Origin: Saccharopolyspora galaxeae
Lineage (GTDB): Bacteria; Actinomycetota; Actinomycetes; Mycobacteriales; Pseudonocardiaceae
Reading direction: 5' to 3'
DNA: 64,000 bases
NCBI RefSeq assembly: GCF_016526145.1
Contig: NZ_JADDUE010000003.1
Location: 62,001-126,000 of the forward strand
Shown: positions 1 through 64,000 of the stretch, piece after piece
How positions within the stretch are numbered: position 1 is the stretch's first letter
Layout: every line of letters begins with the position of its first letter
Notes under the pieces: model-generated
What the model was told of the DNA's origin: nothing
Seen by the model: the letters and a program-made list of their open reading frames with translations, nothing else
The model's database searches: none
Translations under genes and position numbers: made by a program

Positions 1-776
1 TCGCGGGCCTGGGTGAGTTCGGCGACCGACTCGGACGCGGACACGTGCACCACGTACAGCGGGGCCTCGGCGACCCGGGCGAGCTGGATCGCGCGGTGCG
101 TCGCCTCCGCCTCCAGCAGCGGGTGCCGCACCTTGCCGTGCTGGCGCGGATCGGTGCGGCCTTCGGCGAGCGCCTGCTGCACCAGCACGTCGATGGCGAT
201 GCCGTTCTCCGCGTGCATCATCGTCAACGCGCCGTTGCCCGCGGCCTGCTGCATGGCGCGCAGGATCTTGCCGTCGTCGCTGTAGAACACGCCCGGGTAG
301 GCCATGAACATCTTGAAGCTGGTGATGCCCTCGCCGACCAGCGCGTCCAGCTCCTTGAGCGCCGACTCGTGCACATCGGACAGGACCAGGTGGAAGCCGT
401 AATCCACCGCGCACTGCCCGTCGGCCTGCGCGTGCCAGGAATCCAGGCCCTCGCGCAGGGAATGGCCGATCGACTGGATGGCGAAGTCGATGATCGTCGT
501 GGTGCCGCCCCAAGCCGCCGCACGGGTACCGGTCTCGAACGTGTCCGAGGCGTAGGTGCCGCCGAAGGGCATCTGCATGTGCGTGTGACCGTCGACCCCG
601 CCGGGGATCACGTAGCGCCCGCGCGCGTCGATCACCCGGTCCGCGCCGGGTCGCCACTGCTCGGCCAGTTCCGGCGTGGCCACCGCTGCGATCTTCTCGT
701 CGACGACGAGGACGTCGGCTTCGACCTCCTCGGTCGCCGTGATCACCAGGCCGCCGCTGATCAGTGTTCTGCCCAT
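1..776 (-). CDS. Dihydropyrimidinase / hydantoinase, C-terminus beyond window
   Basis: Cyclic amidohydrolase expected to open 5,6-dihydrouracil or dihydrothymine to the N-carbamoyl-beta-amino acid in the cytosol. The N-terminal about 258 residues are present and the rest lies beyond base 1. Visible are the amidohydrolase entry strand (MGRTLISGGLVITATE), the metal-binding GGVDGHTHMQMPFGG segment with its HxH pair, the SFKMFMAYPG segment where the family has its carbamylated lysine, and the later MMHAENG histidine. The ATG at 776 lies 4 bases after the stop of the aminotransferase, so the genes are probably co-transcribed. The aminotransferase and beta-ureidopropionase next to it favour a pyrimidine-catabolic role over an industrial-type hydantoinase. 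Allantoinase is less likely in this context. Confidence 0.9.
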   Translation of the reverse strand, partial: MGRTLISGGLVITATEEVEADVLVVDEKIAAVATPELAEQWRPGADRVIDARGRYVIPGGVDGHTHMQMPFGGTYASDTFETGTRAAAWGGTTTIIDFAIQSIGHSLREGLDSWHAQADGQCAVDYGFHLVLSDVHESALKELDALVGEGITSFKMFMAYPGVFYSDDGKILRAMQQAAGNGALTMMHAENGIAIDVLVQQALAEGRTDPRQHGKVRHPLLEAEATHRAIQLARVAEAPLYVVHVSASESVAELTQAR

Positions 777-780
777 GGCC

Positions 781-2085
781 TCACTCCTGCGCTCTCGCGA
801 GTGCGTCGACCAGGACCGCCGCTCCGTCCCGGGCCTCCTGCTCGGTGAGGCTCAGCGGCGGAGCGATCCGCAGCACGTTGTTGTCCAGGCCGCCCTTGCC
901 GATCAGCAGTCCGCCGCGGCGGGTCTCCTCCAGCACTCTGGTGGCCGCGGCCGGGTCGGGAGCACCGGTGTCCGGCCGGGCCAGCTCGACACCGAGCATC
1001 AGGCCCTTGCCGCGCACGTCGGCCACGATCGGCAGCCGCTCCCGCGCCTTCTCCAGTTCGCCGCGCAGCACCGAGCCCACGCGCAGCGCGTTGCCCTGCA
1101 GGTCGTGCGCCAGCAGGTGGTCCAGGTTCGCCAGCGCGCCCGCAGTGGTGACCGGGCTGCCGCCGAAGGTGGACAGCGAGCTGACCTCGATGCTGTTCAT
1201 GATCTCGGCACTGGCCACGACGCCGCCGATGGACATCCCGTTGCCGAGGCCCTTGGCGAAGGTCATGAGGTCCGGCGAGCCGCTGCCGCCGTGCGCCTGC
1301 CAGCCCCAGAAGTGTTCGCCGGTGCGGCCCCAGCCGGTCTGCACCTCGTCGCTGATCCACAGGATGCCGTGCCGATCGAGGATTTCCTTGAACCGGGCGA
1401 ACAGCCCGTCCGGCGGCACCGCGAACCCGCCGACGCCCTGGATCGGCTCGGCGATCAGGCAGGCGACGTTGCCGTGCAACTGGCCGAGCACGTCTTCCAG
1501 GTCCTCGGCGCAGGCGTCGATGAACGCCTCGTCGGACAGCTCCGCGAGCTTCGTGCCGCGCCTGCGGCTGCCGTGCACGTACGCGGTCTGCACCGGCGAG
1601 AGGCTGGTCGGCGACCACGCGCGGTTGCCGGTGATCGCCAGCGCCGAGAACGAGCGCCCGTGGTAGCTGTTGCGCAGCGCGAGCACCTGGTTGGACCCGC
1701 GGTACCCGGTGGCCAGCAGCAACGCGGTGTCGTTCGCCTCGGTTCCGCTGGAGGTGAAGAAGACCCGCGGATCTTCGATGCCGGACAGTTCGGCGACCCG
1801 CTCGCCCAGTTCGATCATCGGCCGGTTCAGGTACAGCGTCGAGGAGTGCAGGATGCGGCCTGCCTGCTCGCTGACCGCGGCGGTGACCGCGGGCAGCGCG
1901 TGCTCGGTCATCGTGGTCAGGATGCCGCCGAAGAAGTCCAGGTACCGGTTTCCCTCGGCGTCCCAGACGTGCCTGCCCTCGCCGCGTTCGATCTCGATCG
2001 GCTCGTCGTAGTAGGTCGCCACCCAGTCCGGCAGCACCGCGCGGCGCCGCTTCGCCAGCTCGGTGTGCACGCCAGTGCCTGCCAT
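781..2085 (-). CDS. Class III PLP-dependent aminotransferase (probable beta-alanine transaminase)
   Basis: Fold-type I class III aminotransferase of 434 residues, a normal family length. It has the N-terminal WDAEGNRYLDFFGGI substrate strand, the SSGTEANDTAL cofactor-phosphate loop, the SDEVQTGWGRTG segment with the PLP-ring aspartate, and the Schiff-base lysine in TFAKGLGNG. It lies between beta-ureidopropionase and dihydropyrimidinase on the same strand, so the best substrate guess is beta-alanine or 3-aminoisobutyrate, the products of reductive pyrimidine degradation, giving malonate (or methylmalonate) semialdehyde. The sequence alone also resembles AGXT2-type and other omega-aminotransferases, so the substrate is inferred from context. 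Confidence 0.85.
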   Translation of the reverse strand: MAGTGVHTELAKRRRAVLPDWVATYYDEPIEIERGEGRHVWDAEGNRYLDFFGGILTTMTEHALPAVTAAVSEQAGRILHSSTLYLNRPMIELGERVAELSGIEDPRVFFTSSGTEANDTALLLATGYRGSNQVLALRNSYHGRSFSALAITGNRAWSPTSLSPVQTAYVHGSRRRGTKLAELSDEAFIDACAEDLEDVLGQLHGNVACLIAEPIQGVGGFAVPPDGLFARFKEILDRHGILWISDEVQTGWGRTGEHFWGWQAHGGSGSPDLMTFAKGLGNGMSIGGVVASAEIMNSIEVSSLSTFGGSPVTTAGALANLDHLLAHDLQGNALRVGSVLRGELEKARERLPIVADVRGKGLMLGVELARPDTGAPDPAAATRVLEETRRGGLLIGKGGLDNNVLRIAPPLSLTEQEARDGAAVLVDALARAQE

Positions 2086-2142
2086 CGCCGTCCTCTCCTC
2101 GTTGCTCGGATGCGCGTGGATCGCTCGGGTGCCCGCGGGCGG

Positions 2143-2985
2143 TCAGGGGGTGGTCAGCGGGCCGTAGGCGTCCGGCCTGCGGTCGCGGTAGAAGGCCCAC
2201 TTGGTGCGCACCTCGTCGAGCAGGTCGAGGTCCAGGTCGCGCACCAGCAGCTCCTCGTCGGTGTCGCTGGCCACCTCGCCGACGAACTGCCCGTAGGGGT
2301 CCACGAAGTAGCTGCTGCCGTAGAAGTCGTTGTCGCCGTACTCCTCCACGCCGACGCGGTTGATCGCGGCGATGAAGTACTCGTTGGCGACCGCGGCGGC
2401 CGGTTGTTCCAGCTTCCACAGGTAGGAGGAAAGGCCGCGGCTGGTGGCCGAGGGGTTGTAGACGAGCTGCGCGCCCGCCAGACCCAGCGCCCGCCAGCCC
2501 TCCGGGAAGTGCCGGTCGTAGCAGATGTAGACCCCGACGCGGCCGACCGCGGTGTCGAACACCGGCCAGCCGAGGTTGCCGGGGCGGAAGTAGTACTTCT
2601 CCCAGAAGCCGGGCAGGTGCGGCAGGTGGTGCTTGCGGTACTTGCCGAGGTAACTGCCGTCGGCGTCGATCACCGCGGCGGTGTTGTAGTAGAAGCCCGG
2701 CCCGTCGACCTCGAAGATCGGCACCACGACGACCATGCCGAGTTCGCCGGCGAGCGCGCACATCCGGCGGGTGGTCGGCCCGTCCGGCACGGCCTCCGCC
2801 CACCCGTAGTGCTCGGGTTCCTGGACCTGGCAGAAGTACGGCGCGTTGAAGACCTCCTGGAATCCGATGATCCGCGCACCGCGCTCGGCGGCGGTGCGCG
2901 CGTGGCGCTCGTGCAGGTCGGTCATCGATCCCGCGTCGCCGGTCCACTTCGCCTGGACCAGCGCGGCACGGACGAGGTTCGACAT
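2143..2985 (-). CDS. Beta-ureidopropionase (nitrilase-superfamily amidohydrolase)
   Basis: Carbon-nitrogen hydrolase of 280 residues. The catalytic triad is visible as Glu44 (GFQEVF), Lys118 (GKYRKHH) and Cys155 (VYICYDRHFPE). The CYDRHFPE context is typical of N-carbamoyl-beta-alanine amidohydrolases rather than true nitrilases. It would convert N-carbamoyl-beta-alanine to beta-alanine, CO2 and ammonia, acting after dihydropyrimidinase and before the aminotransferase. It is the first gene of this minus-strand group. Its promoter should lie in 2986-3060, but no clear motif was picked. An N-carbamoyl-putrescine amidase is the main alternative. Confidence 0.88.
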   Translation of the reverse strand: MSNLVRAALVQAKWTGDAGSMTDLHERHARTAAERGARIIGFQEVFNAPYFCQVQEPEHYGWAEAVPDGPTTRRMCALAGELGMVVVVPIFEVDGPGFYYNTAAVIDADGSYLGKYRKHHLPHLPGFWEKYYFRPGNLGWPVFDTAVGRVGVYICYDRHFPEGWRALGLAGAQLVYNPSATSRGLSSYLWKLEQPAAAVANEYFIAAINRVGVEEYGDNDFYGSSYFVDPYGQFVGEVASDTDEELLVRDLDLDLLDEVRTKWAFYRDRRPDAYGPLTTP

Positions 2986-3219
2986 GGCTGCGGCTCCCGT
3001 TGCGGCGTGGCGGCGATGGACCTCCCGAACATATGGCGCGGGTCACCTACCTGCAATGACCCAGCTGCCAAGGAATTTCCGGGCCCAGCGAGATGATCGG
3101 CCGCGCCCGGCCGAACGGCCTGGTCGGCGGTTCCGCGGCGCCGGTCGTGAGCGGTGCGTGATTCGCTCGCTCGGTGGAAGCGCCGGTGTGTCGGCCCGAA
3201 CGACGGCGGCTCGCCGCCC

Positions 3220-4617
3220 TCAGCTGCCGAGGCCGAGCCCGAAGCGGTCCAGCAGCCGCAGCCAGCGCCCGCGTTCACCGGCGTCCGCTTCGCGCAGCGC
3301 ACGCCGCGTAGCCCGGACGAGCGGCCAGCGCAACGGCTCCGGCGGGAACGCCATCGGGTGCGTGCGCACCAACGGGTTGGTGGTGCGCTCGGTTTCCCCG
3401 TCTTCCAGCAGGTCCAGCGCCACCTGCGCGCCGAACCGCGAGGCGGCGACGCCGAGCCCGGCGAATCCCACCGCGTAGGCCACCCGTCCCGCGCACGCCG
3501 TGCCGAACACCGGCGTGGAACGGGTCGTGGAGTCGATCGGGCCGCCCCAGCGATGGGTGAAGCGCACGCCCTCCAGCTGCGGGAACGTCGTGCAGAACGC
3601 TTCGGCGAGCGCCCGGTGCGGCTCCGGTCGCCAGGCGTGCCGCAGCGCGGTGCGCCCGCCGAAGAAGTAGTGCGGAGAACCGCCGCCCCAGAGGATCCGC
3701 CCGTCCGGAGTGGGCCGGTAGTAGTGGAACAGGTTGTGGCTGTCGGTGATCCCCTGCCGATCGCGCCAGCCCAGCCGGTCCCACGCCGAGTCCGGCAGCG
3801 GTTCGGTCACCAGCACGTAATCCCAGATCGGCAGCACGTACCGGCGCAACCGCCGCAGCGGGCTGCGAAAGGCGTTGGTGGCCAGCACCACCCGCGCTGC
3901 CCGCACTGTCCCTTGTGGACATTGCAGGGACGGCCCGCCGCGCGCGGAACGCACCGAATTCACCGGCGTGTGCTCGTGCAGCCGCACGCCACGCCGCCGC
4001 GCCGCCTCGGCCAGCCCGCCGACCAGCTTCGCCGGATCCACCAACCCCCCGGCGTCCGGCAGCCGGAGCCCGGCGCGGAAGGACGGCGAATCCACATCCG
4101 CACGAACTCCGCCCGCGCCCTGGAACAGCACGCGGAAGCCGTGCTCGCGGTAGCGGTCCGCCTCGTCGCGCAGCTCGCCGACCTGGTGCGGCTCGGTGGC
4201 CACCGCGGTTTTGCCGCACAGCCGCAGGTCCGCGTCGATGCCTTCGGCGGTGACGAACTCGCTGATCTCGCGCAGGTTCCGGGCGCCGAGCTCGACCAGC
4301 GCCCCGATCTCCGACGGCCACAGGTGCGCGCCGTGCGCGAGACCGTGCGTGAGCGACTCGGACAGGAAACCACCGCTGCGCGCACTGCCCCCGGAACCTG
4401 CCCGGCCGGCGTCCAGGATCAGCACGTCCAGCCCGGGATCGCGCTGCTTGGCCAGCACCGCCGTCCACAATCCGGTCAGGCCCGCTCCGACGACCACCAG
4501 GTCGGCTTCGGCCGAGCCGGGCAGCGCGTCCCGCGGCGAACCCCGGTGCGCATCCCAGAACACGGCCGGTTCCGCGTCCGCGAGCGCGCGGTCGACCTGC
4601 CCGTTCAGTGCCACCAC
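3220..4617 (-). CDS. FAD-dependent amine oxidase, PuuB/DadA-like
   Basis: FAD-dependent oxidoreductase of about 465 residues. The N-terminal dinucleotide-binding fold reads LVVVGAGLTGLWTA, followed by the SARSGGFLSESLTHG segment typical of gamma-glutamylputrescine oxidase (PuuB)-like enzymes. Near the C-terminus are GGPIDSTTRSTPVFG and VGFAGLGVAASRFGAQ, which contact the flavin. It probably oxidises a primary or secondary amine with release of H2O2. Start: tandem GTG codons at 4617 and 4614 overlap the TGA of the DUF5313 gene upstream, implying translational coupling; the longer frame running to 4962 has no family resemblance. The substrate is unknown; a glycine or sarcosine oxidase-like activity is possible. 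Confidence 0.82.
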   Translation of the reverse strand: MVALNGQVDRALADAEPAVFWDAHRGSPRDALPGSAEADLVVVGAGLTGLWTAVLAKQRDPGLDVLILDAGRAGSGGSARSGGFLSESLTHGLAHGAHLWPSEIGALVELGARNLREISEFVTAEGIDADLRLCGKTAVATEPHQVGELRDEADRYREHGFRVLFQGAGGVRADVDSPSFRAGLRLPDAGGLVDPAKLVGGLAEAARRRGVRLHEHTPVNSVRSARGGPSLQCPQGTVRAARVVLATNAFRSPLRRLRRYVLPIWDYVLVTEPLPDSAWDRLGWRDRQGITDSHNLFHYYRPTPDGRILWGGGSPHYFFGGRTALRHAWRPEPHRALAEAFCTTFPQLEGVRFTHRWGGPIDSTTRSTPVFGTACAGRVAYAVGFAGLGVAASRFGAQVALDLLEDGETERTTNPLVRTHPMAFPPEPLRWPLVRATRRALREADAGERGRWLRLLDRFGLGLGS

Positions 4618-5012
4618 GGGCGGTACCCGACTCCGTGCTTGCCTGCGCGCTCCACGTCCTTGCGAAGCTGCCTGGTCTCGCGGGCGGTGCCCGGCGGATG
4701 TCCGTGCTTGATCGAGCGGTGCTCGCACGCCTCGCCCATCAGGCACACCGAGTAGAACAACCCGACGAACAACCCGAGCACCAGAGCGCTCAGCCGGATC
4801 GACCACGATGCGGGCAGCAGCAGGACCACCGCGCAGCAGGGCGCCAGCTGGGTCAGCGCGCGGGCGAAGTGGCGCAGCGCCCAGGTGCGGCAGGTGACGT
4901 CGTGCAGCACCCACTCCGCGCACCGTTCGGGCAACCGGCCGCCGAAGGCGTACCAGACCCATTGCGCCGGGTTCGGCCGCCCGGAACTCGCTCGCTCAGG
5001 CCGGGGTGACAC
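4605..5012 (-). CDS. DUF5313 family membrane protein
   Basis: Actinobacterial protein of unknown function, 135 residues from the GTG at 5012. The diagnostic N-terminus WVWYAFGGRLPERCAEWVLHD is followed by TCRTWALRHFARAL, a hydrophobic stretch LAPCCAVVLLLPASWSIRLSALVLGLFVGLF containing one or two membrane helices, and a basic Arg/His-rich cytoplasmic tail. An in-frame ATG at 5066 would add 18 residues with no family resemblance, so the GTG is preferred. The stop codon overlaps the start of the FAD oxidase, suggesting an operon. No enzymatic motif is visible. Confidence 0.75.
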   Translation of the reverse strand: MSPRPERASSGRPNPAQWVWYAFGGRLPERCAEWVLHDVTCRTWALRHFARALTQLAPCCAVVLLLPASWSIRLSALVLGLFVGLFYSVCLMGEACEHRSIKHGHPPGTARETRQLRKDVERAGKHGVGYRPWWH

Positions 5013-5246
5013 CGCTCCAGGGTAGGCCTCGCCGCCGAACCCGAGGGACCCCAGTGGGTCGCACATGTCACTCCGGTCACCGGTAACGATCTCCGGTGGG
5101 CGACGATGTTATTGGTGCAGGGCGAAAGCGCCGGGAGGCCAGCGCCGGACGTACGCTCACGGACCGCGCGACCTCCCCCGGCAGCGCCGCCGTCTTTCGC
5201 CGCTTCGCAATCCGCCGCTCAAACGAACCGAAACGGGCACGCCAGC

Positions 5247-5384
5247 ATGTTCATCCTCGTCGTCGTGATGTTGTTCCTCGTCGTCGTCGGTGCCGTGAGT
5301 TTCACGGATCTCGTGGACAACGGTTTCCGCAGCGCGGGCGCCACGCTCGCGCAGGCGCTGCGCGACACCCGCCCGAACACCTGA
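5247..5384 (+). CDS. Small single-pass membrane protein, hypothetical
   Basis: Possible 45-residue protein starting at the ATG at 5247. It has one strong hydrophobic helix (MFILVVVMLFLVVVGAVSF) at the N-terminus and a short polar tail. The frame stays open upstream to 5106, but that part is Arg/Pro/Ala-rich and looks non-coding. No convincing ribosome-binding site precedes the ATG. It sits between two genes on opposite strands. It is not recognised as a known family. It could be a real small membrane protein or a chance ORF. Confidence 0.35.
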   Translation: MFILVVVMLFLVVVGAVSFTDLVDNGFRSAGATLAQALRDTRPNT

Positions 5385-5447
5385 CCATCCACTGAGGACA
5401 CTCGCGGCGGCGCGGAACCGGTCTCGGGTGCCCGCGCCACCCGGTCC

Positions 5448-5453
5448 TAGAGT
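5448..5453 (+). promoter_or_regulatory. Candidate -10 element for the formylglycine-generating enzyme gene
   Basis: TAGAGT lies 7 bases before the GTG start at 5460, which would put the transcription start at or next to the initiation codon. No clear -35 was found. Suggestive only. Confidence 0.3.
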
Positions 5454-5459
5454 GGGGGC

Positions 5460-6431
5460 GTGAGCAGTGCGAACCCGCCGGAGACCCACGGCTGCTGCGC
5501 CCCCGGGCGCGAGCCGTCCGATCGGGCCGCGGCCACCGGTTCCCGGCCGCGTGCCGAGGTCGGCAGGCAGGCCGACCGCCATTGGCGACAACTGCCCGGC
5601 GGGACGTTCCGGATGGGCACCGAAGACGCGGAAGGCTTCCCGGACGACGGTGAAGGACCGGTGCGCGAGGTCCGGCTGAGCCCGTTCGAGATCGGCCCGT
5701 TCGCGGTGACCAACGCCGAATTCGCCGAGTTCGTCGCGGAAACCGGTTTCGTCACCGACGCCGAGCGGTTCGGCTGGTCGTACGTGTTCGCCGCGTTCCT
5801 GCCGGGCGCGCTGCGCCGCGCCGCGCCGCGCCCGGACCAGACGCCGTGGTGGTGCGGCGTCGAAGGCGCGTACTGGCGCGCTCCCGAAGGCCCCGGCTCG
5901 GCGGTGGACGGCCGGGAAGACCATCCCGTCGTCCACGCGTCCTGGCACGACGCCGCCGCCTACTGCGAGTGGGCGGGCGGGCGCCTGCCCACCGAAGCGG
6001 AATGGGAGTGCGCCGCCCGCGGCGGGCTCGACCAGGCCCGCTATCCGTGGGGCGACGAGCTGCTGCCCGGCGGCGAGCACCGCTGCAACATCTGGCAGGG
6101 CATGTTCCCCGCCAAGAACCTCGTCGAGGACGGCCATCGCGGCACCGCGCCGGTGGACTCCTTCCCACCAAACGGCTTCGGCCTGCACAACGTGGCGGGC
6201 AACGTCTGGGAGTGGTGCGCGGACCGGTGGACGACCACGCACTCCGCGCAGCCGGTCGCCGACCCGGCGGGACCGCCCGAGGGCGACCGGCGGGTGATGC
6301 GCGGCGGCTCGTACCTGTGCCACGAGTCGTACTGCAATCGCTACCGGGTGGCCGCCCGCACGGCCAACACGCCGGACAGCTCGGTGGGCAACCTCGGGTT
6401 CCGCTGCGTGCGCGACTCTCCCGAATGGTGA
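5460..6431 (+). CDS. Formylglycine-generating enzyme (SUMF1/FGE family)
   Basis: Protein of 323 residues with a full FGE-sulfatase domain: LPGGTFRMGTEDAEGFPDDGEGP near residue 45, WHDAAAYCEWAGGRLPTEAEWE in the middle, NVAGNVWEWCADRW, and a C-terminal GGSYLCHESYCNRYRVAAR. The active-site pair is Cys287 and Cys292, the two cysteines that bind Cu(I) in prokaryotic FGEs. The enzyme oxidises a cysteine in the CxPxR motif of type I sulfatases to formylglycine. No sulfatase is encoded in the window, so its client must be elsewhere. The GTG at 5460 is preferred. The N-terminal 35 residues, which include a CCAP sequence, look poorly conserved. Confidence 0.9.
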   Translation: MSSANPPETHGCCAPGREPSDRAAATGSRPRAEVGRQADRHWRQLPGGTFRMGTEDAEGFPDDGEGPVREVRLSPFEIGPFAVTNAEFAEFVAETGFVTDAERFGWSYVFAAFLPGALRRAAPRPDQTPWWCGVEGAYWRAPEGPGSAVDGREDHPVVHASWHDAAAYCEWAGGRLPTEAEWECAARGGLDQARYPWGDELLPGGEHRCNIWQGMFPAKNLVEDGHRGTAPVDSFPPNGFGLHNVAGNVWEWCADRWTTTHSAQPVADPAGPPEGDRRVMRGGSYLCHESYCNRYRVAARTANTPDSSVGNLGFRCVRDSPEW

Positions 6432-6439
6432 ACGACCTG

Positions 6440-6467
6440 TTGCTGCGAGTGTCGTAGCCGCTATGCT
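6440..6467 (+). promoter_or_regulatory. Promoter of the met leader transcript
   Basis: TTGCTG (6440-6445) and TATGCT (6462-6467) are separated by 16 bases, a good sigma-70-type match. The -10 ends 6 bases before the ATG of the leader ORF at 6474, so transcription would start at or next to that ATG and the leader peptide would be translated without a leader sequence. Confidence 0.55.
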
Positions 6468-6473
6468 CCGCGC

Positions 6474-6563
6474 ATGATCGACCTGGCGCGCCCGACCCGC
6501 CTTGTGATGCGTAAGCACGTCGATCTCCTGCGCGTGATCAGCAGCGCCTGTCGCGCCGGCTGA
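6474..6563 (+). CDS. Leader peptide of the methionine operon
   Basis: A 29-codon ORF followed by TGA, too short for most gene callers. Its C-terminal half, RKHVDLLRVISSACR, matches the R-x-H-V/I-D-L-x-R pattern with a late Cys seen in the short 'putative leader peptides' ahead of actinomycete sulfur-assimilation and Cys/Met genes. The Cys codon is fourth from the end, as expected if ribosome stalling at low cysteine affects downstream RNA folding. It lies 138 bases upstream of metY and is probably leaderless. Identity rests on the motif, position and promoter; the attenuation mechanism is inferred. Confidence 0.7.
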   Translation: MIDLARPTRLVMRKHVDLLRVISSACRAG

Positions 6564-6661
6564 CGCAGCTCGCTCCTTTCACCGCTCGGATCCGCCTGTT
6601 GAGCGGAATTTCCGCGCGTTTCCAGCTCATCGCACCGCCTTTCGCGGCGCGTTCCCAATCC

Positions 6662-6679
6662 GGCGCGAACCGTCGCGCC
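6662..6679 (+). promoter_or_regulatory. Hairpin between leader peptide and metY (candidate attenuator element)
   Basis: GGCGCGA and TCGCGCC form a perfect 7-bp stem with a 4-base ACCG loop, ending 22 bases before the metY ATG and 12 bases before its GGAG ribosome-binding site (6693-6696). No U-tract follows. The leader region also holds GCGGAA-T-TTCCGC upstream, so alternative foldings are possible. It could act as a terminator or translation-control stem coupled to leader translation. Confidence 0.4.
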
Positions 6680-6701
6680 CGAAGTCCACTGTGGAGTCCG
6701 C

Positions 6702-8024
6702 ATGTCCGCTGAACCGCAAGACGAGTCCGCCTGGTCGTTCGAGACCCAGCAGGTGCACGCCGGTGCCGCACCGGACCCGGCCACCGGCGCCCGCGCGGTG
6801 CCGATCTACCAGACCACCTCCTACGTCTTCCGCGACACCCAGCACGCGCAGGACCTGTTCAGCCTGGCCGAGCCCGGCAACATCTACACCCGCATCAACA
6901 ATCCCACCCAGGACGTGCTGGAACAGCGGGTCGCGCGGCTGGAAGGCGGCGTCGGAGCGGTCGCGGTCGCCTCCGGGCAGGCCGCCGAGACGCTGACCGT
7001 GCTCACCCTCGCGCAGGCCGGGGACCACCTGGTCTCCAGCGCCTCGCTGTACGGCGGCACCTACAACCTCTTCCACCACACGCTGCCGAAGCTGGGCATC
7101 GAGGTCAGCTTCGTCGACGACTTCGACGATCCGCAGGCGTGGCGCGCGGCGGTGCGGCCGAACACCAAGCTGCTGTTCGCCGAATCCCAGGGGAATCCGC
7201 GCAGCAACGTGCTCGACGTGCGCGCGGTGGCCGACGTGGCGCACGAGGCCGGTGTGCCGCTGGTCGTGGACAACACGGTCACCACGCCGTACCTGCTGCG
7301 GCCGCTGGAGCACGGCGCGGACATCGTGGTGCACTCGGCGACGAAGTACCTCGGCGGGCACGGCACGGCCGTCGGCGGCGTCGTGGTCGACGGCGGGAAG
7401 TTCGACTTCGGCGCGAACGGAGCGCGGTTCCCCGGATTCGTCGAACCGGATCCCAGCTACCACGGGCTGAAGTACTGGGAGGCGCTCGGGCACGGCGCGT
7501 TCGCGGCGAAGCTGCGGGTGCAGCTGCTGCGCGACCTCGGACCCGCGATCTCGCCGTTCAACGCCTTCCTGGTGCTGCAAGGGCTGGAGACGCTGTCGCT
7601 GCGCATCGAGCGGCACAACCGCAACGCCCAGCGGCTCGCCGAATGGCTCGAAGCCCGCGACGAGGTGGAGAAGGTGCACTACGCGGGCCTGCCGTCGAGC
7701 CCGTGGCACGAACTGGGCAAGCGGTACCTCGACGGCGGATTCGGCGCGATCGTCTCGTTCGAGCTGCGCGGCGGAGTCGCGGCCGGGCGGGCCTTCGTGG
7801 AGGGCACCTCGCTGTTCAGCCACCTGGTCAACCTCGGCGACGTGCGCAGCCTCATCGCGCACCCGGCCAGCACCACGCACAGCCAGCTCTCCGAGCAGGA
7901 GCAGCTGGACGCGGGCGTGCCGCCGGGGCTGGTGCGGCTCGCGGTGGGCATCGAGTCGGTCGAAGACCTGGAGGCCGACCTCGAAGCGGCGTTCCGAGCG
8001 GCGAAAGCCGAATTGGAGGGTTGA
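6702..8024 (+). CDS. metY: O-acetylhomoserine aminocarboxypropyltransferase (sulfhydrylase)
   Basis: Cys/Met metabolism PLP enzyme of 440 residues, the length of MetY-type sulfhydrylases and longer than most gamma-synthases. Motifs: [28 protein letters not shown] for the cofactor phosphate, [15 protein letters not shown] with the PLP-ring aspartate, and [11 protein letters not shown] with Schiff-base Lys215. It makes homocysteine directly from O-acetylhomoserine and sulfide. ATG 6702 has TGGAG 5 bases upstream. It is downstream of the leader peptide and its TGA shares one base with the metX ATG, forming the classical metY-metX operon. Confidence 0.95.
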
Positions 8025-9148
8025 TGATCGTCCCGGCCCTTCCCGCCACCGGCGCGTGGCGGGAAGGGCACCCGCCGGGACGGCGCGAGTGGGTCCGGCT
8101 GGCGCCGTTGCCGCTGGCCGCGGGCGGGAAGCTCACCGGTGCCCGGCTGGCCTACGAGACGTGGGGCGAACTCGCCCCGGACGGTTCGAACGCGGTGCTC
8201 GTGCTGCACGCGCTGACCGGCGACAGCCACGTGCGCGGGCGGGCCGAGCCCGGGCATCCGAGCCCCGGCTGGTGGCACGAGCTGGTCGGACCGGGCCGCG
8301 CGTTGGACACCGACCGGTGGTTCGTGGTCGCGCCCAACGCGCTCGGTGGCTGCCAGGGCAGCACCGGCCCGGCGGAGAACGCCACGGACGGGCGGGCGTG
8401 GGGCTCCCGCTTCCCGATGATCACGGTGCGGGACATGGTGCGCGCGGAGGTCGAGCTGGCCGAAGCGCTCGGCGTGCGCCGCTGGGCGGCGGTGCTCGGC
8501 GGTTCGCTGGGCGGGATGCGGGCGCTGGAGTGGGCGGTCGACCAGCCCGAGCGGGTCGGCTCGGCGCTGCTGCTGTGCTGCGGGGCGATCTCCTCGGCCG
8601 AGCAGATCGCCTGGTCGTCGGCCCAGCTGCACGCGATCCGCGCCGATCCGGACTGGCTCGGCGGCGACTACCACCAGCTGCCCGCCGGGCGCGGGCCGCA
8701 CACCGGGCTCGGGATCGCGCGGCGCATCGCGCACCTGACCTACCGCAGCCCGCAGGAGCTGCAGGACCGGTTCGCCGCCGAGCACCAGGACGGCGAGCCG
8801 GCCGGCCGCTACGCGGTGGAGTCCTATTTGGACCACCACGCTGACAAGCTGGTGCGCAGGTTCGACGCGGCCAGCTACGTCGCGCTCACGCGGGCGATGT
8901 CCGCGCACGACGTGGGCCGGGACCGCGGCGGGGTCGCCGCCGCGCTGCGCCGGGTTCGCGCCCGGGTGCTGGTCGCCGGGGTGGACAGCGACCGGTTGTT
9001 CCCGCTCGCCCAGCAGCGCGCCCTGGCCGACGGCCTGCCGGGCTGCGGCCCCGCGCGGGTGGTGCGCTCGGCGGCCGGGCACGACGGGTTCCTCACCGAG
9101 AACGATCAGGTGGGAGCGCTGCTGCGGGAGCTGCTGGCCGAGTCTTGA
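8024..9148 (+). CDS. metX: Homoserine O-acetyltransferase
   Basis: Alpha/beta-hydrolase-fold acyltransferase of 374 residues that acetylates L-homoserine from acetyl-CoA, supplying MetY. The nucleophile elbow GGSLGGM carries Ser161; the acid is Asp323 in GVDSDRLFP and the base is His353 in GHDGFL. NALGGCQGSTGP is the conserved oxyanion and substrate-pocket segment of MetX. ATG 8024 overlaps the metY stop (TGATG), giving tight coupling and a 1:1 pathway unit. A succinyltransferase specificity cannot be excluded by eye but is less likely beside MetY. Confidence 0.95.
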   Translation: MIVPALPATGAWREGHPPGRREWVRLAPLPLAAGGKLTGARLAYETWGELAPDGSNAVLVLHALTGDSHVRGRAEPGHPSPGWWHELVGPGRALDTDRWFVVAPNALGGCQGSTGPAENATDGRAWGSRFPMITVRDMVRAEVELAEALGVRRWAAVLGGSLGGMRALEWAVDQPERVGSALLLCCGAISSAEQIAWSSAQLHAIRADPDWLGGDYHQLPAGRGPHTGLGIARRIAHLTYRSPQELQDRFAAEHQDGEPAGRYAVESYLDHHADKLVRRFDAASYVALTRAMSAHDVGRDRGGVAAALRRVRARVLVAGVDSDRLFPLAQQRALADGLPGCGPARVVRSAAGHDGFLTENDQVGALLRELLAES

Positions 9149-9173
9149 CTTCACCGCGGACGAGGCCAACCGT

Positions 9174-10832
9174 GTGGCAATGAGCACCTACGACGAACGC
9201 CCGTGGCTGGCCCGCTACGACGCCGGGCAGCCGCACGACGTCGCCGCCGAGTTCCCGAACGCGCTGGAGATGTTCCAGGACTCCGTGCGCCGCCACCCGG
9301 ACCTCCCGCTGATCCACTACTTCGACGGGACGCTCACCGTCCGCGAGTTCGACGAACTCACCGACGCCTTCGCCTGCGCGCTACTGGAGCGCGGCTGCTC
9401 GCCCGGCGATCGGGTCGCGCTCTACCTGCAGAACGTGCCGCAGTTCGGCATCGCGATGGTCGGCGCCTGGAAGGCCGGCTGCATCGCGGTCTCGATCAAC
9501 CCGATGAACCGGCACCGCGAGCTGGCGCTGCTGCTGGCCGACTCCGGAGCGCGCGTCCTGGTGGCGCTGCGCGGGCTGTACGAATCGGTGGGCGCCGCGG
9601 TGCTGCCGGACAGCCCGGTGGAGCTGACGATCACCACCTCCGAGCACGAGTACCAGACCCGCAGCGACCCGCGAGCACTACCGGACCCGATCGAGACCGT
9701 GCCCACCGGCACCGAGGACATGGCCGGGCTGATCGCCGCGCACCGCGGCCGGCGCCCGCCGCGGGTCTCGCCCGGCCCGGACGACGTCGCCGTGCTCACC
9801 TACACCTCCGGGACCACCGGCCCGCCGAAGGGCGCGATGAACACCCACGGCAACATCGTGTTCGACGCGCGGGTGTGGCGGGACTGGATCGGTGTCGGCG
9901 CCGACGACGTGATCCTCGGTGTGGCGCCGATGTTCCACATCACCGGGATGGTCGGGCACCTGGCGCTGGCGCTGCTGACGCCGGCACCGCTGGTGCTGAC
10001 CCACCGGTTCGAGGCCACCGCCGCGGTCGACGCGATCCGCGAGCACCGGCCGACGTTCACCGTCGGGGCGATCACCGTGTTCATCGCCCTGATGAACGCT
10101 CCGGGCGCGAGCAAGGACGACTTCACCAGCCTGCGCAAGATCTACTCCGGTGGCGCGCCGATCCCGCCGAGCACGGTGCAGGCGTTCGAGCAGCAATTCG
10201 GGCAGCGGATCCACAACGTCTACGGGCTCACCGAGACCTCCTCGGCCACGCACGCCCAGCCGTTCCACGCCGAGTCGCCGGTCGACGAGCTATCCGGTGC
10301 GCTCTCGGTCGGCGTGCCCGTCTACAGCACGGACGTGCGGATCGTCGGCGAGGACGGCGCGGACCTGCCGCCCGGCGAGGAGGGCGAGCTGGTGATCTCC
10401 GGCCCGCAGGTGGTGCCGGGATACTGGAACAAGCTCGAGGAGACCGCGCACGCCCTGCCCGGCGGCGCGCTGCACACCGGCGACGTCGGCTACATGGACG
10501 CCGCGGGCTGGTTCTACCTGGTGGACCGCAAGAAGGACCAGATCAACGCGGGCGGCTACAAGGTGTGGCCGCGCGAGGTCGAGGACGTGCTCTACGAGCA
10601 CCCCGCGGTGCGCGAAGCCGCCGTCGTCGGCGTCGCCGACCCGTACCGGGGCGAGACGGTGAAGGGGTACGTGAGCGTGCGCCCGGGCCAACGCGCCACC
10701 CCGGAAGAACTGGTGGCGTTCTGCAAGGAGCGGATGGCCGCCTACAAGTACCCGCGAGAGGTCGAAGTTCTCGACGAACTCCCCAAAACCACCACCGGCA
10801 AGCTGCTGCGCCGCGAACTCCGCGCCCGGTGA
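9174..10832 (+). CDS. AMP-forming acyl-CoA synthetase / ligase
   Basis: ANL-superfamily adenylating enzyme of about 552 residues. It has the P-loop-like LTYTSGTTGPPKGAM motif, GLTETSSATHAQ (A5), YLVDRKKDQINAGGYKVWPREVE (A8 hinge) and the catalytic C-terminal lysine in KTTTGKLLRRELR (A10). It would activate a medium- or long-chain or aryl carboxylate to its CoA ester. Start GTG 9174 or ATG 9180, two codons apart. It follows metX by 25 bases, so read-through from the met operon is possible, but no functional link is evident. It is convergent with pobA. The neighbouring 4-hydroxybenzoate gene makes an aromatic acid one possible substrate. Confidence 0.88.
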   Translation: MAMSTYDERPWLARYDAGQPHDVAAEFPNALEMFQDSVRRHPDLPLIHYFDGTLTVREFDELTDAFACALLERGCSPGDRVALYLQNVPQFGIAMVGAWKAGCIAVSINPMNRHRELALLLADSGARVLVALRGLYESVGAAVLPDSPVELTITTSEHEYQTRSDPRALPDPIETVPTGTEDMAGLIAAHRGRRPPRVSPGPDDVAVLTYTSGTTGPPKGAMNTHGNIVFDARVWRDWIGVGADDVILGVAPMFHITGMVGHLALALLTPAPLVLTHRFEATAAVDAIREHRPTFTVGAITVFIALMNAPGASKDDFTSLRKIYSGGAPIPPSTVQAFEQQFGQRIHNVYGLTETSSATHAQPFHAESPVDELSGALSVGVPVYSTDVRIVGEDGADLPPGEEGELVISGPQVVPGYWNKLEETAHALPGGALHTGDVGYMDAAGWFYLVDRKKDQINAGGYKVWPREVEDVLYEHPAVREAAVVGVADPYRGETVKGYVSVRPGQRATPEELVAFCKERMAAYKYPREVEVLDELPKTTTGKLLRRELRAR

Positions 10833-10854
10833 ACCGACCTGGAGCCGGAACGAG

Positions 10855-12042
10855 TCACGCAGGCCCGGCGGGCAGCGGCAGGCCGACGTAGTTCTCCGCC
10901 AACGAGGTGGCGGCCGCCGTCGAATTTGCCACGTAGTCCAGGTGGGACAGCTGCAACCGGCGTCCGAAGTCGTCCGCGGCCGGGTCGGTGTGCAGCAGCG
11001 TGGTCATGAAGTACGAGAAGTGCTCGGCCCGCCACACCCGCCGCAGCGCGGTGTCCGAATAGGCGTCCAGTTCGGCGTCGTCACCGCGCAGCAGCGACGA
11101 GCCCAGCGCGCGGGCCAGCAGCGTCACGTCCGCTGCGGCCAGGTTGAGCCCCTTCGCCCCGGTCGGCGGCACGATGTGCGCCGCGTCGCCGGCCAGCAGC
11201 AACCGCCCGTGCCGCAGCGGTTCGGACACGAAGCTGCGCATCGGCGTCACGGATCGTTCGGTGATCGGCCCGCGCTGCAGCTTCCAGTCCGCGTCGACCT
11301 CGAAGCGCCGGTCCAGTTCCGCCCAGATCTCCTCGTCCGGCCAGTCCTGCAGCGAGGTGTCCGGCGGCACTTGCAGGTACAGCCTGCTGACCTGGGTCGA
11401 ACGCATGCTGTGCAGCGCGAAGCCGCGCTCGTGATTGGCGTAGATCAGCTCGTCGGTGGACGGCGGCACCGAAGCGAGGATGCCCAGCCACGCGTAGGGA
11501 TAGGTGCGCTCGTAGGTCCGCACCCGCTCCGTCGGGATGGATTTGCGCGCCACACCGTGGAAACCGTCGGTTCCGACGACGTAATCGGCCGCCAGGACCT
11601 GCTCGGCGCCGTCGTGCCGGTAGCGCACCCTGGGCTGCTCCCCCTCGGCGCCCTCCACCGCGAGCGCTTCCGCCTCGAACAGCACCGGGGAGCCGGACTC
11701 CAGGCGCAACGCCACGAGATCGCGCACGACCTCGGTCTGCGCGTAGACCATCACCTGCCGTCCGCCGGTCAGCGCGGCCATGTCGATGCGGTGCCCGGCC
11801 CTGCCGAAGCGCAGTTCGATGCCGTCGTGCGGCAGGCCCTCGCGGTCCATCCGCTCCCCCGCGCCGCATTCGCGCAGCACGTCGATGGTGCCCTGCTCCA
11901 GGATCCCGGCGCGCTGGCGGTGCTCGACGTGCTCGCGGGAGCGGGATTCCAGCACGACCGAGTCGATGCCCTGCCGCTGCAGCAGCCGGGCCAGCAGCAG
12001 TCCGGCCGGTCCCGCTCCGATGATGGCCACGCTGGTGCGCAT
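10855..12042 (-). CDS. pobA: 4-Hydroxybenzoate 3-monooxygenase
   Basis: Class A flavoprotein hydroxylase of 395 residues. The FAD fold SVAIIGAGPAGLLLARLL is at residues 4-21, followed by QRAGILEQGTIDVLRECGAGERM, characteristic of PobA. The DG motif appears as YVVGTDGFHGVARKSIP, and the second FAD motif as GRLLLAGDAAHIVPPTGAKGLNLA. It converts 4-hydroxybenzoate to protocatechuate using NAD(P)H and O2. ATG 12042 is preceded by GGGAGC at good spacing. It is divergent from a MarR regulator across a region with two palindromic operators, so control by that regulator is likely. No protocatechuate-cleavage genes are in the window. Confidence 0.92.
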   Translation of the reverse strand: MRTSVAIIGAGPAGLLLARLLQRQGIDSVVLESRSREHVEHRQRAGILEQGTIDVLRECGAGERMDREGLPHDGIELRFGRAGHRIDMAALTGGRQVMVYAQTEVVRDLVALRLESGSPVLFEAEALAVEGAEGEQPRVRYRHDGAEQVLAADYVVGTDGFHGVARKSIPTERVRTYERTYPYAWLGILASVPPSTDELIYANHERGFALHSMRSTQVSRLYLQVPPDTSLQDWPDEEIWAELDRRFEVDADWKLQRGPITERSVTPMRSFVSEPLRHGRLLLAGDAAHIVPPTGAKGLNLAAADVTLLARALGSSLLRGDDAELDAYSDTALRRVWRAEHFSYFMTTLLHTDPAADDFGRRLQLSHLDYVANSTAAATSLAENYVGLPLPAGPA

Positions 12043-12071
12043 CCACAGCTCCCTCGGCGCCGGAGAATTTA

Positions 12072-12085
12072 ATCCGTGTACGGAT
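12072..12085. promoter_or_regulatory. Candidate MarR operator, pobA-proximal
   Basis: ATCCGTGTACGGAT is an inverted repeat with 6-base arms around GT, in the 159-base intergenic region about 30 bases upstream of the pobA start. It differs by one base from the second site at 12159-12174. Confidence 0.65.
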
Positions 12086-12158
12086 GAGTTGGCTAACACC
12101 GTCCAGCCTGCAACATCCGTTGTCAACTGTCCGATTTCCGCTGCCTCGATCAAGAGTC

Positions 12159-12174
12159 GATCCGTGCACGGATC
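12159..12174. promoter_or_regulatory. Candidate MarR operator, regulator-proximal
   Basis: GATCCGTGCACGGATC is a perfect 16-base palindrome, 28 bases before the regulator's GTG start. The shared consensus ATCCGTGYACGGAT with the pobA-proximal site points to one dimeric repressor controlling both divergent genes. A shorter ATCGG-T-CCGAT repeat follows at 12175-12185. Confidence 0.7.
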
Positions 12175-12201
12175 ATCGGTCCGATCAAGCACAATGGCCG
12201 G

Positions 12202-12657
12202 GTGGGACCCATCGATCTCGGCACGCATCCCGGGCACCTGTTCCGGCGCGTCCAGCAAGTGCACACCATGCTGTGGGGCGCGGCGGTCTCCGAGGAGATC
12301 ACGCCGCCCCAGTTCGCGGTGCTCAACGGGCTCGCCGAAGAACCGGAACGGGACCAGCGCACGCTGGCCGAGCGGGTCGCGCTGGACCGCTCCACCGCCG
12401 CCGACGTGGTGGCGCGGCTGGTGCGGCGCGGGCTGGTCGAACGCACCAAGGACAGCGCGGACGGGCGGCGCAACGTGCTCCGGTTGACCGAGTCCGGGCA
12501 AGCCGCGCACGAGAACCTGGTGCGCCGCACCGAGCGGATGATCGAGATCTTGCTGACCCCGTTGCGGGGAGACGAGCGGGAGCAGCTGCTCGCGCTGCTG
12601 TCCCGCGTCGCCGAGGCGGGCGAACGCATCCGCGATCCCGGAACGGCCCGGAGCTGA
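12202..12657 (+). CDS. MarR-family transcriptional regulator (likely pobA regulator)
   Basis: Protein of 151 residues with a winged helix-turn-helix: TPPQFAVLNGLAEEPERDQRTLAERVALDRSTAADVVARLVRRGLVERT, then the wing SADGRRNVLRLTESG. Flanking helices form the MarR dimer interface. It is divergent from pobA, with paired ATCCGTGYACGGAT palindromes between them. It probably represses pobA and itself and releases DNA on binding an aromatic ligand such as 4-hydroxybenzoate; the ligand is inferred. The GTG at 12202 is the first in-frame start after the operator; the nearby ATG at 12194 is out of frame. Confidence 0.88.
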   Translation: MGPIDLGTHPGHLFRRVQQVHTMLWGAAVSEEITPPQFAVLNGLAEEPERDQRTLAERVALDRSTAADVVARLVRRGLVERTKDSADGRRNVLRLTESGQAAHENLVRRTERMIEILLTPLRGDEREQLLALLSRVAEAGERIRDPGTARS

Positions 12658-12713
12658 CGCCACCCGAACCGGTTCCCGTCAAGAGGCCCCACCTGAGCAG
12701 GTGACCGTCGCCG

Positions 12714-12735
12714 CCGCGGTTCACCCGAACCGCGG
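12714..12735 (+). terminator. Hairpin downstream of the MarR gene
   Basis: CCGCGGTT and AACCGCGG form a perfect 8-bp stem with a 6-base loop, 57 bases after the regulator stop. There is no U-tract, as is common in actinomycetes. The rest of 12658-12932 shows nothing further of note apart from a small CACCTG-AG-CAGGTG repeat. Confidence 0.45.
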
Positions 12736-12932
12736 CACCGGCGCTGCCGGTACGGCCACGAACAGAACGCGGCCGCCACTCCATCGCGCAGTAGCGCCTG
12801 CGACGCGCAGGCACGATCCGGCGAACGGCTCGCCCGGTTCGGCACGCAGGGTTTCAGCGCCGTTCGCGCGCATCCGGCAGCGCCGCGGCACCGATCTCAC
12901 CATGAGCGACATCAGCGCAGGTGGGAGGTGTG

Positions 12933-15900
12933 ATGCGACGTCCTGACCCCGTCGCGGCGCCAGGTTCGGCGCAGGTACCGCGCCCGGACCTCGACGACGC
13001 GCTGGCGGCGGCCACCCGCAACCTGGTGTGCCTGGTGATCGGAGCGGCCGGCTGGGGCAAGACGACCGCGGTCCGCTCGTGGGCCGAGTCGACCGGTGCC
13101 GATGCGCTCTGGTGGGCGCCCAGCGGATCGGGCCGGGATGCCGAACGGCTGCTGGGCGACCTCGCCCGCGCGGCGCTGCCCGCGGATGCGGACCATGCCG
13201 GCGACGCCGCGCCGGTACGCGATGCGGCCGAGGCGTGCGACCGGCTCGGCGCACTTCGCAGCACCCTGCACCTGGTGATCGACGAGCTGCACGAAGTGGA
13301 CGAACCGACGGCGCGAACGCTCGCCGAACTCTGCCGCCTCGCCCCGTCCGGGCTGCACTTGGTGCTGCTGTCCCGGCAAGATCCCCCGTTCTCCCTGGAA
13401 CGGCTCCGGGGGCGGGGCAAAGTGACCGAGATCGATGCGGCCCGGCTGGCCCTCGCCCCCTCCGAGATCGCCGAACTCCTGCGCACAGCGCTGGGCGCGC
13501 AACCGCCCGGACTCGCCGATGCACTGCACGAACGCACCGGCGGCTGGCCGGCCGCGGTCTGCCGCGCAGTGCAATCGCTGCGCGCGGTGCCGGAACCCCG
13601 CGCGGCCGAGGCGCTGCCCGCCGACCACTTCCGCCCGTACCTGACCGAAGAAGTGCTGGACGGCGAACCGGAACCGGCGCGGCACGCGCTGCACCGGCTG
13701 GCCGTGCTCGGCGAAGCCACCGCGGCGGAGTCCGGCGACGTGCTCACCGACTTGGCCAGGCGCGGACTGCTGCGTCCGGCCGGGCTCGGGCGCTGGTCGC
13801 TGGTGCCGCCGCTGGCGGAGTTCTTCGCCGAATCCCGGGTCGTCACCGCCGAAGCCCGCACGGAACTGCACCTGCAGGCCGCCGAAGAGCACCGCCGCGA
13901 AGGCAGGCTGGGGCAGGCGCTGCGGCACCTGGTCACCGCACGCGACGCGGACGGCTGCGCGGCGCTGCTGCACGAGTCCGGGCCCGCGCTGCTGGAGGCC
14001 GGGCACGTCGACGCGGTGCTGGACGCGGACGCGCTGCTCGGTGAGCGCGCAGACGTGTCCCTGGCCCGAATCGCCGGGCAGGCCCACCAGATCCGCGGCC
14101 GCTGGGCGGAAGCTGCGCGGCGGTGGCGGCACGCGGGAGATCCGGGCGAGCCGGGCCTGGCGTGGCGCATCGCTGCCGGTGCGCTCGCTCGCGGCGAACC
14201 CCGCGAAGCGCTGGCTGCCTGTTCGGCCGCCGCTCCCGTCGACGGCGACCCCGACACCGCCCGGGTGTTCGCGGTGGCAGCGGTGGCGCACCGCCTCATC
14301 GGCGAGATCGAGCGCGGCGCCGAGTTCGCGGAACAAGCGGTGGACGTGGCGCAACGCAGCCGCGGAATTCCGGGCGCCGGACAGATCTCCGCAGTGGCGC
14401 ACGGCGCTCGCGCGGTGCTGAACGCCGCGCGCGGAGATCACCGGGGTGCCGTCACCGCTTGGTTCGACGCCACCGAGAACGCTCCGGACGGCCGGCTCGC
14501 CCAGCTGCACGTCGTCCGGGCGCTGCACCTGGTGGAGGGCGGCTCGCCCGGAGAAGCGGTGCAGCACGCCGACAAGGCGCTGCGCATCGCCGAACAACAC
14601 GGTGAACCGCTGTTGCGGGCGCACGCGCTCACCCAGCGAGGCGCGGCGCTGGCCCGGCTCGGCCGGTTCGACGAGGCGATCGTGGCGCACGACGAAGCAT
14701 GCGACGTCTTCCGCCGCTACGGCTCGCGGTTCCTGTCCTGGTCGCTGTGCGTGCGCGGGGACGTGCACCGCCAACGCGGGCGGCTGGAACGCGCCCGCTC
14801 CGCCTATGAAGAAGCGCTCGCGCTGGCCGGACCGGACCTGCTCGGCACCAGCTCGGCGCTGCTGGGGCTCGCACGAGTGCGAGTCGTCGACGACCCGGAC
14901 GAAGCGCTCCGATCCGCGCAGCGGGCGATCAGCCTCGGCGAGCTGCTGCACGAGGTGCGCGCGCTGCTGACCCGCGGCTGGATCTGGTGGGAGACCGGCG
15001 CGACCGAGATGGCCCGCGCCGACGCCGCGCTGGCCGCCGAACGTGCCCGGGCGCGCGGCGACGAGCCCGGCCTGGCCGAAGCGCTGGCGCTGACCGCGGT
15101 GACCTCCCCGGATCCGCTGGAGCACGGACGGGCGCTCGACGAGGCCGTGCAGATCTGGCGCGAAGGCGGCTTCGGCATCGAGCAAGCGCAGGGACTGCTG
15201 CTGCGGCACCGGCTGGGCCCGGCCCGCGACGGGGTGCCCGCCACGGTCGACCTCGCCGAGCGCACCTTGCGCGAACACGGCATCGTGCCGGATTCCCGCA
15301 CCGCCGCCGGACCGCTGGCGGCGGTCGCGCACCTGGCTCCTCCGGTCGCGCTGCACGCGCTGGGAGTGTTCCAGGTCGAGCACGCAGGGCGCCCGGTGCC
15401 GAAGGCGTCGTGGCAGTCCCGCAAAGCGCGGGACCTGCTGAAGATCCTGGTGGCGAAGCGGCGGCCGGTGCGCCGGGAAGAACTGATGGAGCTGCTGTGG
15501 CCGGAGGTCGAGCCGGTCCGGGCTGGCAACCGGCTGTCGGTACTGCTCTCGACCGTGCGCGACGTGCTCGCCTCCCGCGGACCTGCGGCCGGGTCGGTGC
15601 TGCTGACCAGCGAAGCGGGCACGGTCGGGCTGGACCCGCGGCACGTGCGCATCGACGTGGAGTCCTTCGCCGCCCAGGCCGAGCGCGCGCTTGAGGCGCA
15701 CCGCCAGGACCACGACGAGGTCACCGAGCTGCTGCTGGCCGCCGAAGCCGCCTACACCGGCGATTTCCTGGAGGACGATCCGTACCAGGACTGGGCGGCC
15801 CCGCTGGCCGACGAGCTGCGCACCACGCACACCGCGCTGCTGCGGGCGCTGACCCGGCGGCTGCGCGACGAAGGCGACGCCGACCGGGTCGCGCGGTTCG

Positions 15901-16100
15901 CGCTGCGGCTGCTGCGGGACGACCCGTACGACGAAGAGGCGCACCTCGACCTGGTCGAGACGTTGCTGCGCCAGGAGCGGTTCGGGGAGGCGCGGCGCCG
16001 CTACGAGATCTACGGCGAGCGGATGCGGGAGATCTCGGTAGCGCCGCGCCCGTTCCCGGAAGTCTCCGGCACCCGGCGCCCCGATCACCCTTCCGAGTAG
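12933..16100 (+). CDS. Large NTPase-TPR-BTAD transcriptional regulator
   Basis: Protein of about 1,055 residues. The N-terminal STAND/MalT-like ATPase has a Walker A (GAAGWGKTT, residues 37-45) and a Walker B-like LHLVIDELHE. Residues about 300-780 are alpha-helical repeats of TPR type. The C-terminal about 240 residues combine an OmpR-like winged helix (RKARDLLKILVAKRRPVRREELMELLWPE) with a bacterial transcriptional activation domain (EEAHLDLVETLLRQERFGEARRRYEIY). The DNA-binding domain is therefore at the C-terminus, the reverse of classical large SARPs. ATG 12933 has GGAGG just upstream. It probably activates the S9-like gene 110 bases downstream. The ligand or signal is unknown. Confidence 0.85.
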   Translation: MRRPDPVAAPGSAQVPRPDLDDALAAATRNLVCLVIGAAGWGKTTAVRSWAESTGADALWWAPSGSGRDAERLLGDLARAALPADADHAGDAAPVRDAAEACDRLGALRSTLHLVIDELHEVDEPTARTLAELCRLAPSGLHLVLLSRQDPPFSLERLRGRGKVTEIDAARLALAPSEIAELLRTALGAQPPGLADALHERTGGWPAAVCRAVQSLRAVPEPRAAEALPADHFRPYLTEEVLDGEPEPARHALHRLAVLGEATAAESGDVLTDLARRGLLRPAGLGRWSLVPPLAEFFAESRVVTAEARTELHLQAAEEHRREGRLGQALRHLVTARDADGCAALLHESGPALLEAGHVDAVLDADALLGERADVSLARIAGQAHQIRGRWAEAARRWRHAGDPGEPGLAWRIAAGALARGEPREALAACSAAAPVDGDPDTARVFAVAAVAHRLIGEIERGAEFAEQAVDVAQRSRGIPGAGQISAVAHGARAVLNAARGDHRGAVTAWFDATENAPDGRLAQLHVVRALHLVEGGSPGEAVQHADKALRIAEQHGEPLLRAHALTQRGAALARLGRFDEAIVAHDEACDVFRRYGSRFLSWSLCVRGDVHRQRGRLERARSAYEEALALAGPDLLGTSSALLGLARVRVVDDPDEALRSAQRAISLGELLHEVRALLTRGWIWWETGATEMARADAALAAERARARGDEPGLAEALALTAVTSPDPLEHGRALDEAVQIWREGGFGIEQAQGLLLRHRLGPARDGVPATVDLAERTLREHGIVPDSRTAAGPLAAVAHLAPPVALHALGVFQVEHAGRPVPKASWQSRKARDLLKILVAKRRPVRREELMELLWPEVEPVRAGNRLSVLLSTVRDVLASRGPAAGSVLLTSEAGTVGLDPRHVRIDVESFAAQAERALEAHRQDHDEVTELLLAAEAAYTGDFLEDDPYQDWAAPLADELRTTHTALLRALTRRLRDEGDADRVARFALRLLRDDPYDEEAHLDLVETLLRQERFGEARRRYEIYGERMREISVAPRPFPEVSGTRRPDHPSE

Positions 16101-16136
16101 CAGCGGCCACACTTCCGGGTGCCTCCGGCCGTTTTC

Positions 16137-16178
16137 TAAGGAAACCTTAAACCGTCTTGAACTGCGATTTCCTAGCCT
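16137..16178 (+). promoter_or_regulatory. Candidate BTAD/SARP-type operator and promoter
   Basis: CTTAAAC (16146-16152) and CTTGAAC (16156-16162) are heptamer direct repeats, 6 of 7 identical, one helical turn apart, lying about 10 bases before a TAGCCT -10-like element (16173-16178). This resembles SARP promoters, where heptamer repeats replace the -35. A TAAGG-AAA-CCTTA inverted repeat (16137-16149) overlaps the first repeat. It is between the BTAD regulator and the S9-like gene. Confidence 0.45.
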
Positions 16179-16210
16179 CGCGGCGTGCATCCCGCTGAAC
16201 CGGGGCGCCG

Positions 16211-17968
16211 ATGAGCGCACCCGCCCCGATCCGGCCGGCCTCGCTGGCCGTGTCCAGGTCGAACTTCGGCTTCTCCCCGGACGGCCGGGAAGTCGCGTGC
16301 GTCCGGACCAGCGAGGAGATCTCCACCCTCGAACTGTGGGACTTCGGCACCGCCAACCGGTCCGCACGGCCGCACAGCCTGCGGTCCCGCTCCCTCGGCA
16401 CGCGCCCGGCCCACTCCCGCGCATCCCGCTTCCCGCAGCAGCGCGACGGCACTGCACGCGCGCTGCACCGGGGCACCGTCGTCGACCCGTCCGCGCAGGC
16501 CACACCGCTCGGCGAAGGCCGCGTGCTGCTGCTGACGACGGATCACGAGCTCGCCGAGCTGGAACTGATCGACACGGCCGCCGCCCGCTCGCACCTGCTC
16601 GGGCAGGTGCGCGCCCAGGAGGGCTACCTGCTGGCGAGCCCGTCGGCCGCGCAACTCGGTTTCCTGATCGCCCGGGAGGACCGGGAGCGGAGTGCCGTCT
16701 GGCGGATCACCGACGGCCCGCCCGGTGTCGAGCCACTCGTGCGGCTGCCTGGTGCCGCCTCTGGGGGTGTGTGGCTCGACACCGACGCGGATCTGCTCGC
16801 GCTGAACCTCACCCGGCCGGACCGGCGGGTCGAAGGCGTGCTGGTCGACCTGCGCCGCGGGTCCTGGCAGCCGCTGTTCTCGCTGTCGTCCGACAGCGAC
16901 GACCGGATCCTGCTGCACCACCAGGGCTCCAAGCTGCTGCTGGTGCGCTCGACCGCGGACGGATCCGACCGGCTGGGCTGGGTCGTGCTGGACGGGGCGA
17001 GCACGGTGCGCTTCCCGGACCGGCTGACCTCGGCGCACGTCCCGCTGGCGGTGGACGGCGGCGGCCAGCGGGTATTGCTGCGGCGGGACTCCGGGGCGCT
17101 TTCCGCGCTGGAGCTCTACGCGCCGCGCGAGGACAAACTCACTCCGCTGTCGCTGCCGCCGGGCAGCACCGGGGACCGCGCCTGCCTGCCCGGCAAGGTG
17201 GTCCGCGTGCCGTTCTCCTCGCCGGCGCGGCCGTCGACGCTGGTCACGCTGGCGCCGAGCGGGGCGTGCTCGACGTTGCCGGAGGACTCGGAGGCTTCGG
17301 AGCTGCCGCCGTGGGCCTCCGCCGACCTGCTGCGGCTGGGCGGCGGCATCGAGGCGATCGTCTACGGCGGCGGCCAGTGGCGATCCTGCTCGCACCTGGT
17401 GCTCGCGCTGCACCCGCTGGAAGACGCGGTGTGGCGGTGGGAATTCCACCCGCTGTTCCAGGACCTGGCCGCGGTGGGGGTCGCGGTCATCGCCGCGAAC
17501 CACCGCGACGAGAACGGCGCGTGGGGCGCGCCGGGCCTGCCCGAGATCCTTTCGCTCGGGCACCACCTGCGTTCGCAGCGCCCGGGCCTGCCAGGGTCGA
17601 TGCTGATCGGTGGCGGGCACGGCGGGCGGATCGCGCTGCGCGCCGCCGGGACCGCGCCGGACCTGTGGTCGGGGTGCGCGGCGCTGGCACCGGAGCTGCT
17701 CGCCGACGACGAGCTGCCGCGCACGATCACCTCGGTGACTTCGCCCCTGCTGCTGGTGCACGGCGTCGAAGACGAGGTGGTGCCCGTGCAGCGAGCCAGG
17801 CAGCTGCGGCGGGCGGTCGCCGGGCTCGGCGCGGCCGGTCCTGAGCTGCGCTACTTCGAGGTCGCCGGTGATCACCGCGGGGTGGCCGCGGCGACCTCGG
17901 GCGCGCTGCGGGAGCGGATCGTGAGCTTCTGCCGGGGCGGCACGGCACCCTCGCCCGGGAGCCGTTGA
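16211..17968 (+). CDS. S9/prolyl-oligopeptidase-like protein lacking the catalytic serine
   Basis: Protein of 585 residues. The N-terminal about 370 residues are beta-rich (FSPDGREVACV, LELWDF, VLLLTTDHELAELEL) and read as a degenerate beta-propeller. The C-terminal about 200 form an alpha/beta-hydrolase domain. The expected GxSxGG nucleophile elbow reads MLIGGGHGGRIAL (464-476), with Gly469 where the serine should be. The acid region HGVEDEVVP (Asp521) and a histidine in GDHRG (His555) are still present. It is therefore either a non-catalytic binding protein or an enzyme with altered chemistry. It lies just downstream of the BTAD regulator and close to the DprE2-like gene. No signal peptide was seen. 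Confidence 0.7.
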   Translation: MSAPAPIRPASLAVSRSNFGFSPDGREVACVRTSEEISTLELWDFGTANRSARPHSLRSRSLGTRPAHSRASRFPQQRDGTARALHRGTVVDPSAQATPLGEGRVLLLTTDHELAELELIDTAAARSHLLGQVRAQEGYLLASPSAAQLGFLIAREDRERSAVWRITDGPPGVEPLVRLPGAASGGVWLDTDADLLALNLTRPDRRVEGVLVDLRRGSWQPLFSLSSDSDDRILLHHQGSKLLLVRSTADGSDRLGWVVLDGASTVRFPDRLTSAHVPLAVDGGGQRVLLRRDSGALSALELYAPREDKLTPLSLPPGSTGDRACLPGKVVRVPFSSPARPSTLVTLAPSGACSTLPEDSEASELPPWASADLLRLGGGIEAIVYGGGQWRSCSHLVLALHPLEDAVWRWEFHPLFQDLAAVGVAVIAANHRDENGAWGAPGLPEILSLGHHLRSQRPGLPGSMLIGGGHGGRIALRAAGTAPDLWSGCAALAPELLADDELPRTITSVTSPLLLVHGVEDEVVPVQRARQLRRAVAGLGAAGPELRYFEVAGDHRGVAAATSGALRERIVSFCRGGTAPSPGSR

Positions 17969-17992
17969 TCACCGTCGGGCAGACTGGCCGCG

Positions 17993-18736
17993 ATGAGCGG
18001 AACGGTTCTGGTCCTCGGCGGGCGCAGCGAGATCGGCGTGGCACTGGCCCGGCGGCTGGTGGACGCGGGCGCGCGCACCGTCGTGCTCGCCGCCCGGCGC
18101 AGCGGTGACCTCGACGAGCAGGAGCGCGAGCTGCGGCAGGCGGGCGCGGACCACGTCGAACGGGTCGAGTTCGACGCCGACGACACCGGCAGGCACCGGG
18201 AAGTCCTCGACCAGATCACCGAGCGGCACGGCCCGATCGACGACGTGATCGTCTCGTTCGGCATCCTCGGCGATCAGCAGCGGGCCGAGACCGACGCCGA
18301 GCACGCGATGTCGATCGTGCACACCGACTACGTGGCGCACGTGACGGTGCTGACCCACCTGGCGACGCTGCTGCGGGCGCAGGGACGCGGGCGGATCGTG
18401 GTGTTCTCCTCGGTGGCCGGGGTCCGGGTGCGGCGGGCGAACTACGTGTACGGCTCGGCCAAGGCCGGCCTGGACGGATTCGCCAGCGGGCTCTCCGACG
18501 CTCTGGCGGGTACCGGTGTGCACCTGCTGGTGGTGCGGCCGGGGTTCGTGATCGGGCGGATGACCGAAGGAATGTCGCCCGCGCCGTTCTCCAGCACCCC
18601 GGATCAGGTCGCGGACTCGGCCGCGCGGGCGCTTCGCCGCGGCAGGAACGAGGTGTGGGTGCCGTTCGCGCTGCGGGTGCTCTTCGGCGTGCTGCGGTAC
18701 GCGCCGCGGGCGGTGTGGCGCCGGATGCCGCGCTAG
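17993..18736 (+). CDS. DprE2-like short-chain dehydrogenase
   Basis: SDR of 247 residues: TVLVLGGRSEIGVALARRLV (NAD(P) fold; GGxSEIG is the DprE2 variant of TGxxxGIG), VSFGILGD, FSSVAGVRVRRANYVYGSAKAGLDGFASGLSDAL (Ser-Tyr-Lys catalytic set) and VRPGFVIGRMT. This closely resembles decaprenyl-phospho-2-keto-D-erythro-pentose reductase (DprE2), which makes the arabinose donor for arabinogalactan. No DprE1 partner is adjacent, so the function may be related but distinct. It starts 24 bases after the S9-like gene. The ATG at 17993 is clear. Confidence 0.72.
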   Translation: MSGTVLVLGGRSEIGVALARRLVDAGARTVVLAARRSGDLDEQERELRQAGADHVERVEFDADDTGRHREVLDQITERHGPIDDVIVSFGILGDQQRAETDAEHAMSIVHTDYVAHVTVLTHLATLLRAQGRGRIVVFSSVAGVRVRRANYVYGSAKAGLDGFASGLSDALAGTGVHLLVVRPGFVIGRMTEGMSPAPFSSTPDQVADSAARALRRGRNEVWVPFALRVLFGVLRYAPRAVWRRMPR

Positions 18737-18750
18737 AAATCCCCGCACAG

Positions 18751-18785
18751 CCGCCGAAACCGCCAGTACTGGACGGATTCGGCGG
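18751..18785 (+). terminator. Terminator hairpin after the DprE2-like gene
   Basis: CCGCCGAAACC (18751-18761) pairs with GGATTCGGCGG (18775-18785), 10 of 11 bases matched, starting 14 bases after the gene's stop. Confidence 0.6.
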
Positions 18786-18872
18786 TTCTCGCCACACTTG
18801 GGTGGCCAGGCCGCAGGCACGTCGGGCCGGGCCGGGCCAGAGCCGACAGGTGTGGGAAATGAAGGTGTCCTC

Positions 18873-19265
18873 ATGACGACCGAACGCAACGTGCTCGGTG
18901 GCGAGCTGGAGCCCTGCGGCACCGATCCCCTCACCGGCTTCTACCGGGACGGATGTTGCTCCACCGGACCCGAGGACGTCGGCAGGCACACCGTCTGCGC
19001 GGTGGTGTCCACCGAATTCCTCGTGCAGCAGCAGGAAGCGGGCAACGACCTGGTCACGCCGCGCCCCGAGCACGGGTTCGCCGGCCTGCAACCGGGTGAT
19101 CGCTGGTGCGTGTGCGCCGACCGCTGGCGGGAGGCGTACGAGGCGGGTGTGGCACCGCCGGTGCTGCTGGCCGCCACGCACGCCGACACCACCGAAGTCG
19201 TTCCGCTGAGCGCGCTGCGTGAGCATTCCGTGGACGTGCCCGCCGATCCGAGCGCGCTGATCTGA
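18873..19265 (+). CDS. DUF2237 family protein
   Basis: Protein of 130 residues with the hallmarks of DUF2237: NVLGGELEPCGTDPLTGFYRDGCC at the N-terminus, VCAVVSTEFLVQQQEAGNDL, and LQPGDRWCVCADRWREA with LLAATH near the end. Several conserved cysteines and acidic residues suggest metal binding or a redox site, but the biochemical role is unknown. ATG 18873 has only a weak GGTG upstream. It stands alone between a terminator and a TetR gene. Confidence 0.85.
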   Translation: MTTERNVLGGELEPCGTDPLTGFYRDGCCSTGPEDVGRHTVCAVVSTEFLVQQQEAGNDLVTPRPEHGFAGLQPGDRWCVCADRWREAYEAGVAPPVLLAATHADTTEVVPLSALREHSVDVPADPSALI

Positions 19266-19501
19266 ACTCGCCGGAGTCCCGGCACCGGGCGGGCACCGTT
19301 CTCGCCCGCGCTGCGCCGGGTGGCTGAGGTGGTCCGGGGGCGGTCGGAGTCGTTCCCGGCCGCAGTCGGCCGTGTTCCGGCGCCGTTCTCGCTCGGCGCG
19401 GCCGGTCGGTGATGTTCGCGACGCGCGCGTGCGGCGGGTTGGTTCGGCGCTCGCCGATCGGCAGACTGGTCCGGACGCACCGGAGGCGAGGAGGAGCGCG
19501 G

Positions 19502-20119
19502 ATGCCAGCCGAACAGCCGTCCGGCGACCCCGTGCTCGGCCTCCCCCGCGCCCAGCCCGCCGAACGGGCCGATGCGGCGCGGAACCGCAAGCGGATCTTG
19601 GACGCGGCCCGGGACATCGTGCGCACCAGCGGCGTCGAAGGACTCTCCATGGAGGAGGTCGCGCACTCCGCCGGTGTCGGCGTTGGCACCGTCTACCGCC
19701 GGTTCGGCGACCGCGCCGGGCTGGCCTACGCGCTGCTCGACGAGCGGGAACGCGAGTTCCAGGAGTCCTTCCTGCGCGGCGCTCCGCCGCTCGGACCCGG
19801 CGCCGCGGCCGCCGAGCGCATCACCGCGTTCCTGCACGCACTGGTCGCCCGGGTCGAGGAGCAGTCGGCGCTGCTGCTGCTGGCCGAGCACAACACCCCG
19901 CACGCGCGGTACCTCAGCGGGGCTTACGCGGTGCATCACCGCCACCTCGCCGAGCTGCTGCGGCAGGCCAGGCCGGGCTCGGACGAGCACTACCTGGCGG
20001 ACGCGCTGCTGGCCCCGCTCGGCGCCGGCATGGTGACCTACCAGCGGGAGATCGCCGGGATGCAGCCGGAACGGATCAAGGCAGGGCTGGCGGATCTGGT
20101 GCGCGCGCTGGTGGCATGA
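19502..20119 (+). CDS. TetR-family transcriptional regulator
   Basis: Protein of 205 residues. The N-terminal HTH is KRILDAARDIVRTSGVEGLSMEEVAHSAGVGVGTVYRRFGDRAGLAYALLDERE, a canonical TetR domain at residues about 24-77. The C-terminal helices form the ligand and dimer domain. ATG 19502 is preceded by a strong GAGGAGGAG and is preferred to upstream in-frame starts with Arg-rich, non-conserved extensions. No operator palindrome was found in 19266-19501. It could control the minus-strand oxidative operon that starts at 26762, whose promoter has a TetR-like dyad; this is speculative. Confidence 0.88.
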   Translation: MPAEQPSGDPVLGLPRAQPAERADAARNRKRILDAARDIVRTSGVEGLSMEEVAHSAGVGVGTVYRRFGDRAGLAYALLDEREREFQESFLRGAPPLGPGAAAAERITAFLHALVARVEEQSALLLLAEHNTPHARYLSGAYAVHHRHLAELLRQARPGSDEHYLADALLAPLGAGMVTYQREIAGMQPERIKAGLADLVRALVA

Positions 20120-20129
20120 CCGTCCATAG

Positions 20130-20378
20130 TGTCCTACGGCGTGGCTGTGCCGCACGGACGTGCGGATCCGCGGGGCCGCCCGGTCCAACCCCTGCGTGCT
20201 GCAACAGCTCAGCGGCACCTACGACGCGGGCAACTCCCTCGACGCGCTGTGGCTGGGTGGCAACATCGCGCTCGGCGCGGCGGGACTGCATCCCACGTTG
20301 GCCGCGTTCGGCGAACCCGGGCCGGACGAGGAGCTGAACCTGAGCCGCTGGGGGTGGCCGCGCTGCGGGCCAGGCGCT
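20130..20378 (+). pseudogene. Probable remnant of a GGDEF/EAL sensor protein membrane domain
   Basis: The frame after the TAG at 20127 encodes GTYDAGNSLDALWLGGNIALGAAGLHPTLAAFGEP and then ELNLSRW. The D-x-x-W-L...G-x-x-A-L-H-P pattern resembles the last transmembrane helices of actinobacterial MHYT/7TM diguanylate cyclase/phosphodiesterase proteins. There is no start codon with a ribosome-binding site, no GGDEF or EAL domain follows, and the frame then runs antisense through the TenA-like gene. It is read as a decayed fragment. The identification is from memory of the motif and is tentative. Confidence 0.35.
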
Positions 20379-20405
20379 GCGCAGGGATCGGTTCGTGCGC
20401 GGAAC

Positions 20406-21065
20406 CTAGCCCGCGTCGGCGAGGGTGTTCCAGAACATCAGCTCGAACTCCTGGAACAGGCGCGCCTGCTCGCGGGCGGTGGACTCGGTCAACTTCCCGG
20501 CGTCGAGCCCGGCCTGCACCGCCGCTTCGGCCTGCTCGGCGGCCCCGGCAGCGGGGTGCGCGAACAGGTCGAAGAACTCGCAGTCCTGTTCGGACAAGCC
20601 GTAGTGCGACCGCAGGCCGTGCGCGATCTCGGCGCAATACCCGCCCCACGCCGCGAAGTTCGACACGATGGCGACCGCCGCGTCGGCGGGCTCGGCGTGC
20701 AGCGCCAGCCACGACATGTACGCCGGGTACGCCTGGCAGCCCGCTGCGGGGCGGTAGGCAGCCACCTCGTCGTCGTCCCACCCGAGCGCGCGGGCGAGTT
20801 TCGGCAGCGCGTTGAGCGCGGCGCCTTCGCCCGCGGCGAGCCCGGCGAAGAACTCCCGGGTGGGCCGGTCGGTGGCGCGGGCCGACAGGGTCAGGAAGCT
20901 GCGCCAGTCGCACGGCACGATGCGGTGTTCCTCAGCGGCCAGCGCGGCAGGCACCGCACGCGGGGCGTTGCCGTGCCGGACCAGCGGGACCAGCCGGTTG
21001 CCGCCCTCACGCGGGGCGAGGTCCTGCTGCACCGAGTCCAACAGCGCACGAGCGGAGCCAGTCAT
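20406..21065 (-). CDS. TenA/THI-4/PqqC-family protein
   Basis: All-helical protein of 219 residues resembling the TenA/heme-oxygenase-like fold: EEHRIVPCDWRSFLTLSARA, AYPAYMSWLALHAEPADAAVAIVSNFAAWGGYCAEIAHGLRSHYGLSEQDCEFFDLFA, and a C-terminal EFELMFWNTLADAG. Acidic and aromatic residues typical of the TenA pocket are present, with a Cys (YCAEI). Family members include aminopyrimidine aminohydrolases (thiamin salvage) and oxidative non-haem proteins. No thiamin genes are adjacent, so the substrate is unknown. It is the last gene of a minus-strand run after the decarboxylase-like gene. Confidence 0.65.
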   Translation of the reverse strand: MTGSARALLDSVQQDLAPREGGNRLVPLVRHGNAPRAVPAALAAEEHRIVPCDWRSFLTLSARATDRPTREFFAGLAAGEGAALNALPKLARALGWDDDEVAAYRPAAGCQAYPAYMSWLALHAEPADAAVAIVSNFAAWGGYCAEIAHGLRSHYGLSEQDCEFFDLFAHPAAGAAEQAEAAVQAGLDAGKLTESTAREQARLFQEFELMFWNTLADAG

Positions 21066-21112
21066 GACCGCGATGATCGCACGCCGCGCACCGGCCGCTG
21101 ATCAGAAAACCC

Positions 21113-21736
21113 TCAGTTCTCGTCGCCGAAGCGCAACGACACGTCCCGCAGCTGCACGCTGGCCAGCGGCCGCCTGCCCGCCAGCCAGGCCAGCGGGCCG
21201 CTCGCCTCGAACCGCCAGGACGCGGTGCACAGGCCCGCCGGGGACGACCCGTGGAAACCGCTGATCTTGAGCCGGCCGTCGAGGGTCTGCGCGAGCTGGT
21301 AGTCGAACGGCCAGTTCCCGGGCAGCTTCGCCAGCCGGGTGAACCCGGCCGAGGCGATGCCGTCCGCAGCGAACGACGCGACCCGCGATTCGCCGGCCTG
21401 CCCGGTCGCCGAACGCAGCCGGAACCGCGCCAGCTCCTTCGGGATGCCCCAGAGCTCGCGGCCGCCCTGCTTGGACGCGGCGCTGTCCACCCAGATCTTC
21501 GTGATGGTCACGTGCGGGCGGCCGTCGTGGCGCACCAGCACCGCCTCCAGCAGCTCGTTGTACTCCAGCACCGAACCCGGCCCGTAGACCAGCCACGCGG
21601 TGCCGACCAGCCCGGAACCGCCGAGCAGCGCAGGCTCGGTCCCGGCCGGGACATCCGGCAGCTCGAACGCGGGCACCGGCCACAGCGACATGTGCATGCT
21701 GGCGCGCATGTTCCACGGTTCGGGCGGATAGGTCAT
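21113..21736 (-). CDS. Acetoacetate decarboxylase (ADC)-like protein
   Basis: Protein of 207 residues with the ADC-fold signature GGRELWGIPKELARF; the lysine in WGIPK aligns with the Schiff-base region of acetoacetate decarboxylase. YNELLEAVLV and GNWPFDYQLAQTLDGRLKISGF are further conserved blocks. ADC-like proteins also include aldolase-dehydratases, so decarboxylation of a beta-keto acid is only one possibility. ATG 21736 has GGAGG at good spacing; the in-frame extension upstream to 21898 is Pro/Gly/Arg-rich and rejected. It follows the GMC oxidoreductase by 23 bases, so it is likely in the same operon. Confidence 0.8.
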   Translation of the reverse strand: MTYPPEPWNMRASMHMSLWPVPAFELPDVPAGTEPALLGGSGLVGTAWLVYGPGSVLEYNELLEAVLVRHDGRPHVTITKIWVDSAASKQGGRELWGIPKELARFRLRSATGQAGESRVASFAADGIASAGFTRLAKLPGNWPFDYQLAQTLDGRLKISGFHGSSPAGLCTASWRFEASGPLAWLAGRRPLASVQLRDVSLRFGDEN

Positions 21737-21759
21737 CGATGCCTCCAAGCTCTGGGCGT

Positions 21760-23442
21760 TCAGACGGGGGTGACCGGCAGGCGCAGTGCGCCCGGCGCGG
21801 CCTCCGGCACGACCGGGCGGCCGGGCGTGCTCGCGGGGACCTGCTGGTACGGCTCGCCGAGTTCCGGGCGGCGGTCCGGTTCGCCCTTGTTCGGCCACAG
21901 CGCCATCGCCCGCTCTGCCTGCGCGGTGATCGTCAGCGAGGGATTCACCCCGAGGTTGGCCGAGATCGTGGAGCCGTCCACGACGTGCAGCCCCGGATGG
22001 CCGTAGAGGCGATGGTACGGGTCCACGACACCCTGCTCGGCGTCCGCGCCGATCGCGCAGCCGCCGATGAAGTGCCCGGTGATGGGCACGTTGGCCAGAT
22101 CGGCCCAGCTGCCCGCCGGTACGCCGCCGATGTCGCGCGCGACCGCGCGGGCCGCGTCGTGCCCGGCCGGGATCCAGGTGGGGTTCGGCTCACCGCCGCC
22201 CTGCTCGCTGGTGAGCCTTCGCCCGAACAGGCCGCGTTTGCTGCGCAGCGTCAGGGAGTTGTCCACCGCCTGCATCACCAGCAGGATGATCGCCTGCTGC
22301 GACCAGCGCCGCGGGTTGTGCAACGTGGGCAGGTCGCGCCAGTTGCGCAGCATGTGCCGCAATCCCAGCAGCAGGCGGTTGCGTCCCGGCTTCGGGTCCA
22401 CCAGCGACGCCTCCAGCAGGGCGAGCAGGTTGCTGCCCTTGCCGTAGCGGACCGGTTCGATGTGCGTCGTCGAGTCCGGGTGCAGCGACGAGGTGATCGT
22501 GACTCCTTCGCTGAAGTCGCGTTCGGACCCTTTCGCGCGGGCGGCGAGGATCTGCTCGGAGTTGGTGCGGCTGAGCACGCCCAGCTTGGCCGAAATGCGC
22601 GGCAGCACGCCCTCGTCGCGCATCCGGTGCAGCAGCTTCTGGGTGCCCAGCGCGGAGGCGGAGAAGATCACCTGGTCTGCGGTGAAGGTCTTGCGGTGCT
22701 TGCGGAATCGGCCACCGGTGCGCACGGTGTCCACTGCGTACCCGCCGTCCGGCAGCGGCCGCACCGTCGTGGCCGTGGTCATCGGATGCACCGCGGCGCC
22801 CGCGTTCTCCGCCAGATGCAGGTAGTTCTTCGCCACGGTGTTCTTCGCGCCGTGCCTGCACCCGGTCATGCAAGCTCCACAGTGGATGCATCCGCTGCGG
22901 TCCGGTCCGGCGCCGCCGAAGAAGGGGTCGGCGGCGGTTTCCCCCGGCTCGCCGAAGAAAACCCCGACCTGGGAGGTGTGGTAGGTGTCGCCGATGCCGA
23001 GCTCCTCGCCGACCCGCCGCATGACCTCATCGGACGGTGTGTCGCGCGGGTTGCGGGTCACACCGAGCATCCGCTTGGCCTGGTCGTAGTAGGGCGCGAG
23101 TTCCTGCTCCCAGTCGGTGATCCCGGCCCACTGCGGGTGCCGGTAGAACTCCTTCGGCGGTTCGTACAGCGTGTTCGCGTACACCAGGGAACCGCCGCCC
23201 ACTCCGGCGCCGCTGAGGATCAGCACGTCCTTGAGCAGGTTGAGCCGGAAGATGCCGTAGCAGCCCAGCGCGGGCAGGTACAGGTAGTCGCGGACCCGCC
23301 AGGAGGTCTTCGGGAAGTCCGCGTCGGAGAAGCGCTTGCCCGCTTCGAGCACCCCCACCCGGTAGCCCTTCTCGGTCAGCCGCAGCGCGGAAACCCCGCC
23401 GCCGAAACCGGATCCGATGACGAGCACGTCGTAGTCGGCCAT
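21760..23442 (-). CDS. GMC-family oxidoreductase, cholesterol oxidase (ChoD)-like
   Basis: FAD enzyme of 560 residues. The N-terminal fold is YDVLVIGSGFGGGVSALRLTEKGY; GAGVGGGSLVYANTLYEPP is the second GMC signature. A cysteine-rich segment CIHCGACMTGCRHGAKNT follows, and the C-terminus has GHFIGGCAIGADAEQGVVDPYHRLYGHPGLHVVDGSTISANLGVNPSLTITAQAERA with the catalytic His/Asn region. The arrangement and length match the mycobacterial ChoD-type cholesterol oxidase group (about 578 residues). It may oxidise a sterol or other cyclic or secondary alcohol. ATG 23442 is preferred to the TTG two codons earlier; GAGG lies upstream. Confidence 0.85.
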   Translation of the reverse strand: MADYDVLVIGSGFGGGVSALRLTEKGYRVGVLEAGKRFSDADFPKTSWRVRDYLYLPALGCYGIFRLNLLKDVLILSGAGVGGGSLVYANTLYEPPKEFYRHPQWAGITDWEQELAPYYDQAKRMLGVTRNPRDTPSDEVMRRVGEELGIGDTYHTSQVGVFFGEPGETAADPFFGGAGPDRSGCIHCGACMTGCRHGAKNTVAKNYLHLAENAGAAVHPMTTATTVRPLPDGGYAVDTVRTGGRFRKHRKTFTADQVIFSASALGTQKLLHRMRDEGVLPRISAKLGVLSRTNSEQILAARAKGSERDFSEGVTITSSLHPDSTTHIEPVRYGKGSNLLALLEASLVDPKPGRNRLLLGLRHMLRNWRDLPTLHNPRRWSQQAIILLVMQAVDNSLTLRSKRGLFGRRLTSEQGGGEPNPTWIPAGHDAARAVARDIGGVPAGSWADLANVPITGHFIGGCAIGADAEQGVVDPYHRLYGHPGLHVVDGSTISANLGVNPSLTITAQAERAMALWPNKGEPDRRPELGEPYQQVPASTPGRPVVPEAAPGALRLPVTPV

Positions 23443-23490
23443 GCGCAACCTCGCTGTCGTTTCACCACTGTGGACACACTCGGCGGGGGG

Positions 23491-24969
23491 TCAGGACTGC
23501 ACGGCACCCGGGCTCAGGACCCGGTAGTCGTCCAGCGCCACCCGCCGGGTGCGGCGCCGGTACTCGGCCATCGAACCGGGCCAGTTCGTGCTGATCCGCC
23601 CGTCCGCACCGCGATACCAGCTCGAGCAGGTCGTCCACACGCTGTGCTGCAACCGTTCCTGGATCTCGCGGTCGAATTCTTCGGCCGCCTCGGCGCGCAC
23701 CTCCAACGCCGCGCCGCTCCGGCGCACGATCTCCCGCACCGCGCGCACCACGTACCGCGCCTGACTTTCCAGCATGTGCACGATGGAACCGGATCCGAGG
23801 TTGGTGTTCGGGCCGTACATCAGGAACATGTTCGGGAATTGCGGCACCGACATCCCCAGGTAGGCGCGCGCGCCGTCGCCCCACTCCTCGCTCAGCAGCC
23901 GGTTTCCCTTGCCGCGCACCGTGATCGAGGAGAGGAAGTGCTGCGCGTCGAAGCCGGTGCCGAAGATCAGCACGTCGGCGTCGTGCTCGATGCCGTCCGC
24001 GGTCCGGATGCCGCTGGGCGTGACCCGCTCGATCGACTCGCGCTCCAACCGCACTCCGGGCCGGTTGAACGCCGGGTAGTAGTCGCTGGAGAACAGCACC
24101 CGCTTGCAACCGATGGCGTGGTCCGGGGTCATCCCCTCCGCCGTCTCGGCTTCAGCGAGCTGCGCTGCGCGGTGCCTGCGCGCCACGGCGGTGAACGCGC
24201 GGCCGATCGGCTGCGCGGTGGTCATCCCGCGCCCGGCGAACTCGAAGAACAACCACACTCCGAGCCTGCCCAGCAGTTGCGCACCCGGAACGCGGCGGAA
24301 CGCGAATTCGTGCCGCGGCCGGTACGGACGGTCCGGGCGGGGCACCACGTGCGGTGCGGAGCGCTGGAAAACCGTCAGCTTCGCGGCGCGCTCGGCGATC
24401 TCGGGCACGAACTGGATCGCGCTCGCGCCGGTGCCGACCACCGCGACGTTCTTCCCGGCCAGCTCGCAGCCGTGGTCCCACCGCGCGGAGTGGAACGCCC
24501 GGCCCGCGAACTCCTCGCGGCCCGGCAGATCCGGCACCAGCGGCTCGCTGAGCTGGCCGACCGCGGGTACGAGCACGTCGGCCTGCACCTGCTCGCCGGA
24601 CTCGGTCCGCAACCGCCACCGGCACTGCTGCTCGTCGTAGTGCGCGGCCACGATCGCGGTGCTGAGCCGCAGGTGGTCGGTGAGCCCGTAGTGCTCGACG
24701 CACCGGCGCAGGTACCGCAAGATCTCCGGCTGCCGGGCGAACCGGAACCGCCAGCGCGGTTCCCGCGCGTGCGAGAACGAATACAGGTGCGACGGCACGT
24801 CGCAGGCGGCTCCCGGATAGGTGTTGTCCCGCCACACACCGCCGACGCGAGCGGCCCGCTCGTAGATGGTGAACGAGGTGTACCCGGCGCGGCGCAGTTC
24901 GGCCGCCACCGCGATACCGGCGAAACCACTGCCGATGATGGCAACATGCGGCGGGCGGATCGGTGCCAT
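23491..24969 (-). CDS. Flavin-containing / Baeyer-Villiger-type monooxygenase
   Basis: Class B flavoprotein monooxygenase of 492 residues. FAD motif: HVAIIGSGFAGIAVAAELRRAGY. The BVMO/FMO-like fingerprint is FAGRAFHSARWDHGCELAGKNVAVVGTGASAIQFVPEIA, combining an FxGxxxHxxxW-type sequence with the NADPH Rossmann GTGASA. DVLIFGTGFDAQHF is near the C-terminus. It would insert oxygen next to a ketone or hydroxylate a heteroatom. It precedes the GMC oxidase and follows the acyl-CoA ligase, suggesting alcohol to ketone to ester conversion of a cyclic or long-chain substrate. ATG 24969. It resembles the mycobacterial MymA and EthA type enzymes. Confidence 0.86.
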   Translation of the reverse strand: MAPIRPPHVAIIGSGFAGIAVAAELRRAGYTSFTIYERAARVGGVWRDNTYPGAACDVPSHLYSFSHAREPRWRFRFARQPEILRYLRRCVEHYGLTDHLRLSTAIVAAHYDEQQCRWRLRTESGEQVQADVLVPAVGQLSEPLVPDLPGREEFAGRAFHSARWDHGCELAGKNVAVVGTGASAIQFVPEIAERAAKLTVFQRSAPHVVPRPDRPYRPRHEFAFRRVPGAQLLGRLGVWLFFEFAGRGMTTAQPIGRAFTAVARRHRAAQLAEAETAEGMTPDHAIGCKRVLFSSDYYPAFNRPGVRLERESIERVTPSGIRTADGIEHDADVLIFGTGFDAQHFLSSITVRGKGNRLLSEEWGDGARAYLGMSVPQFPNMFLMYGPNTNLGSGSIVHMLESQARYVVRAVREIVRRSGAALEVRAEAAEEFDREIQERLQHSVWTTCSSWYRGADGRISTNWPGSMAEYRRRTRRVALDDYRVLSPGAVQS

Positions 24970-25127
24970 CGCGGACTCCTGGGGCTCGTGCGCTGCAGTT
25001 CGGAGATCACGCTAAGCCGCAGCCGCCCGCACCGGTCTGACCCCGGCGGTCAGATCGTTGACATCTTCGGACACCGGACTCATCGGGCACTGGCCTCACC
25101 GGCACCGAGCGCACCGGGGCACCGGGC

Positions 25128-26762
25128 TCAGGCCAGCGCGCGGCGCACCAGCTTTCCGGTGGTGTTGCGCGGAACCGACTTCACCAGCACGACCTCGCGC
25201 GGGACCTTGTGCCGGGCCAGCCGGCGGCGGACGAACTCGACGATCTCCTGCGGTTCCAGCTCGGCGCCCGGGATCGGCACCACGAAAGCCCGCAGCCGCT
25301 GACCGAATTCCGCGTCCTCGGCGCCGATGACCGCGACGTCCTTGACCGCTTGGTGGGTCGCGATGAGGTTCTCCACCTCGGCGGGGAACACGTTCTCCGC
25401 GCCGGAGATGATCATGTCGTCGGCCCGCCCGTCGACGAACAGCAGCCCGTCACCGTCGAAGTGCCCCACGTCCCCGGTGTCGATCAGCCCGTCGATGCGC
25501 CCGCGACCGACCCCGGCGGTGGTGTAGCCGGTGAAGGCGAGCTGGCCACCTGCGAAGATCCGGCCGGCGGTGTGCGGTCGGGTGATGCGCCGGTTGTGCT
25601 CGTCGTAGAGCCGCACCGCACACCCGCGCGGGGACCGGCCGACCGTGCCGGGCGCCGCCGCCAGCTCCCGCGGGGTCGCGACCGCGGCGACCGCGGCCTC
25701 GGTCGAGCCGTACAGGTTGTAGAGCACGTCGCCGAGCACCGCACTGGCCCGCTGTGCCAAGGCGGGTGCCAGCACCGAGCCGGAGACCACGACCGAACGC
25801 ACCGAGGACAGCAGCTCCCGCAGGAACCGCTCGTCCAGCTCCAGCAGCCGGTGCAGCATCGTCGGCACCAGGACCACGCAGGTGCAGCCGTTCTCGTGCA
25901 CCGCCCGGGCGAGCTGCCCGGGATCGAACCTCCGGTGCACCACGACGGTGCTGCCCAACCCGAACGCGACCGTCAGCTGGGAGAAACCGATCGCGTGCGA
26001 CAGCGGTGCGGCCAGGAAGGTCCGCTCGTGCGCCCGCAGCGGGATCCGGTCCAGGAAGTCCGCGGCGGCCAGCGCGGAGCGGACCTGGCGGCGCGCGCCC
26101 TTCGGGCGGCCGGTGGTGCCGCTGGTGAGCAGCACGACGCTGCCCGGGCGATCCGGTTCCGGCAGCGGCGCGCCGTCGTCGGCCTCCGCCACCAGGTCCG
26201 CCAGGCTCGGTCCCGCACCGCGCGGCTGCGGCGCCTGCCAGGCCACGAAGCACGGCAGCCGCAACCGCGCCTCCTGCACCAGCGGGTGGAATTCACCGTC
26301 GAGCACCAGCGCTGCCGCGTCCTCGCGGGCGAGCACGTCGGCCAGCTGCGGGGCGGCGAACCCGGTGTTGACGAGCACGACGTGCACGCCGATCCGGCCG
26401 CAGGCCAGTTGTGCCAGCACCAGCCACCGGTGGTCGCGGCACAGCACGGCGATCGTGTGGCCGGGCTCGAATCCCCGTTCCAGCAGTGCGAGGGCCAATG
26501 CGCGCGAGGCGCGGTCCAGTTCGGCATAGGTCAGCGTGCCGTGTTCGTCCACCAGTGCGGCGGCGTTCGGGCGGGTGCGCAGCGCGTGCCGCAGCGCGCC
26601 GACCAGTGGGCCGTGGTCGCGCACGTCGGCGAGCCCGCGCAGCGCGGTGGCGGGCGCAGTGGCTGAGGCCATCCCCGCGCGCGTGAGCACTTGGAACCCG
26701 CGCAGGTTCTGCACGGCTCGGCGCACCGAGCCCGATCTGCCTTCGTGGTCGTCCCGCGCCAT
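25128..26762 (-). CDS. AMP-forming acyl-CoA synthetase (FadD-like)
   Basis: ANL enzyme of 544 residues: VVLLTSGTTGRPKGARRQ (A3), LYNLYGSTEAAVAAVATP (A5), IDTGDVGHFDGDGLLFVDGRADDMIISGAENVFPAEVE (A7-A8) and NTTGKLVRRAL (A10). The FadD12-like N-terminus has an amphipathic leader (RRAVQNLRGFQVLTRAGM). It likely activates a fatty or cyclic carboxylate. ATG 26762 has GGAGGGGCACC upstream; the frame extends 13 codons further to 26801 through the operator dyad, so the shorter start is preferred. It is first in a probable four-gene minus-strand operon with the BVMO, GMC oxidase and ADC-like genes. Confidence 0.87.
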   Translation of the reverse strand: MARDDHEGRSGSVRRAVQNLRGFQVLTRAGMASATAPATALRGLADVRDHGPLVGALRHALRTRPNAAALVDEHGTLTYAELDRASRALALALLERGFEPGHTIAVLCRDHRWLVLAQLACGRIGVHVVLVNTGFAAPQLADVLAREDAAALVLDGEFHPLVQEARLRLPCFVAWQAPQPRGAGPSLADLVAEADDGAPLPEPDRPGSVVLLTSGTTGRPKGARRQVRSALAAADFLDRIPLRAHERTFLAAPLSHAIGFSQLTVAFGLGSTVVVHRRFDPGQLARAVHENGCTCVVLVPTMLHRLLELDERFLRELLSSVRSVVVSGSVLAPALAQRASAVLGDVLYNLYGSTEAAVAAVATPRELAAAPGTVGRSPRGCAVRLYDEHNRRITRPHTAGRIFAGGQLAFTGYTTAGVGRGRIDGLIDTGDVGHFDGDGLLFVDGRADDMIISGAENVFPAEVENLIATHQAVKDVAVIGAEDAEFGQRLRAFVVPIPGAELEPQEIVEFVRRRLARHKVPREVVLVKSVPRNTTGKLVRRALA

Positions 26763-26777
26763 GGTGCCCCTCCGAAC

Positions 26778-26799
26778 GTTTACAACGGGAAATGTAAAC
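26778..26799. promoter_or_regulatory. Inverted repeat GTTTACA-N8-TGTAAAC at the FadD-like promoter
   Basis: Perfect 7-base arms at 26778-26784 and 26793-26799, 15 bases upstream of the ATG at 26762. Its AT-rich dyad in GC-rich DNA is the kind of site bound by TetR-type regulators of lipid catabolism. It probably controls the 26762-21113 operon. Confidence 0.6.
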
Positions 26800-26974
26800 A
26801 AAACCTTCTACCGACCCGGCTTCGAGCACGTCAAGACAGCCGGTCCGGCCGCGCGATTCGTTGTCATGCGGGTGATAAAAAACCGGCTGACCATGAACGA
26901 TTCGGCAACGACGTCCACTTTGGAGTTCGGTTCCGCCGGGTCCGCGACACCACTCGCGCCGACCACTGTGGACC

Positions 26975-26998
26975 GGCGACTAACCATTGTAATGATTT
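26975..26998. promoter_or_regulatory. AT-rich operator-like site upstream of the amidohydrolase (catabolic-island motif, site A)
   Basis: TAACCATTGTAATGATT includes AACCATT-GT-AATGATT, an inverted repeat with one mismatch in 7-base arms. Its minus-strand reading ATTACAATGGTTAGT aligns with four other promoter sites in the catabolic island on the core ATGRTWRT. It lies about 55 bases before the GTG at 27053. Confidence 0.45.
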
Positions 26999-27052
26999 TC
27001 AGCGTCTGTTAAGTTGCTCCGCGAGGATCGCCACCGCCCACCGGAGGTCGAC

Positions 27053-27844
27053 GTGATCATCGACGCGCACACCCACGTGTGGCCGGACGCGATCGCGGAG
27101 AAGGCGCTCGGCGCGAACGCGCTGCCCGGCCTGCGCGCGCTGCGCGACGGCAAAGCGGGCACGCTGGCCGCGGACATGCGCGCGAACGGCATCGACCACA
27201 GCGTGGCGCTCGGCGTGGCCGGCGCGGCCAAGCACGTCGACCGCACCAACGAGTTCGTGTCCTCGCTCGACCGCGACCGGTTCACCCCGTTCGGCACCGT
27301 GCACGTGGATCAGTCCGTGGAAGCGAACCTGGCCAGCCTGCGCAGGCACGGCATCCACGGGGTCAAGGTGCACCCGCTGTTCCAGGGCTTCGGCCTGGAG
27401 GACCCGCGGTTGTGGGAGCTGCTCGAGGCGTTCGGCTCCGAGTTCCCGGTGATCACGCACGTGGGCGCGGGCGGCAGCGGCGCGGTGAACTCGCTGAGCA
27501 CTCCGAAGATGCTGCGCAAGATCGTGCGCACGTTCCCGCGGCTGCGGCTGGTCGCCTGCCACTTCGGCGGCTACCACATGCTGGAAGAGGCCCGGGAGGA
27601 ATTGCGGGACCTGCCGATCGTGCTGGAGACGAGCTGGCCGCCGGGGCTGGCCACGGTGCACCCGGGCACCGTGCGCGAGATCATCGGCAGGCACGGCGCG
27701 GAACGGGTCGTGTTCGGCTCCGACTGGCCGATGGCCGATCCGGCCGCGGAAATCGCCGCCATCGGAGCGCTCGGCCTGGGCGACGAGACCGAAGCGGCGC
27801 TGCTCGGCGGCAACCTCTCCCGAGTGCTGCGGCTGCCCGTTTGA
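27053..27844 (+). CDS. Amidohydrolase-family metal enzyme (ACMSD / gamma-resorcylate decarboxylase-like)
   Basis: Amidohydrolase-2-type TIM barrel of 263 residues. VIIDAHTHVWPD supplies the HxH ligands, ITHVGAGGSG a further His, ACHFGGYHM another, and FGSDWPMADP the catalytic Asp. Members are non-oxidative decarboxylases or C-C/lactone hydrolases of aromatic and cyclic acids. GTG 27053 has CGGAGG 5 bases upstream; an in-frame ATG at 27014 is less well placed. It is divergent from the FadD-like operon, and its promoter carries the motif shared across the catabolic island. The substrate is unknown. Confidence 0.82.
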   Translation: MIIDAHTHVWPDAIAEKALGANALPGLRALRDGKAGTLAADMRANGIDHSVALGVAGAAKHVDRTNEFVSSLDRDRFTPFGTVHVDQSVEANLASLRRHGIHGVKVHPLFQGFGLEDPRLWELLEAFGSEFPVITHVGAGGSGAVNSLSTPKMLRKIVRTFPRLRLVACHFGGYHMLEEAREELRDLPIVLETSWPPGLATVHPGTVREIIGRHGAERVVFGSDWPMADPAAEIAAIGALGLGDETEAALLGGNLSRVLRLPV

Positions 27845-27950
27845 GCAGCCGCCTCGGGGGTGCGTCACCGGGCCGGCAACGGCGGCGCCAGGACACCCGC
27901 TTCGAGGCGTCCGAGGTCGCACCGCCCCTGCCGCGGAACCGCCTCCGAGC

Positions 27951-28709
27951 TCACCGCCAGTCCACGACCTCGTTCATGAGCTGCGGTTCCTTCTTCGCGA
28001 CCATCTTGGCGTACTCGCTCATGTGCTCGCGCATGAGTTCTTCGGCGCGGTCGCCGTCGCCGTCCACGATCGCGTCGGCGATCTGCCCGTGCACCTTCTT
28101 CACCTCCGCGCGGCGGCGGCTGACGAACAGCACGCCGGAAACCCGCTCGGTGAAGATGTCCTTGAGCGCGCGGGCGAAGATGTTCAGCAGGCCGTTGCCG
28201 GACATGGACAGCACCTTGGCGTGGAAGGCGCTGCTGGCGCGCAACCACTCGGCGGAGTCCTCCGCGTCGAAGCCCTCCTGCACGATGGTGCGCAGCTGCT
28301 CGTTGTCCTCCGGATCGCGCCGCTCGGCGGCCAGCCGAGCGACCAGCGGTTCGACGATCAGCCGGGCCTCCACCAGCTCGCTGAACCGGATTCCCATCAC
28401 CTGGAAGAACAGCGTGCACATCCGGCCGAACTCGCGACTGTCCACATCGGCCACCACGGGACCGCCGCCGGGGCCGGGCTTCATCCGCACCAGGCCGTGG
28501 GTCTCCAGGACGCGCAGCGCCTCCCGCAGCGAGGCGCGGGCCACCTGGTAGCGGCCGAGCATCGCGCTCTCGGATTCCAAGGTGGAGCCGGACGGCAGCT
28601 CGCGCTTGGCGATGTCCCGCACGATCTCCCGCGCGATGATCGCCGACACCTTCTCGCCGCGCCGTTCCCAAGCGGCCCCGGACACAGGTTCATTCATAAT
28701 AGTTGTCAT
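27951..28709 (-). CDS. GntR-family regulator with FCD domain
   Basis: FadR-subfamily regulator of 252 residues. The N-terminal wHTH is VSAIIAREIVRDIAKRELPSGSTLESESAMLGRYQVARASLREALRVLETHGLVRMKPGPGGG. The C-terminal all-helical FCD domain has an Arg, Asp and His pattern (VEARLIVEPLVARLAA, SSAFHAKVL, HGQIADAI) of the metal- and carboxylate-binding type. ATG 28709 is taken; a second in-frame ATG is at 28697 and neither has a clear ribosome-binding site, so translation may be leaderless. The island motif overlaps this start (TTGTCATGGTAGT), suggesting autoregulation. It is the best candidate regulator of the 27-48 kb catabolic genes. Confidence 0.87.
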   Translation of the reverse strand: MTTIMNEPVSGAAWERRGEKVSAIIAREIVRDIAKRELPSGSTLESESAMLGRYQVARASLREALRVLETHGLVRMKPGPGGGPVVADVDSREFGRMCTLFFQVMGIRFSELVEARLIVEPLVARLAAERRDPEDNEQLRTIVQEGFDAEDSAEWLRASSAFHAKVLSMSGNGLLNIFARALKDIFTERVSGVLFVSRRRAEVKKVHGQIADAIVDGDGDRAEELMREHMSEYAKMVAKKEPQLMNEVVDWR

Positions 28710-28716
28710 GGTAGTG
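28697..28716. promoter_or_regulatory. Catabolic-island motif, site B, overlapping the GntR start
   Basis: GTTGTCATGGTAGTGG on the plus strand aligns with sites A, C, D and F on ATGRTWRT and overlaps the ATG of the FCD regulator at 28707-28709. Confidence 0.4.
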
Positions 28717-28844
28717 GCCGCGTTGTGGCCGGTCGCGCCAGGGCACGCGGAAAGTCGCACATATTTTCCGCAAGCGCTCCGGTTGCGCGGAGCAACCGTG
28801 GTGGCTGCTGCCTGTTGTGCTCGATGTGGCGATCACCGCCGTGC

Positions 28845-30146
28845 TCATCGGGCTCTACCCGTGCTTCTCCGCCGGTCCGATGGCTGCGGAGCGGCTTCGC
28901 GTGGCGTGCACAACAGCGCCGCCATGCCCAGCGCGGCGGGCAGTACGAACAGGTAGAAGTCACCGCGCAGCCCGAAACCCGCGGTGATCGCGAAGGCACC
29001 GAGCATCGGTCCGAGGATCGCGCCCACCCGGCCGACCGACAGGATCCCGCCGAGCGCACCTGCGCGGACCCCGGCCGGGAAGCGTTGCGCGATGTAGCCG
29101 TTGAGCACGATCTGCGCGCCGTTCGAGCCGACCCCGGCCAGCGCCACCGCCAGGTACAGCACCACCGTCGGCGGGTTCGTGCTCAGGATCAGCAGTGCCA
29201 GCACCGCTACGCCGAACGCCGCGATCACCACGATCCGGGCGCCGAGCCGATCAGCCACAGTGGACAGCACCAACGCGCCGGCCACGGCGCCGACGCTCAG
29301 CGCCACGAGGAACTGCAAGGAGGAACCGAGCGGATAACCCGCCGAGCGCATGATCTCCGGAAGCCACGTGTTGAGGCCGTAGACGACCACCTGCCCGAGG
29401 AAGCTCGCCGCAGCGAACGCGGCGACCAGCCGCGGATACGGGCGCCGCAACAGAATTCGGAAGCGCTCACGCCCGGCAGCGGTGGCGGCTGCGGGCTCCG
29501 GCACCGCGATTCCGTACTGCGCGGCGACCCGCTCGGCTTCCGCTCGCCTGCCCCGCGCCGCGAGGAAGTCCACCGACTCCGGCAACCACCGCCACGCCAC
29601 CGGCACGACCAGCACCAGCGGCAACGCGCCGATCGCGAGCAGGGGGCGGAAACCGTGCCCGGCGACCAGCACCAGGCCGAGCACCGCCGCCAGCACCGCA
29701 CCGACCGAGTAGCCGGAGTTCATCAGCGCGTTGACCAGATTCCGTCGCCGCGGCGGGGCGAATTCGACGGTGAGCGCGATCGCGGTGGGAATCACGCCGC
29801 CGAGGCCGATGCCGCCGAGGAACCGGAACAGCCCGAACAACTCCGGGGTCGGCGCCACCGCGCACGCGCCCATCGACAGCGAGAACCAGGTGACGCTGGC
29901 CAGCATCAGCTTGCGGCGGCCGAGCAGGTCGGTGGTCACACCGACCAGCAACGCGCCCAGCAGCATCCCGATCAGCGAGTAGCTCGCGATGGCCCCGACC
30001 GCGGTGGCGTCCAGGCCCCACGGCTCGTAGCGCAGCAGGCTCGGCACGACAGTGCCGTAGACGATGAGGTCGTAGCCGTCGCACACGATCGTCACGAAGC
30101 AGATCGCCGCGACCACGCCACCGCGCCGTTGCGGTAAGCCGTCCAC
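28845..30146 (-). CDS. MFS transporter, aromatic acid:H+ symporter type
   Basis: Major facilitator of 433 residues with 12 predicted helices. TM1 carries CDGYDLIVYGTVVPSLL, the D-G-x-D motif of the AAHS group (PcaK/BenK-like). Loop 2-3 has GVTTDLLGRRKLML (motif A) and loop 8-9 has STVADRLGARIVVI. It probably imports an organic or aromatic acid for the adjacent catabolic genes. The GTG at 30146 with GAAGGAG 7 bases upstream is preferred to the ATG at 30215, whose extra 23 residues are not conserved. It lies next to the FCD regulator on the same strand. Confidence 0.88.
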   Translation of the reverse strand: MDGLPQRRGGVVAAICFVTIVCDGYDLIVYGTVVPSLLRYEPWGLDATAVGAIASYSLIGMLLGALLVGVTTDLLGRRKLMLASVTWFSLSMGACAVAPTPELFGLFRFLGGIGLGGVIPTAIALTVEFAPPRRRNLVNALMNSGYSVGAVLAAVLGLVLVAGHGFRPLLAIGALPLVLVVPVAWRWLPESVDFLAARGRRAEAERVAAQYGIAVPEPAAATAAGRERFRILLRRPYPRLVAAFAAASFLGQVVVYGLNTWLPEIMRSAGYPLGSSLQFLVALSVGAVAGALVLSTVADRLGARIVVIAAFGVAVLALLILSTNPPTVVLYLAVALAGVGSNGAQIVLNGYIAQRFPAGVRAGALGGILSVGRVGAILGPMLGAFAITAGFGLRGDFYLFVLPAALGMAALLCTPREAAPQPSDRRRSTGRAR

Positions 30147-30214
30147 TTTCGACTCCTTCGCGGGACTCGTCCTGACCCGATCGGTGCGGTCCGCAACGGC
30201 TCGGGGCGGTTTCA

Positions 30215-30234
30215 CAAGCGGCGTAAGCCGCTTG
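30215..30234. repeat. Perfect hairpin CAAGCGGC-GTAA-GCCGCTTG
   Basis: An 8-bp stem with a 4-base loop, in the gap between the MFS gene and the acyl-CoA dehydrogenase and upstream of the MFS start. It could terminate read-through from the acyl-CoA dehydrogenase into the MFS gene. Confidence 0.5.
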
Positions 30235-30267
30235 CGGTGCGGGACTCAGGCGGACCACCGGCGGGTT

Positions 30268-30353
30268 CTCAGGCGTCTTCTGGCGAGGACAGCGCCGACG
30301 CCGCGTAGGGAGCTACGTCTCCGAGGCGATCCCGGAGCCAGAAGACGCCTGAG
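30268..30353. repeat. Long inverted repeat with 17-base perfect arms
   Basis: CTCAGGCGTCTTCTGGC (30268-30284) and its exact reverse complement (30337-30353) enclose 52 bases, which contain a smaller CGTAG-GGAG-CTACG hairpin. It looks like a dispersed intergenic element or MITE-like remnant rather than a simple terminator. No terminal duplication was identified. Confidence 0.65.
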
Positions 30354-30382
30354 GTTCCGCTACCCGACCCACTACGCAAACC
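30351..30382. repeat. Dispersed repeat, copy 1
   Basis: This 32-base sequence beginning GAGGTTCCGCTACC matches 49490-49521 with only three differences. It abuts the right arm of the long inverted repeat. Confidence 0.6.
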
Positions 30383-30397
30383 GTTTTAAGGCACCAT

Positions 30398-31555
30398 TTA
30401 GTAGATCTTGCCGATGTCCTTGGTCAGTTGCTTCGCGAGGGAATCGAGGATCACTTCGGTGGAGCCTTCGTAGATCCGCATCGGTCTCGCCTCCCGGTAG
30501 AGCCGTTCCATCGTGGACCCGCGCACCAGGCCGAACCGGCCCATGGTCTGCAGCGAGCGGTCCACGATCCGCGCGCACGCCTCCGTCGCGCCGACTTTGG
30601 CCATCGAGGACAGGTGCAGGTTCGCCAGCGGATCGCGGGCGGCGCCCGCCGCAGCGCGGTAAGTCAGCGAGCGCGCCATCTCCAGGTCGGTCCACGAAGT
30701 CGCCAGCGACTCCGGAACCGACCCGAGCCGGGCGAGGGACACGCCGAACTGCTCGCGCCCGGTCGCGTGCCGCACGGCCTCCTCCAGCGCGGCCCGCGCG
30801 GTGCCCACCGCGGCTCCGGCGACCGAGACGCGGAACGTGGCCAGCGTCGCCAGCATCAGCTTGAACCCGCGGCCGCGCTCGCCGAGCCGGTTGGCCGCCG
30901 GGACCCGCACGTCGTCGAGCACGACGTCGCCGAGCACGTGCGGCGCGATGATCTGATGCGGCTTCTCCGTGGACACGCCCGCCGCGTCCGCGGGCACCAG
31001 CACCAGCGAGTAGTCCTCGCCTTCCTTGCCCAGCACGCAGTAGTGGTCGGCGTCCCCGGCGTTGGTGATGAACGACTTGTGCCCGCGCAGCACCAGCTCA
31101 CCGTTGCGCTCGGTGATCGTGGTGCTGATCGCGCGCAGGTCCGATCCGACGTCCGGCTCGGTCAGCGCGAGCGCGGCGATCACCTCGAGCGCGGCGACCT
31201 TCGGCAGCCAGGTCCGGCGCACCTCGTCCTGCCCGCCCGCGCTGATCGCGTAGCTGCCGATCCCTTGCATGCCCAGCATCGAGTCCAGGTGCGCGCTCTC
31301 GGCGGCGAACGCCTCGCGGACGACGGTCACCGCAAGCGAGTCGACCTGCTCGTAGCGCCCGCCGTACTCGGCCGGGACCACGATCGAGGCGAGCCCGCTG
31401 TCCGCGAGGCGCTTGCGCATCTCCGGGTCGATGTCGTCGGATTCGTCGGCGCGGGCGGCGATGTCGCGCACCGATGCCGCGAACTCGCGCGCCTCGGCTT
31501 GCAGTTCCCGGTGCCTGCGGGGGAGCTCGAAGACCCCGTGCTGCTCGTCGGTCAC
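30398..31555 (-). CDS. Acyl-CoA dehydrogenase
   Basis: Flavoprotein of 385 residues. ALTEPDVGSDLRAIST and LRGHKSFITNAGDADHY bind FAD and substrate; GREQFGVSLARLGSVPESLA and LQTMGRFGLVRGSTMERLYREARPMRIYEGSTEVILDSLAKQL include the canonical catalytic glutamate in IYEGSTE. It would introduce an alpha,beta double bond into an acyl-CoA. GTG 31555 has GAGGAG 8 bases upstream. The frame runs on upstream to 31924, but that part is antisense to the SDR gene and rejected. It is divergent from the SDR at 31659 across an island-motif promoter. Confidence 0.88.
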   Translation of the reverse strand: MTDEQHGVFELPRRHRELQAEAREFAASVRDIAARADESDDIDPEMRKRLADSGLASIVVPAEYGGRYEQVDSLAVTVVREAFAAESAHLDSMLGMQGIGSYAISAGGQDEVRRTWLPKVAALEVIAALALTEPDVGSDLRAISTTITERNGELVLRGHKSFITNAGDADHYCVLGKEGEDYSLVLVPADAAGVSTEKPHQIIAPHVLGDVVLDDVRVPAANRLGERGRGFKLMLATLATFRVSVAGAAVGTARAALEEAVRHATGREQFGVSLARLGSVPESLATSWTDLEMARSLTYRAAAGAARDPLANLHLSSMAKVGATEACARIVDRSLQTMGRFGLVRGSTMERLYREARPMRIYEGSTEVILDSLAKQLTKDIGKIY

Positions 31556-31585
31556 CGCCGCGCTCCTCTCCCTTGAGGCATATTG

Positions 31586-31603
31586 ATGATTACCATAACA
31601 ATG
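31586..31603. promoter_or_regulatory. Catabolic-island motif, site C
   Basis: ATGATTACCAT (31586-31596, a near-palindrome with one mismatch) continues into AACAAT. The minus-strand reading ATTGTTATGGTAATCAT fits the shared ATGRTWRT core. It lies between the divergent acyl-CoA dehydrogenase and SDR genes. Confidence 0.45.
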
Positions 31604-31658
31604 AATACTGACCGCTGGAAGATGCCGCGCCCCGCCGGGGCGCTCTAGGAGGTGCCGC

Positions 31659-32438
31659 GTGTCGGGTGAACCGCACCGTTTCGACCCGCAGACCGCGTTC
31701 GACCTGACCGGGAAGGTCGCCCTGGTCACCGGTGGCAGCCGCGGGCTGGGCAGGCGGATGGCCGAGGGGCTCGCGGCCGCAGGCGCCGACGTCGTCATCG
31801 CCAGCCGCAGCCGGGAATCCTGCGAGCAGGCCGCCGCCGAGATCGAGCAGGCCACCGGGCGCACCGCGCTGCCCGCGCCCGCGCACGTCGGCCGCTGGGA
31901 CGAGCTGGAGTCCCTTGTGGACACCGCCTACGAACACTTCGGGCACGTCGACGTGCTGGTGAACAACGCGGGGATGTCGCCGCTCTACGACGACCTGAAC
32001 TCGGTCAGCGAGGAACTGTTCGACAAGGTTCTCGGGGTGAACCTGAAAGCCCCGTTCCGGTTGGCCACGCTGGTGGGCACCCGGATGGCCGCCGGGTCCG
32101 GGGGCAGCATCATCAACATCAGCAGTGCCGGAGCGGTGCACCCGCGGCCGGGCATCCTGCCGTACGCCGCGGCCAAGGCGGGGCTCAACGCCATCACCAC
32201 CGGGTTCGCGCACGCCTTCGGCCCATCGGTGCGCTGCAACGCCATCATGGCGGGGACGTTCCACACCGATGTGAGCTCGTCCTGGGACCCGGAAGCGTTC
32301 GCGCGCCGCGCCGAGGGGTTCGCGCTGCGCCGAGGCGGGGACCCGGACGAGATCGTTGGCACGGCGCTGTACCTGGCCGGTGCGGCGTCCAGCTACACGA
32401 CCGGGTCGGTGATCACAGTGGACGGTGGGCAGCCGTGA
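31659..32438 (+). CDS. Short-chain dehydrogenase/reductase
   Basis: SDR of 259 residues with TGxxxGxG (VTGGSRGLGRRMAEG), NNAG (VLVNNAGMSP), catalytic Ser in INISSAGAVHP and YxxxK in LPYAAAKAGLNAI, then ITVDGGQP at the end. GTG 31659 has AGGAGG 6 bases upstream. It shares its promoter region with the divergent acyl-CoA dehydrogenase. The classical fold suggests oxidation of a hydroxy intermediate; the substrate is unknown. Confidence 0.87.
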   Translation: MSGEPHRFDPQTAFDLTGKVALVTGGSRGLGRRMAEGLAAAGADVVIASRSRESCEQAAAEIEQATGRTALPAPAHVGRWDELESLVDTAYEHFGHVDVLVNNAGMSPLYDDLNSVSEELFDKVLGVNLKAPFRLATLVGTRMAAGSGGSIINISSAGAVHPRPGILPYAAAKAGLNAITTGFAHAFGPSVRCNAIMAGTFHTDVSSSWDPEAFARRAEGFALRRGGDPDEIVGTALYLAGAASSYTTGSVITVDGGQP

Positions 32439-32455
32439 GGCGGTGATCGGCCGCG

Positions 32456-32478
32456 GGCCGCCGGAATTCCCGGCGGCC
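32456..32478. terminator. Bidirectional terminator between SDR and CoA-transferase
   Basis: GGCCGCCGG and CCGGCGGCC form a 9-bp stem with a 5-base loop in the 47 bases between two convergent genes. Confidence 0.65.
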
Positions 32479-32485
32479 GGCCGGA

Positions 32486-33745
32486 TCATCGCGCTCCGGA
32501 AGCGATCACGCCCCGGCCGCCGAGTTCGTCCAATTCGGACTCCGCCAGCCCGAGCCGCTCCCCCAGCATCGCGCCGGTGTGCTCGCCGATGCGCGGCACA
32601 CCGTCGTAAACCGGACCGTCGTAGCCCGCCAGGTGCAGGATCGGCCCGGGCATCAGGGAACCGGCCAGTTCGTCCCGCCCGGTGATGCCCACCAGCGTCC
32701 GCTGCAGGAAGTGCGGGTCGGCGACGATGTCGGCCGCATCGTTGACCGGGGCGTTGACCACCTCGTGCTCCTCCAGCAGCGCCAGCGCCTTCGCTCGCGG
32801 CAGCGAACCGACCCAGTCCCGGACCCGTTGCTGGACCTCGTCGTTGTTGGCCAGCCGCGCCGCGTTGGTGGCGAAATGCGGGTGCTCGATCAACTCCGGG
32901 CAGCCCATCGCGCTGAACAACCGCTCCGCGATCGCCTGGTTCGACGCGGCGATCGAGAGGTACTTCCCGTCGGCGGCCTCGTAGATCCCGCGCGGCGATG
33001 CGGCTCCGGTGCCGTTGCCGATCCGGCCCTGGATCTCGCCGAGTCCGGTGTACTTCAGCAGCATGTCCCCGATGATGAACATCAGCGGTTCGTACAGCGC
33101 CACGTCCACCACTTCGCCCTGGCCGGTGCGTTCCCGCCGGTACAGCGCCATCGCGGTGCCCATCGCGGCGGCGATGCCCGCGATGGAGTCCGCGAAGCCG
33201 AACGGCGGGGAGGTCGGCGGCAACTGCGGCCAGCCGTTGATCTGGGCGAAGCCGCTGGCGGTCTCGGCCACGGTGCCGAAGCCGGGTTGCGACTTGTACG
33301 GGCCGGTCTGGCCGAAACCGGAAACCCGGGTCAGCACCAGAGCTGGGTTGTCCGCGGCCAGCCGTTCGTAACCCAGACCCCACTTCTCCAACCGTTCCGG
33401 GCGGAACGACTCGACGACCACATCGGACTGCGCGGCCAGCCTGCGCACCAGCGCGCGGCCCTCCGGGTCGCGCAGATCCACGCCGACGGAGCGCTTTCCC
33501 GCGTTGAGCCGGGCGAAACCCAGCGACAGGCCGTCCTTCTGCGGCACCCACTGCCGGGCGTAGTCCCCGGTGACCGGGTCCTCGACCTTGACCACGTCGG
33601 CGCCGAAGTCGCGCAGCATCCGGCCCGCGGTGGGCGCGGCGTACATCGTGCCGAGCTCCAGCACCCGCACGCCCGCCAGCGGTCCCGCACCGGATGCACC
33701 CGCAGACCCGGAGGTGTCGGCCGAGGCCGATGTCGTCCCTGCCAT
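32486..33745 (-). CDS. Class III CoA-transferase (CaiB/BaiF)
   Basis: Protein of 419 residues. LAGVRVLELGTMYAAPTAGRMLRDFGADVVKVE is the typical N-terminus. RQWVPQKDGLSLGFARLNAGKRSVGVDLRDPEGRALVRRLAAQSDVVVESFRP follows, then RVSGFGQTGPY. The nucleophilic Asp region is VDVALYEPLMF. It moves CoA from a donor such as succinyl-CoA to a carboxylic acid without ATP. A Ser/Ala/Gly-rich N-terminal tail of about 20 residues may be non-essential or mis-started. It is downstream of the aldehyde dehydrogenase on the same strand, with MaoC and CitE-like genes beyond. Confidence 0.87.
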   Translation of the reverse strand: MAGTTSASADTSGSAGASGAGPLAGVRVLELGTMYAAPTAGRMLRDFGADVVKVEDPVTGDYARQWVPQKDGLSLGFARLNAGKRSVGVDLRDPEGRALVRRLAAQSDVVVESFRPERLEKWGLGYERLAADNPALVLTRVSGFGQTGPYKSQPGFGTVAETASGFAQINGWPQLPPTSPPFGFADSIAGIAAAMGTAMALYRRERTGQGEVVDVALYEPLMFIIGDMLLKYTGLGEIQGRIGNGTGAASPRGIYEAADGKYLSIAASNQAIAERLFSAMGCPELIEHPHFATNAARLANNDEVQQRVRDWVGSLPRAKALALLEEHEVVNAPVNDAADIVADPHFLQRTLVGITGRDELAGSLMPGPILHLAGYDGPVYDGVPRIGEHTGAMLGERLGLAESELDELGGRGVIASGAR

Positions 33746-33763
33746 GATCGCCTCCTCGGCGGC

Positions 33764-35242
33764 CTAAAGCCGCCACTGGATGTGCCGGGGTTCCAGGTAT
33801 TCCCGGATTCCCCATTCGCCGAGTTCGCGGCCGACGCCGGAGCGGCCCGACCCGCCGAACGGGGCGTCGGGGCGCATCCCGCCGCCGCCGTTGATCCACA
33901 CCGTGCCCGCGCGCAGCCGCTCGGCAACGTGGCGCCCCTCGTCGAGGTCGGCGGCCCACACGTTGGCGGCCAGCCCGTAGGCGGTGTCGTTCGCCAACCG
34001 GACCGCTTCCTCGGTGTCCCGGAACGGCACGACGACCGCGACCGGGCCGAAGATCTCCTCCTGCACGGCGCGGGCGTCGTGCCCCAGCTCGCCGAGCAGC
34101 ACCGGGTTCACGAAGTAACCCTTGTCCGGCAACGGTTTTTCCACCGACAGCAGCTTCTTGCCACCGGCCTCGACCGCGTCGTCGACGTAGCCGCGCACCC
34201 GGTCCCGGTGGTCCGGCCGGATCATCGGCCCGATGTTGGTCTCCCGGTCCCACGGGTCGCCGACGACCATCTGCTCGAAGGCGTCCGCGCTGGCCGCCAG
34301 GAACCGGTCGTAGAGATCCTCGTGCACCAGCAGCCTCGCCAGCGCCGCGCAGCCCTGACCGCCGTTGCGCGACCAGCGCAGGTGCATGTCGGTGGCGAAC
34401 GACTCGACCTCGGTGCCCGGCAGCACGATGCTGGCGGATTTGCCGCCGAGTTCGAGGGTGACGCCGTTGAGGTTGCGGGCCGCCTGCTCCATGATCTTCG
34501 AGCCGACCGCGTCCGAACCGGTGAACGAGACCTTGTCCACCCCGCGGTGCGCGGAAAGCCGTTGTCCCGCTTCGGTTCCGCCGACGACGGTGTTGAGCAC
34601 GCCCGCGGGCAGCTCGGCTTCGCGGACGAGGTCGCCGAACAGCAACGTGGTCAGCGGAGTCCGCGGCGACGGCAGCAGCACGACGGTGCACCCGGCGGCC
34701 AGCGCGGCCCCGAACTTGTAGATCGCCAGGTTCAGCGGGTAGTTGTAGCCCGTGATGGCGGCGACCACGCCGACCGGGAAGTGCGTCACGTCGCTTTCGG
34801 TCGGCACCGGCTGGTCGAACCCGCCGAGGTGCACCGTGCGGTCCTTCTTGGCCGCCTCGGCCTGCCACCGCAGGTGCGAGATCCCGAGGGCTACCTGCAT
34901 CCCTTCGGCCAGCGACACCGGAGTGCCGACCTCGTTCACGATCGAGGCGAGCAATTCGTCCCGGTGTGCTTCGAAAACGTCCGCCAGCCGGTGCATGGCT
35001 GCGCTGCGCTGCACACCGGTCAGCGACGACCAGGGGCCGAACGCTTCGCGCGCGGCCGCCACCGCTTGGTCCACCTGCTCCGGTGCGGCGCCGCCCACGG
35101 TCGCCAGCACGTCCTCGGTGGCCGGATTGCGGACTTCCCAGCTCTCACCGGCAGGCTGCACGGGCTTGTTGGCGATGGTGAGCGTGCGTACTTGCGGGAC
35201 GAAATCGCGCAATGGGCGGGAATCGGTGTTCGTCGTGGTCAT
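33764..35242 (-). CDS. Aldehyde dehydrogenase (NAD(P)+)
   Basis: ALDH-superfamily enzyme of 492 residues. The catalytic Cys298 lies in RNGGQGCAALARL, the general-base Glu in VTLELGGKSASIV, and the cofactor loop in SFTGSDAVGSKI. PVGVVAAITGYNYPLNLAIYK replaces the usual WNFP with YNYP, a known variant. EEIFGPVAVVVPF and PFGGSGRSGVGRE are near the end. It would oxidise an aldehyde intermediate to the acid. ATG 35242 overlaps the MaoC stop by 4 bases (ATGA), so the two are co-translated. Confidence 0.9.
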   Translation of the reverse strand: MTTTNTDSRPLRDFVPQVRTLTIANKPVQPAGESWEVRNPATEDVLATVGGAAPEQVDQAVAAAREAFGPWSSLTGVQRSAAMHRLADVFEAHRDELLASIVNEVGTPVSLAEGMQVALGISHLRWQAEAAKKDRTVHLGGFDQPVPTESDVTHFPVGVVAAITGYNYPLNLAIYKFGAALAAGCTVVLLPSPRTPLTTLLFGDLVREAELPAGVLNTVVGGTEAGQRLSAHRGVDKVSFTGSDAVGSKIMEQAARNLNGVTLELGGKSASIVLPGTEVESFATDMHLRWSRNGGQGCAALARLLVHEDLYDRFLAASADAFEQMVVGDPWDRETNIGPMIRPDHRDRVRGYVDDAVEAGGKKLLSVEKPLPDKGYFVNPVLLGELGHDARAVQEEIFGPVAVVVPFRDTEEAVRLANDTAYGLAANVWAADLDEGRHVAERLRAGTVWINGGGGMRPDAPFGGSGRSGVGRELGEWGIREYLEPRHIQWRL

Positions 35243-35751
35243 CGCGCACCTTCTTCGGCTCCGTCGGCGGGCGGTTCTCCTTGCGGTGCCGCGGAATCGT
35301 CCGCGGGCTTCTTGGCCATCATGCCGACGCGGGTGCATTCGCAGATCAGCACGTCGTCCTGGTTGTAGCCGCGGTGCTCGAACCAGACGATGCCGGAATC
35401 ATCGCGGCTGCGGGATTCCCGCTTGTCCAGGATGGTCGTCTCGGCGCGCAGCGTGTCCCCGTGGAAGACCGGGTGCGGGAACTTCACCTTGTCGTAGCCG
35501 AGGTTCCCGAGCGTGGTGCCCATGGTCAGCTCCGGCACGTGGAACGAACCGATCAGCGCGAGGGTGAACAGGCTGTTGAGCACGCGGCCGCCGTGCACGC
35601 TGCGCTTGGCGAACTCCTCGTCCAAGTGCAGCGGCTGCAGGTTCATCGTCAGCGAGGTGAACATGACGTTGTCCATCTCGGTGATGGTGCGGGTGAACGG
35701 GTGGCGGAAGTTCGCGCCGATCTCGAACTCCTCGAAGTACAGTCCGCGCAC
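35239..35751 (-). CDS. MaoC-like hydratase
   Basis: Hot-dog-fold hydratase of 170 residues: RGLYFEEFEIGANFRHPFTRTITEMDNVMFTSLTMNLQPLHLDEEFAK, then VHGGRVLNSLFTLALI, and VFHGDTLRAETTILDKRES. The Asp/Asn-His pattern (NLQPLHLD) is the active-site region of R-specific enoyl-CoA and mesaconyl-CoA hydratases. It lies between the CitE-like lyase and the aldehyde dehydrogenase, matching mesaconyl- or itaconyl-CoA hydratase/lyase pairs. GTG 35751 is 5 bases before the citE-like stop, so translation is coupled. Substrate chain and stereochemistry cannot be read from the sequence. Confidence 0.85.
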   Translation of the reverse strand: MRGLYFEEFEIGANFRHPFTRTITEMDNVMFTSLTMNLQPLHLDEEFAKRSVHGGRVLNSLFTLALIGSFHVPELTMGTTLGNLGYDKVKFPHPVFHGDTLRAETTILDKRESRSRDDSGIVWFEHRGYNQDDVLICECTRVGMMAKKPADDSAAPQGEPPADGAEEGAR

Positions 35752-35755
35752 TGCC

Positions 35756-36670
35756 TCACTCCTCCCCGCGCCGCAGCGCTTGCCGACCGGTGCCCGCAAG
35801 CAGCGATTCCGCACGCCAAAGCCAGTCCACCGCTTTGTCGTAATGCGCCTTGTCGATGTGCACGCCGCGGTAGCGCAGGGCGCCCGCGCCGTCCGCGGCG
35901 GCCTGCTCGTAGGCGGCGACGAGCCCGCGGTAGAACTCGATGTCCTGTTCGGACGGTGTGAACACCTCGTGCAGCGGCGCGACGTGACTCGGATGGATCG
36001 CGATCATTCCGCGGAATCCGAGTTGCCTTCCGCGGCGCGCGAACTCGCGAAGCCCGTCCAGATCGGACAGCGCTTCCCAGAGCCCGGTCAACGCGTGAAT
36101 TCCGGCCTCCCGACAGGCGAGCAGCACGCGGGAGCGCAGGTACAGCGTCTCGAGCCCTTCCGGGGTCCACTCGTAACCGACGGCGTTGGCGATGTCCGCG
36201 TGCTCGGCGGTCGGGCCGATCATCGCGCCCACCCGCGGGGACGCGGTCGCGATGTCCAGGCAGGAGTGGATGGCGCGGACCGTCTCCACCGGCACGATGT
36301 ACTCCAGGTCCGCCACGCCGTTGCGGACCTCGAAGTGGTCGACGAGCGCGTCGTAGCGCAGCACGTCGATGGCCGCCTCGATCTTCGGGGCGAACACGCC
36401 GGTCAACCCGGGCACCACGACTTCTTCGAGGTCTCCGCCGGTCAACTTCGTCTCCAGCGGGTTGACCCGGACGAACAGCCCGATCTCGACGCCCTCGCCG
36501 CGCAGCCGCTTGATGGACTCCGCCGCGGCGCGGCGGGCCCCGGCCTTCTCCGCCGCGGGCACCGAATCCTCCAGGTCCAGCACCACCGCGTCGGCGCCGC
36601 TGGCCACGGCTTTGTCCACCCAGGACGGACGGTGAGCGGGCACGAACAGCACGGAACGGTACGGCCGCAT
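35756..36670 (-). CDS. CitE-like CoA-ester lyase (HpcH/HpaI family)
   Basis: TIM-barrel lyase of 304 residues. RSVLFVPAHRPSWVDKAVASGADAVVLDLEDSVP has the acyl-CoA-binding Arg and the Mg2+ region. LFVRVNPLETKLTGGDLEEVV, YIVPVETVRAIH and RVGAMIGPTAEHADIANAVGYEW follow, then GFRGMIAIHPSHVAPLHEVFTPS. It cleaves 3-hydroxy-3-carboxyacyl-type CoA esters such as beta-methylmalyl-CoA or citramalyl-CoA into an oxo-acid and an acyl-CoA. ATG 36670 overlaps the stop of the acyl-CoA dehydrogenase upstream (TGATG). The frame remains open to 37393, but that extension is antisense-like and not part of the protein. Confidence 0.87.
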   Translation of the reverse strand: MRPYRSVLFVPAHRPSWVDKAVASGADAVVLDLEDSVPAAEKAGARRAAAESIKRLRGEGVEIGLFVRVNPLETKLTGGDLEEVVVPGLTGVFAPKIEAAIDVLRYDALVDHFEVRNGVADLEYIVPVETVRAIHSCLDIATASPRVGAMIGPTAEHADIANAVGYEWTPEGLETLYLRSRVLLACREAGIHALTGLWEALSDLDGLREFARRGRQLGFRGMIAIHPSHVAPLHEVFTPSEQDIEFYRGLVAAYEQAAADGAGALRYRGVHIDKAHYDKAVDWLWRAESLLAGTGRQALRRGEE

Positions 36671-37836
36671 CAGTAGCTCCTGGGCAGGCCGAGCACGTGC
36701 TCGGCGGTGTAGTTGAGCACCATTTCCTGGCTGATCGGGGCGATCCGCATCAGTCGCGCCTCCCGGAAGTAGCGTTCGATGTGGTACTCCTTGCTGTAGC
36801 CGTAGCCGCCGTGCGCGCTCAACGCCGCGTCCGCGGCTTGGAAGCTCGCCTCGGCCGCCAAGTACTTCGCCGCGTTGGCCTCGCGGCCCGCGGTGTGCCC
36901 GTTGTCCAGCAACCACGCGGCTTTCTGACAGGTCAGATCCGCGGCGTCGAGCCGCATCAACGCTTCCGCCAGCGGGAACGCGATCCCCTGGTTCCGGCCG
37001 ATCGGACGGCCGAAGACCTCGCGCTGCGTTGCGTATCCGGTGGCACGGCGCAGCGCGGCGCGGCCGATGCCGAGCGCGGCGTTCGCGGAGATCACCCGTT
37101 CCGCGTTGAGCCCGGCCAGGATGGCGCGGAAGCCCTTGCCGACCTCGCCGACCACGTCCTCGTCCGGGACGAACAACTCGTCGATGAACAACTCGTTGGT
37201 GTCCACGGCATTGCGGCCCAGCTTGGGGATCTTGCGCACGGTGACGTTGTTGCGGTCCATCGGCGCGAAGAACAGCGTGAGGCCGTCGGTCTTCTTCGCC
37301 ACCTCGCCGCGCGGCGTCGTGCGGGCCAGCAGGATCAGCCGCTCGGCCTCCTGCGCCTTGGTGATCCAGACCTTCTTGCCGGACACCGACCATCCGCCGT
37401 CCACTTTGGTCGCGAACGTGCTGAGGTTGGTGGTGTCGGTACCGGCGTCCGGCTCGGTGACCGCGAACGACACGTGCAGGTCACCTTCGGCCAGCCGCGG
37501 CAGGAACCGCTGCTTGAGCTGCTCGTCGCCGTGACGGATGATCGGCTCGAAGCCGAACACGCCGATGTGCACGGCGCTGCAACCGTTCATCCCCGCACCG
37601 GAGGCGGCGATCTCCTGTTCCACGATCGCCGCCTCGGTGACGCCCAGCCCACCGCCGCCGTACTCGGTGGGCACCGTCAGCCCGAGCCAGCCGCCCTTGA
37701 CCACGGCTTCGTAGAATTCCCACGGGAATTCCTGGCTCTGGTCGTGCTCCATCCAGTAGTCGTCGGAGAATTTCGCGCACAACGCGCGAACCGCCGATCG
37801 GATGTCGTCGTGCACCTCGTCGGTGTTGAAGTCCAT
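36670..37836 (-). CDS. Acyl-CoA dehydrogenase, APISQE subgroup
   Basis: Flavoprotein of 388 residues with VTEPDAGTDTTNLSTFA, VSGKKVWITKAQEAERLILLART, GREVF-type QREVFGRPIGRNQGIAFPLAEA and AHGGYGYSKEYHIERYFREARLMRIAPISQEMVLNYTAEHVLG. The usual IYEGTxE glutamate site reads IAPISQE, so the catalytic base must be supplied elsewhere or by the later Glu; many actinobacterial relatives share this. ATG 37836 has GGAGACCACG upstream. It is coupled to the citE-like gene by a one-base overlap and follows the acyl-CoA ligase by 13 bases. Confidence 0.87.
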   Translation of the reverse strand: MDFNTDEVHDDIRSAVRALCAKFSDDYWMEHDQSQEFPWEFYEAVVKGGWLGLTVPTEYGGGGLGVTEAAIVEQEIAASGAGMNGCSAVHIGVFGFEPIIRHGDEQLKQRFLPRLAEGDLHVSFAVTEPDAGTDTTNLSTFATKVDGGWSVSGKKVWITKAQEAERLILLARTTPRGEVAKKTDGLTLFFAPMDRNNVTVRKIPKLGRNAVDTNELFIDELFVPDEDVVGEVGKGFRAILAGLNAERVISANAALGIGRAALRRATGYATQREVFGRPIGRNQGIAFPLAEALMRLDAADLTCQKAAWLLDNGHTAGREANAAKYLAAEASFQAADAALSAHGGYGYSKEYHIERYFREARLMRIAPISQEMVLNYTAEHVLGLPRSY

Positions 37837-37849
37837 CGTGGTCTCCTGA

Positions 37850-39493
37850 TCAGCGAGCCGGTGCGCCGGACCGGTCGAAGGCGTCGGCCGTGATCCCGTC
37901 CTCGCGCAGCACCGCTTTGCGGACCTTCTCGGAAGGCGTCTTGGGCAGCGCGTCGAGCACCCGCACGAATCGGGGTATGACGAAGGGAGGGAGCTTGCCG
38001 TCGCACCACTGGAGCACTTCCGCGGGATCCACCGGCTCGGACGCGACGATCGCGGCCAGCACCTCGTCCTCACCGGCTTCCACGTCCGCGGGCACACCGA
38101 TGACCGCGCATTCCGCGACCGCGGGATGGCTCAAGATGGCCTGCTCCACCTCGTAGGAGCTGATGTTCTCGCCGCGGCGGCGCAGCGCGTCCTTGTAGCG
38201 GTCGACGAAGTAGTACCAGCCCTGCTCGTCGCGCTTGAGCGCATCACCGGTGTGGAACCAGAGGTTGCGCCACGCTTCCAGCGTCTTCTCCGGCATCCCG
38301 TAGTAGCCCATGCTGCACGTCCACGGCCGGACCGGCCGCACCACCAGTTCGCCGACCTCGCCGACCGGCACTTCGCGATCGGTCTCCGGATCCACCAGGC
38401 GGATGTCGAACCAGCCCTTGGCCTGCAACCCGGCCGCACCCGGTGGCCGATCCACGCCGTAGGGCGACAGTATCGGTGCGCCGGTCTCGGTCAGCCCGAA
38501 AGCATCCACAAAGGACTCGACACCGTAGCGCCGCTTGAACTGCTCGACGATGGTGCTCGCGGTCGGTGCGGCGTAGACCGCGCGCAGCGGGTTGTCCAGG
38601 TCGTCCGGCCGCTCGGGCTGCTTCCAGGCGAAGTCCATCATCACACCGACGAAGTTCGTCACCGTGGCCCCGGACTCGCGGATGTGGTCGATCCACTTGC
38701 TGGCGCTGAACTTCGGCCGGACCGCCGCGGTCGCGCCCGCCACCAGCGCCGGATACACCGCCATGAATTGGGCGTTGCCGTGGAACAGCGGCGTGGTCGT
38801 CAGGTACGTGTCCACATTGGTCAGCTGCGTGAGGTTCACGACCTCCTGGGCGAAGAAGTACAGGTGCGAGTGCGGCATCGCCACGCCCTTGGACGGGCCG
38901 GTGGTGCCGGAGGTGAAGAAGATCGCGCCGAGGTCCTGCGCCTTCGGCGTCGGCAGGTCCAGCACCGGGCCTTCCTCCAAGGCTTCCCACTGCTCGGCCT
39001 GCCATCCGTGGGAACGCAGCAGCTGCACGGCCTCGGACCCGCGCCCGGTGTCGATGACCCAGAACTTCTCCACTCCACGCGCATGTTCGGCGACGGCCAC
39101 CCAGCGTTCGGCGAAGACGTCGTCGATCACCGCCCAGCGGGCACCGACCGTGACGACCTGGTGGCGCAGGAACTCGCCCTCGTAGGAGGTGTTGATCGGG
39201 ACCTCGGCCATCCCGGCCAGTGCGGTACCGAACCAGGTGCGCACGAACCGGGACGAGTTGAACGCCATGATGATGACCCGGTCGCCGTACTGCCCGCCTT
39301 CGGTGACCAGCGCGCCCGCGATCCGCTCCGCCGAACCGAGCATCTCGGCGTATGTCCACTGCAGACCTTCCTCGGGCGTCTTCAGCAACGTCGCATCCGG
39401 CTGCGAAGCCGCGTAGTGCCGCAGGACGTGGTTCAGCGTCCAGTTCTCCGGCTCCTCGAAGGTGAACGAGGTGTTCTCGTAGTACCGGGTCAT
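37850..39493 (-). CDS. AMP-forming acyl-CoA synthetase
   Basis: ANL ligase of 547 residues: IFFTSGTTGPSKGVAMPHSH (A3), AFGLTETGAPILSPYG (A5), FHTGDALKRDEQGWYYFVDRYKDALRRRGENISSYEVE (A7-A8) and KTPSEKVRKAVLRE (A10 lysine). The N-terminus (WTLNHVLRHYAASQPDATLL) resembles crotonobetaine/carnitine-CoA ligase (CaiC)-like proteins. It probably activates the substrate carboxylate of the pathway. ATG 39493 overlaps the stop of the LLM oxidoreductase by one base, so the six genes 40554 to 35239 form a tightly packed operon. Confidence 0.88.
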   Translation of the reverse strand: MTRYYENTSFTFEEPENWTLNHVLRHYAASQPDATLLKTPEEGLQWTYAEMLGSAERIAGALVTEGGQYGDRVIIMAFNSSRFVRTWFGTALAGMAEVPINTSYEGEFLRHQVVTVGARWAVIDDVFAERWVAVAEHARGVEKFWVIDTGRGSEAVQLLRSHGWQAEQWEALEEGPVLDLPTPKAQDLGAIFFTSGTTGPSKGVAMPHSHLYFFAQEVVNLTQLTNVDTYLTTTPLFHGNAQFMAVYPALVAGATAAVRPKFSASKWIDHIRESGATVTNFVGVMMDFAWKQPERPDDLDNPLRAVYAAPTASTIVEQFKRRYGVESFVDAFGLTETGAPILSPYGVDRPPGAAGLQAKGWFDIRLVDPETDREVPVGEVGELVVRPVRPWTCSMGYYGMPEKTLEAWRNLWFHTGDALKRDEQGWYYFVDRYKDALRRRGENISSYEVEQAILSHPAVAECAVIGVPADVEAGEDEVLAAIVASEPVDPAEVLQWCDGKLPPFVIPRFVRVLDALPKTPSEKVRKAVLREDGITADAFDRSGAPAR

Positions 39494-40554
39494 CAGGCCT
39501 CCCCGGCTTGCGCGGATGAGTCCGCCTGCGCGGGGATGTCGTTGCGCGGCTGGATACCGACCAGGGAGGGCAGCACTTCCCGCCCGAACAGGTCGATCGA
39601 GGCGATCGTCTCGTCCGCGTCCATCGTCGGCCACTGCGGACGGATCAGCAGCGGGTCGACCGGCAGCGTGGTCACCAGCTCGGTCAGCTCCGAGACGACG
39701 TCCTCCGGCGACCCGACCACGGCGTGGTTGGAAACGGCTTCGGCGAACGCGTTCTCCAAGTCGCTGCCGGACATCACGTCCAAGCCCTTGTTGGCGTAGG
39801 TGATGTAGCGGCCCTGCGCCACCCGCGAGTACTCGGCGAGCGCGTTCTGCTTGGTGTCGGCGACCAAGGTGTTGCGCCGCAGCGGCTGCGGCCCGAATTC
39901 CTTGCCCCGCGCGGCGAAACCGTCGCGCACGGCTCGGAACCGCTCGATCACCTGCGGAACCGGCGTTTCCGGCGGGCACACGTAGGCGTCACCGTACCGC
40001 CCGGCGCGCCGGGTGCCCGCCATGCTGTGCGCGCCGATCCACAATGGAGGATGCGGCTTCTGCACCGGATGCAGGTGCGGTGCAACGGAATCCAGCTGCC
40101 AGTGGTCGCCCTCGAAAGTCACCTCGTCCTCGGTCCAGAGCCGCTTCATCAGCCGCAACGACTCGTCGAACCGCGAAGCGCGCTGCTTGAACGGCACACC
40201 GAGGTAGTCGAACTCCTCGGCCCGGTAACCGAGCCCGGCGCCGAAGACCAATCGCCCCTCGGTCACCACGTCCAGCGTCGCGATCTCCTCGGCGAGCAGC
40301 ACCGGGTGGTACAGCGGCGCGATCATGATCTGGGTGACCAGCTTGACGTCCTGCGAGACCTCCGCCGCCAGCCGGGCGAGCAGCGGAACCGGTTGCAGCC
40401 AGCGCAGATCCCCGTACAGGAAGTGCTGCCCGATGGCGATGTGGGTGAATCCGTTGCGCTGCGCGGCTTCCACGATCCGCAGCACGTCCTTGAACTGCTT
40501 GGCCGGCGTCACCGATTTCGGCACGTCGCTGAGCAGCAGACCGACCTGCACCAT
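39493..40554 (-). CDS. LLM-class flavin-dependent oxidoreductase
   Basis: Luciferase-like TIM barrel of 353 residues: QVGLLLSDVPKSVTPAKQFKDVLRIVEAAQRNGFTHIAIGQHFL, LVTQIMIAPLYHPVLLAEEIATLDVVTEGRLVFGAGLGYRAEEFDYLGVPFKQRASRFDESLRLMKRLW, PLWIGAHSMAGTRRAGRYGDAYVCPP. This is the pattern of F420- or FMNH2-dependent enzymes; in an actinomycete F420 is plausible. It could reduce or oxygenate a cyclic ketone or an aldehyde intermediate. It lies between an SDR and the acyl-CoA ligase in the same operon. The cofactor is not determined by sequence here. Confidence 0.85.
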   Translation of the reverse strand: MVQVGLLLSDVPKSVTPAKQFKDVLRIVEAAQRNGFTHIAIGQHFLYGDLRWLQPVPLLARLAAEVSQDVKLVTQIMIAPLYHPVLLAEEIATLDVVTEGRLVFGAGLGYRAEEFDYLGVPFKQRASRFDESLRLMKRLWTEDEVTFEGDHWQLDSVAPHLHPVQKPHPPLWIGAHSMAGTRRAGRYGDAYVCPPETPVPQVIERFRAVRDGFAARGKEFGPQPLRRNTLVADTKQNALAEYSRVAQGRYITYANKGLDVMSGSDLENAFAEAVSNHAVVGSPEDVVSELTELVTTLPVDPLLIRPQWPTMDADETIASIDLFGREVLPSLVGIQPRNDIPAQADSSAQAGEA

Positions 40555-40573
40555 GTTCGATCCTTCCTGGTCG

Positions 40574-41347
40574 TCACTTCGCGGTGAGGCCGCCGTCGAC
40601 GGGAACGGTCACGCCGGTGACGTAGCTGGCGTCGTCGCTGGCCAGGAACGCCACCACGGACGCGATCTCCTCGGGCTGCGCCCCGCGGCCGAGCGGGATG
40701 CCGCCGACGAAGTTCTTCGTCAGCTCCGAAACGTCCGCACCGGGCTCGCGCCCGAAGAACTGCGAGAGCATCGGCGTGTGCACGGTTCCCGGGCACACCA
40801 CGTTGGCCCTGATCCCATCCGGAGCGCCGAGGAGCGCCAGCGATCTGCAGAACGGCACCAGCGCGCCCTTGGTCAGCGAGTAGATCGGGCTGAACGGCGA
40901 GCCGACCAGCGCCGAGGTGGACGAGGTCATCGTGATCGACCCGTGCCCGCCCGCGTTGCGCAGCAGGTCCAGCCCGAGAGTGCAGGTGTAGTAGGCGCTC
41001 TTGACGTTCACGTCGATGTTCTTTTCCCACTCGTCGGCATCCACTTCGGTGCCGCTGGGACCGGGCATCCCCACCTGCGCGTGCAGCGCGTGCAGCACGC
41101 CGTGCTCGGACTCGATGCGCGCGAACAGCGCTTTGAGGCTTTCGGTGTCGGTGGCGTCGACCTGCACCGCGGTCGCTTGGCCGCCCTCGTCCGCGATCTC
41201 CTTGGCGACCTCCTCGGCCGCCTGCTGCCCGAGGTCGGCGACGTAGACGTGCGCCCCTTCGGAACCGAGCCGGTGCGAGATCGCGCGGCCCATGCCCGAT
41301 CCCCCTCCGACGACGGCGGCGATGCGGTCCTCGAAACGGCGTGTCAT
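40574..41347 (-). CDS. Short-chain dehydrogenase/reductase
   Basis: SDR of 257 residues: IAAVVGGGSGMGRAISHRLGSEGAHVYVADL (nucleotide fold), MTSSTSALVGSPFSPIYSLTKGALVPFCRSLALLGAPDGIRANVVCPGTVHTPM (Ser, Tyr, Lys) and VTGVTVPVDGGLT. It is the first gene of the large minus-strand operon, and its promoter has the AT-rich site D. It is divergent from the thiolase gene. Likely oxidises a hydroxyl on the pathway intermediate. It resembles levodione reductase/cyclopentanol dehydrogenase-type SDRs, but this is only a family-level resemblance. Confidence 0.86.
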   Translation of the reverse strand: MTRRFEDRIAAVVGGGSGMGRAISHRLGSEGAHVYVADLGQQAAEEVAKEIADEGGQATAVQVDATDTESLKALFARIESEHGVLHALHAQVGMPGPSGTEVDADEWEKNIDVNVKSAYYTCTLGLDLLRNAGGHGSITMTSSTSALVGSPFSPIYSLTKGALVPFCRSLALLGAPDGIRANVVCPGTVHTPMLSQFFGREPGADVSELTKNFVGGIPLGRGAQPEEIASVVAFLASDDASYVTGVTVPVDGGLTAK

Positions 41348-41410
41348 GCGGTTTCCTCCCGGGAGAGCGGGCGCCGCGGCGGTGTGGCCGCGGCACGACG
41401 GGTCGAACCG

Positions 41411-41432
41411 TTTGTAATAATCATAATCATAG
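41411..41432. promoter_or_regulatory. Catabolic-island motif, site D
   Basis: TTTGTAATAATCATAATCATAG is an AT-rich island; its minus strand reads ATGATTATGATTATTAC, with a tandem ATGATT repeat fitting the ATGRTWRT core. It lies 64 bases upstream of the SDR start at 41347. Confidence 0.45.
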
Positions 41433-41478
41433 TATCGGCCCGAACTGGGTCAAGAGCGCGCGCTTGGGATGTACGCTG

Positions 41479-41496
41479 ATATTCATCATCATGATT
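41479..41496. promoter_or_regulatory. Catabolic-island motif, site E (weaker)
   Basis: ATATTCATCATCATGATT contains the palindrome ATCATGAT, just before the GGAGGG ribosome-binding site of the thiolase. It fits only half of the shared motif, and its position would block initiation if bound. Confidence 0.3.
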
Positions 41497-41505
41497 GGAG
41501 GGCGT

Positions 41506-42666
41506 ATGCGCCGTGCCGTCATCGTCGATGCCGTCCGCTCCCCCATGGGCAAGGGCAAGAAGACCGGAACGCTCGCCGAGACGCACCCGGTGGACCTGCT
41601 GGCCGCCGTGCTCGCCCGGCTCACCGAACGCACCGAGCTCGACCCGGGCCTGATCGACGACGTGCTGGTGGGCTGCGTCGGGCAGAACGGCGAGCAGTCC
41701 GCCACCCCCGGCCGCCAAGCGCTGCTCGCCGCGGGCTGGCCCGAGCACGTCCCCGCGGTCACCGTCGAGCGCAAGTGCGGTTCCGGCCAGCAGGCCGTGG
41801 ATTTCGCGGTGCAGGGCGTGCAGGCCGGGGCCTACGACATCGCGGTGGCCGCCGGGGTGGAGTCGATGAGCCGGGTGCCGATCGGCTCGGCACGCGGCGA
41901 CGCGGACCCGTTCGGCCCTGCGGTGCGGGAGCGCTACCCGGATCTGGTGCCACAGGGCATCTCCGCGGAACTGGTCGCCGAGAAGTGGAAGCTCACCCGC
42001 GCCGAACTGGACGACTACTCCGCGCGCTCGCACGAACGCGCCGCGCGCGCTCGCGCGCAGGGCTGGTTCGACGACGAGGTCGCCCCGGTCGCCGGGCTCA
42101 CCGCGGACGAGACGATCCGCGAGGGAACCACCGCCGAACGCCTCGCCGGGCTCAAGCCCGCGTTCGCCGAGAAGCACCACGCGCGGAACCTGGACTGGAA
42201 GATCACCGCGGGCAACTCCTCGCAGATCACCGACGGTGCCGCCGCGCTGCTGGTGATGTCCGAGGACCGCGCCGCCGAGCTGGGCCTGCGCCCGCGCGCG
42301 GTGGTGGCGGCATCGGCCGTGGTCGGCGACGACCCGCGGATGATGCTCACCGGGCCGATCCCGGCGACGAGGAAAGTCCTCGCCCGCAGCGGCATTCCGC
42401 TCGCCGACATCGCCGCGTTCGAGGTCAACGAGGCGTTCGCGCCCGTGCCGCTGGCGTTCCAGCGCGAACTCGGCGTGGCCGACGCGGCGCTGAACCCGGT
42501 GGGCGGCGCGATCGCGCTCGGGCACCCGCTCGGCGCGTCCGGGACGCGCCTGATGAGCACGCTGATCAACCACCTGGAACGCACCGGCGCGCGCTACGGG
42601 CTGCAGACGATGTGCGAAGCCGGCGGCATGGCCAACGCGACGATCCTGGAAAACCCCGCGGCCTGA
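41506..42666 (+). CDS. Acetyl-CoA C-acyltransferase (thiolase)
   Basis: Thiolase of 386 residues. The acylated Cys91 lies in VERKCGSGQQAVDFA, the NEAFA motif in AFEVNEAFAPVPLAF, the active-site His in GGAIALGHPLGASGTR, and the second catalytic Cys in LQTMCEAGGMANA. It performs the thiolytic cleavage step of a beta-oxidation sequence, or the reverse condensation. ATG 41506 has GGAGG 6 bases upstream. It is followed by an SDR that could supply the beta-keto substrate; 48 bases separate them. Confidence 0.92.
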   Translation: MRRAVIVDAVRSPMGKGKKTGTLAETHPVDLLAAVLARLTERTELDPGLIDDVLVGCVGQNGEQSATPGRQALLAAGWPEHVPAVTVERKCGSGQQAVDFAVQGVQAGAYDIAVAAGVESMSRVPIGSARGDADPFGPAVRERYPDLVPQGISAELVAEKWKLTRAELDDYSARSHERAARARAQGWFDDEVAPVAGLTADETIREGTTAERLAGLKPAFAEKHHARNLDWKITAGNSSQITDGAAALLVMSEDRAAELGLRPRAVVAASAVVGDDPRMMLTGPIPATRKVLARSGIPLADIAAFEVNEAFAPVPLAFQRELGVADAALNPVGGAIALGHPLGASGTRLMSTLINHLERTGARYGLQTMCEAGGMANATILENPAA

Positions 42667-42714
42667 GCGCGGAACCGACGAACTCGGCGATGCGGCCGGG
42701 GGAGCAGGAGAACG

Positions 42715-43479
42715 ATGAACCTCGACGGTGGCAGCGCAGTGGTGACCGGCGGTGCGTCCGGGCTCGGGCTGGCCAGCGCCAAGCGGCTGCTCGACCGGGG
42801 CGTGCCGGTGGTGCTGGTGGACCTGCCGAGCTCCGCGGGCGAGCAGGTGGCGGCCGAGCTCGGTGGCAAGGCGAGCTTCGCCCCGGCCGACGTGGCCGAT
42901 CCGGAGGCGGTCGACGCGGCGATGGACCTCGCCGAGCAGCAAGGCCCGATCCGCGCGCTGGTGCACTGCGCGGGCCGCGGCGGCACGGTCCGCGTGGTGG
43001 AACGCGACGGCGAACCGGGCTCGCTGGAGCAGTACGAGTCGATCGTGCGCACCAACCTGACCGGCAGCTTCAACGTGCTGCGGCTGGCGTCGGCCCGGAT
43101 GGCGCGCAACGAGCCGGTCGACGGTGAGCGCGGAGTCTGCGTGCTCACCGCCTCGGTCGCGGCGTGGGAAGGCCAGATCGGGCAGATCCCCTACGCCTCG
43201 GCGAAATCCGGGGTGGTCGGCATGACGCTGGTAGCCGCCCGCGACCTGGCGCGCAAGCTGGTGCGGGTGTGCTCGATCGCGCCGGGCACGTTCGACACGC
43301 CGATCCTGTCCCGGTTCTCCGACGAGATCCGCGACGGGCTCGCCTCCCGCACGCCGCACCCGTCGCGGCTGGGGCGCCCGGACGAGTTCGCCGCGCTCGC
43401 CGAGCAGATCATCGGCAACCCGATGCTCAACGGCGAGACGATCCGGCTGGACGGGGCGATCCGGATGCCCCCGAAGTGA
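42715..43479 (+). CDS. SDR, possible 3-hydroxyacyl-CoA dehydrogenase
   Basis: SDR of 254 residues: GSAVVTGGASGLGLASAKRLLDRGVPVVLVDLPS, ADVADPEAVDAAMDLAEQQGPIRALVHCAGRGG, TASVAAWEGQIGQIPYASAKSGVVGMTLVAARDLA, RVCSIAPGTFDTPILSRF and MLNGETIRLDGAIRMPPK. This set of motifs is characteristic of type II 3-hydroxyacyl-CoA dehydrogenase (HSD17B10-like) enzymes, fitting a location directly after the thiolase. It would oxidise the beta-hydroxyacyl-CoA before thiolysis. ATG 42715 has GGAGCAGGAG upstream. Confidence 0.86.
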   Translation: MNLDGGSAVVTGGASGLGLASAKRLLDRGVPVVLVDLPSSAGEQVAAELGGKASFAPADVADPEAVDAAMDLAEQQGPIRALVHCAGRGGTVRVVERDGEPGSLEQYESIVRTNLTGSFNVLRLASARMARNEPVDGERGVCVLTASVAAWEGQIGQIPYASAKSGVVGMTLVAARDLARKLVRVCSIAPGTFDTPILSRFSDEIRDGLASRTPHPSRLGRPDEFAALAEQIIGNPMLNGETIRLDGAIRMPPK

Positions 43480-43485
43480 CCGGCG

Positions 43486-43513
43486 CCGGCCCCCTGCGCG
43501 GGCAGGGGGCCGG
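43486..43513. terminator. Strong bidirectional terminator
   Basis: CCGGCCCCCTG (43486-43496) and CAGGGGGCCGG (43503-43513) form a perfect 11-bp stem with a 6-base loop, just after the SDR stop and facing the convergent enoyl-CoA hydratase. The remaining 43514-43673 has only low-complexity GCC/CCG-rich sequence. Confidence 0.75.
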
Positions 43514-43673
43514 TACTGCCGCGGCTGCGCCGGTGCCGCTGCGGTGCCTGCGCGCACCACCGGAGTTCGCGCGGCGGTCCGGTTCGCGGCGACTCTGGCT
43601 GCGACGCCTGCGGACACCGGGATCACTGCACCTGCGGCCGCCGAGGGCGCTGCGATGCCCGGCGCCGCCGGGA

Positions 43674-44441
43674 TCACTCCGGCGGCGGGAACCGCGGTCG
43701 CCGCTTCTCCAAGAACGACGTGGCGCCCTCGACCATGTCCGCGCTGCCCACCGCCTGCACCAGCATCCCGAGACCGTTGCTGAACGAGTCCCGCGCCGAG
43801 TTCCACCAGATGTTGGAGGAGATCTTGGTGATCTCCAGGTAGCGCGGGCTCAGCTCGGCCAGCTCCTCGACCCATCCGGTCACCGCCTCCGCCAGCCGGT
43901 CGTCCTCGACCACCTCGTTGACCAGGCCCAGGCTCTCGGCCTGTTCGGCGGAGTAGCGCCGGCACAGCATCGCCATCTCCTTGGCCCGCTTCTCCCCGAT
44001 CTGCACGCCGAGCACGTTGGTGGCGCCGGTGACCGGGGCGCTGCCGACCTTCGGCCCGGTCTGGCCGAACGTCGCCGAACGCGCCGCGATCGCCAGGTCG
44101 CAGGCCACGACGAGCTCGTTGCCGCCGCCCGCCGCCGCGCCGTTGACCGCGGCGATGACCGGGCGCGGGCATTGCCGCACGGCGTCGAACAACCGCAGCG
44201 AGCCCTGGTACAGCGCCCGCATCTCCCCGGTGGTCGGCGTGCTGAGCTGCTGCAACGATCCGCCTGCGCAGAAGCTGCCGCCGGATCCGGTCAGCACCAC
44301 CGCCCGCGCCTCATCGGCGCCGCGCAGCGCTTCGACGATCGCGTCGGACATGGCGGGATCGAAGGCGTTCTTGCGCTCCGGCCGGTTGAGCGTGAGCCAC
44401 AGCGCGTCCCCGCGCTGCTCGACCAGCACGTCCTCCCCCAT
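43674..44441 (-). CDS. Enoyl-CoA hydratase/isomerase family protein
   Basis: Crotonase-fold protein of 255 residues: VLVEQRGDALWLTLNRPERKNAFDPAMSDAIVEAL, VVLTGSGGSFCAGGSLQQL (oxyanion), VIAAVNGAAAGGGNELVVACDLAIAARSATFGQTGPKVGSAPVTGA and a C-terminus ATSFLEKRRPRFPPPE. The usual catalytic glutamates are not obvious, and the C-terminal FLEKRRPRF resembles MenB/BadI-type ring-forming or ring-opening members. Ring cleavage of a cyclic beta-keto-acyl-CoA is a reasonable guess. ATG 44441 overlaps the ferredoxin stop (TGATG). Confidence 0.83.
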   Translation of the reverse strand: MGEDVLVEQRGDALWLTLNRPERKNAFDPAMSDAIVEALRGADEARAVVLTGSGGSFCAGGSLQQLSTPTTGEMRALYQGSLRLFDAVRQCPRPVIAAVNGAAAGGGNELVVACDLAIAARSATFGQTGPKVGSAPVTGATNVLGVQIGEKRAKEMAMLCRRYSAEQAESLGLVNEVVEDDRLAEAVTGWVEELAELSPRYLEITKISSNIWWNSARDSFSNGLGMLVQAVGSADMVEGATSFLEKRRPRFPPPE

Positions 44442-44632
44442 CAGTCGACCGTGATCGCGCGCTCGGGGCAGGAGTCCGCGCCTTCGACGGCCTCGTCGGC
44501 GAACTCGGCCGGGACCTGTTCTTCGAGCACGTAGGCGGTGCCGTCCTCCTCGCGCAACGCGAAGACGTTCGGGGCGCTCATCTGGCACAGCCCGTGCCCC
44601 TGGCAGTGGTTCGGATCGACCCGCGCGCGCAT
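44441..44632 (-). CDS. 3Fe-4S ferredoxin (P450 partner)
   Basis: Small ferredoxin of 63 residues: Cys10, His13 and Cys16 (CQGHGLC), and Cys55 followed by Pro (SCPERAI). The second cysteine of the usual CxxCxxC set is His, the signature of [3Fe-4S] or modified [4Fe-4S] ferredoxins that serve actinobacterial cytochromes P450. It is divergent from the P450 at 44761 and upstream of an enoyl-CoA hydratase, so electron transfer from the reductase at 45987 through this protein to the P450 is likely. Confidence 0.9.
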   Translation of the reverse strand: MRARVDPNHCQGHGLCQMSAPNVFALREEDGTAYVLEEQVPAEFADEAVEGADSCPERAITVD

Positions 44633-44703
44633 GGTTTTTCCTCCTCGTCGAGGTGGCGCCGACTCCCCCCGGCTTCGTGCGAACCGTTGACAACCGGCAT
44701 ATC

Positions 44704-44722
44704 TAGTATAACCATTATCAGG
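44704..44722. promoter_or_regulatory. Catabolic-island motif, site F
   Basis: ATAACCATTAT (44708-44718) is an inverted repeat ATAA-CCA-TTAT; on the minus strand ATAATGGTTATAC fits the ATGRTWRT core. It lies between the divergent ferredoxin and P450 genes, 43 bases before the P450 ATG, whose AGGAGG is at 44745-44750. Confidence 0.5.
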
Positions 44723-44760
44723 TCAACAGCGGGGTTGATGCAATAGGAGGTCCCAGCAGC

Positions 44761-45990
44761 ATGGCTTCGCAACAGCGCTGTCCAGTGATCCGCTTCGATC
44801 ACAACTCCCAGGAGCACTCCGCGGACCCGGTCGCTTCCTACCGCGCCGTCCGCAACGAGCACGGACTCGCCTGGACCGAGTCGCACGGTGGCTACTGGGT
44901 GCTGTCCGACTACGAGAGCGTCTTCGAAGCCGCGCGGGACGACGGCGTGTTCTCCTCGGCGCGCACCTCCTCCGGAGGCGAGGGGCTGTCCGTGGTGATC
45001 CCGAAGACGCCCATGCACTTCCACATCCCGATTGAACTGGATCCACCGGATTTCCGGAAGTTCCGCAAGCTGATCAACCCGATCACCTCGCCCGCCGCGA
45101 TCGAGCGGATGCGCGGCATGGTCGAGCACCACGTCAGCAGTTTCATCGACGAGGTCATCGAGACCGGCGAGTGCGACTTCACCTCCGTGATCGGCGTTCC
45201 GTCGCTGGTCACCATCGACTGGCTGGGCCTGCCGGTCGAGGAGTGGCGCCGCTACTCGCGCGCGCACCACGCCACGCTGGCCGCCGTGCCCGGCAGCGAG
45301 AAGTGGCGCCAGGCCACCGAAGTGGACCTGCCCTACCTGTCCGAGCAGATGAGCCGGATCATCGAGCAGCGCCGCGCCGATCCGCAGGACGACGTGATCA
45401 GCTACCTGGTGCAGCAGACCGTGGACGACCGGCCGATCACCGACGACGAGGTCTTCGCCATCGTCGAGCTGCTCATCGCGGGCGGTACCGGGACCACCGC
45501 CTCGCTGGTGAGCCAGACGCTCGTCTGGCTGGCCGAGCACACCGACGTGCGGCAACGGCTGATCGAAGATCCGAGCCTGCTCGACCACGCCGTGGAGGAG
45601 TTCCTGCGCTACTTCTCCCCCACCCAGGCGCTGGCCCGCACCGTCGCGCAGGACACCGAGTTCCGCGGCTGCCCGATGCGGCAAGGCGACCGGGTGCTGC
45701 TTTCCTGGGCCTCGGCCAACCGGGACGAGTCGCTGTTCGAGCACCCGGACGAGATCGACATCGACCGCTGGCCGAACCGGCACACCGCCTTCGGCATCGG
45801 GGTGCACCGCTGCGCCGGCTCGCACCTGGGCCGGTTGATGGCCAAGACGCTGCTCAACGAGATCCTCACCCGGATGCCGGACTACACCGTCGATTTCGAC
45901 GCGCTGGAGCGCTATCCGCACCAGGGCACGAACATGGGCTTCCAGCGCATCCCGGCGCGGTTCACTCCCGGCCCGAAGCTCGCCCGGTGA
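44761..45990 (+). CDS. Cytochrome P450
   Basis: Soluble bacterial P450 of 409 residues. The I-helix AGGTGTTAS provides the oxygen-activating Gly/Thr pair; the K-helix has EEFLRYFSP, and the haem loop FGIGVHRCAGSHLG carries ligand Cys351. The N-terminus has no membrane anchor. ATG 44761 follows AGGAGG by 10 bases. It overlaps the reductase gene by 4 bases (GTGA) and faces the ferredoxin gene, giving a full class I electron-transfer set. It probably performs the first hydroxylation of the unknown substrate of the island. Confidence 0.93.
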   Translation: MASQQRCPVIRFDHNSQEHSADPVASYRAVRNEHGLAWTESHGGYWVLSDYESVFEAARDDGVFSSARTSSGGEGLSVVIPKTPMHFHIPIELDPPDFRKFRKLINPITSPAAIERMRGMVEHHVSSFIDEVIETGECDFTSVIGVPSLVTIDWLGLPVEEWRRYSRAHHATLAAVPGSEKWRQATEVDLPYLSEQMSRIIEQRRADPQDDVISYLVQQTVDDRPITDDEVFAIVELLIAGGTGTTASLVSQTLVWLAEHTDVRQRLIEDPSLLDHAVEEFLRYFSPTQALARTVAQDTEFRGCPMRQGDRVLLSWASANRDESLFEHPDEIDIDRWPNRHTAFGIGVHRCAGSHLGRLMAKTLLNEILTRMPDYTVDFDALERYPHQGTNMGFQRIPARFTPGPKLAR

Positions 45991-47138
45991 CCCGGGTCGT
46001 CATCGCCGGTGGGGGGCTGGCCGCGGCGCGCACCTGCGAATTGCTGCGGCGCAAGGGTTTCGACGGCGAGATCGTGCTGCTCGCGGCCGAGCGGCGGGCG
46101 CCCTACGACCGGCCGCCGCTGACCAAGGCGGCGTTGCGGGACGAGTTCGACCCCACGTTGCGGACCGACTACGAGGCGTTGTCGGTCGATCTCCGGCTGG
46201 GCGCAGCGGCTCGATCGCTGCATCCGGCGGAACGGGTGGTCGGTACCGATTCCGGCGACGTCGGCTACGACGCGCTGGTCATCGCCACCGGCGCGAGCCC
46301 GGTGCGGCTTCCCGGCGACGGTCCGCAGCTGGTCGTGCGCACCGCCGACGACGCGGCGCTGCTGCGGGAACGGCTGCGGGCGGGAGCGCGGGTCGTGCTG
46401 GTCGGCGCGAGCTGGATCAGTGCGGAAGTGGCCACCGCCGCACTGGCCCGGGGCTGCTCGGTGACCTGCGTGGAAGCGGCGCCGGTCCCGCTCGGTGCGC
46501 TGGGCGAGCAGGTCGGGCAGCGGATGCGGCCGTGGTGGGCGGAGGTCGACCTGCGGCTCGGCACCGGCGTCGACGCGGTCACCTCCGGCGGGGTGGCGCT
46601 GACCGGCGGCGGGCACCTGGACGCCGACGTGGTGGTCACCGGAGTCGGCGTGCGCCCGGACACGGCGTGGCTGGCTGGCTCCGGCGTCGAGCTGGACCGC
46701 GGCGTGCTCGTCGACGAGCACCTGCGCACCGGAGTTCCCGGGGTGTACGCGGTGGGCGACGTGGCGGCGCGCTGGTCGCCGCGCTCGGGCGCGCGGTTGC
46801 GGGTCGAGCACTGGGACGAGGCGCGCACCGCTCCGGAAACGGTGGTCGCGCAGATCCTCGGCACCGGCATTCCCGAGCACGATCCGGTCCCCTACTTCTG
46901 GAGCGACCAGTTCGGCCGCAAGCTCCAGTACGTCGGGCACCACAGCGCCGCCGACACGCTGGTGCTGCGCGGCGCGGACTCCGAGCGGTGGGGCGCCGCC
47001 TGGCTGTCCCCGCAAGGGCGGCTGACCGCGCACCTGGGCGTGAACCGGCCGAAGCAGCTGGTTCCGGCGCGCAACGCCATCGGCGCGGGAGCGACTCCCG
47101 ATCCGGAATCCCTGCGCGATCCCGAAAACCCGTTCTGA
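45987..47138 (+). CDS. Ferredoxin reductase, FAD/NAD(P)H type
   Basis: Pyridine-nucleotide-disulfide oxidoreductase-family flavoprotein of 383 residues: RVVIAGGGLAAARTCELLRRKGFDGEIVLLAAERRAPYDRPPLTK (FAD), LVIATGASP, RVVLVGASWISAEVATAALARGCSVTCVEA (NAD(P)H) and GVYAVGDVAA. This is the rubredoxin/putidaredoxin-reductase type that feeds P450 ferredoxins. One unusual point is GGGLAAAR in place of the common GGGxAG. GTG 45987 overlaps the P450 stop, so expression is coupled. Confidence 0.9.
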   Translation: MTRVVIAGGGLAAARTCELLRRKGFDGEIVLLAAERRAPYDRPPLTKAALRDEFDPTLRTDYEALSVDLRLGAAARSLHPAERVVGTDSGDVGYDALVIATGASPVRLPGDGPQLVVRTADDAALLRERLRAGARVVLVGASWISAEVATAALARGCSVTCVEAAPVPLGALGEQVGQRMRPWWAEVDLRLGTGVDAVTSGGVALTGGGHLDADVVVTGVGVRPDTAWLAGSGVELDRGVLVDEHLRTGVPGVYAVGDVAARWSPRSGARLRVEHWDEARTAPETVVAQILGTGIPEHDPVPYFWSDQFGRKLQYVGHHSAADTLVLRGADSERWGAAWLSPQGRLTAHLGVNRPKQLVPARNAIGAGATPDPESLRDPENPF

Positions 47139-47149
47139 GCAGGAGGAAC

Positions 47150-47920
47150 ATGGGCAGCGACGCACTCGCGGGCAAGGTCGCGGCGGTCACCGGAGCGGCG
47201 ATGGGCATGGGCGCGGCAACCGCCGAGCTGCTGGCGGCGCAAGGCGCGTCGGTGCTGGTCGCCGACCGCGAGCAACGCGCAGGTGAGTCCACGGTGGACA
47301 AGATCGTCGCCGGTGGCGGCCGGGCGTCGTTCCTGCGCGTCGACGTCGGCGACTCCGATCAGGTGCGCGCGATGGTCGAGACCGCGGTCGAGCGGTACGG
47401 GCGGCTGGACTGCGCGGTGAACAACGCCGCGGTCGCCCCGGACGCCAATACCGTCGCCGAGCTCGCCGAGGACGACCTGGACCGGATCCTGGCGGTGAAC
47501 CTGAAGTCCGTGGCGCTGTGCCTCAAGCACGAGATCAAGCAGATGCTGCGGCAGGACGGTCCCGGTTCGATCGTGAACATCGGCTCGGTGAACTCCTACC
47601 GGCCGCAGCTCAACCAGGCGATCTACACCGCGGCCAAGCACGGCGTGATCGGGCTGACCAAGGTCGCGTCGCTGGAGAACGCCGCGCGCGGCATCCGGGT
47701 CAACGCCGTCTGCCCCGGCGCGATCGACACGCCGATGATCCGGTACTCGATGGACAGCACCGGACGCCGCGAGCAGGACCTGGCGCCGCGGCTGAGCCTG
47801 TTCGGCCGGTTCGGGCGGCCGGAGGAGGTCGCCGCGGCCAGCCTGTGGCTGTGCTCGGACGATTCGTCGTTCGTGACCGGGCACGCGCTGGCCGCCGACG
47901 GCGGCTACCTGTCCAGCTGA
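47150..47920 (+). CDS. Short-chain dehydrogenase/reductase
   Basis: SDR of 256 residues with AAVTGAAMGMGAATAELLAAQGASVLVADRE, DCAVNNAAVAPDANTVAEL, IVNIGSVNSYRPQLNQAIYTAAKHGVIGLTKVASLE and RVNAVCPGAIDTPMI. The active-site Ser, Tyr and Lys are all present. ATG 47150 has AGGAGG upstream and follows the reductase by 11 bases. It probably oxidises the alcohol made by the P450. Confidence 0.88.
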   Translation: MGSDALAGKVAAVTGAAMGMGAATAELLAAQGASVLVADREQRAGESTVDKIVAGGGRASFLRVDVGDSDQVRAMVETAVERYGRLDCAVNNAAVAPDANTVAELAEDDLDRILAVNLKSVALCLKHEIKQMLRQDGPGSIVNIGSVNSYRPQLNQAIYTAAKHGVIGLTKVASLENAARGIRVNAVCPGAIDTPMIRYSMDSTGRREQDLAPRLSLFGRFGRPEEVAAASLWLCSDDSSFVTGHALAADGGYLSS

Positions 47921-47989
47921 TCTCGCGACCGCCTCGCGCTGCGGGGCTCGCGATGGGACCGCGCGTGTAGGCGCGCGAACGCAACCCCT

Positions 47990-48035
47990 CGGCCGGGCGG
48001 GTGCTCAACCGCGCCGCCCTGCATCCGCCCGGCCG
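47990..48035 (+). terminator. Hairpin downstream of the P450 operon
   Basis: CGGCCGGGCGG (47990-48000) and CCGCCCGGCCG (48025-48035) form a perfect 11-bp stem with a 24-base loop. A second hairpin GAGCTT-GCGA-AAGCTC follows at 48039-48054. The rest of the 301-base gap 47921-48221 shows no gene. Confidence 0.5.
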
Positions 48036-48221
48036 GGGGAGCTTGCGAAAGCTCTGTCCACAACGGACTCGCGGCACTTGATTCGGTCGCGGATATCCGT
48101 CCTCACCTGCGCATTCGGTTCGCCGAGGCCTCCGGCCGACACGCCGCGGCGAGTCCGCCCCGGCTCGAACGCGGGTGCACGGCAGACTTTTCCGCGAAGC
48201 AGAACCGCGAGGGGAGAAGTC

Positions 48222-48839
48222 ATGACGATGCGACGCACGTTGCTGGCAACTTCGATCATCGGCGCCGTGGCCGCAGGCACGGCACCGGCCGCAACCGCGA
48301 CACCGGACGCCGGGGCGCCCGTCGTCGGTCCGGCTTCGGTCGCCGCGCAGTCCGCGACGACCGATCTCGGCCCGCTGGTGGACCTCGCCGCGCAACGGCT
48401 GGCGCTGGCGGACGAGGTCGCCGCCGCCAAGTACGGCACCGGAAAACCCATCGCCGATCCGGAACGCGAGCGACGGGTGCTGGGCGAGGTGTCCGAGCTC
48501 GCCGCGGACAACGGACTCGATCCGGGCGTAGCCGTCCGCTTCTTCACCGACCAGATCGAAGCGGGCAAGGACGTGCAGCGCGGCCTGCACGCCCGGTGGG
48601 ACGCGCACCCCGAGTCGCGCCCGGGTGAACGCCCCGACCTGGGCCAGGTGCGCCGGGAGCTGGAACGGATCAGCGACGAGGCGGTGCGGCAGCTCAAGGC
48701 GACCGAGCGGGTGCGGGTGCCGAACACTCCGTGCCGGGTCGGGGTGGCGGCCTCGGTGCTCGCCGCCGACCTGCACCACCACTTCGACCCGCTGCACCGG
48801 CGAGCATTGGACAGGGCGGTGGTTTCGATGTGCGCGTGA
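48222..48839 (+). CDS. Secreted chorismate mutase (AroQ gamma type)
   Basis: Protein of 205 residues with a signal peptide (MTMRRTLLATSIIGAVAAG, then an AxA-like ATATP). The mature domain is all-helical: LVDLAAQRLALADEVAAAKYGTGKPIADPERERRVL matches the N-terminal AroQ helix, and the two cysteines near the C-terminus (TPCRVG and SMCA) match the disulfide in the M. tuberculosis secreted enzyme. It converts chorismate to prephenate outside the cytoplasm, for reasons unknown. ATG 48222 has GAGGGGAG upstream; the frame upstream is unrelated. Confidence 0.88.
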   Translation: MTMRRTLLATSIIGAVAAGTAPAATATPDAGAPVVGPASVAAQSATTDLGPLVDLAAQRLALADEVAAAKYGTGKPIADPERERRVLGEVSELAADNGLDPGVAVRFFTDQIEAGKDVQRGLHARWDAHPESRPGERPDLGQVRRELERISDEAVRQLKATERVRVPNTPCRVGVAASVLAADLHHHFDPLHRRALDRAVVSMCA

Positions 48840-48851
48840 GAACGGCGCGGT

Positions 48852-49295
48852 TCACCACTGGTACGGCAGGAACTTGCCGTCCAAGGTGACCACGACCCGG
48901 TCGCCCTGCGGGTCTTCGGCGCGACGGACGTCGAGCCGGAAGTTGATCGCGCTCATGATGCCGTCACCGAATTCCTCGTGGATCAGTTCCTTGATGGTCG
49001 GCCCGTACACCTGCAGCACCTCGTAGAGCCGGTACATCGTCGGGTCGGCGGGCACCTGCGCGTCCAGCGCGCCCCGAGTGGGCTGGACGCGCAGCGCGAG
49101 AGCGACCTCCCGGTCCAGTTCGAGCAACTCCGCGGCGGCGTTCGCCTCGGCCTCGCCCATCGGGTGCTGGCCGAGCAGCGCCGCCGTGGTCCAGGCGACC
49201 GGCCTGCCCACCGCCTCGGCCAGCTGCGCCCAGGTCAGGCCCAGTTCGGTCTTCTTCGACCGGACCGCGGCCGCGGCATCGTGCTTACTGATCAT
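48852..49295 (-). CDS. cynS: Cyanate hydratase (cyanase)
   Basis: Protein of 147 residues with an N-terminal helical DNA-binding-like domain and the catalytic C-terminal domain. Active-site residues align as Arg89, Glu92 and Ser115 in MYRLYEVLQVYGPTIKELIHEEFGDGIMSAINF. It catalyses bicarbonate-dependent decomposition of cyanate to ammonia and CO2. ATG 49295. It is convergent with the chorismate mutase gene, with only 12 bases between stops. No cyanate transporter or carbonic anhydrase is nearby. Confidence 0.93.
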   Translation of the reverse strand: MISKHDAAAAVRSKKTELGLTWAQLAEAVGRPVAWTTAALLGQHPMGEAEANAAAELLELDREVALALRVQPTRGALDAQVPADPTMYRLYEVLQVYGPTIKELIHEEFGDGIMSAINFRLDVRRAEDPQGDRVVVTLDGKFLPYQW

Positions 49296-49489
49296 GTCCG
49301 CTCCCCTTCCCCGGAAAACCCGGGACAGGCAGGACGATCGCGATCGCACAACACCGCCCGTCCCGCACGACATCGCTCAATCCGGACACATTCTCGGCCG
49401 AAACGGCGGGGTTCGTGCTGCGAGCACGTGGCACCGCGGTCCATGCACCGGCCGCACCCGGCGGTTTTCTGCGTCCGCGCCTTCCAGCT

Positions 49490-49521
49490 GAGGTTCCGCT
49501 ACCTGACCCACTGCGCAAGCC
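49490..49521. repeat. Dispersed repeat, copy 2
   Basis: This 32-base sequence beginning GAGGTTCCGCTACC matches 30351-30382 with three differences. It lies in the 340-base gap 49296-49635 between the cyanase start and the glycosyltransferase fusion, which otherwise shows no gene. Confidence 0.6.
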
Positions 49522-49635
49522 AAATTCGGAGGCACTCCACAGGCGCGGTTCGTCCCGTTCGGCTCCACCCGGCCGAGGCGGCGGGTCGCCGCTAGCCTGC
49601 GAAAGCACGAGCCGTTCTCGGAAGGAGCTCGCCTC

Positions 49636-52014
49636 GTGACTGAGCCGCGCCGCCTGCTGCTGGTCAGCGCCACCATCGGGGAAGGGCACAACGCCACCGC
49701 GCGAGCCGTCGAGGAGGCCGCCCGGCGATCGTGGCCGGGCTGCGAGGTGTCCTGGCTCGACGCACTGCGGGCGATGGGGCCTTGGGTGCCGCGAACGTTC
49801 GGCCGGATCTACGTGACCAACGTGCAGTCCACGCCATGGCTCTACGACTTCTTCTACGCCGCGCTGTGGCGGCAACGCTGGTTCGCCAACGGCTGCCGCC
49901 GCTTCGTCGGTGCCTGGGCGGGCCGCAGGCTGCGCCCGCTGCTGGCCGACGAACACCCGGACCTGATCGTGTCCACCTACCCCATGGGCACCGCCGGTCT
50001 GGCCTGGTTGCGCGCCCGCGGCGAACTGCGGACTCCGGTCGCGGCAGTCATCTCCGACTTCGCCCCGCACCCGTTCTGGGTCTACTCCGCGATCGACCGG
50101 CACTACGCCATGAGCGAGGTCAGCGCAGGGGCCGCCGATCTCGCCGAACCGGCGGCGGTCAACACCGTCAGCGCACCGCCCGTCGTCGCCGCGTTCCACC
50201 CGCGGGACAAGGCCGAAGCACGCCGCGCCTGCGGTCTCCCGCAGGCCGGTTTCGTGGTGCTGATCTCGTGCGGCTCACTGGGTTTCGGCTCCGTCGACCG
50301 CGCCGTCGAGGCAGCGCTGCGCGCCGGGACCGATCAGGTCGTGGTCGTGTGCGGGCACAACGACACCTTGCGCGAGCGGTTGCTGCGCCGTGCCGAGCGC
50401 GACTCCCGGATCGACCCGCTGGGCTGGGTCGACGACATGGCCACGCGCACCGCGGCGGCCGACGTCGTGGTGACCAATGCCGGGGGCGCCACCGCGCTGG
50501 AAGCACTCGCCTGCGCCCGCCCGGTCCTCATGTTCGAACCCATCGCCGGGCACGGCCGCGCCAACGCCGAGCTGATGGAACGCGCCGGTCTGGCCGAACT
50601 CTGCGACGACGAGCCCGCGCTGGCGCAGGCGCTGCACCGGCTCGCCACCGAGCCCGGCGAGCTGCACAACGCCGAGCAGCGGATGCTCCGGCACCTGCGG
50701 GACACCGGCGAGTTCGCCGACCAGGTGGCCGATATGGCGAACCTGGATCCCGCCGTGCCCGAGCGGATGCGCGCTCAGGACACGTTCTTCGTGCACGTCA
50801 CGACCCCGCAGGTTGCACAGCAGACCGGCGCCGTGTTGTCGCTGCGCGGACCGGCGGCCGGCGCGGAATGGGGCGCCGAGCTCGCCGCGCGGGTCAGCGA
50901 ACGGATCGCCGCCCGTGCGCCCGAACTGCCGATGGTCAGCAAGCGGCTGGTCACCCGCCGACACCGCGAACCGCACTGGGTGCCGGTCCGGCGACTCGCA
51001 CCTGAGCAGCACCTGCGGCGGATCACGCTCGGCGAGCACGACGATCAGGAGTCCGCGGAGCGCGAGTTCTTCAGCACGCCGTTGCCCACCGACCGCCCAC
51101 CATGGGAGATGGCCGTGCTGCACCGGCCCGGCTCCGGCGACTCGGCGCTGCTGGTGAAGATGCACCACTCGCTCGGCGACGGGTTGGTGATGACCTCGAC
51201 GCTGCTGCGGCTGCTGTGCGACGAGGTCCCCGATCTGCCGGAGCAGTCCCGGCCCGCGATTCCACGCCTGCGGTACGTCACGGCGGTGTTGCGCGGCATG
51301 CTGAGCCTGGTCACCGCAGGCCCGGCCCCGCGCGGCGGCCTCGGCGGACGCAGCACCGGAGCACGCCGCTTCGCCTGGAAAGAGCTCGACGCCGCCGAGG
51401 TCGAGGCCGAAGCCCGCGCGAACGGCGTATCCCGCAGCGCGTTGCTGCTCGGCATGGTGGCCGAAGCGCTGCACCGCTTGGACGAGAACAACACACACCA
51501 GCGGAACTTCCGCACCATGGTGCCCAGGAAGGCCCGTCCCGGCACCGAAGACTTCGGCAACCACGCGGTCGCGGTGACCGTCGACCTGCCCATCGGCCCC
51601 ATGTCCCCGCGGCGACGGCTCGCCGAAGTCGCCGCCCGGCTCGACCGCGCGCAGCACCGCGGGCAGCCGCAGGCCAGCGAAGCCGTGTTGCGGGGTCTGC
51701 GCCTGCTGCCCGCTCCGCTGCACCGCTGGGTCTGCCGCAGGATCTACGGACGCAACTTCTTCCAGGCGATCGTCTCGATCATGCCGGGGCACCGGACGCC
51801 GGTGCACATCGCCGGAGCGCTGCTGCGCACCGTGTACCCGGTCTTGCCGCTGGCCGATGGCATGGCGCTGGCGATCGGGACCATCGGGTGGGGAAGAACC
51901 GTCGGAGTCGCGCTCACCACCGACGCGGCGCTGCTGCCCGACGTGGACAAGCTCGCCGACCAGCTCCCGAGCGCCTTCGCCGCACTGCGGCTCGGCGCGC
52001 AGGAGGGCGCGTGA
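49636..52014 (+). CDS. Fusion of MGDG-synthase-like glycosyltransferase and WS/DGAT acyltransferase
   Basis: Protein of 792 residues in two domains. Residues 1 to about 370 are a GT-B glycosyltransferase like MGDG synthase/MurG: LLLVSATIGEGHNATARAVEEAAR (GEGH at 15-18), VAAVISDFAPHPFW, and a GT28 donor site NAGGATALEALACARPVLMFEPIAGHGRANAELM from residue 281. Residues about 380-792 are a wax-ester synthase/DGAT-type acyltransferase with catalytic HHSLGDG (His510, His511, Asp515), plus NHAVAVTVDLPIGPMSPRRRLAEVAARL. It would glycosylate a lipid and then acylate it. GTG 49636 has GGAAGGAG upstream. It heads an operon with a DMT transporter and an SDR, coupled by GTGA and ATGA overlaps. Confidence 0.9.
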   Translation: MTEPRRLLLVSATIGEGHNATARAVEEAARRSWPGCEVSWLDALRAMGPWVPRTFGRIYVTNVQSTPWLYDFFYAALWRQRWFANGCRRFVGAWAGRRLRPLLADEHPDLIVSTYPMGTAGLAWLRARGELRTPVAAVISDFAPHPFWVYSAIDRHYAMSEVSAGAADLAEPAAVNTVSAPPVVAAFHPRDKAEARRACGLPQAGFVVLISCGSLGFGSVDRAVEAALRAGTDQVVVVCGHNDTLRERLLRRAERDSRIDPLGWVDDMATRTAAADVVVTNAGGATALEALACARPVLMFEPIAGHGRANAELMERAGLAELCDDEPALAQALHRLATEPGELHNAEQRMLRHLRDTGEFADQVADMANLDPAVPERMRAQDTFFVHVTTPQVAQQTGAVLSLRGPAAGAEWGAELAARVSERIAARAPELPMVSKRLVTRRHREPHWVPVRRLAPEQHLRRITLGEHDDQESAEREFFSTPLPTDRPPWEMAVLHRPGSGDSALLVKMHHSLGDGLVMTSTLLRLLCDEVPDLPEQSRPAIPRLRYVTAVLRGMLSLVTAGPAPRGGLGGRSTGARRFAWKELDAAEVEAEARANGVSRSALLLGMVAEALHRLDENNTHQRNFRTMVPRKARPGTEDFGNHAVAVTVDLPIGPMSPRRRLAEVAARLDRAQHRGQPQASEAVLRGLRLLPAPLHRWVCRRIYGRNFFQAIVSIMPGHRTPVHIAGALLRTVYPVLPLADGMALAIGTIGWGRTVGVALTTDAALLPDVDKLADQLPSAFAALRLGAQEGA

Positions 52015-52913
52015 CCTCCACCGGGAGCCAGTTGTTCATCGCGGTGCCCGCCGCGCTGGCGGGCGCCGCCGGGTTCGGGCTGGCCAGCGCCGTGCAGCAA
52101 CGCGCGACCAAGCAGGTGCCCACCACCCGCACGCTGGATCCCCGGCTGCTGTGGCAACTGGTGCGCAAACCGATCTGGCTGCTGAGCATCGGCACCGTGA
52201 TCGTCGGGCTGTCCTTGCAGGTCGTGGCGCTCGCGTTCGGTCCGCTGGTGCTGGTGCAGCCGCTGCTGGTCACCGCGGTGCTGTTCGGCGCGGTCTTCGC
52301 GGCCTGGATGGCGCACCGCCGGTTGGACCGGGTCCTGGTGCTCGGCGCGCTCGCGGTCGCCGTCGGGTTGGCGGTGTTCCTGCTGCTGGCGCGGCCGAGC
52401 GGGCAAGGTGAGGGGTTCACCGGCTCCGGAGTGTTCCCGCTCGCGGCGGTGCTGGTGCTGATCGTGCTGGGTTGCCTGCTCGCCGCCGGGCGGTTCCGCG
52501 GTGAGCTCCGGGTGCTGGCGCTGGCCCTGGCGACAGGCGTGCTCTACGGCGTCACCGCCGGATTGATCAAGGTCGTGGCCGGGCAGATCCGGCAGGGCGG
52601 CCTCGCCGAACCGTTCGGCCACCCCACCCTCTACGTCGTGTGCGCGCTGGGGCCGGTGGGGTTCCTGCTCAGCCAGAACACCTTCCAGCAGGGCCGGTTC
52701 ATCTCCCCGGCACTGGCGGTGATCACCGCGGTCGATCCGCTGGTGGGCATCGCGATCGGGGTGAACTGGCTCGGCGAGCGGGTCGTGGCGAGCCCGTACG
52801 CACTGGCAGGTGAAGTGCTCGCGGCGGTGCTGCTGCTGGTCGGCATCTGGGTGCTGACCCGGCGCGGCGAGCACCTGCGCCGGATCGCGGCCCGGAATTC
52901 CGGGTCCGGATGA
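52011..52913 (+). CDS. DMT-family multi-pass membrane protein
   Basis: Protein of 300 residues with about nine or ten hydrophobic helices (e.g. FIAVPAALAGAAGFGLASAVQQRATKQ, WLLSIGTVIVGLSLQVVALAFGPLVLVQPLLVTAVLFGAVFAAWM, VIVLGCLLAAGRFRGELRVLALALATGVLYGVTAGLIK). The SAVQQRATKQ and GPLVLVQPLLVTAVLF segments resemble the DMT/EamA group of actinobacterial transporters. GTG 52011 overlaps the stop of the glycosyltransferase fusion, and its own stop overlaps the next ATG. It may flip or export the glycolipid made by the fusion protein; this is inferred from position. Confidence 0.82.
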   Translation: MTSTGSQLFIAVPAALAGAAGFGLASAVQQRATKQVPTTRTLDPRLLWQLVRKPIWLLSIGTVIVGLSLQVVALAFGPLVLVQPLLVTAVLFGAVFAAWMAHRRLDRVLVLGALAVAVGLAVFLLLARPSGQGEGFTGSGVFPLAAVLVLIVLGCLLAAGRFRGELRVLALALATGVLYGVTAGLIKVVAGQIRQGGLAEPFGHPTLYVVCALGPVGFLLSQNTFQQGRFISPALAVITAVDPLVGIAIGVNWLGERVVASPYALAGEVLAAVLLLVGIWVLTRRGEHLRRIAARNSGSG

Positions 52914-53629
52914 GGTGGCCTCCGCGGCGCGCCCTGATCACCGGGGGTTCCTCGGGCATCGGAGCGGCGCTGGCGATCGAGCTGGCCGCCGCCGGGTGCG
53001 AGCCGCTGCTGGTGGGGCGCGACGCCGACCGGCTCGGCGCGCTGGCGCGCCGCACCGGTGGCCGCCCGCTGCGCGCCGACCTGACCGTTCGGGACGAGCT
53101 GGCCCGGGTCGCCGATGCGGCCGCCGGAGTCGAGCTGCTGATCAACAACGCCGGGGCGGGCTGGCATGGCCCGCTGGGCGCGATGACCGCCGGGCAGGTC
53201 AGCGACCTGGTAGCGCTGAACCTGACCGCTCCGATGGAGCTGACCAGGGCCGCGATGCCGGAACTGAGCCATCGCGGCGGGCAGGTCGCGTTCGTCTCGT
53301 CCATCGCGGCCGTCGGCGTGCACCACGAGGCCGCCTACGCGGCGACGAAGGCCGGGCTGCGGGCGTTCGCCGACAGCATCCGCGCCGAGGGCGTGCCGGT
53401 CACCACCGTGCTGCCGGGCGCGGTGCGCACCGGCTTCTTCGACCGGCGCGGCGCGTACACCCGCCGGTTCCCGCGCCCGATCCCGCCGGATCAGGTGGCC
53501 CGCGTGCTGCTGACCGCCATCGAGCGGGAAACGCCGGAGGTGTTCGTGCCGTCCTGGCTGGGCCTGGCTTCGCGGGTGCGCGGCGCCCTGCCGGGAACCT
53601 TCCGCTTGCTCGCGCGCCGCTTCGGCTGA
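52910..53629 (+). CDS. Short-chain dehydrogenase/reductase
   Basis: SDR of 239 residues: RALITGGSSGIGAALAIELAAAGCEPLLVGRDADRL, LLINNAGAGWHGPLGAMT, VSSIAAVGVHHEAAYAATKAGLRAFADSIRAEGVPVTTVLPGAVRTGFF. The C-terminus has a helical tail (PSWLGLASRVRGALPGTFRLLARRFG) like that of membrane-associated lipid-active SDRs. ATG 52910 overlaps the transporter stop. It is the third gene of the glycolipid operon and may reduce a keto-lipid or oxidise a long-chain alcohol. Confidence 0.87.
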   Translation: MRWPPRRALITGGSSGIGAALAIELAAAGCEPLLVGRDADRLGALARRTGGRPLRADLTVRDELARVADAAAGVELLINNAGAGWHGPLGAMTAGQVSDLVALNLTAPMELTRAAMPELSHRGGQVAFVSSIAAVGVHHEAAYAATKAGLRAFADSIRAEGVPVTTVLPGAVRTGFFDRRGAYTRRFPRPIPPDQVARVLLTAIERETPEVFVPSWLGLASRVRGALPGTFRLLARRFG

Positions 53630-53637
53630 AGCGCGAA

Positions 53638-53667
53638 AACGGCACCGCCCCGCGGGACGGTGCCGTT
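53638..53667. terminator. Bidirectional terminator
   Basis: AACGGCACCG (53638-53647) and CGGTGCCGTT (53658-53667) form a perfect 10-bp stem with a 10-base loop, flanked by A-rich and T-containing ends, between the convergent SDR and VC0807-like genes. Confidence 0.8.
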
Positions 53668-53680
53668 CGTCGACGAAGGC

Positions 53681-54340
53681 TCAGGCGGGCACGGCCTTGC
53701 GGGAGAAGCGCAAGGTGATCCCCTCGCCGTGCAGCTCCCGGCGCAGCCACCACACCGACGCCACCGCGGCCACCGCCACGAGGCTGAACGAGCCCGCCGT
53801 GCTGGCCAGCAGGAAGTGCCCGATCGTCGCCTGCGCCAGCGCCCACAGCGTGGTGAACCCGTTGATCGTGAACACCAGCGCCCACAGCAGCGACACCCGC
53901 CGGAAGAACCTCTGCACCCGCGCGTTGCCGATCAGCGACGGTGGAAGCACGCAGAAGTCGTCGGCGAGCTTGGCGATCAACGTCCGCTCGAACAGCAGCG
54001 AACCCAGGAACAACAACGCCACGAAGAAGTTCTGCAAGCTCGGTTCCAGGAAGTACAGGAATGAGCTGCCGGTCGCGAACCCGACGACGGTGCGGACCAC
54101 CAGGATCCCGGTGGTCAGCAGCAGCACCATCGGGATCTTCACCCGCAATACCGCTCGCACCGCGACGGCGCCCACTCCCCAGACGAGCGCGGCGATGAGA
54201 CCGCCGGTCAGGCCGGTGAGGTTGAACAGGACATAGAACAGCGCAAGCGGCGCGATCACCGTCTCGCCGAGGTGTTTGGCCGCGTGCCAGAGGTGCGCGG
54301 AAAGCGCGTCGAGGTGAATCACCTGCGAGGGCTTCTGCAT
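53681..54340 (-). CDS. VC0807-family multi-pass membrane protein
   Basis: Protein of 219 residues with six hydrophobic helices: APLALFYVLFNLTGLTGGLIAALVWGVGAVAVRAVL, IPMVLLLTTGILVVRTVVGFATGSSFLYFLEPSLQNFFVALLFLGSLLFERTLIAKLADDFCVLPPSL, then FRRVSLLWALVFTINGFTTLWALAQATIGHFLLASTAGSF. This pattern matches the VC0807/septation-protein-A-like family of unknown function. A basic C-terminal tail faces the cytosol. It is upstream of the hopanoid genes on the same strand but separated from hpnH by about 80 bases, so membership of that operon is uncertain. Confidence 0.75.
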   Translation of the reverse strand: MQKPSQVIHLDALSAHLWHAAKHLGETVIAPLALFYVLFNLTGLTGGLIAALVWGVGAVAVRAVLRVKIPMVLLLTTGILVVRTVVGFATGSSFLYFLEPSLQNFFVALLFLGSLLFERTLIAKLADDFCVLPPSLIGNARVQRFFRRVSLLWALVFTINGFTTLWALAQATIGHFLLASTAGSFSLVAVAAVASVWWLRRELHGEGITLRFSRKAVPA

Positions 54341-54423
54341 TCGTATCGGTCCGTACGTCGGGGGCCGTTGGCCCCTACCGTAACCAGCACGCCGGGACTA
54401 CCGACGAACAGGGGTGACTCACG

Positions 54424-55425
54424 TCACCCGCGCAGCGCCCGTATGGACTCGCGCAGTGAACCCATCGTGGCCATCACGGCCGTCGGCTCGTAGCCGCAGT
54501 GCGCCATGCAATTGGCGCAGCGCGAGTCGCGCCCGCGACCGTAAGCCTCCCAGTCCGTCTCCTCCAACAGCTCCCGGTAGCTCTGCGCGTAGCCGTCGGC
54601 CATCAGGTAGCAGGGCCGCTGCCAGCCATATAGCGAGTAGGACGGGATGGCCCACGCGGTGCAGCCGAAGTCGACCTTGCCCTCCAGGAAGTCCAGGAAC
54701 TTCGGCGAGTGGTTGAACCGCCACTTGCGGCGCCTGCCATCGGCGAAAACCTTCTTGAACAGCTCCCGGGTCTCGGTGACGCCGAGGAAGTGGTCCTGGT
54801 CCGGCGCCTTGTCGTAGGCGTAGGCGGGCGAGAGCATCATCTGGTCCACGTCGAGCTCGTTGTTGAGGTAGTCCAGCACCTCGATCACCGAGGACGGCGT
54901 GTCGGTGCTGAAGAACGTGCTGTTCGTGGTGATCCGGAACCCGCGCTGCTGCGCGTCCTTGATGTTGTCGACCGCTTGCGCGAACACGCCCTCCTTGCAC
55001 ACCGAGGCGTCGTGGCGCTCTTGCAGCCCGTCGACGTGCACCGCCCACGAGAAGTACGGGGACGGCGTGAACTTGTCGATCTTGCGCGGCATCAGCAGCG
55101 CGTTGGTGCACAGGTAGACGAACTTCTTGCGCTTGACCAGCTCGTCGACCAGCACCTCGATCTCGGGGTGCATCAGCGGCTCGCCGCCTGCGATGGAGAC
55201 CACCGGGGCACCGCATTCCTCGACCGCGGCCAGCGCCCGGTCGACCGGCATCCGCTGCTTGAGGACGCTCGCCGGGTGCTGGATCTTGCCGCACCCCGCG
55301 CAGGCGAGGTTGCAGGCGAACAACGGCTCCAGCTCCAGGGTGAGCGCGAACTTCTTCCGGCCCGCGAGCTTCTGCCGCACTAGGTAGGCGCCGACGCGAG
55401 CGGCCTGGCGCATCGGAATGCCCAT
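54424..55425 (-). CDS. hpnH: Hopanoid radical SAM protein HpnH (adenosylhopane synthase)
   Basis: Radical SAM enzyme of 333 residues. The iron-sulfur motif is ACNLACAGC (CxxxCxxC) in EPLFACNLACAGCGKIQHPASVL, followed by GGEPLMHPEIEVL and a C-terminal cysteine pattern DSRCANCMAHCGYEPTAVM of a SPASM-like extension (DUF3463). It adds the adenosyl radical to diploptene to form adenosylhopane, starting the extended side chain. ATG 55425 has GGAGGTGCA upstream. It follows hpnG and completes the hopanoid operon. Confidence 0.93.
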   Translation of the reverse strand: MGIPMRQAARVGAYLVRQKLAGRKKFALTLELEPLFACNLACAGCGKIQHPASVLKQRMPVDRALAAVEECGAPVVSIAGGEPLMHPEIEVLVDELVKRKKFVYLCTNALLMPRKIDKFTPSPYFSWAVHVDGLQERHDASVCKEGVFAQAVDNIKDAQQRGFRITTNSTFFSTDTPSSVIEVLDYLNNELDVDQMMLSPAYAYDKAPDQDHFLGVTETRELFKKVFADGRRRKWRFNHSPKFLDFLEGKVDFGCTAWAIPSYSLYGWQRPCYLMADGYAQSYRELLEETDWEAYGRGRDSRCANCMAHCGYEPTAVMATMGSLRESIRALRG

Positions 55426-55460
55426 GGCTGCACCTCCTGACTGCTTCTGGTGTTTGCGGA

Positions 55461-56063
55461 TCAGTCCCGGTGCGCCACCGCGGGCGCGCGTTCCGGGTCG
55501 GCCGCCCACTCCGCCACCGCGGGTGTGAGGCGGCGCAGCCGTAGCAGCGCCCGGCACGCGCGGTACGGCGTGCGCGGGCGCAGCAGCGGCTCGCTCGGGG
55601 TGTCCACGACCACGCGCACGACCGCGCGCAGTCCGCGTCCGGCCAGCCGGGCGAGCGCGGCCGATTCCATATCGACGGCCAGCGCGCCGGTAGCGGCCAG
55701 CGCCGACTTCTCGCCGCCGCCGACGATGTGGTCGGTCGTCGTGATCGGCCCGCGCCACACCGCGAATCCGGCGCGGTCGAGCCGAGCCGCCAACGATCCC
55801 GCGTCCGGCAGGGTCGTGCTGCCGTGCGCATCCCGGACCTCGTCGGCGACGACCACACCGCCGCTGGGTACTTCACCCAGCCCGCCCGCGAGACCGACTA
55901 CGGCCAGCGCGCCGCAGCCGGCCACCGCGTCGGCGTTGCGGCGCCGGGAGCTCCGGCGCGGCCCGAGCCCGGTGCGCAGCACGCGCGCCCGGTCGCACGC
56001 GCCGCGCAATGCCACGGCTTCGGTTCGCAGCGCAGCGCAGATCAGCAGCCGATCACCGCTCAC
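55461..56063 (-). CDS. hpnG: Hopanoid-associated phosphorylase HpnG
   Basis: Purine-nucleoside-phosphorylase-like protein of 200 residues: LLICAALRTEAVALRG, AVVGLAGGLGEVPSGGVVVADEVRDAHG, TTTDHIVGGGEKSALAATGALAVDMESAALARLA with the DMES motif of nucleosidases. HpnG removes adenine from adenosylhopane to give ribosylhopane. GTG 56063 overlaps the shc stop (GTGA). It lies between squalene-hopene cyclase and HpnH. Confidence 0.9.
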   Translation of the reverse strand: MSGDRLLICAALRTEAVALRGACDRARVLRTGLGPRRSSRRRNADAVAGCGALAVVGLAGGLGEVPSGGVVVADEVRDAHGSTTLPDAGSLAARLDRAGFAVWRGPITTTDHIVGGGEKSALAATGALAVDMESAALARLAGRGLRAVVRVVVDTPSEPLLRPRTPYRACRALLRLRRLTPAVAEWAADPERAPAVAHRD

Positions 56064-57988
56064 CGGTTCACCGCCTGCTCGTAGCGGCCGAGCGCGGTCA
56101 GCGGGAAGATCAGCCGGTACAGGTGGTAGTTGATGAAGAAGTCGCCCGGGAATCCGGTTCCGGTGAACTGCGGCTCGTCCCAGGTGCCGTCCGCGCGCTG
56201 GCTCGTGGCCAGGTATTCCACGCCGTTGCGCACCGCTTCGCTGGCGTGCCTGCCCAGCGCCAGCAACGCCATCAGCGCCCATCCGGTCTGCGAGGCGGTC
56301 GAGGTGCCCACCCCGATCCACCGCGCATCGGTGTAGGAACGCATGTCCTCTCCCCAGCCGCCGTCGGCGTTCTGGTGCTCCTCCAGCCAATCCGCCGCCC
56401 GCCGCAGCGCCGGGTGGTTGGCGGGCACCCCGGCGGCGACCAGCGCGGGCACGACCGCGCCCGTGCCGTAAACGTGGTTGGCGCCCCAGCGGCCGAACCA
56501 CGAGCCGCCGCGCTCCTGGTTCGCCAGCAGCCACCGCACGCCCGCGCGCACCGCGGGATCCTCGCGGTCGGCGAGCAAGCTCATCGCTTCCACGACGTGC
56601 GCGGTGACGTCCGCTGAGGGCGGGTCGATCACTTCCCCGAAGTCGCAGAACGGCAGCCGGGTAGCAAGCCTGCTGGTGTTGTCCGCGTCGAACGCTGCCC
56701 AGCCACCGTCTCGGGACTGCATGCCGCGCATCCAGGCCAGCCCGCGTTCGATGGCCGCGTGCACCTCCTGCGGTCTGCCGTGCTCGACCCGGTTGAGCGC
56801 GAGCACCGCTTCGGCGGTGTCGTCGATGTCGGGATAGCCGTCGTTGTCGAACTCGAACGCCCACCCGCTCGGAGCGAGCCCGGGCCTGCGCACCGCCCAG
56901 TCACCGGGCACCCGGATCTCCTCGCGCAACAGGTAATCGGTCGCGCACCGCAGCGACGGGTGGTCGGCGGGCAAACCGGCGTCGTGCAGCGCCTGCACGG
57001 TCAGCACGGTGTCCCACACCGGTGATTGGCACGCCTCCATCCGGCGGCTCGTGCCCTGCGGAGTGCGTTCCCGGATGAGGAAGCCCTCCAACCCGGCCAA
57101 GCCCTCCCGCAGCACCGGGTGTTCCAGCGGGTAGTCGAGCAGGTGCAGCGCCAGCAGCGAGTACACCCAAGGGGGCTGGATGCCGCCCCACGAGCCGTCG
57201 GCCTCCTGCCGGGCGATGATCCACTCCGCAGCGAGTCGCATCGCGTGCCGCCGCACCGTCTTCAGCGGGTACCGCTGATACCGGTGCAACACCGCGTCGA
57301 GCGCGCGGAACGCCCGGTCCCAAGGGTCGGAGGAGCGCTGCGGCGTCCGCCCGGAGCGCAGCTCGCGCACGCTCACCCCGAGTTCCCTCCGGGGTGCAAG
57401 CGTGCACACGATGGTCAGCGGCACGACGGTCTGGCGCGCCCAGCAACCCCAGTTCGCCAGGTTGAGCGGCGCCCACTTCGGCAGCAGCACGACTTCCGGC
57501 GGCATCGCGGGCAGCTCGTCCCACGACCATTCGCCGAACAGCGCCAGCCAGATCCGGGTGAACACGCGGGTCGATTCGAGGCCGCCGTGCGCCAGGATCC
57601 AGGCTCGCGCGAGGGTCATGTGCGGGGCTTCGACGTCGTCGCCTGCGAGTTTGAGCGCGACGTACGCCTCGACCGTGGTGGAGAGGTCGCCGGGCCCGCC
57701 GTGGAAGTTCGCCCAGGTGCCGTCTTCGCGCTGCTGCGAACGGATCCAGCGCGCCGCCTGCGCGGTCTCCTCCGGCGTGCGGATGCCGAGGAACTGGCGC
57801 ATCAGCAGATCCTCGACGTCCATGGTCACGTTCGTCGCCAACTCCCCCTTCCACCAGCCGTCGGTGTGCTGCAACGACAAGAGGTGATCCCGGGCGGCGA
57901 GCAGCGCGCCGTGCGCCCTGGCGCCTACCGCGGGCAGGTCCGGCTGGGTCTGCTGCTGCTGGGATCGGGTCAGTTGGTCGGTCACCAT
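56060..57988 (-). CDS. shc: Squalene-hopene cyclase
   Basis: Protein of 642 residues, the usual length. The catalytic DxDD motif is YPDIDDTAEAV (Asp387, Asp389, Asp390), and multiple QW repeats occur (e.g. QEADGSWGGIQPPWVYS, QERGGSWFGRWG, QNADGGWGEDM, QRADGTWDEPQFTGTGFPGDFFINYHLY). It protonates squalene to form the pentacyclic hopene/hopanol, acting on the inner face of the membrane. ATG 57988 has CGGAGG upstream, and the gene start overlaps the stop of the prenyl synthase gene. Confidence 0.95.
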   Translation of the reverse strand: MVTDQLTRSQQQQTQPDLPAVGARAHGALLAARDHLLSLQHTDGWWKGELATNVTMDVEDLLMRQFLGIRTPEETAQAARWIRSQQREDGTWANFHGGPGDLSTTVEAYVALKLAGDDVEAPHMTLARAWILAHGGLESTRVFTRIWLALFGEWSWDELPAMPPEVVLLPKWAPLNLANWGCWARQTVVPLTIVCTLAPRRELGVSVRELRSGRTPQRSSDPWDRAFRALDAVLHRYQRYPLKTVRRHAMRLAAEWIIARQEADGSWGGIQPPWVYSLLALHLLDYPLEHPVLREGLAGLEGFLIRERTPQGTSRRMEACQSPVWDTVLTVQALHDAGLPADHPSLRCATDYLLREEIRVPGDWAVRRPGLAPSGWAFEFDNDGYPDIDDTAEAVLALNRVEHGRPQEVHAAIERGLAWMRGMQSRDGGWAAFDADNTSRLATRLPFCDFGEVIDPPSADVTAHVVEAMSLLADREDPAVRAGVRWLLANQERGGSWFGRWGANHVYGTGAVVPALVAAGVPANHPALRRAADWLEEHQNADGGWGEDMRSYTDARWIGVGTSTASQTGWALMALLALGRHASEAVRNGVEYLATSQRADGTWDEPQFTGTGFPGDFFINYHLYRLIFPLTALGRYEQAVNR

Positions 57989-58995
57989 TGCCTCCGCACG
58001 ATGAACTCCGCGAGTTCGGTCAGGGATTCGACGGCCGCGCTGTGCCGGCCGCAGGCGTGCAGTTGCGCGAGCGCGGCGTCGAACCTGCGCTCGCACTCGG
58101 ATTCGGCCCACTCCCGGGAGCCGGCCTGGCGCACCAGTTCGGCGGCGTGCTCGGCGCGTTCGCCGACGAGCCGCGCGGGTTCGCGGTAGATCCGGCGCAG
58201 CCGCTCGCCCGCCGGGGTCGCCGAGCTCAGGGCGTGCACGATCGGCGCGGTCTTCTTGCGCGCCCGCAGGTCGGAGAGCACCGGTTTGCCGGTCGTCTCC
58301 GGATCGCCCCACAGCCCCAGCAGGTCGTCGACCAACTGGAAGGCCATGCCCAGCTCGATGCCGAACGAGCGCATCCGCGCCACGGCGTCTTCGTCTCCCC
58401 CGGCGCACAGCGCCCCCAGCGAGCACGCGCAGCCGAGCAGCGCCGCGGTCTTGCCTTCGACCATGCGCAGGCACTCGTCCAGCGCCACTTCGTGCCGGTG
58501 CTCGAAGCCGAGGTCGGCGGCTTGGCCGACGATGAGCCTGCTGGTCGCCGCGCCGAGCATCCGCACCGCTTCCGCCGCGTGCGCGGAAGGCGTGTCCACC
58601 AGCACGTCGGTGGCCAGCGACAGCAGCGCGTCCCCCGCCAGCAGCGCGGAGGGCCGGCCGAACACGGTCCAAGCGGTGGGCCGGTGCCGCCGGGACGTGT
58701 CGTCGTCCATCAAGTCGTCGTGCAGCAGCGAGAAGTTGTGCACGAGCTCGATGGCCGCGCCCGCGCGCGTCGGCCAGTGCCCGGGGCCGCCGATGGCCTG
58801 CGCGGACAGCAGCACCAGCGCCGGGCGAAGCGCCTTGCCGGTGCGCCCGTCCGGAGAACCGTCGGCGTGCACCCAGCCGAGGTGATATTCGCAGACCCGC
58901 CGGGTGTGCTCGTCGAGCCTGCCGACCGCGGCCCGCAGCTGCGGTTCGACCTGCTGGCGCGAGGTGCTCAGCACGCTGGGTGTCGCCGTGGTCAT
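57982..58995 (-). CDS. Trans-isoprenyl diphosphate synthase (probable farnesyl diphosphate synthase)
   Basis: Protein of 337 residues with both Asp-rich motifs: first in LLHDDLMDDD and second in FQLVDDLLGLWGD, and GKALRPALVLLSAQ at the substrate-binding site. It condenses IPP with DMAPP or GPP. In a hopanoid operon, FPP for squalene is the expected product, although the chain length is set by residues not judged here (alternatively GGPP). ATG 58995 overlaps the hpnE stop by 4 bases. Confidence 0.9.
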   Translation of the reverse strand: MTTATPSVLSTSRQQVEPQLRAAVGRLDEHTRRVCEYHLGWVHADGSPDGRTGKALRPALVLLSAQAIGGPGHWPTRAGAAIELVHNFSLLHDDLMDDDTSRRHRPTAWTVFGRPSALLAGDALLSLATDVLVDTPSAHAAEAVRMLGAATSRLIVGQAADLGFEHRHEVALDECLRMVEGKTAALLGCACSLGALCAGGDEDAVARMRSFGIELGMAFQLVDDLLGLWGDPETTGKPVLSDLRARKKTAPIVHALSSATPAGERLRRIYREPARLVGERAEHAAELVRQAGSREWAESECERRFDAALAQLHACGRHSAAVESLTELAEFIVRRQW

Positions 58996-60365
58996 CGGGT
59001 CACCTCCAAGCCCGCCGGGCGGGCTTCGTCGAACGTCGCCCGCACCACTCGCGCGGCCTGGTCCCCGCTGCGCACAGCGCCTTCCAAGGTGTCGGGCAGG
59101 CCGGTGGCGGTCCACGCGCCCGCCAGCACCAGCCCGGGCAGCCCGGTGTCGGCGCCGGGTCGCAGGTCGCGGGTCCCGGGCGCTTGCGCGAAGGTCGCGC
59201 GCGGTTCGCGGGTGACGAAGAAGTCCAGGACCTCGGCCCGCCGCGCGGGGGGAAGCAGGTCGCGCAGCGCCGGCAGGAACAGCCCGCGCAGCTCGCCGGT
59301 GCGCTGCTCGACGTACTCGTGCGCGGCCGACAGGGAGATCGCCAGGTACTGGCCGCGGCGCACGCCGGCCGCGGAGGTGCGGTCGAACAGCCATTGCACC
59401 GGAGAGCCGAGGACCGCCGCGAACGGTTCGGCCAGCACCGGCCGGTCGTAGCGCACGTGCACGTTCACGATCGGCGCTGCCGACAGCCCGGCCCAGGCCG
59501 CCGCCGCGGGCAAGAGCCGGGCGGACAGGAGTGCGCCGGCGTGCTGGTGCGGGACGGCGACGATCACGGAGTCGGCGCGCAGCACTTCCTCGCCTCCGCG
59601 CCCGCGCACCGGGACCCGCCAGCCCGTCTCGCCCGATTCGTCTCGCAGCACGCTGTTCGCCTTGGTGCGCAGGAGAACCCGCACTCCTGCGGACGCCAGC
59701 TCGCGGTGCGCGGCGCCGTCGTGCAGCTCTGCCAGCGGCCGCAGCGGTACGCCGATGTCGCCGCTGTCCGCGGCGTCGAGCAGGCCGGTGCGGAACACCG
59801 TGGCGGCCAGCGCGAGCGAGGACTCGTCCGGCGCGGCGTTGAGCGCGGCCACCGACAGGAGTGCCCAGAGCGCGTCCACGGCCCGCGCCGACTCACCGCA
59901 CTCCCGCAACCAGTCGCCGAAGCTGATCCGGTCGAGCGCCGGATCCTCCGGGTCGAGCTCCCGCATCCGCATCCCGGTGCGCGCGGCGTTCACCCGCTGC
60001 CGCAACGTCAAAGCGGGATGCCCGAGCAACGCCGGAGCCAGGTGCGCCGGTGCGGGCAGGTCCCAGCGCCGCAGCACCGAACAGGCCCGGAACGGCTCGA
60101 GCACCGGCACCCGGAAGCGAGGCTGCACCCGCACCTTGTCCAGCACGCCGAGCCTGCGCAGCAGCGCGGCGTACGCGCTGTAGCAGCGCAGGAAGACGTG
60201 CTGCCCGGTGTCGACGTCCAAATCTCCGCGCTGGAACGAACTCGCGGCGCCACCGAGCCGCGCTCGCGTCTCCACCAGCGTCACCGCGTACCCGCTGTCG
60301 GCGCACCGCAGCGCGGCGGTGACCCCAGCGAGACCGCCCCCGACCACCAGCACGTGCCGGCTCAC
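58992..60365 (-). CDS. hpnE: Hydroxysqualene dehydroxylase / squalene-associated FAD desaturase HpnE
   Basis: FAD flavoprotein of 457 residues. VLVVGGGLAGVTAALRCADSGYAVTLVETRARLGGAASSF is the amine-oxidase/desaturase nucleotide fold; PGLVLAGAWTATGLPDTLEGAVRSGDQAA is the C-terminal FAD motif. It reduces hydroxysqualene to squalene as the third step of the HpnCDE route from FPP. GTG 60365 overlaps the hpnD stop (GTGA). Confidence 0.93.
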   Translation of the reverse strand: MSRHVLVVGGGLAGVTAALRCADSGYAVTLVETRARLGGAASSFQRGDLDVDTGQHVFLRCYSAYAALLRRLGVLDKVRVQPRFRVPVLEPFRACSVLRRWDLPAPAHLAPALLGHPALTLRQRVNAARTGMRMRELDPEDPALDRISFGDWLRECGESARAVDALWALLSVAALNAAPDESSLALAATVFRTGLLDAADSGDIGVPLRPLAELHDGAAHRELASAGVRVLLRTKANSVLRDESGETGWRVPVRGRGGEEVLRADSVIVAVPHQHAGALLSARLLPAAAAWAGLSAAPIVNVHVRYDRPVLAEPFAAVLGSPVQWLFDRTSAAGVRRGQYLAISLSAAHEYVEQRTGELRGLFLPALRDLLPPARRAEVLDFFVTREPRATFAQAPGTRDLRPGADTGLPGLVLAGAWTATGLPDTLEGAVRSGDQAARVVRATFDEARPAGLEVTR

Positions 60366-61225
60366 GGCGCCATCCCCGCCATCGAGCGGGCCGCCACGCC
60401 CGCCTTCTGCCAGCTCGTCAGCGAAGTCCGCTGCTGCAGGGCCCGCAGCGGCGACGCGGCGATCGCTTGCAGGACCTCGTGGTAGATCCCGGCCATCGAC
60501 GCGCAGCAGGCGCGGCTGCGGCGGTCGAGCATCGGCAGCAGCGCGAAGCCCTGGCGGTACCACTGCTCGGCGCGCTGCACCTCGAACCGCACCAGCCGCG
60601 CCAGCCCGTCCTGCTCGTGCAGCAGCAGCCCGGGCGTGTGCGGCTCCAGCCGGACCCCGAACCGCTCGAGGTCCTCGTCCGGCAAGTACACGCGGCCTTC
60701 CCCGTGGTCTTCGCGGACGTCCCGGAGGATGTTGGTCAGTTGCAGCGCCACGCCGAGCGCGTCCGCGCGGCGTTCCGCCACGGCCCGGTCCTGGGTGCCG
60801 AACACGCCCAGCGAGAGGCGGCCGATCGAACCGGCGACGCAGCGGCAGTAGTGCAGCAGCTCCGCGAACGTCCGGTACCGGGTGCCGAGCACGTCGGCCT
60901 CGCAACCGTCGATCAGTTCGTCGAAGGCGTGCATCGGTAGCGCCGACCGCGACGCCGCGTCCGCCAGCGCCACCAGCACCGGATCCGCCGACCGAGTGCT
61001 GGCCGCGTGCAGGTCCGAGCGGGCCTGGCCGAGCAGCCGGAGCTTGTCGTTCATCGGAAGTCCGCCGTCGCCGATGTCGTCGACGCGCCGGGCGAACGCG
61101 TACACCGCCGAGAGCGCCCGCCGTTTCGGGCCGGGCAGCAGCCGGATCCCGTAGGAGAAGTTGCGGGCACGGGTGCGGGTGATGCGCTCGCACTCGCGGT
61201 ATGCCTCTTGCACCGACGCGGTCAC
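60362..61225 (-). CDS. hpnD: Presqualene diphosphate synthase HpnD
   Basis: Trans-isoprenyl synthase (squalene/phytoene synthase family) of 287 residues. The two Asp-rich motifs are VYAFARRVDDIGDG and LTNILRDVREDHGEGRVYLPDEDL, with RYRTFAELLHYCRCVAGSIG between them. It condenses two FPP into presqualene diphosphate. GTG 61225 overlaps the hpnC stop and has GGAGGAG upstream. Confidence 0.93.
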   Translation of the reverse strand: MTASVQEAYRECERITRTRARNFSYGIRLLPGPKRRALSAVYAFARRVDDIGDGGLPMNDKLRLLGQARSDLHAASTRSADPVLVALADAASRSALPMHAFDELIDGCEADVLGTRYRTFAELLHYCRCVAGSIGRLSLGVFGTQDRAVAERRADALGVALQLTNILRDVREDHGEGRVYLPDEDLERFGVRLEPHTPGLLLHEQDGLARLVRFEVQRAEQWYRQGFALLPMLDRRSRACCASMAGIYHEVLQAIAASPLRALQQRTSLTSWQKAGVAARSMAGMAP

Positions 61226-62127
61226 CAAGCTCCTCCAGTCAGCAGCAGTCGTGCCCATTCCCCCGCGGTGCGCGTCTTCGCCGGGCTCAAGTGCACGGAG
61301 ATCGGGTCGTAACCGGCGCCGGCGAAGGCTTGCGCGGTCGCGCGCCCGCCCGCGACGTACCCGGCCACGGACAGCCGCGCCAGGCCCGGCAGCCGACCGA
61401 TCAACGGGGCGCCGGAGTCGAGCAGGCGTTCGGCGCGGGCCACTTGGAACCGGATCAGCCTGCGCCAGCGCAGCGGTGCCGGATACGTGCCGAGTTCGTC
61501 GAGGCTGCAGCCGAAGTGCGCCAGGTCCGCCTCCGGCAGGTACACCCGGTCCTGCCGGAGGTCTTCGAGCACGTCTTGGCAGTGTTCGAGGACCTGCAAC
61601 GCGGTGCACACCCGGTCGGACAGCGACACCAGGTCCGGGCGGGCGCAGCCGAACACGTGCAGCACGGACTCACCGACCGGGTTGGCCGACAACTCGCAGT
61701 ACCGCACCAGTTCGGCGAACGTCCGGTAGCGGCGCACGTGCTGGTCCTGGCGGTTCGCTTCGATCAACCTGACGAGGACGTCCTGCGGGATGCCACATTC
61801 CTGCACGGTGGGTGCGAGCGCGCGCAGCAACGGGATCCGCGGAGTGCCGCGGTAGGCGTGCGCGAGGTCGGCTTCGAGGAATTCCAGCAGGCTTTCCCGG
61901 TTTCCGGGGGCCTCGTCGCCCGCGTAGTCGACCAGGCGGAAGTAGCCGTACAGCGCCATCAGGTGCCTGCGCAGATCTCTCGGCAGGACGCGGGCGGCGA
62001 CGGGGAAGTTCTCCCCGGCGGCGCGCGCGAGCACGGCGGCGGCGTCGGGCAGTTGTGCCGAAACGTCCGGCTGCCGCGCCGCCGCGTGCTCGTGGCCATA
62101 CCGCCCACGAGCCCGAGAAATGTCCAC
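61222..62127 (-). CDS. hpnC: Hydroxysqualene synthase HpnC
   Basis: Squalene/phytoene synthase-family protein of about 301 residues, converting presqualene diphosphate to hydroxysqualene. GENFPVAARVLPRDLRRHLMALYGYFRLVDYAGDEAPG has the first Asp region (DYAGDE), and EHCQDVLEDLRQDRVYLPEADLAHFG the second. It is first in the hopanoid operon. GTG 62127 has GAGGGGGCC upstream; an in-frame ATG at 62196 would add 23 residues, so the start is uncertain. Promoter: see 62149-62160. Confidence 0.92.
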   Translation of the reverse strand: MDISRARGRYGHEHAAARQPDVSAQLPDAAAVLARAAGENFPVAARVLPRDLRRHLMALYGYFRLVDYAGDEAPGNRESLLEFLEADLAHAYRGTPRIPLLRALAPTVQECGIPQDVLVRLIEANRQDQHVRRYRTFAELVRYCELSANPVGESVLHVFGCARPDLVSLSDRVCTALQVLEHCQDVLEDLRQDRVYLPEADLAHFGCSLDELGTYPAPLRWRRLIRFQVARAERLLDSGAPLIGRLPGLARLSVAGYVAGGRATAQAFAGAGYDPISVHLSPAKTRTAGEWARLLLTGGAW

Positions 62128-62148
62128 AATGGCCCCCTCACCCAGCGA

Positions 62149-62160
62149 CACCCATGGGTG
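62149..62160. promoter_or_regulatory. Palindrome CACCCATGGGTG upstream of hpnC
   Basis: Perfect 12-base palindrome 22 bases before the GTG start of hpnC. It may be an operator for the hopanoid operon; if translation starts at 62196 it would lie inside the gene. Confidence 0.35.
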
Positions 62161-62268
62161 ACCGACCAGGTCAGCGTAGGTCTGCGCGGTTCGCACCGCA
62201 GGTCGGAGCGGCTACTCGACCGGGTGAGCGTCGTAGGGCGGTGCGGCGCAAGCGAATACCTTCGTTGC

Positions 62269-62281
62269 GTCCACTATGGAC
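62269..62281. promoter_or_regulatory. Inverted repeat GTCCA-CTA-TGGAC in the hpnC-AKR gap
   Basis: The 554-base gap 62128-62681 between hpnC and the aldo/keto reductase is less GC-rich than its surroundings. It contains this small dyad and weakly coding frames (e.g. from 62284) with no family resemblance. The hpnC and AKR promoters must lie within it, but no clear -35/-10 pair was chosen. Confidence 0.3.
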
Positions 62282-62681
62282 ATATGCATTCCGTTCCGCA
62301 GCACGGGGACGCAAAGCCGAACACCTGGGCGCATCGCCATGTCACGAACGAAGAAATTCCGCGGGCAAAGCCTTACATGGCGGTCGAATTCGCCTCAGCA
62401 CGATTTATTCCACAATGGACTGTTGTGTTCGGACGAGCGAGCCGGGGCGGCACTCATCGATCGGGAAGCGGCACGGACGCAGGTGCGCTACGAACGCTGG
62501 AGCGGGCCGTTACATCGTCACCTTCGGTCGCATCGATCACCTCCGGCCACGTCGGACCAACCGGCCCGGTGACGTCCGCGACGGCGTTGCGTGTCGAAAG
62601 GGACGCGCGGGAATACCGCGATCCCGAGCTCGTTGTTCTCAACCGGGGAAACCATCTCCGGAACCGACAGGAGGAGTGACC

Positions 62682-63722
62682 GTGGAGTACCGCCAGCTGG
62701 GACGTTCCGGTCTGCGCATCTCGACGCTGACGCTGGGCACGATGACCTTCGGCGGGGAAGGCATGTTCGGCAACCTGGGCAACACCGGCGTCGAGGGCGC
62801 CAAGCGGCAGTTCGGCATGGCCCGCGACGCCGGGGTCAACCTCATCGACACGGCGAACATGTACTCGACCGGCGCGGCCGAGGAGATCGTCGGCGAAGCG
62901 ATCGCGGGCGAACGGGACGACTGGCTGCTCTCGACCAAGGTCCGGATGCCGATGGGCGACGGCCCGAACGACGCAGGGCTCTCCCGCCACCACATCATCG
63001 GCCAGGCCGAGGCCAGCCTGCGGCGGCTGCGGACCGACCACATCGACCTCTACCACGTGCACGAGTGGGACGGGCAGACTCCGCTGGAGGAGACGCTGGA
63101 GGCGCTGGACACGCTGGTGCGCTCCGGCAAGGTCCGCTACCTCGGGGTGTCCAACTACGCGGGCTGGCAGCTGATGAAGGCGCTCGGGGTGGCCGACCGG
63201 CACGGCTACCAGCGGTTCGTGGCGAACCAGATCTACTACTCGCTGGAGAGCCGGGACGCCGAGTACGAGCTCGTGCCCGCATCGATCGATCAAGGATTGG
63301 GAATCCTGGTGTGGAGCCCGCTGGCCGGTGGGCTGCTGTCCGGCAAGTACCGCCGGGGGCAGCAGGCCGCCGAGGGCAGGCATCTGTCCGAGGAGTGGAG
63401 CGAGCCGCCGGTGCGCGACGAGGACAAGCTCTACGACACCATCGAGGTGATCGTGGACATCGCCGCCGGGCACGGCGTCTCCCCTGCGCAGATCTCGCTG
63501 GCCTACCTGCTGCACAAGCCGGGCGTGACCTCGCTGGTGATCGGCGCGCGCAAGGACGAGCAGCTGCAGGACAACCTCGCGGCCGCGGAAGTCCGGCTCG
63601 GCCGGGACGAGCTGGCGCGGCTCGACGAGGTCAGCAAGCCGTGGCTGGTCTACCCGCACTGGCACCAGGCCAACACGGCGACCGATCGCTTCGGTGCGCC
63701 GGATCGGGCGCTGCACGGCTGA
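62682..63722 (+). CDS. Aldo/keto reductase
   Basis: AKR TIM barrel of 346 residues: RQLGRSGLRISTLTLGTMTFGG, GVNLIDTANMYSTGAAEEIVGEAIAG (Asp and Tyr of the tetrad), LLSTKVRMPMG (Lys), IDLYHVHEWDGQTPLEETLEALDTLVRSGKVRYLGVSNYAGWQ (His), ILVWSPLAGGLLSGKYR. It resembles the AKR families YajO/Tas-like that reduce aldehydes or ketones with NADPH. GTG 62682 has AGGAGG upstream. It is divergent from hpnC; no functional link is evident. Confidence 0.9.
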   Translation: MEYRQLGRSGLRISTLTLGTMTFGGEGMFGNLGNTGVEGAKRQFGMARDAGVNLIDTANMYSTGAAEEIVGEAIAGERDDWLLSTKVRMPMGDGPNDAGLSRHHIIGQAEASLRRLRTDHIDLYHVHEWDGQTPLEETLEALDTLVRSGKVRYLGVSNYAGWQLMKALGVADRHGYQRFVANQIYYSLESRDAEYELVPASIDQGLGILVWSPLAGGLLSGKYRRGQQAAEGRHLSEEWSEPPVRDEDKLYDTIEVIVDIAAGHGVSPAQISLAYLLHKPGVTSLVIGARKDEQLQDNLAAAEVRLGRDELARLDEVSKPWLVYPHWHQANTATDRFGAPDRALHG

Positions 63723-63760
63723 ACCTCCTCGACGGGCTCGGTGGTCGTTTCACCGATCGG

Positions 63761-63800
63761 GTGGCCGGGAATCCCGGGCGTACCAGGGGTTCCCGGCCAC
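63761..63800 (+). terminator. Strong terminator after the aldo/keto reductase
   Basis: GTGGCCGGGAATCCC (63761-63775) pairs with GGGGTTCCCGGCCAC (63786-63800), 14 of 15 bases complementary, with a 10-base loop. It lies 39 bases after the gene's stop. Confidence 0.75.
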
Positions 63801-63850
63801 TGAGCTGCTGAGGCTCGTGCCGGACTCCCGGCGCGCGAAGGAGGCAGCAG

Positions 63851-64000
63851 ATGTCGTTCACCGAGTCCGTGCTCGTCGCCGCACCGGCGGACAAGGTCCG
63901 GCGCCAGTGCGCGGAACCGAGTTTCCTGGCCAGGGTGTTCCCTGGGCTGACCGGGGTCCGCCGCGTCGGGGACGGAGTGTTCCGGTGCGGGCTCGACTTC
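63851..64000 (+). CDS. SRPBCC (polyketide cyclase/START-like) protein, truncated by window end
   Basis: The first 50 residues are in the window: MSFTESVLVAAPADKVRRQCAEPSFLARVFPGLTGVRRVGDG. This is a typical START/Bet v1-like N-terminus with the first beta strand, a helix, and the GDGVFRCG strand. Such small barrels bind hydrophobic ligands and can act as cyclases, dehydratases or lipid carriers. ATG 63851 has GAAGGAGG 7 bases upstream. Most of the protein lies beyond the window, so no function is assigned. Confidence 0.6.
   Translation, partial: MSFTESVLVAAPADKVRRQCAEPSFLARVFPGLTGVRRVGDGVFRCGLDF

Follow-up and report, generated by a model that had tools for sequence, protein, structure and literature searches.

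The operon described here, found in Saccharopolyspora galaxeae, encodes a glycosyltransferase fused to an acyltransferase (GT-AT), a DMT-family protein and an SDR, and very probably serves hopanoid biosynthesis. Hopanoids, the sterol counterparts of bacteria, give rise to very abundant molecular fossils. A central member of this class is bacteriohopanetetrol (BHT), which bears the commonest hopanoid side chain; in the known pathway its precursor ribosylhopane is made by HpnH and HpnG. We give a probability of roughly 0.6 to the full explanation, with its chemistry predicted, that the SDR forms BHT, the fusion glycosylates and acylates it, and the DMT protein may flip the product. In these actinomycetes, the operon would thus act as the arm of hopanoid biosynthesis that does the tailoring.

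A fused glycosyltransferase-acyltransferase and its operon

The following features were assigned in the window, i.e. the whole 64,000-nucleotide stretch of DNA that was analysed.

49636..52014, + strand: GT-AT fusion gene, 792 aa, GTG start (open frame and Pfam domains; fused in 66/78 related loci)
49636..50745, + strand: GT-B half, MGDG-synthase/UgtP-like, GT28 (PF06925, PF04101; PDB 9wde and 4wyi by profile, 4x1t/4wyi by fold)
50761..52011, + strand: WS/DGAT acyltransferase (AT) half (PF03007, PF06974; PDB 6chj, 7nxg)
51163..51183, + strand: HHSLGDG acyltransferase active-site motif, aa 510-516 (conservation in the 76-row alignment)
52011..52913, + strand: DMT-family membrane transporter, 300 aa (NF038012 above cut-off)
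52910..53629, + strand: classical SDR, 239 aa, proposed ribosylhopane reductase (BHT-forming) (PF00106; co-occurrence profile with HpnH)
53681..54340, - strand: VC0807-family membrane protein (NF041646 above cut-off)

The fusion is a genuine single protein with both active-site motifs intact. As claimed by the first-pass annotation of this DNA, a glycosyltransferase and a WS/DGAT domain share one uninterrupted 792-aa frame (49636-52014, + strand), which is free of stops and whose GTG start is preceded by the ribosome-site-like stretch GGAAGGAG. All four Pfam domains (MGDG_synth at 18-161, Glyco_tran_28_C at 207-342, WS_DGAT_cat at 378-582 and WS_DGAT_C at 641-784) exceed their curated cut-offs, with 68.4 bits against a gathering score of 25 for PF06925, 41.2 against 22 for PF04101, 63.2 against 23.6 for WS_DGAT_cat and 73 against 20.7 for WS_DGAT_C. 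The structural model of the protein has a pLDDT of 91.6. Motifs lie at the positions given earlier (GEGH at 15-18, NAGGATALEA from 281, HHSLGDG at 510-516). The GxGH loop and the NxGGxxxxE donor-site motif, which define the family of GT28/MGDG-synthase-like enzymes, are conserved at G15, G17, H18, N281, G283, G284 and E289 in 76/76 rows of an alignment representing 73 distinct sequences; in the HHxxxDG motif, H510 is found in 75/76 rows and H511, D515 and G516 in all 76. The protein misses the cut-offs of the PRK13609 equivalog for diglucosyl-diacylglycerol synthase (138.4 of 500 bits) and of the acyl_WS_DGAT subfamily TIGR02946 (193.2 of 309.95 bits). By family membership, acyl-CoA-dependent ester formation would be expected of the WS/DGAT half.

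Two observations had been named that would speak against a fusion, namely a second half lacking the WS_DGAT profile and homologues in which the domains are always separate genes. The profile is present, and the same fusion occurs in 66/78 loci of relatives spanning several actinomycete orders (79 loci originally, less L111, with a GT of 26% identity and no HpnH; L070, where the gene caller picked an antisense frame, is scored as not fused). A frameshift or assembly artefact joining two genes is therefore very unlikely. Phylogenies of each half, a check proposed with the first-pass annotation, were run as quick searches with midpoint roots, and the GT and AT halves of the fusions each form their own clade: 15/15 other GTs sampled, most from HpnH-lacking genomes, fall outside the fused GT clade, and seven other WS/DGATs, including the second copy of the same genome, fall outside that of the ATs.

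The gene overlaps also hold, a GTGA joining the fusion and DMT genes and four bases being shared, by coordinates, between the DMT and SDR genes. The DMT gene directly adjoins GT-AT, SDR or VC0807 in 51/66 fused loci, and a DMT-like gene lies anywhere in the locus in 63/66, any similar gene being counted. A VC0807-family gene is found in 22/66.

Genomic linkage with hopanoid genes

Facing the operon at 54 to 62 kb is a convergent hopanoid operon (HpnC, D, E, SHC, HpnG, HpnH). The first-pass annotation was right about the operon as such and missed its convergent neighbour, which comprises the genes below, with one further reductase gene beyond HpnC.

54424..55425, - strand: HpnH, adenosylhopane synthase, radical SAM (TIGR03470, 520.6 bits against a cut-off of 225)
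55461..56063, - strand: HpnG-like phosphorylase (TIGR03468 at E 1.3e-17 and 64 bits, below the cut-off of 187; operon position)
56060..57988, - strand: squalene-hopene cyclase, SHC (TIGR01507 above cut-off)
57982..58974, - strand: polyprenyl diphosphate synthase (best model NF041169, 431.6 bits against a cut-off of 450)
58992..60365, - strand: HpnE (TIGR03467 above cut-off)
60362..61228, - strand: HpnD (TIGR03465 above cut-off)
61222..62034, - strand: HpnC (TIGR03464 above cut-off)
62676-63722: aldo/keto reductase (AKR), beyond HpnC in the window

Among 59 relatives, 14 carry the fusion, and HpnH is present in 14/14 of these versus 6/45 without it (Fisher p 2.9e-9). The fusion lies less than 10 kb from HpnH in all 14. 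These co-occurrence and proximity counts reject a chance neighbourhood of fusion and hopanoid genes. By a strict count, in which hopanoid labels are BLAST matches to the genes of the window, HpnH or SHC is in view in the flank of 46/66 fused loci. Nine others show no hopanoid gene in their flank, and HpnH occurs elsewhere in the genome for 9/9, so that 55/66 fused loci are tied to HpnH or SHC. At the other 11 (L048, L050, L065, L073, L079, L083-L086, L089 and L090), which stand outside the HpnH genome check, HpnC/D/E alone are found beside the fusion. HpnH is also present in both class-draw genomes that carry the fusion. This linkage points to hopanoids as the acceptor, rather than glycerolipids, and among the neighbouring genes it brings the SDR to the fore. 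The dedicated acylated-glycolipid pathway, perhaps with export, that had been proposed earlier, with no acceptor specified, stands as far as sequence can say; its glycerolipid and wax models give way to a probable hopanoid acceptor.

A wider sample of 80 HpnH-positive genomes (20 relatives, all 47 HpnH-positive class-draw genomes outside family f31, and 13/40 genomes of f31) was searched for the separate parts. GT-family matches of at least 219 bits occur in 40/80, 29 of them within 20 kb of HpnH or SDR, and AT matches of at least 323 bits in 24/80, 20 of them near HpnH; these thresholds, like the SDR threshold of E<=1e-73 used below, were chosen after viewing gaps in the score lists, and lower rows were dropped. 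The fusion is absent from most HpnH-positive genomes sampled, which suggests tailoring and not a core function. Within the 13 f31 genomes, a divergent GT lies 285-556 bp from the SDR, away from HpnH, in 5/5 SDR-positive genomes, and no such GT is found at E<=1e-40 in 8/8 SDR-negative ones (SDR-GT association, p 7.8e-4).

Other arrangements were seen near HpnH. In five clusters (L142, L145, L147, L148 and L141), the place of a GT beside the WS/DGAT gene is taken by a PAP2 domain or by what looks like the remnant of a GT. A polysaccharide deacetylase adjoins a hopanoid-linked GT (L151 copy), recalling HpnI/HpnK.

A candidate ribosylhopane reductase

HpnO is a competing user of ribosylhopane, and HpnA is an SDR-type hopanoid protein of proteobacteria. 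The enzyme converting ribosylhopane to BHT is called not established in a recent article (Geobiology 2025, PMC12583986). The SDR at 52910-53629 is probably such a BHT-forming reductase. It has the hallmarks of a classical SDR (TGxxxGxG and S-YxxxK), with S131, Y143 and K147 invariant in 27 rows and T11, G12, G16 and G18 conserved in at least 90%; its nearest solved relatives are general ones (FabG, ribitol dehydrogenase and others) that do not identify the substrate.

The SDR profile, built from cluster neighbours with at least 11/27 rows from the genomes searched (L141, L144-L146, L150, L151, L154, L162 and L167-L169, and apparently also L033, L059 and L071), matches at E<=1e-73 in 70/80 HpnH-positive genomes versus 0/67 HpnH-negative controls (39 relatives and 28 class genomes, skewed to the order of the window itself). 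The best sub-threshold control match, at 3.6e-66, is partial, comes from a 74%-complete genome and is possibly a true SDR orthologue; the next are from two f28 genomes (6e-66 and 3e-63). Nine of the 10 SDR-negative HpnH-positive genomes have HpnO, which was searched for with a single protein query at E<=1e-100, so that distant forms could escape, and the tenth is a fragmented genome with neither. SDR and HpnO occur together in 11/80 genomes and are thus not mutually exclusive (these counts cover 13 of the 40 f31 genomes, the other 27 lying outside them). The SDR gene is on a different contig from HpnH in 14/70 genomes and far from it in 3/70. Among fused loci, it directly adjoins GT-AT, DMT, HpnH or VC0807 in 60/66, and an SDR-like gene lies anywhere in the locus in 61/66, any similar gene being counted.

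Two other candidates for BHT formation were rejected. HpnA (TIGR03466) scores above cut-off in 0/80 HpnH-positive actinomycete genomes, with weaker matches at E<=1e-40 in 28. For the AKR at 62676-63722, BLAST at E 1e-6 finds no relative among 118 loci, of which only 47 show a gene beyond HpnC. Neither the fusion nor a ribosylhopane reductase is described in the best open-access literature matches listed.

Proposed pathway and alternative explanations

In the proposed pathway, the SDR would reduce the open-chain aldehyde of ribosylhopane with NAD(P)H, yielding BHT. The GT half may then transfer a sugar from a nucleotide sugar to BHT, in the manner of MGDG synthase and UgtP, whose acceptor is diacylglycerol. 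The WS/DGAT half may attach a fatty acid from acyl-CoA to the glycosylated compound by an ester bond, most likely on its sugar. An acyl-glycosyl hopanoid would be the end product. That the fusion both glycosylates and acylates a hopanoid is somewhat more likely than not. The DMT protein might carry the product across the membrane, though its role as a flippase is a doubtful assignment. More broadly, and tentatively, the dedicated HpnH-linked SDR could be the missing ribosylhopane reductase of actinomycetes, many of which could convert BHT to an acyl-glycosyl hopanoid by a two-headed enzyme that was put together a single time and then reached several orders; in other lineages, a head-group transferase of PAP2 type would replace the GT head, attached to an acyltransferase of the same kind.

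WS/DGAT enzymes are known for neutral lipids, and the nearest characterized relatives of the GT half act on diacylglycerol (PRK13609; PDB 9wde, 4wyi). In an alternative explanation, the product of the fusion is a glycosyl-diacylglycerol or glycolipid of the ordinary acylated kind, and the gene adjoins the hopanoid operon since both serve membrane remodelling. This is quite improbable, as HpnH was found wherever it was sought with the fusion (the 14 relatives, the nine loci that show no hopanoid gene and the two class-draw genomes, the 11/66 loci noted above being outside the check), and the 15 other GTs and seven other WS/DGATs all fall outside the fused clades.

The SDR might act later or elsewhere in the cluster, e.g. 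on the glycosylated or acylated product, with BHT made by another reductase; its co-occurrence with HpnO in 11/80 genomes and its pairing with a GT rather than HpnH in five f31 genomes are both consistent with this. However, many HpnH-positive genomes have the SDR without a GT or AT match near HpnH at the thresholds used, so the SDR is seemingly independent of both, and the other nearby reductase, the AKR, is without relatives in the loci compared. Such a later or other role of the SDR is rather unlikely. Slightly less likely again is that the AT half esterifies the hopanoid polyol itself, with the GT half acting on some other molecule or at another time. The five clusters in which a PAP2 domain or apparent GT remnant replaces the GT fit such a division, but the covalent linkage of both active sites is conserved across the fused clade, which suggests that the two act on one substrate or in successive steps. 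Altogether, formation of BHT by the SDR, followed by glycosylation and acylation by the fusion, is the preferred reading.

Implications

With its sharply defined phylogenetic distribution, the SDR is a concrete candidate for the missing BHT-forming enzyme. From the fusion, acylated glycosyl hopanoids are to be expected in Saccharopolyspora, Micromonospora and Amycolatopsis, compounds that could escape routine methods. If the proposal is true, geochemists would gain genes to link to acyl-glycosyl hopanoid conjugates.

Comparison with known systems

The reaction proposed for the SDR is the one that Bodlenner et al. in 2015 reportedly obtained cell-free, by reduction of ribosylhopane to BHT; that system was from Methylobacterium, whereas the present one is from an actinomycete. 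The GT half resembles the processive diacylglycerol glucosyltransferases MGDG synthase and UgtP (GT28) in its GT-B fold, its MGDG_synth and Glyco_tran_28_C domains and its GxGH and GGxxxxE motifs. Unlike these, the fusion carries an acyltransferase, is linked to hopanoid genes and scores below the PRK13609 cut-off. Similarly, the AT half shares WS_DGAT_cat and WS_DGAT_C, HHxxxDG and the fold of 6chj and 7nxg with AtfA-type WS/DGATs, but scores below TIGR02946 and sits in a clade apart from the seven others sampled.

HpnI belongs to a GT family other than GT28, which sets the HpnI/HpnK/HpnJ route apart from the GT28 enzyme found here. That route leads from BHT to BHT-GlcNAc, glucosamine and cyclitol ether, and is alike in that BHT is glycosylated by the product of a hopanoid-cluster gene (PMC12583986). 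Acylglucosaminyl-BHT is known from Alicyclobacillus acidocaldarius and, as a BHT with an acylated sugar, is the kind of product proposed here; there it is N-acylated, whereas an O-acyl ester would be expected from a WS/DGAT (PMC8537080).

The glycosyltransferase-acyltransferase fusion

The gene at 49636-52014(+) is a single open frame of 792 residues with a GTG start, preceded by a GGAAGGAG stretch. It was first annotated as a glycosyltransferase (GT) joined in one frame to a WS/DGAT acyltransferase (AT), and profile searches confirm this, since all four GT and WS/DGAT domains exceed the curated Pfam cut-offs and the fused gene is called in 66 of the 78 loci (L033-L110) kept from 79 found in a search for related loci.

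Domains of the fusion protein above the curated Pfam cut-off
aa 18-161, MGDG_synth
aa 207-342, Glyco_tran_28_C
aa 378-582, WS_DGAT_cat
aa 641-784, WS_DGAT_C

Against the NCBIfam models, the fusion scores 138 of 500 bits for PRK13609 (diglucosyl-diacylglycerol synthase) and 193 of 310 bits for acyl_WS_DGAT; being below both cut-offs, it is of the same kinds as these enzymes, yet no member by those models. An AlphaFold2 model (32 fused sequences) has a mean pLDDT of 91.6 and a pTM of 0.88, and Foldseek with this model places WS/DGAT structures 6chj and 7nxg at the top and MGD1 (4x1t, 4wyi) within the top twelve. The sequence profile matches 4wyi over aa 1-372, the processive diacylglycerol glucosyltransferase 9wde over aa 91-359, and 6chj and 7nxg over aa 370-790.

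Records with fused loci are named Pseudonocardiales, Micromonosporales, Propionibacteriales, Micrococcales and, from metagenome bins only, Frankiales, Nanopelagicales and Streptosporangiales. Across 76 aligned rows (73 distinct), G15, G17, H18, N281, G283, G284, E289, H511, D515 and G516 are invariant and H510 is found in 75 rows; both active sites are kept. Phylogeny of each half groups the 32 fused rows as one starred set. In the AT tree this set includes the protein of locus L141 (present twice, the second time as L020), with seven further WS/DGATs, one of them the second copy in this genome (L001), outside; in the GT tree, six GT-only Amycolatopsis genes are nested within it, the likeliest reading being that their AT half was lost later. 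The L141 gene (6889-8466) encodes a WS/DGAT that belongs to the fused clade and has an N-terminus resembling a shrunken GT remnant, without a Pfam GT match; the gene is flanked by a 299-aa gene and by a short-chain reductase (SDR) gene adjoining HpnH, the adenosylhopane synthase gene. L161:10727-14247 holds a divergent standalone GT of 360 aa directly adjoining a fused GT-AT gene.

Operon and linkage to hopanoid genes

As annotated at first pass, the fusion gene overlaps a membrane transporter gene (DMT, 52011-52913(+)), which overlaps an SDR gene (52910-53629(+)). Among the 66 fused loci, the fusion is followed by a co-directional DMT in 42 and by an SDR in 13, and the median spacing to the following gene on the same strand is -4 bp (58 cases). 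An SDR directly adjoins GT-AT, DMT, HpnH or a VC0807-family gene in 60/66 fused loci, and a DMT directly adjoins GT-AT, SDR or VC0807 in 51/66.

Convergent and right beside this operon lie genes for a VC0807-family membrane protein, HpnH, HpnG, squalene-hopene cyclase (SHC), a prenyl synthase, HpnE, HpnD and HpnC. HpnH, SHC, HpnE, HpnD and HpnC pass their NCBIfam cut-offs, and HpnG is below its own (64 of 187 bits). The first interpretation, a dedicated pathway for an acylated glycolipid, stands in part; it missed the convergent hopanoid operon, and linkage points to hopanoids as the acceptor.

Among 59 relatives, the fusion is present in 14, and HpnH is found in all 14 versus 6 of the 45 without it (Fisher p 2.9e-9, indicative). 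The fusion lies <10 kb from HpnH in all 14, and a GT or AT relative does so in five of the six HpnH-bearing relatives without it (G028, G030, G046, G056, G059). HpnH or SHC is visible in the flank of 46 of the 66 fused loci, and 9 show no hopanoid gene there; HpnH was found elsewhere in the genome for these nine and for 11 GT-only or truncated loci (20/20). Altogether, 55 fused loci are tied to HpnH or SHC, and the remaining 11 show only HpnC/D/E beside the fusion. Of 393 genomes in a class-wide draw, 88 have HpnH, and two (G000, G247) have a full-length fusion, with HpnH near it in both. No fusion-bearing genome lacked HpnH among those examined for it; the genome of the distant GT locus L111 is without HpnH.

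Several neighbouring features were also recorded. The VC0807-family gene (53681-54340) is present again in 22/66 fused loci, and the prenyl synthase (57982-58974) scores 431.6 of 450 bits against the NCBIfam family 2 encapsulin cargo polyprenyl transferase model. Positions 40574-47920 (thiolase, enoyl-CoA hydratase, ferredoxin, P450, ferredoxin reductase and three SDR genes) resemble a catabolic cluster. The frame at 48378-49295 encodes a chorismate mutase type II domain protein, its upstream part resembling a secretion signal, and adjoins an opposite-strand cyanase. Several loci have a PucR-type regulator lying between HpnC and the fusion or PAP2-AT gene. The copy at L142:14679-15893 has PF13556, and 389-453 aa genes beside HpnC at other loci are so assigned by size and position only.

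Distribution of the SDR

Lineages that lack the fusion also have the SDR convergent to HpnH. A profile of 27 HpnH-convergent SDRs (A1), searched against 80 HpnH-bearing genomes, gave one match at E<=1e-73 in 70, with next-best matches from 7e-57, and none at this threshold in 67 genomes without HpnH, where the best match (3.6e-66) is a partial gene in a 74%-complete genome. The same contig carries HpnH for 56 of the 70 SDR genes, 53 of them within 20 kb; the other three are all from family f31, which we guess from gene content to be Streptomyces-like. There, 5/13 sampled genomes carry the SDR, in none of them beside HpnH: three have it 0.24 to 5.7 Mb from HpnH along one contig, and in two it is on a different contig. 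In all five, a divergent GT is 285-556 bp from the SDR, and no GT at 1e-40 was found in the eight sampled f31 genomes without SDR. Many genomes of family f30 (e.g. G132, G141) carry a second HpnH gene, distant from the first or on another contig, with the SDR ~10-14 kb from one where contigs permit measuring.

The 461-aa HpnH neighbour from L159, regarded as HpnO because of where it lies and because its sequence resembles aminotransferases, has matches at E<=1e-100 in 20/80 HpnH-bearing genomes. SDR only is found in 59 of these 80, HpnO only in 9, both in 11 and neither in 1 (indicative p 6e-6). HpnA, the SDR-type hopanoid protein of proteobacteria, was above cut-off in none of the 80. GT matches of at least 219 bits occur in 40 of them (29 no more than 20 kb from HpnH or SDR) and AT matches of at least 323 bits in 24 (20 no more than 20 kb from HpnH); some members of the wider GT and AT families are therefore unlinked. 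The p-values are indicative because thresholds for GT, AT and SDR were chosen after inspection, part of profile A1 was drawn from genomes then searched, and related genomes are non-independent.

Proposed pathway and parallels

According to PMC12583986, HpnH converts diploptene to adenosylhopane, from which HpnG, a putative phosphorylase, gives ribosylhopane; ribosylhopane gives aminobacteriohopanetriol through HpnO, or bacteriohopanetetrol (BHT), whose forming enzyme, in the same text, 'has not yet been established'. The setting of the fusion makes this open question testable. The SDR is our candidate for the BHT-forming enzyme in actinomycetes, because its sequence is that of a classical SDR whose catalytic residues are intact (27-row alignment), it follows HpnH, and HpnO is present in nine of the ten SDR-less HpnH-bearing genomes. 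Linkage of the fusion to hopanoid genes is strong, and we infer the chemistry as follows: the SDR would convert ribosylhopane to BHT, the GT half would place a sugar onto BHT, and the AT half would then add an acyl chain. Neither the fusion nor a ribosylhopane reductase is described among the matches listed from the open-access literature.

In four genomes, a PAP2_3-WS/DGAT fusion, whose PAP2_3 domain we take to be AUR1-like, stands beside hopanoid genes in place of GT-AT. This is a second fusion of a head-group enzyme with an acyltransferase, so the tie between the two is a recurring pattern.

PAP2_3-WS/DGAT fusions
L142:15894-17855
L145:15345-17336
L147:11873-13936
L148:3936-5942

The proposed GT step on BHT has a parallel in BHT-N-acetylglucosamine, made by HpnI (PMC12583986), and the proposed acylated glycosyl-BHT in the acylglucosaminyl-BHT of Alicyclobacillus (PMC8537080). 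In clusters L151-L153 and L168, a wider-family GT adjoins a 260-314 aa gene, which is a polysaccharide deacetylase in L151 and looks like one in L168, and this pair of GT and deacetylase-type gene recalls HpnI/HpnK.
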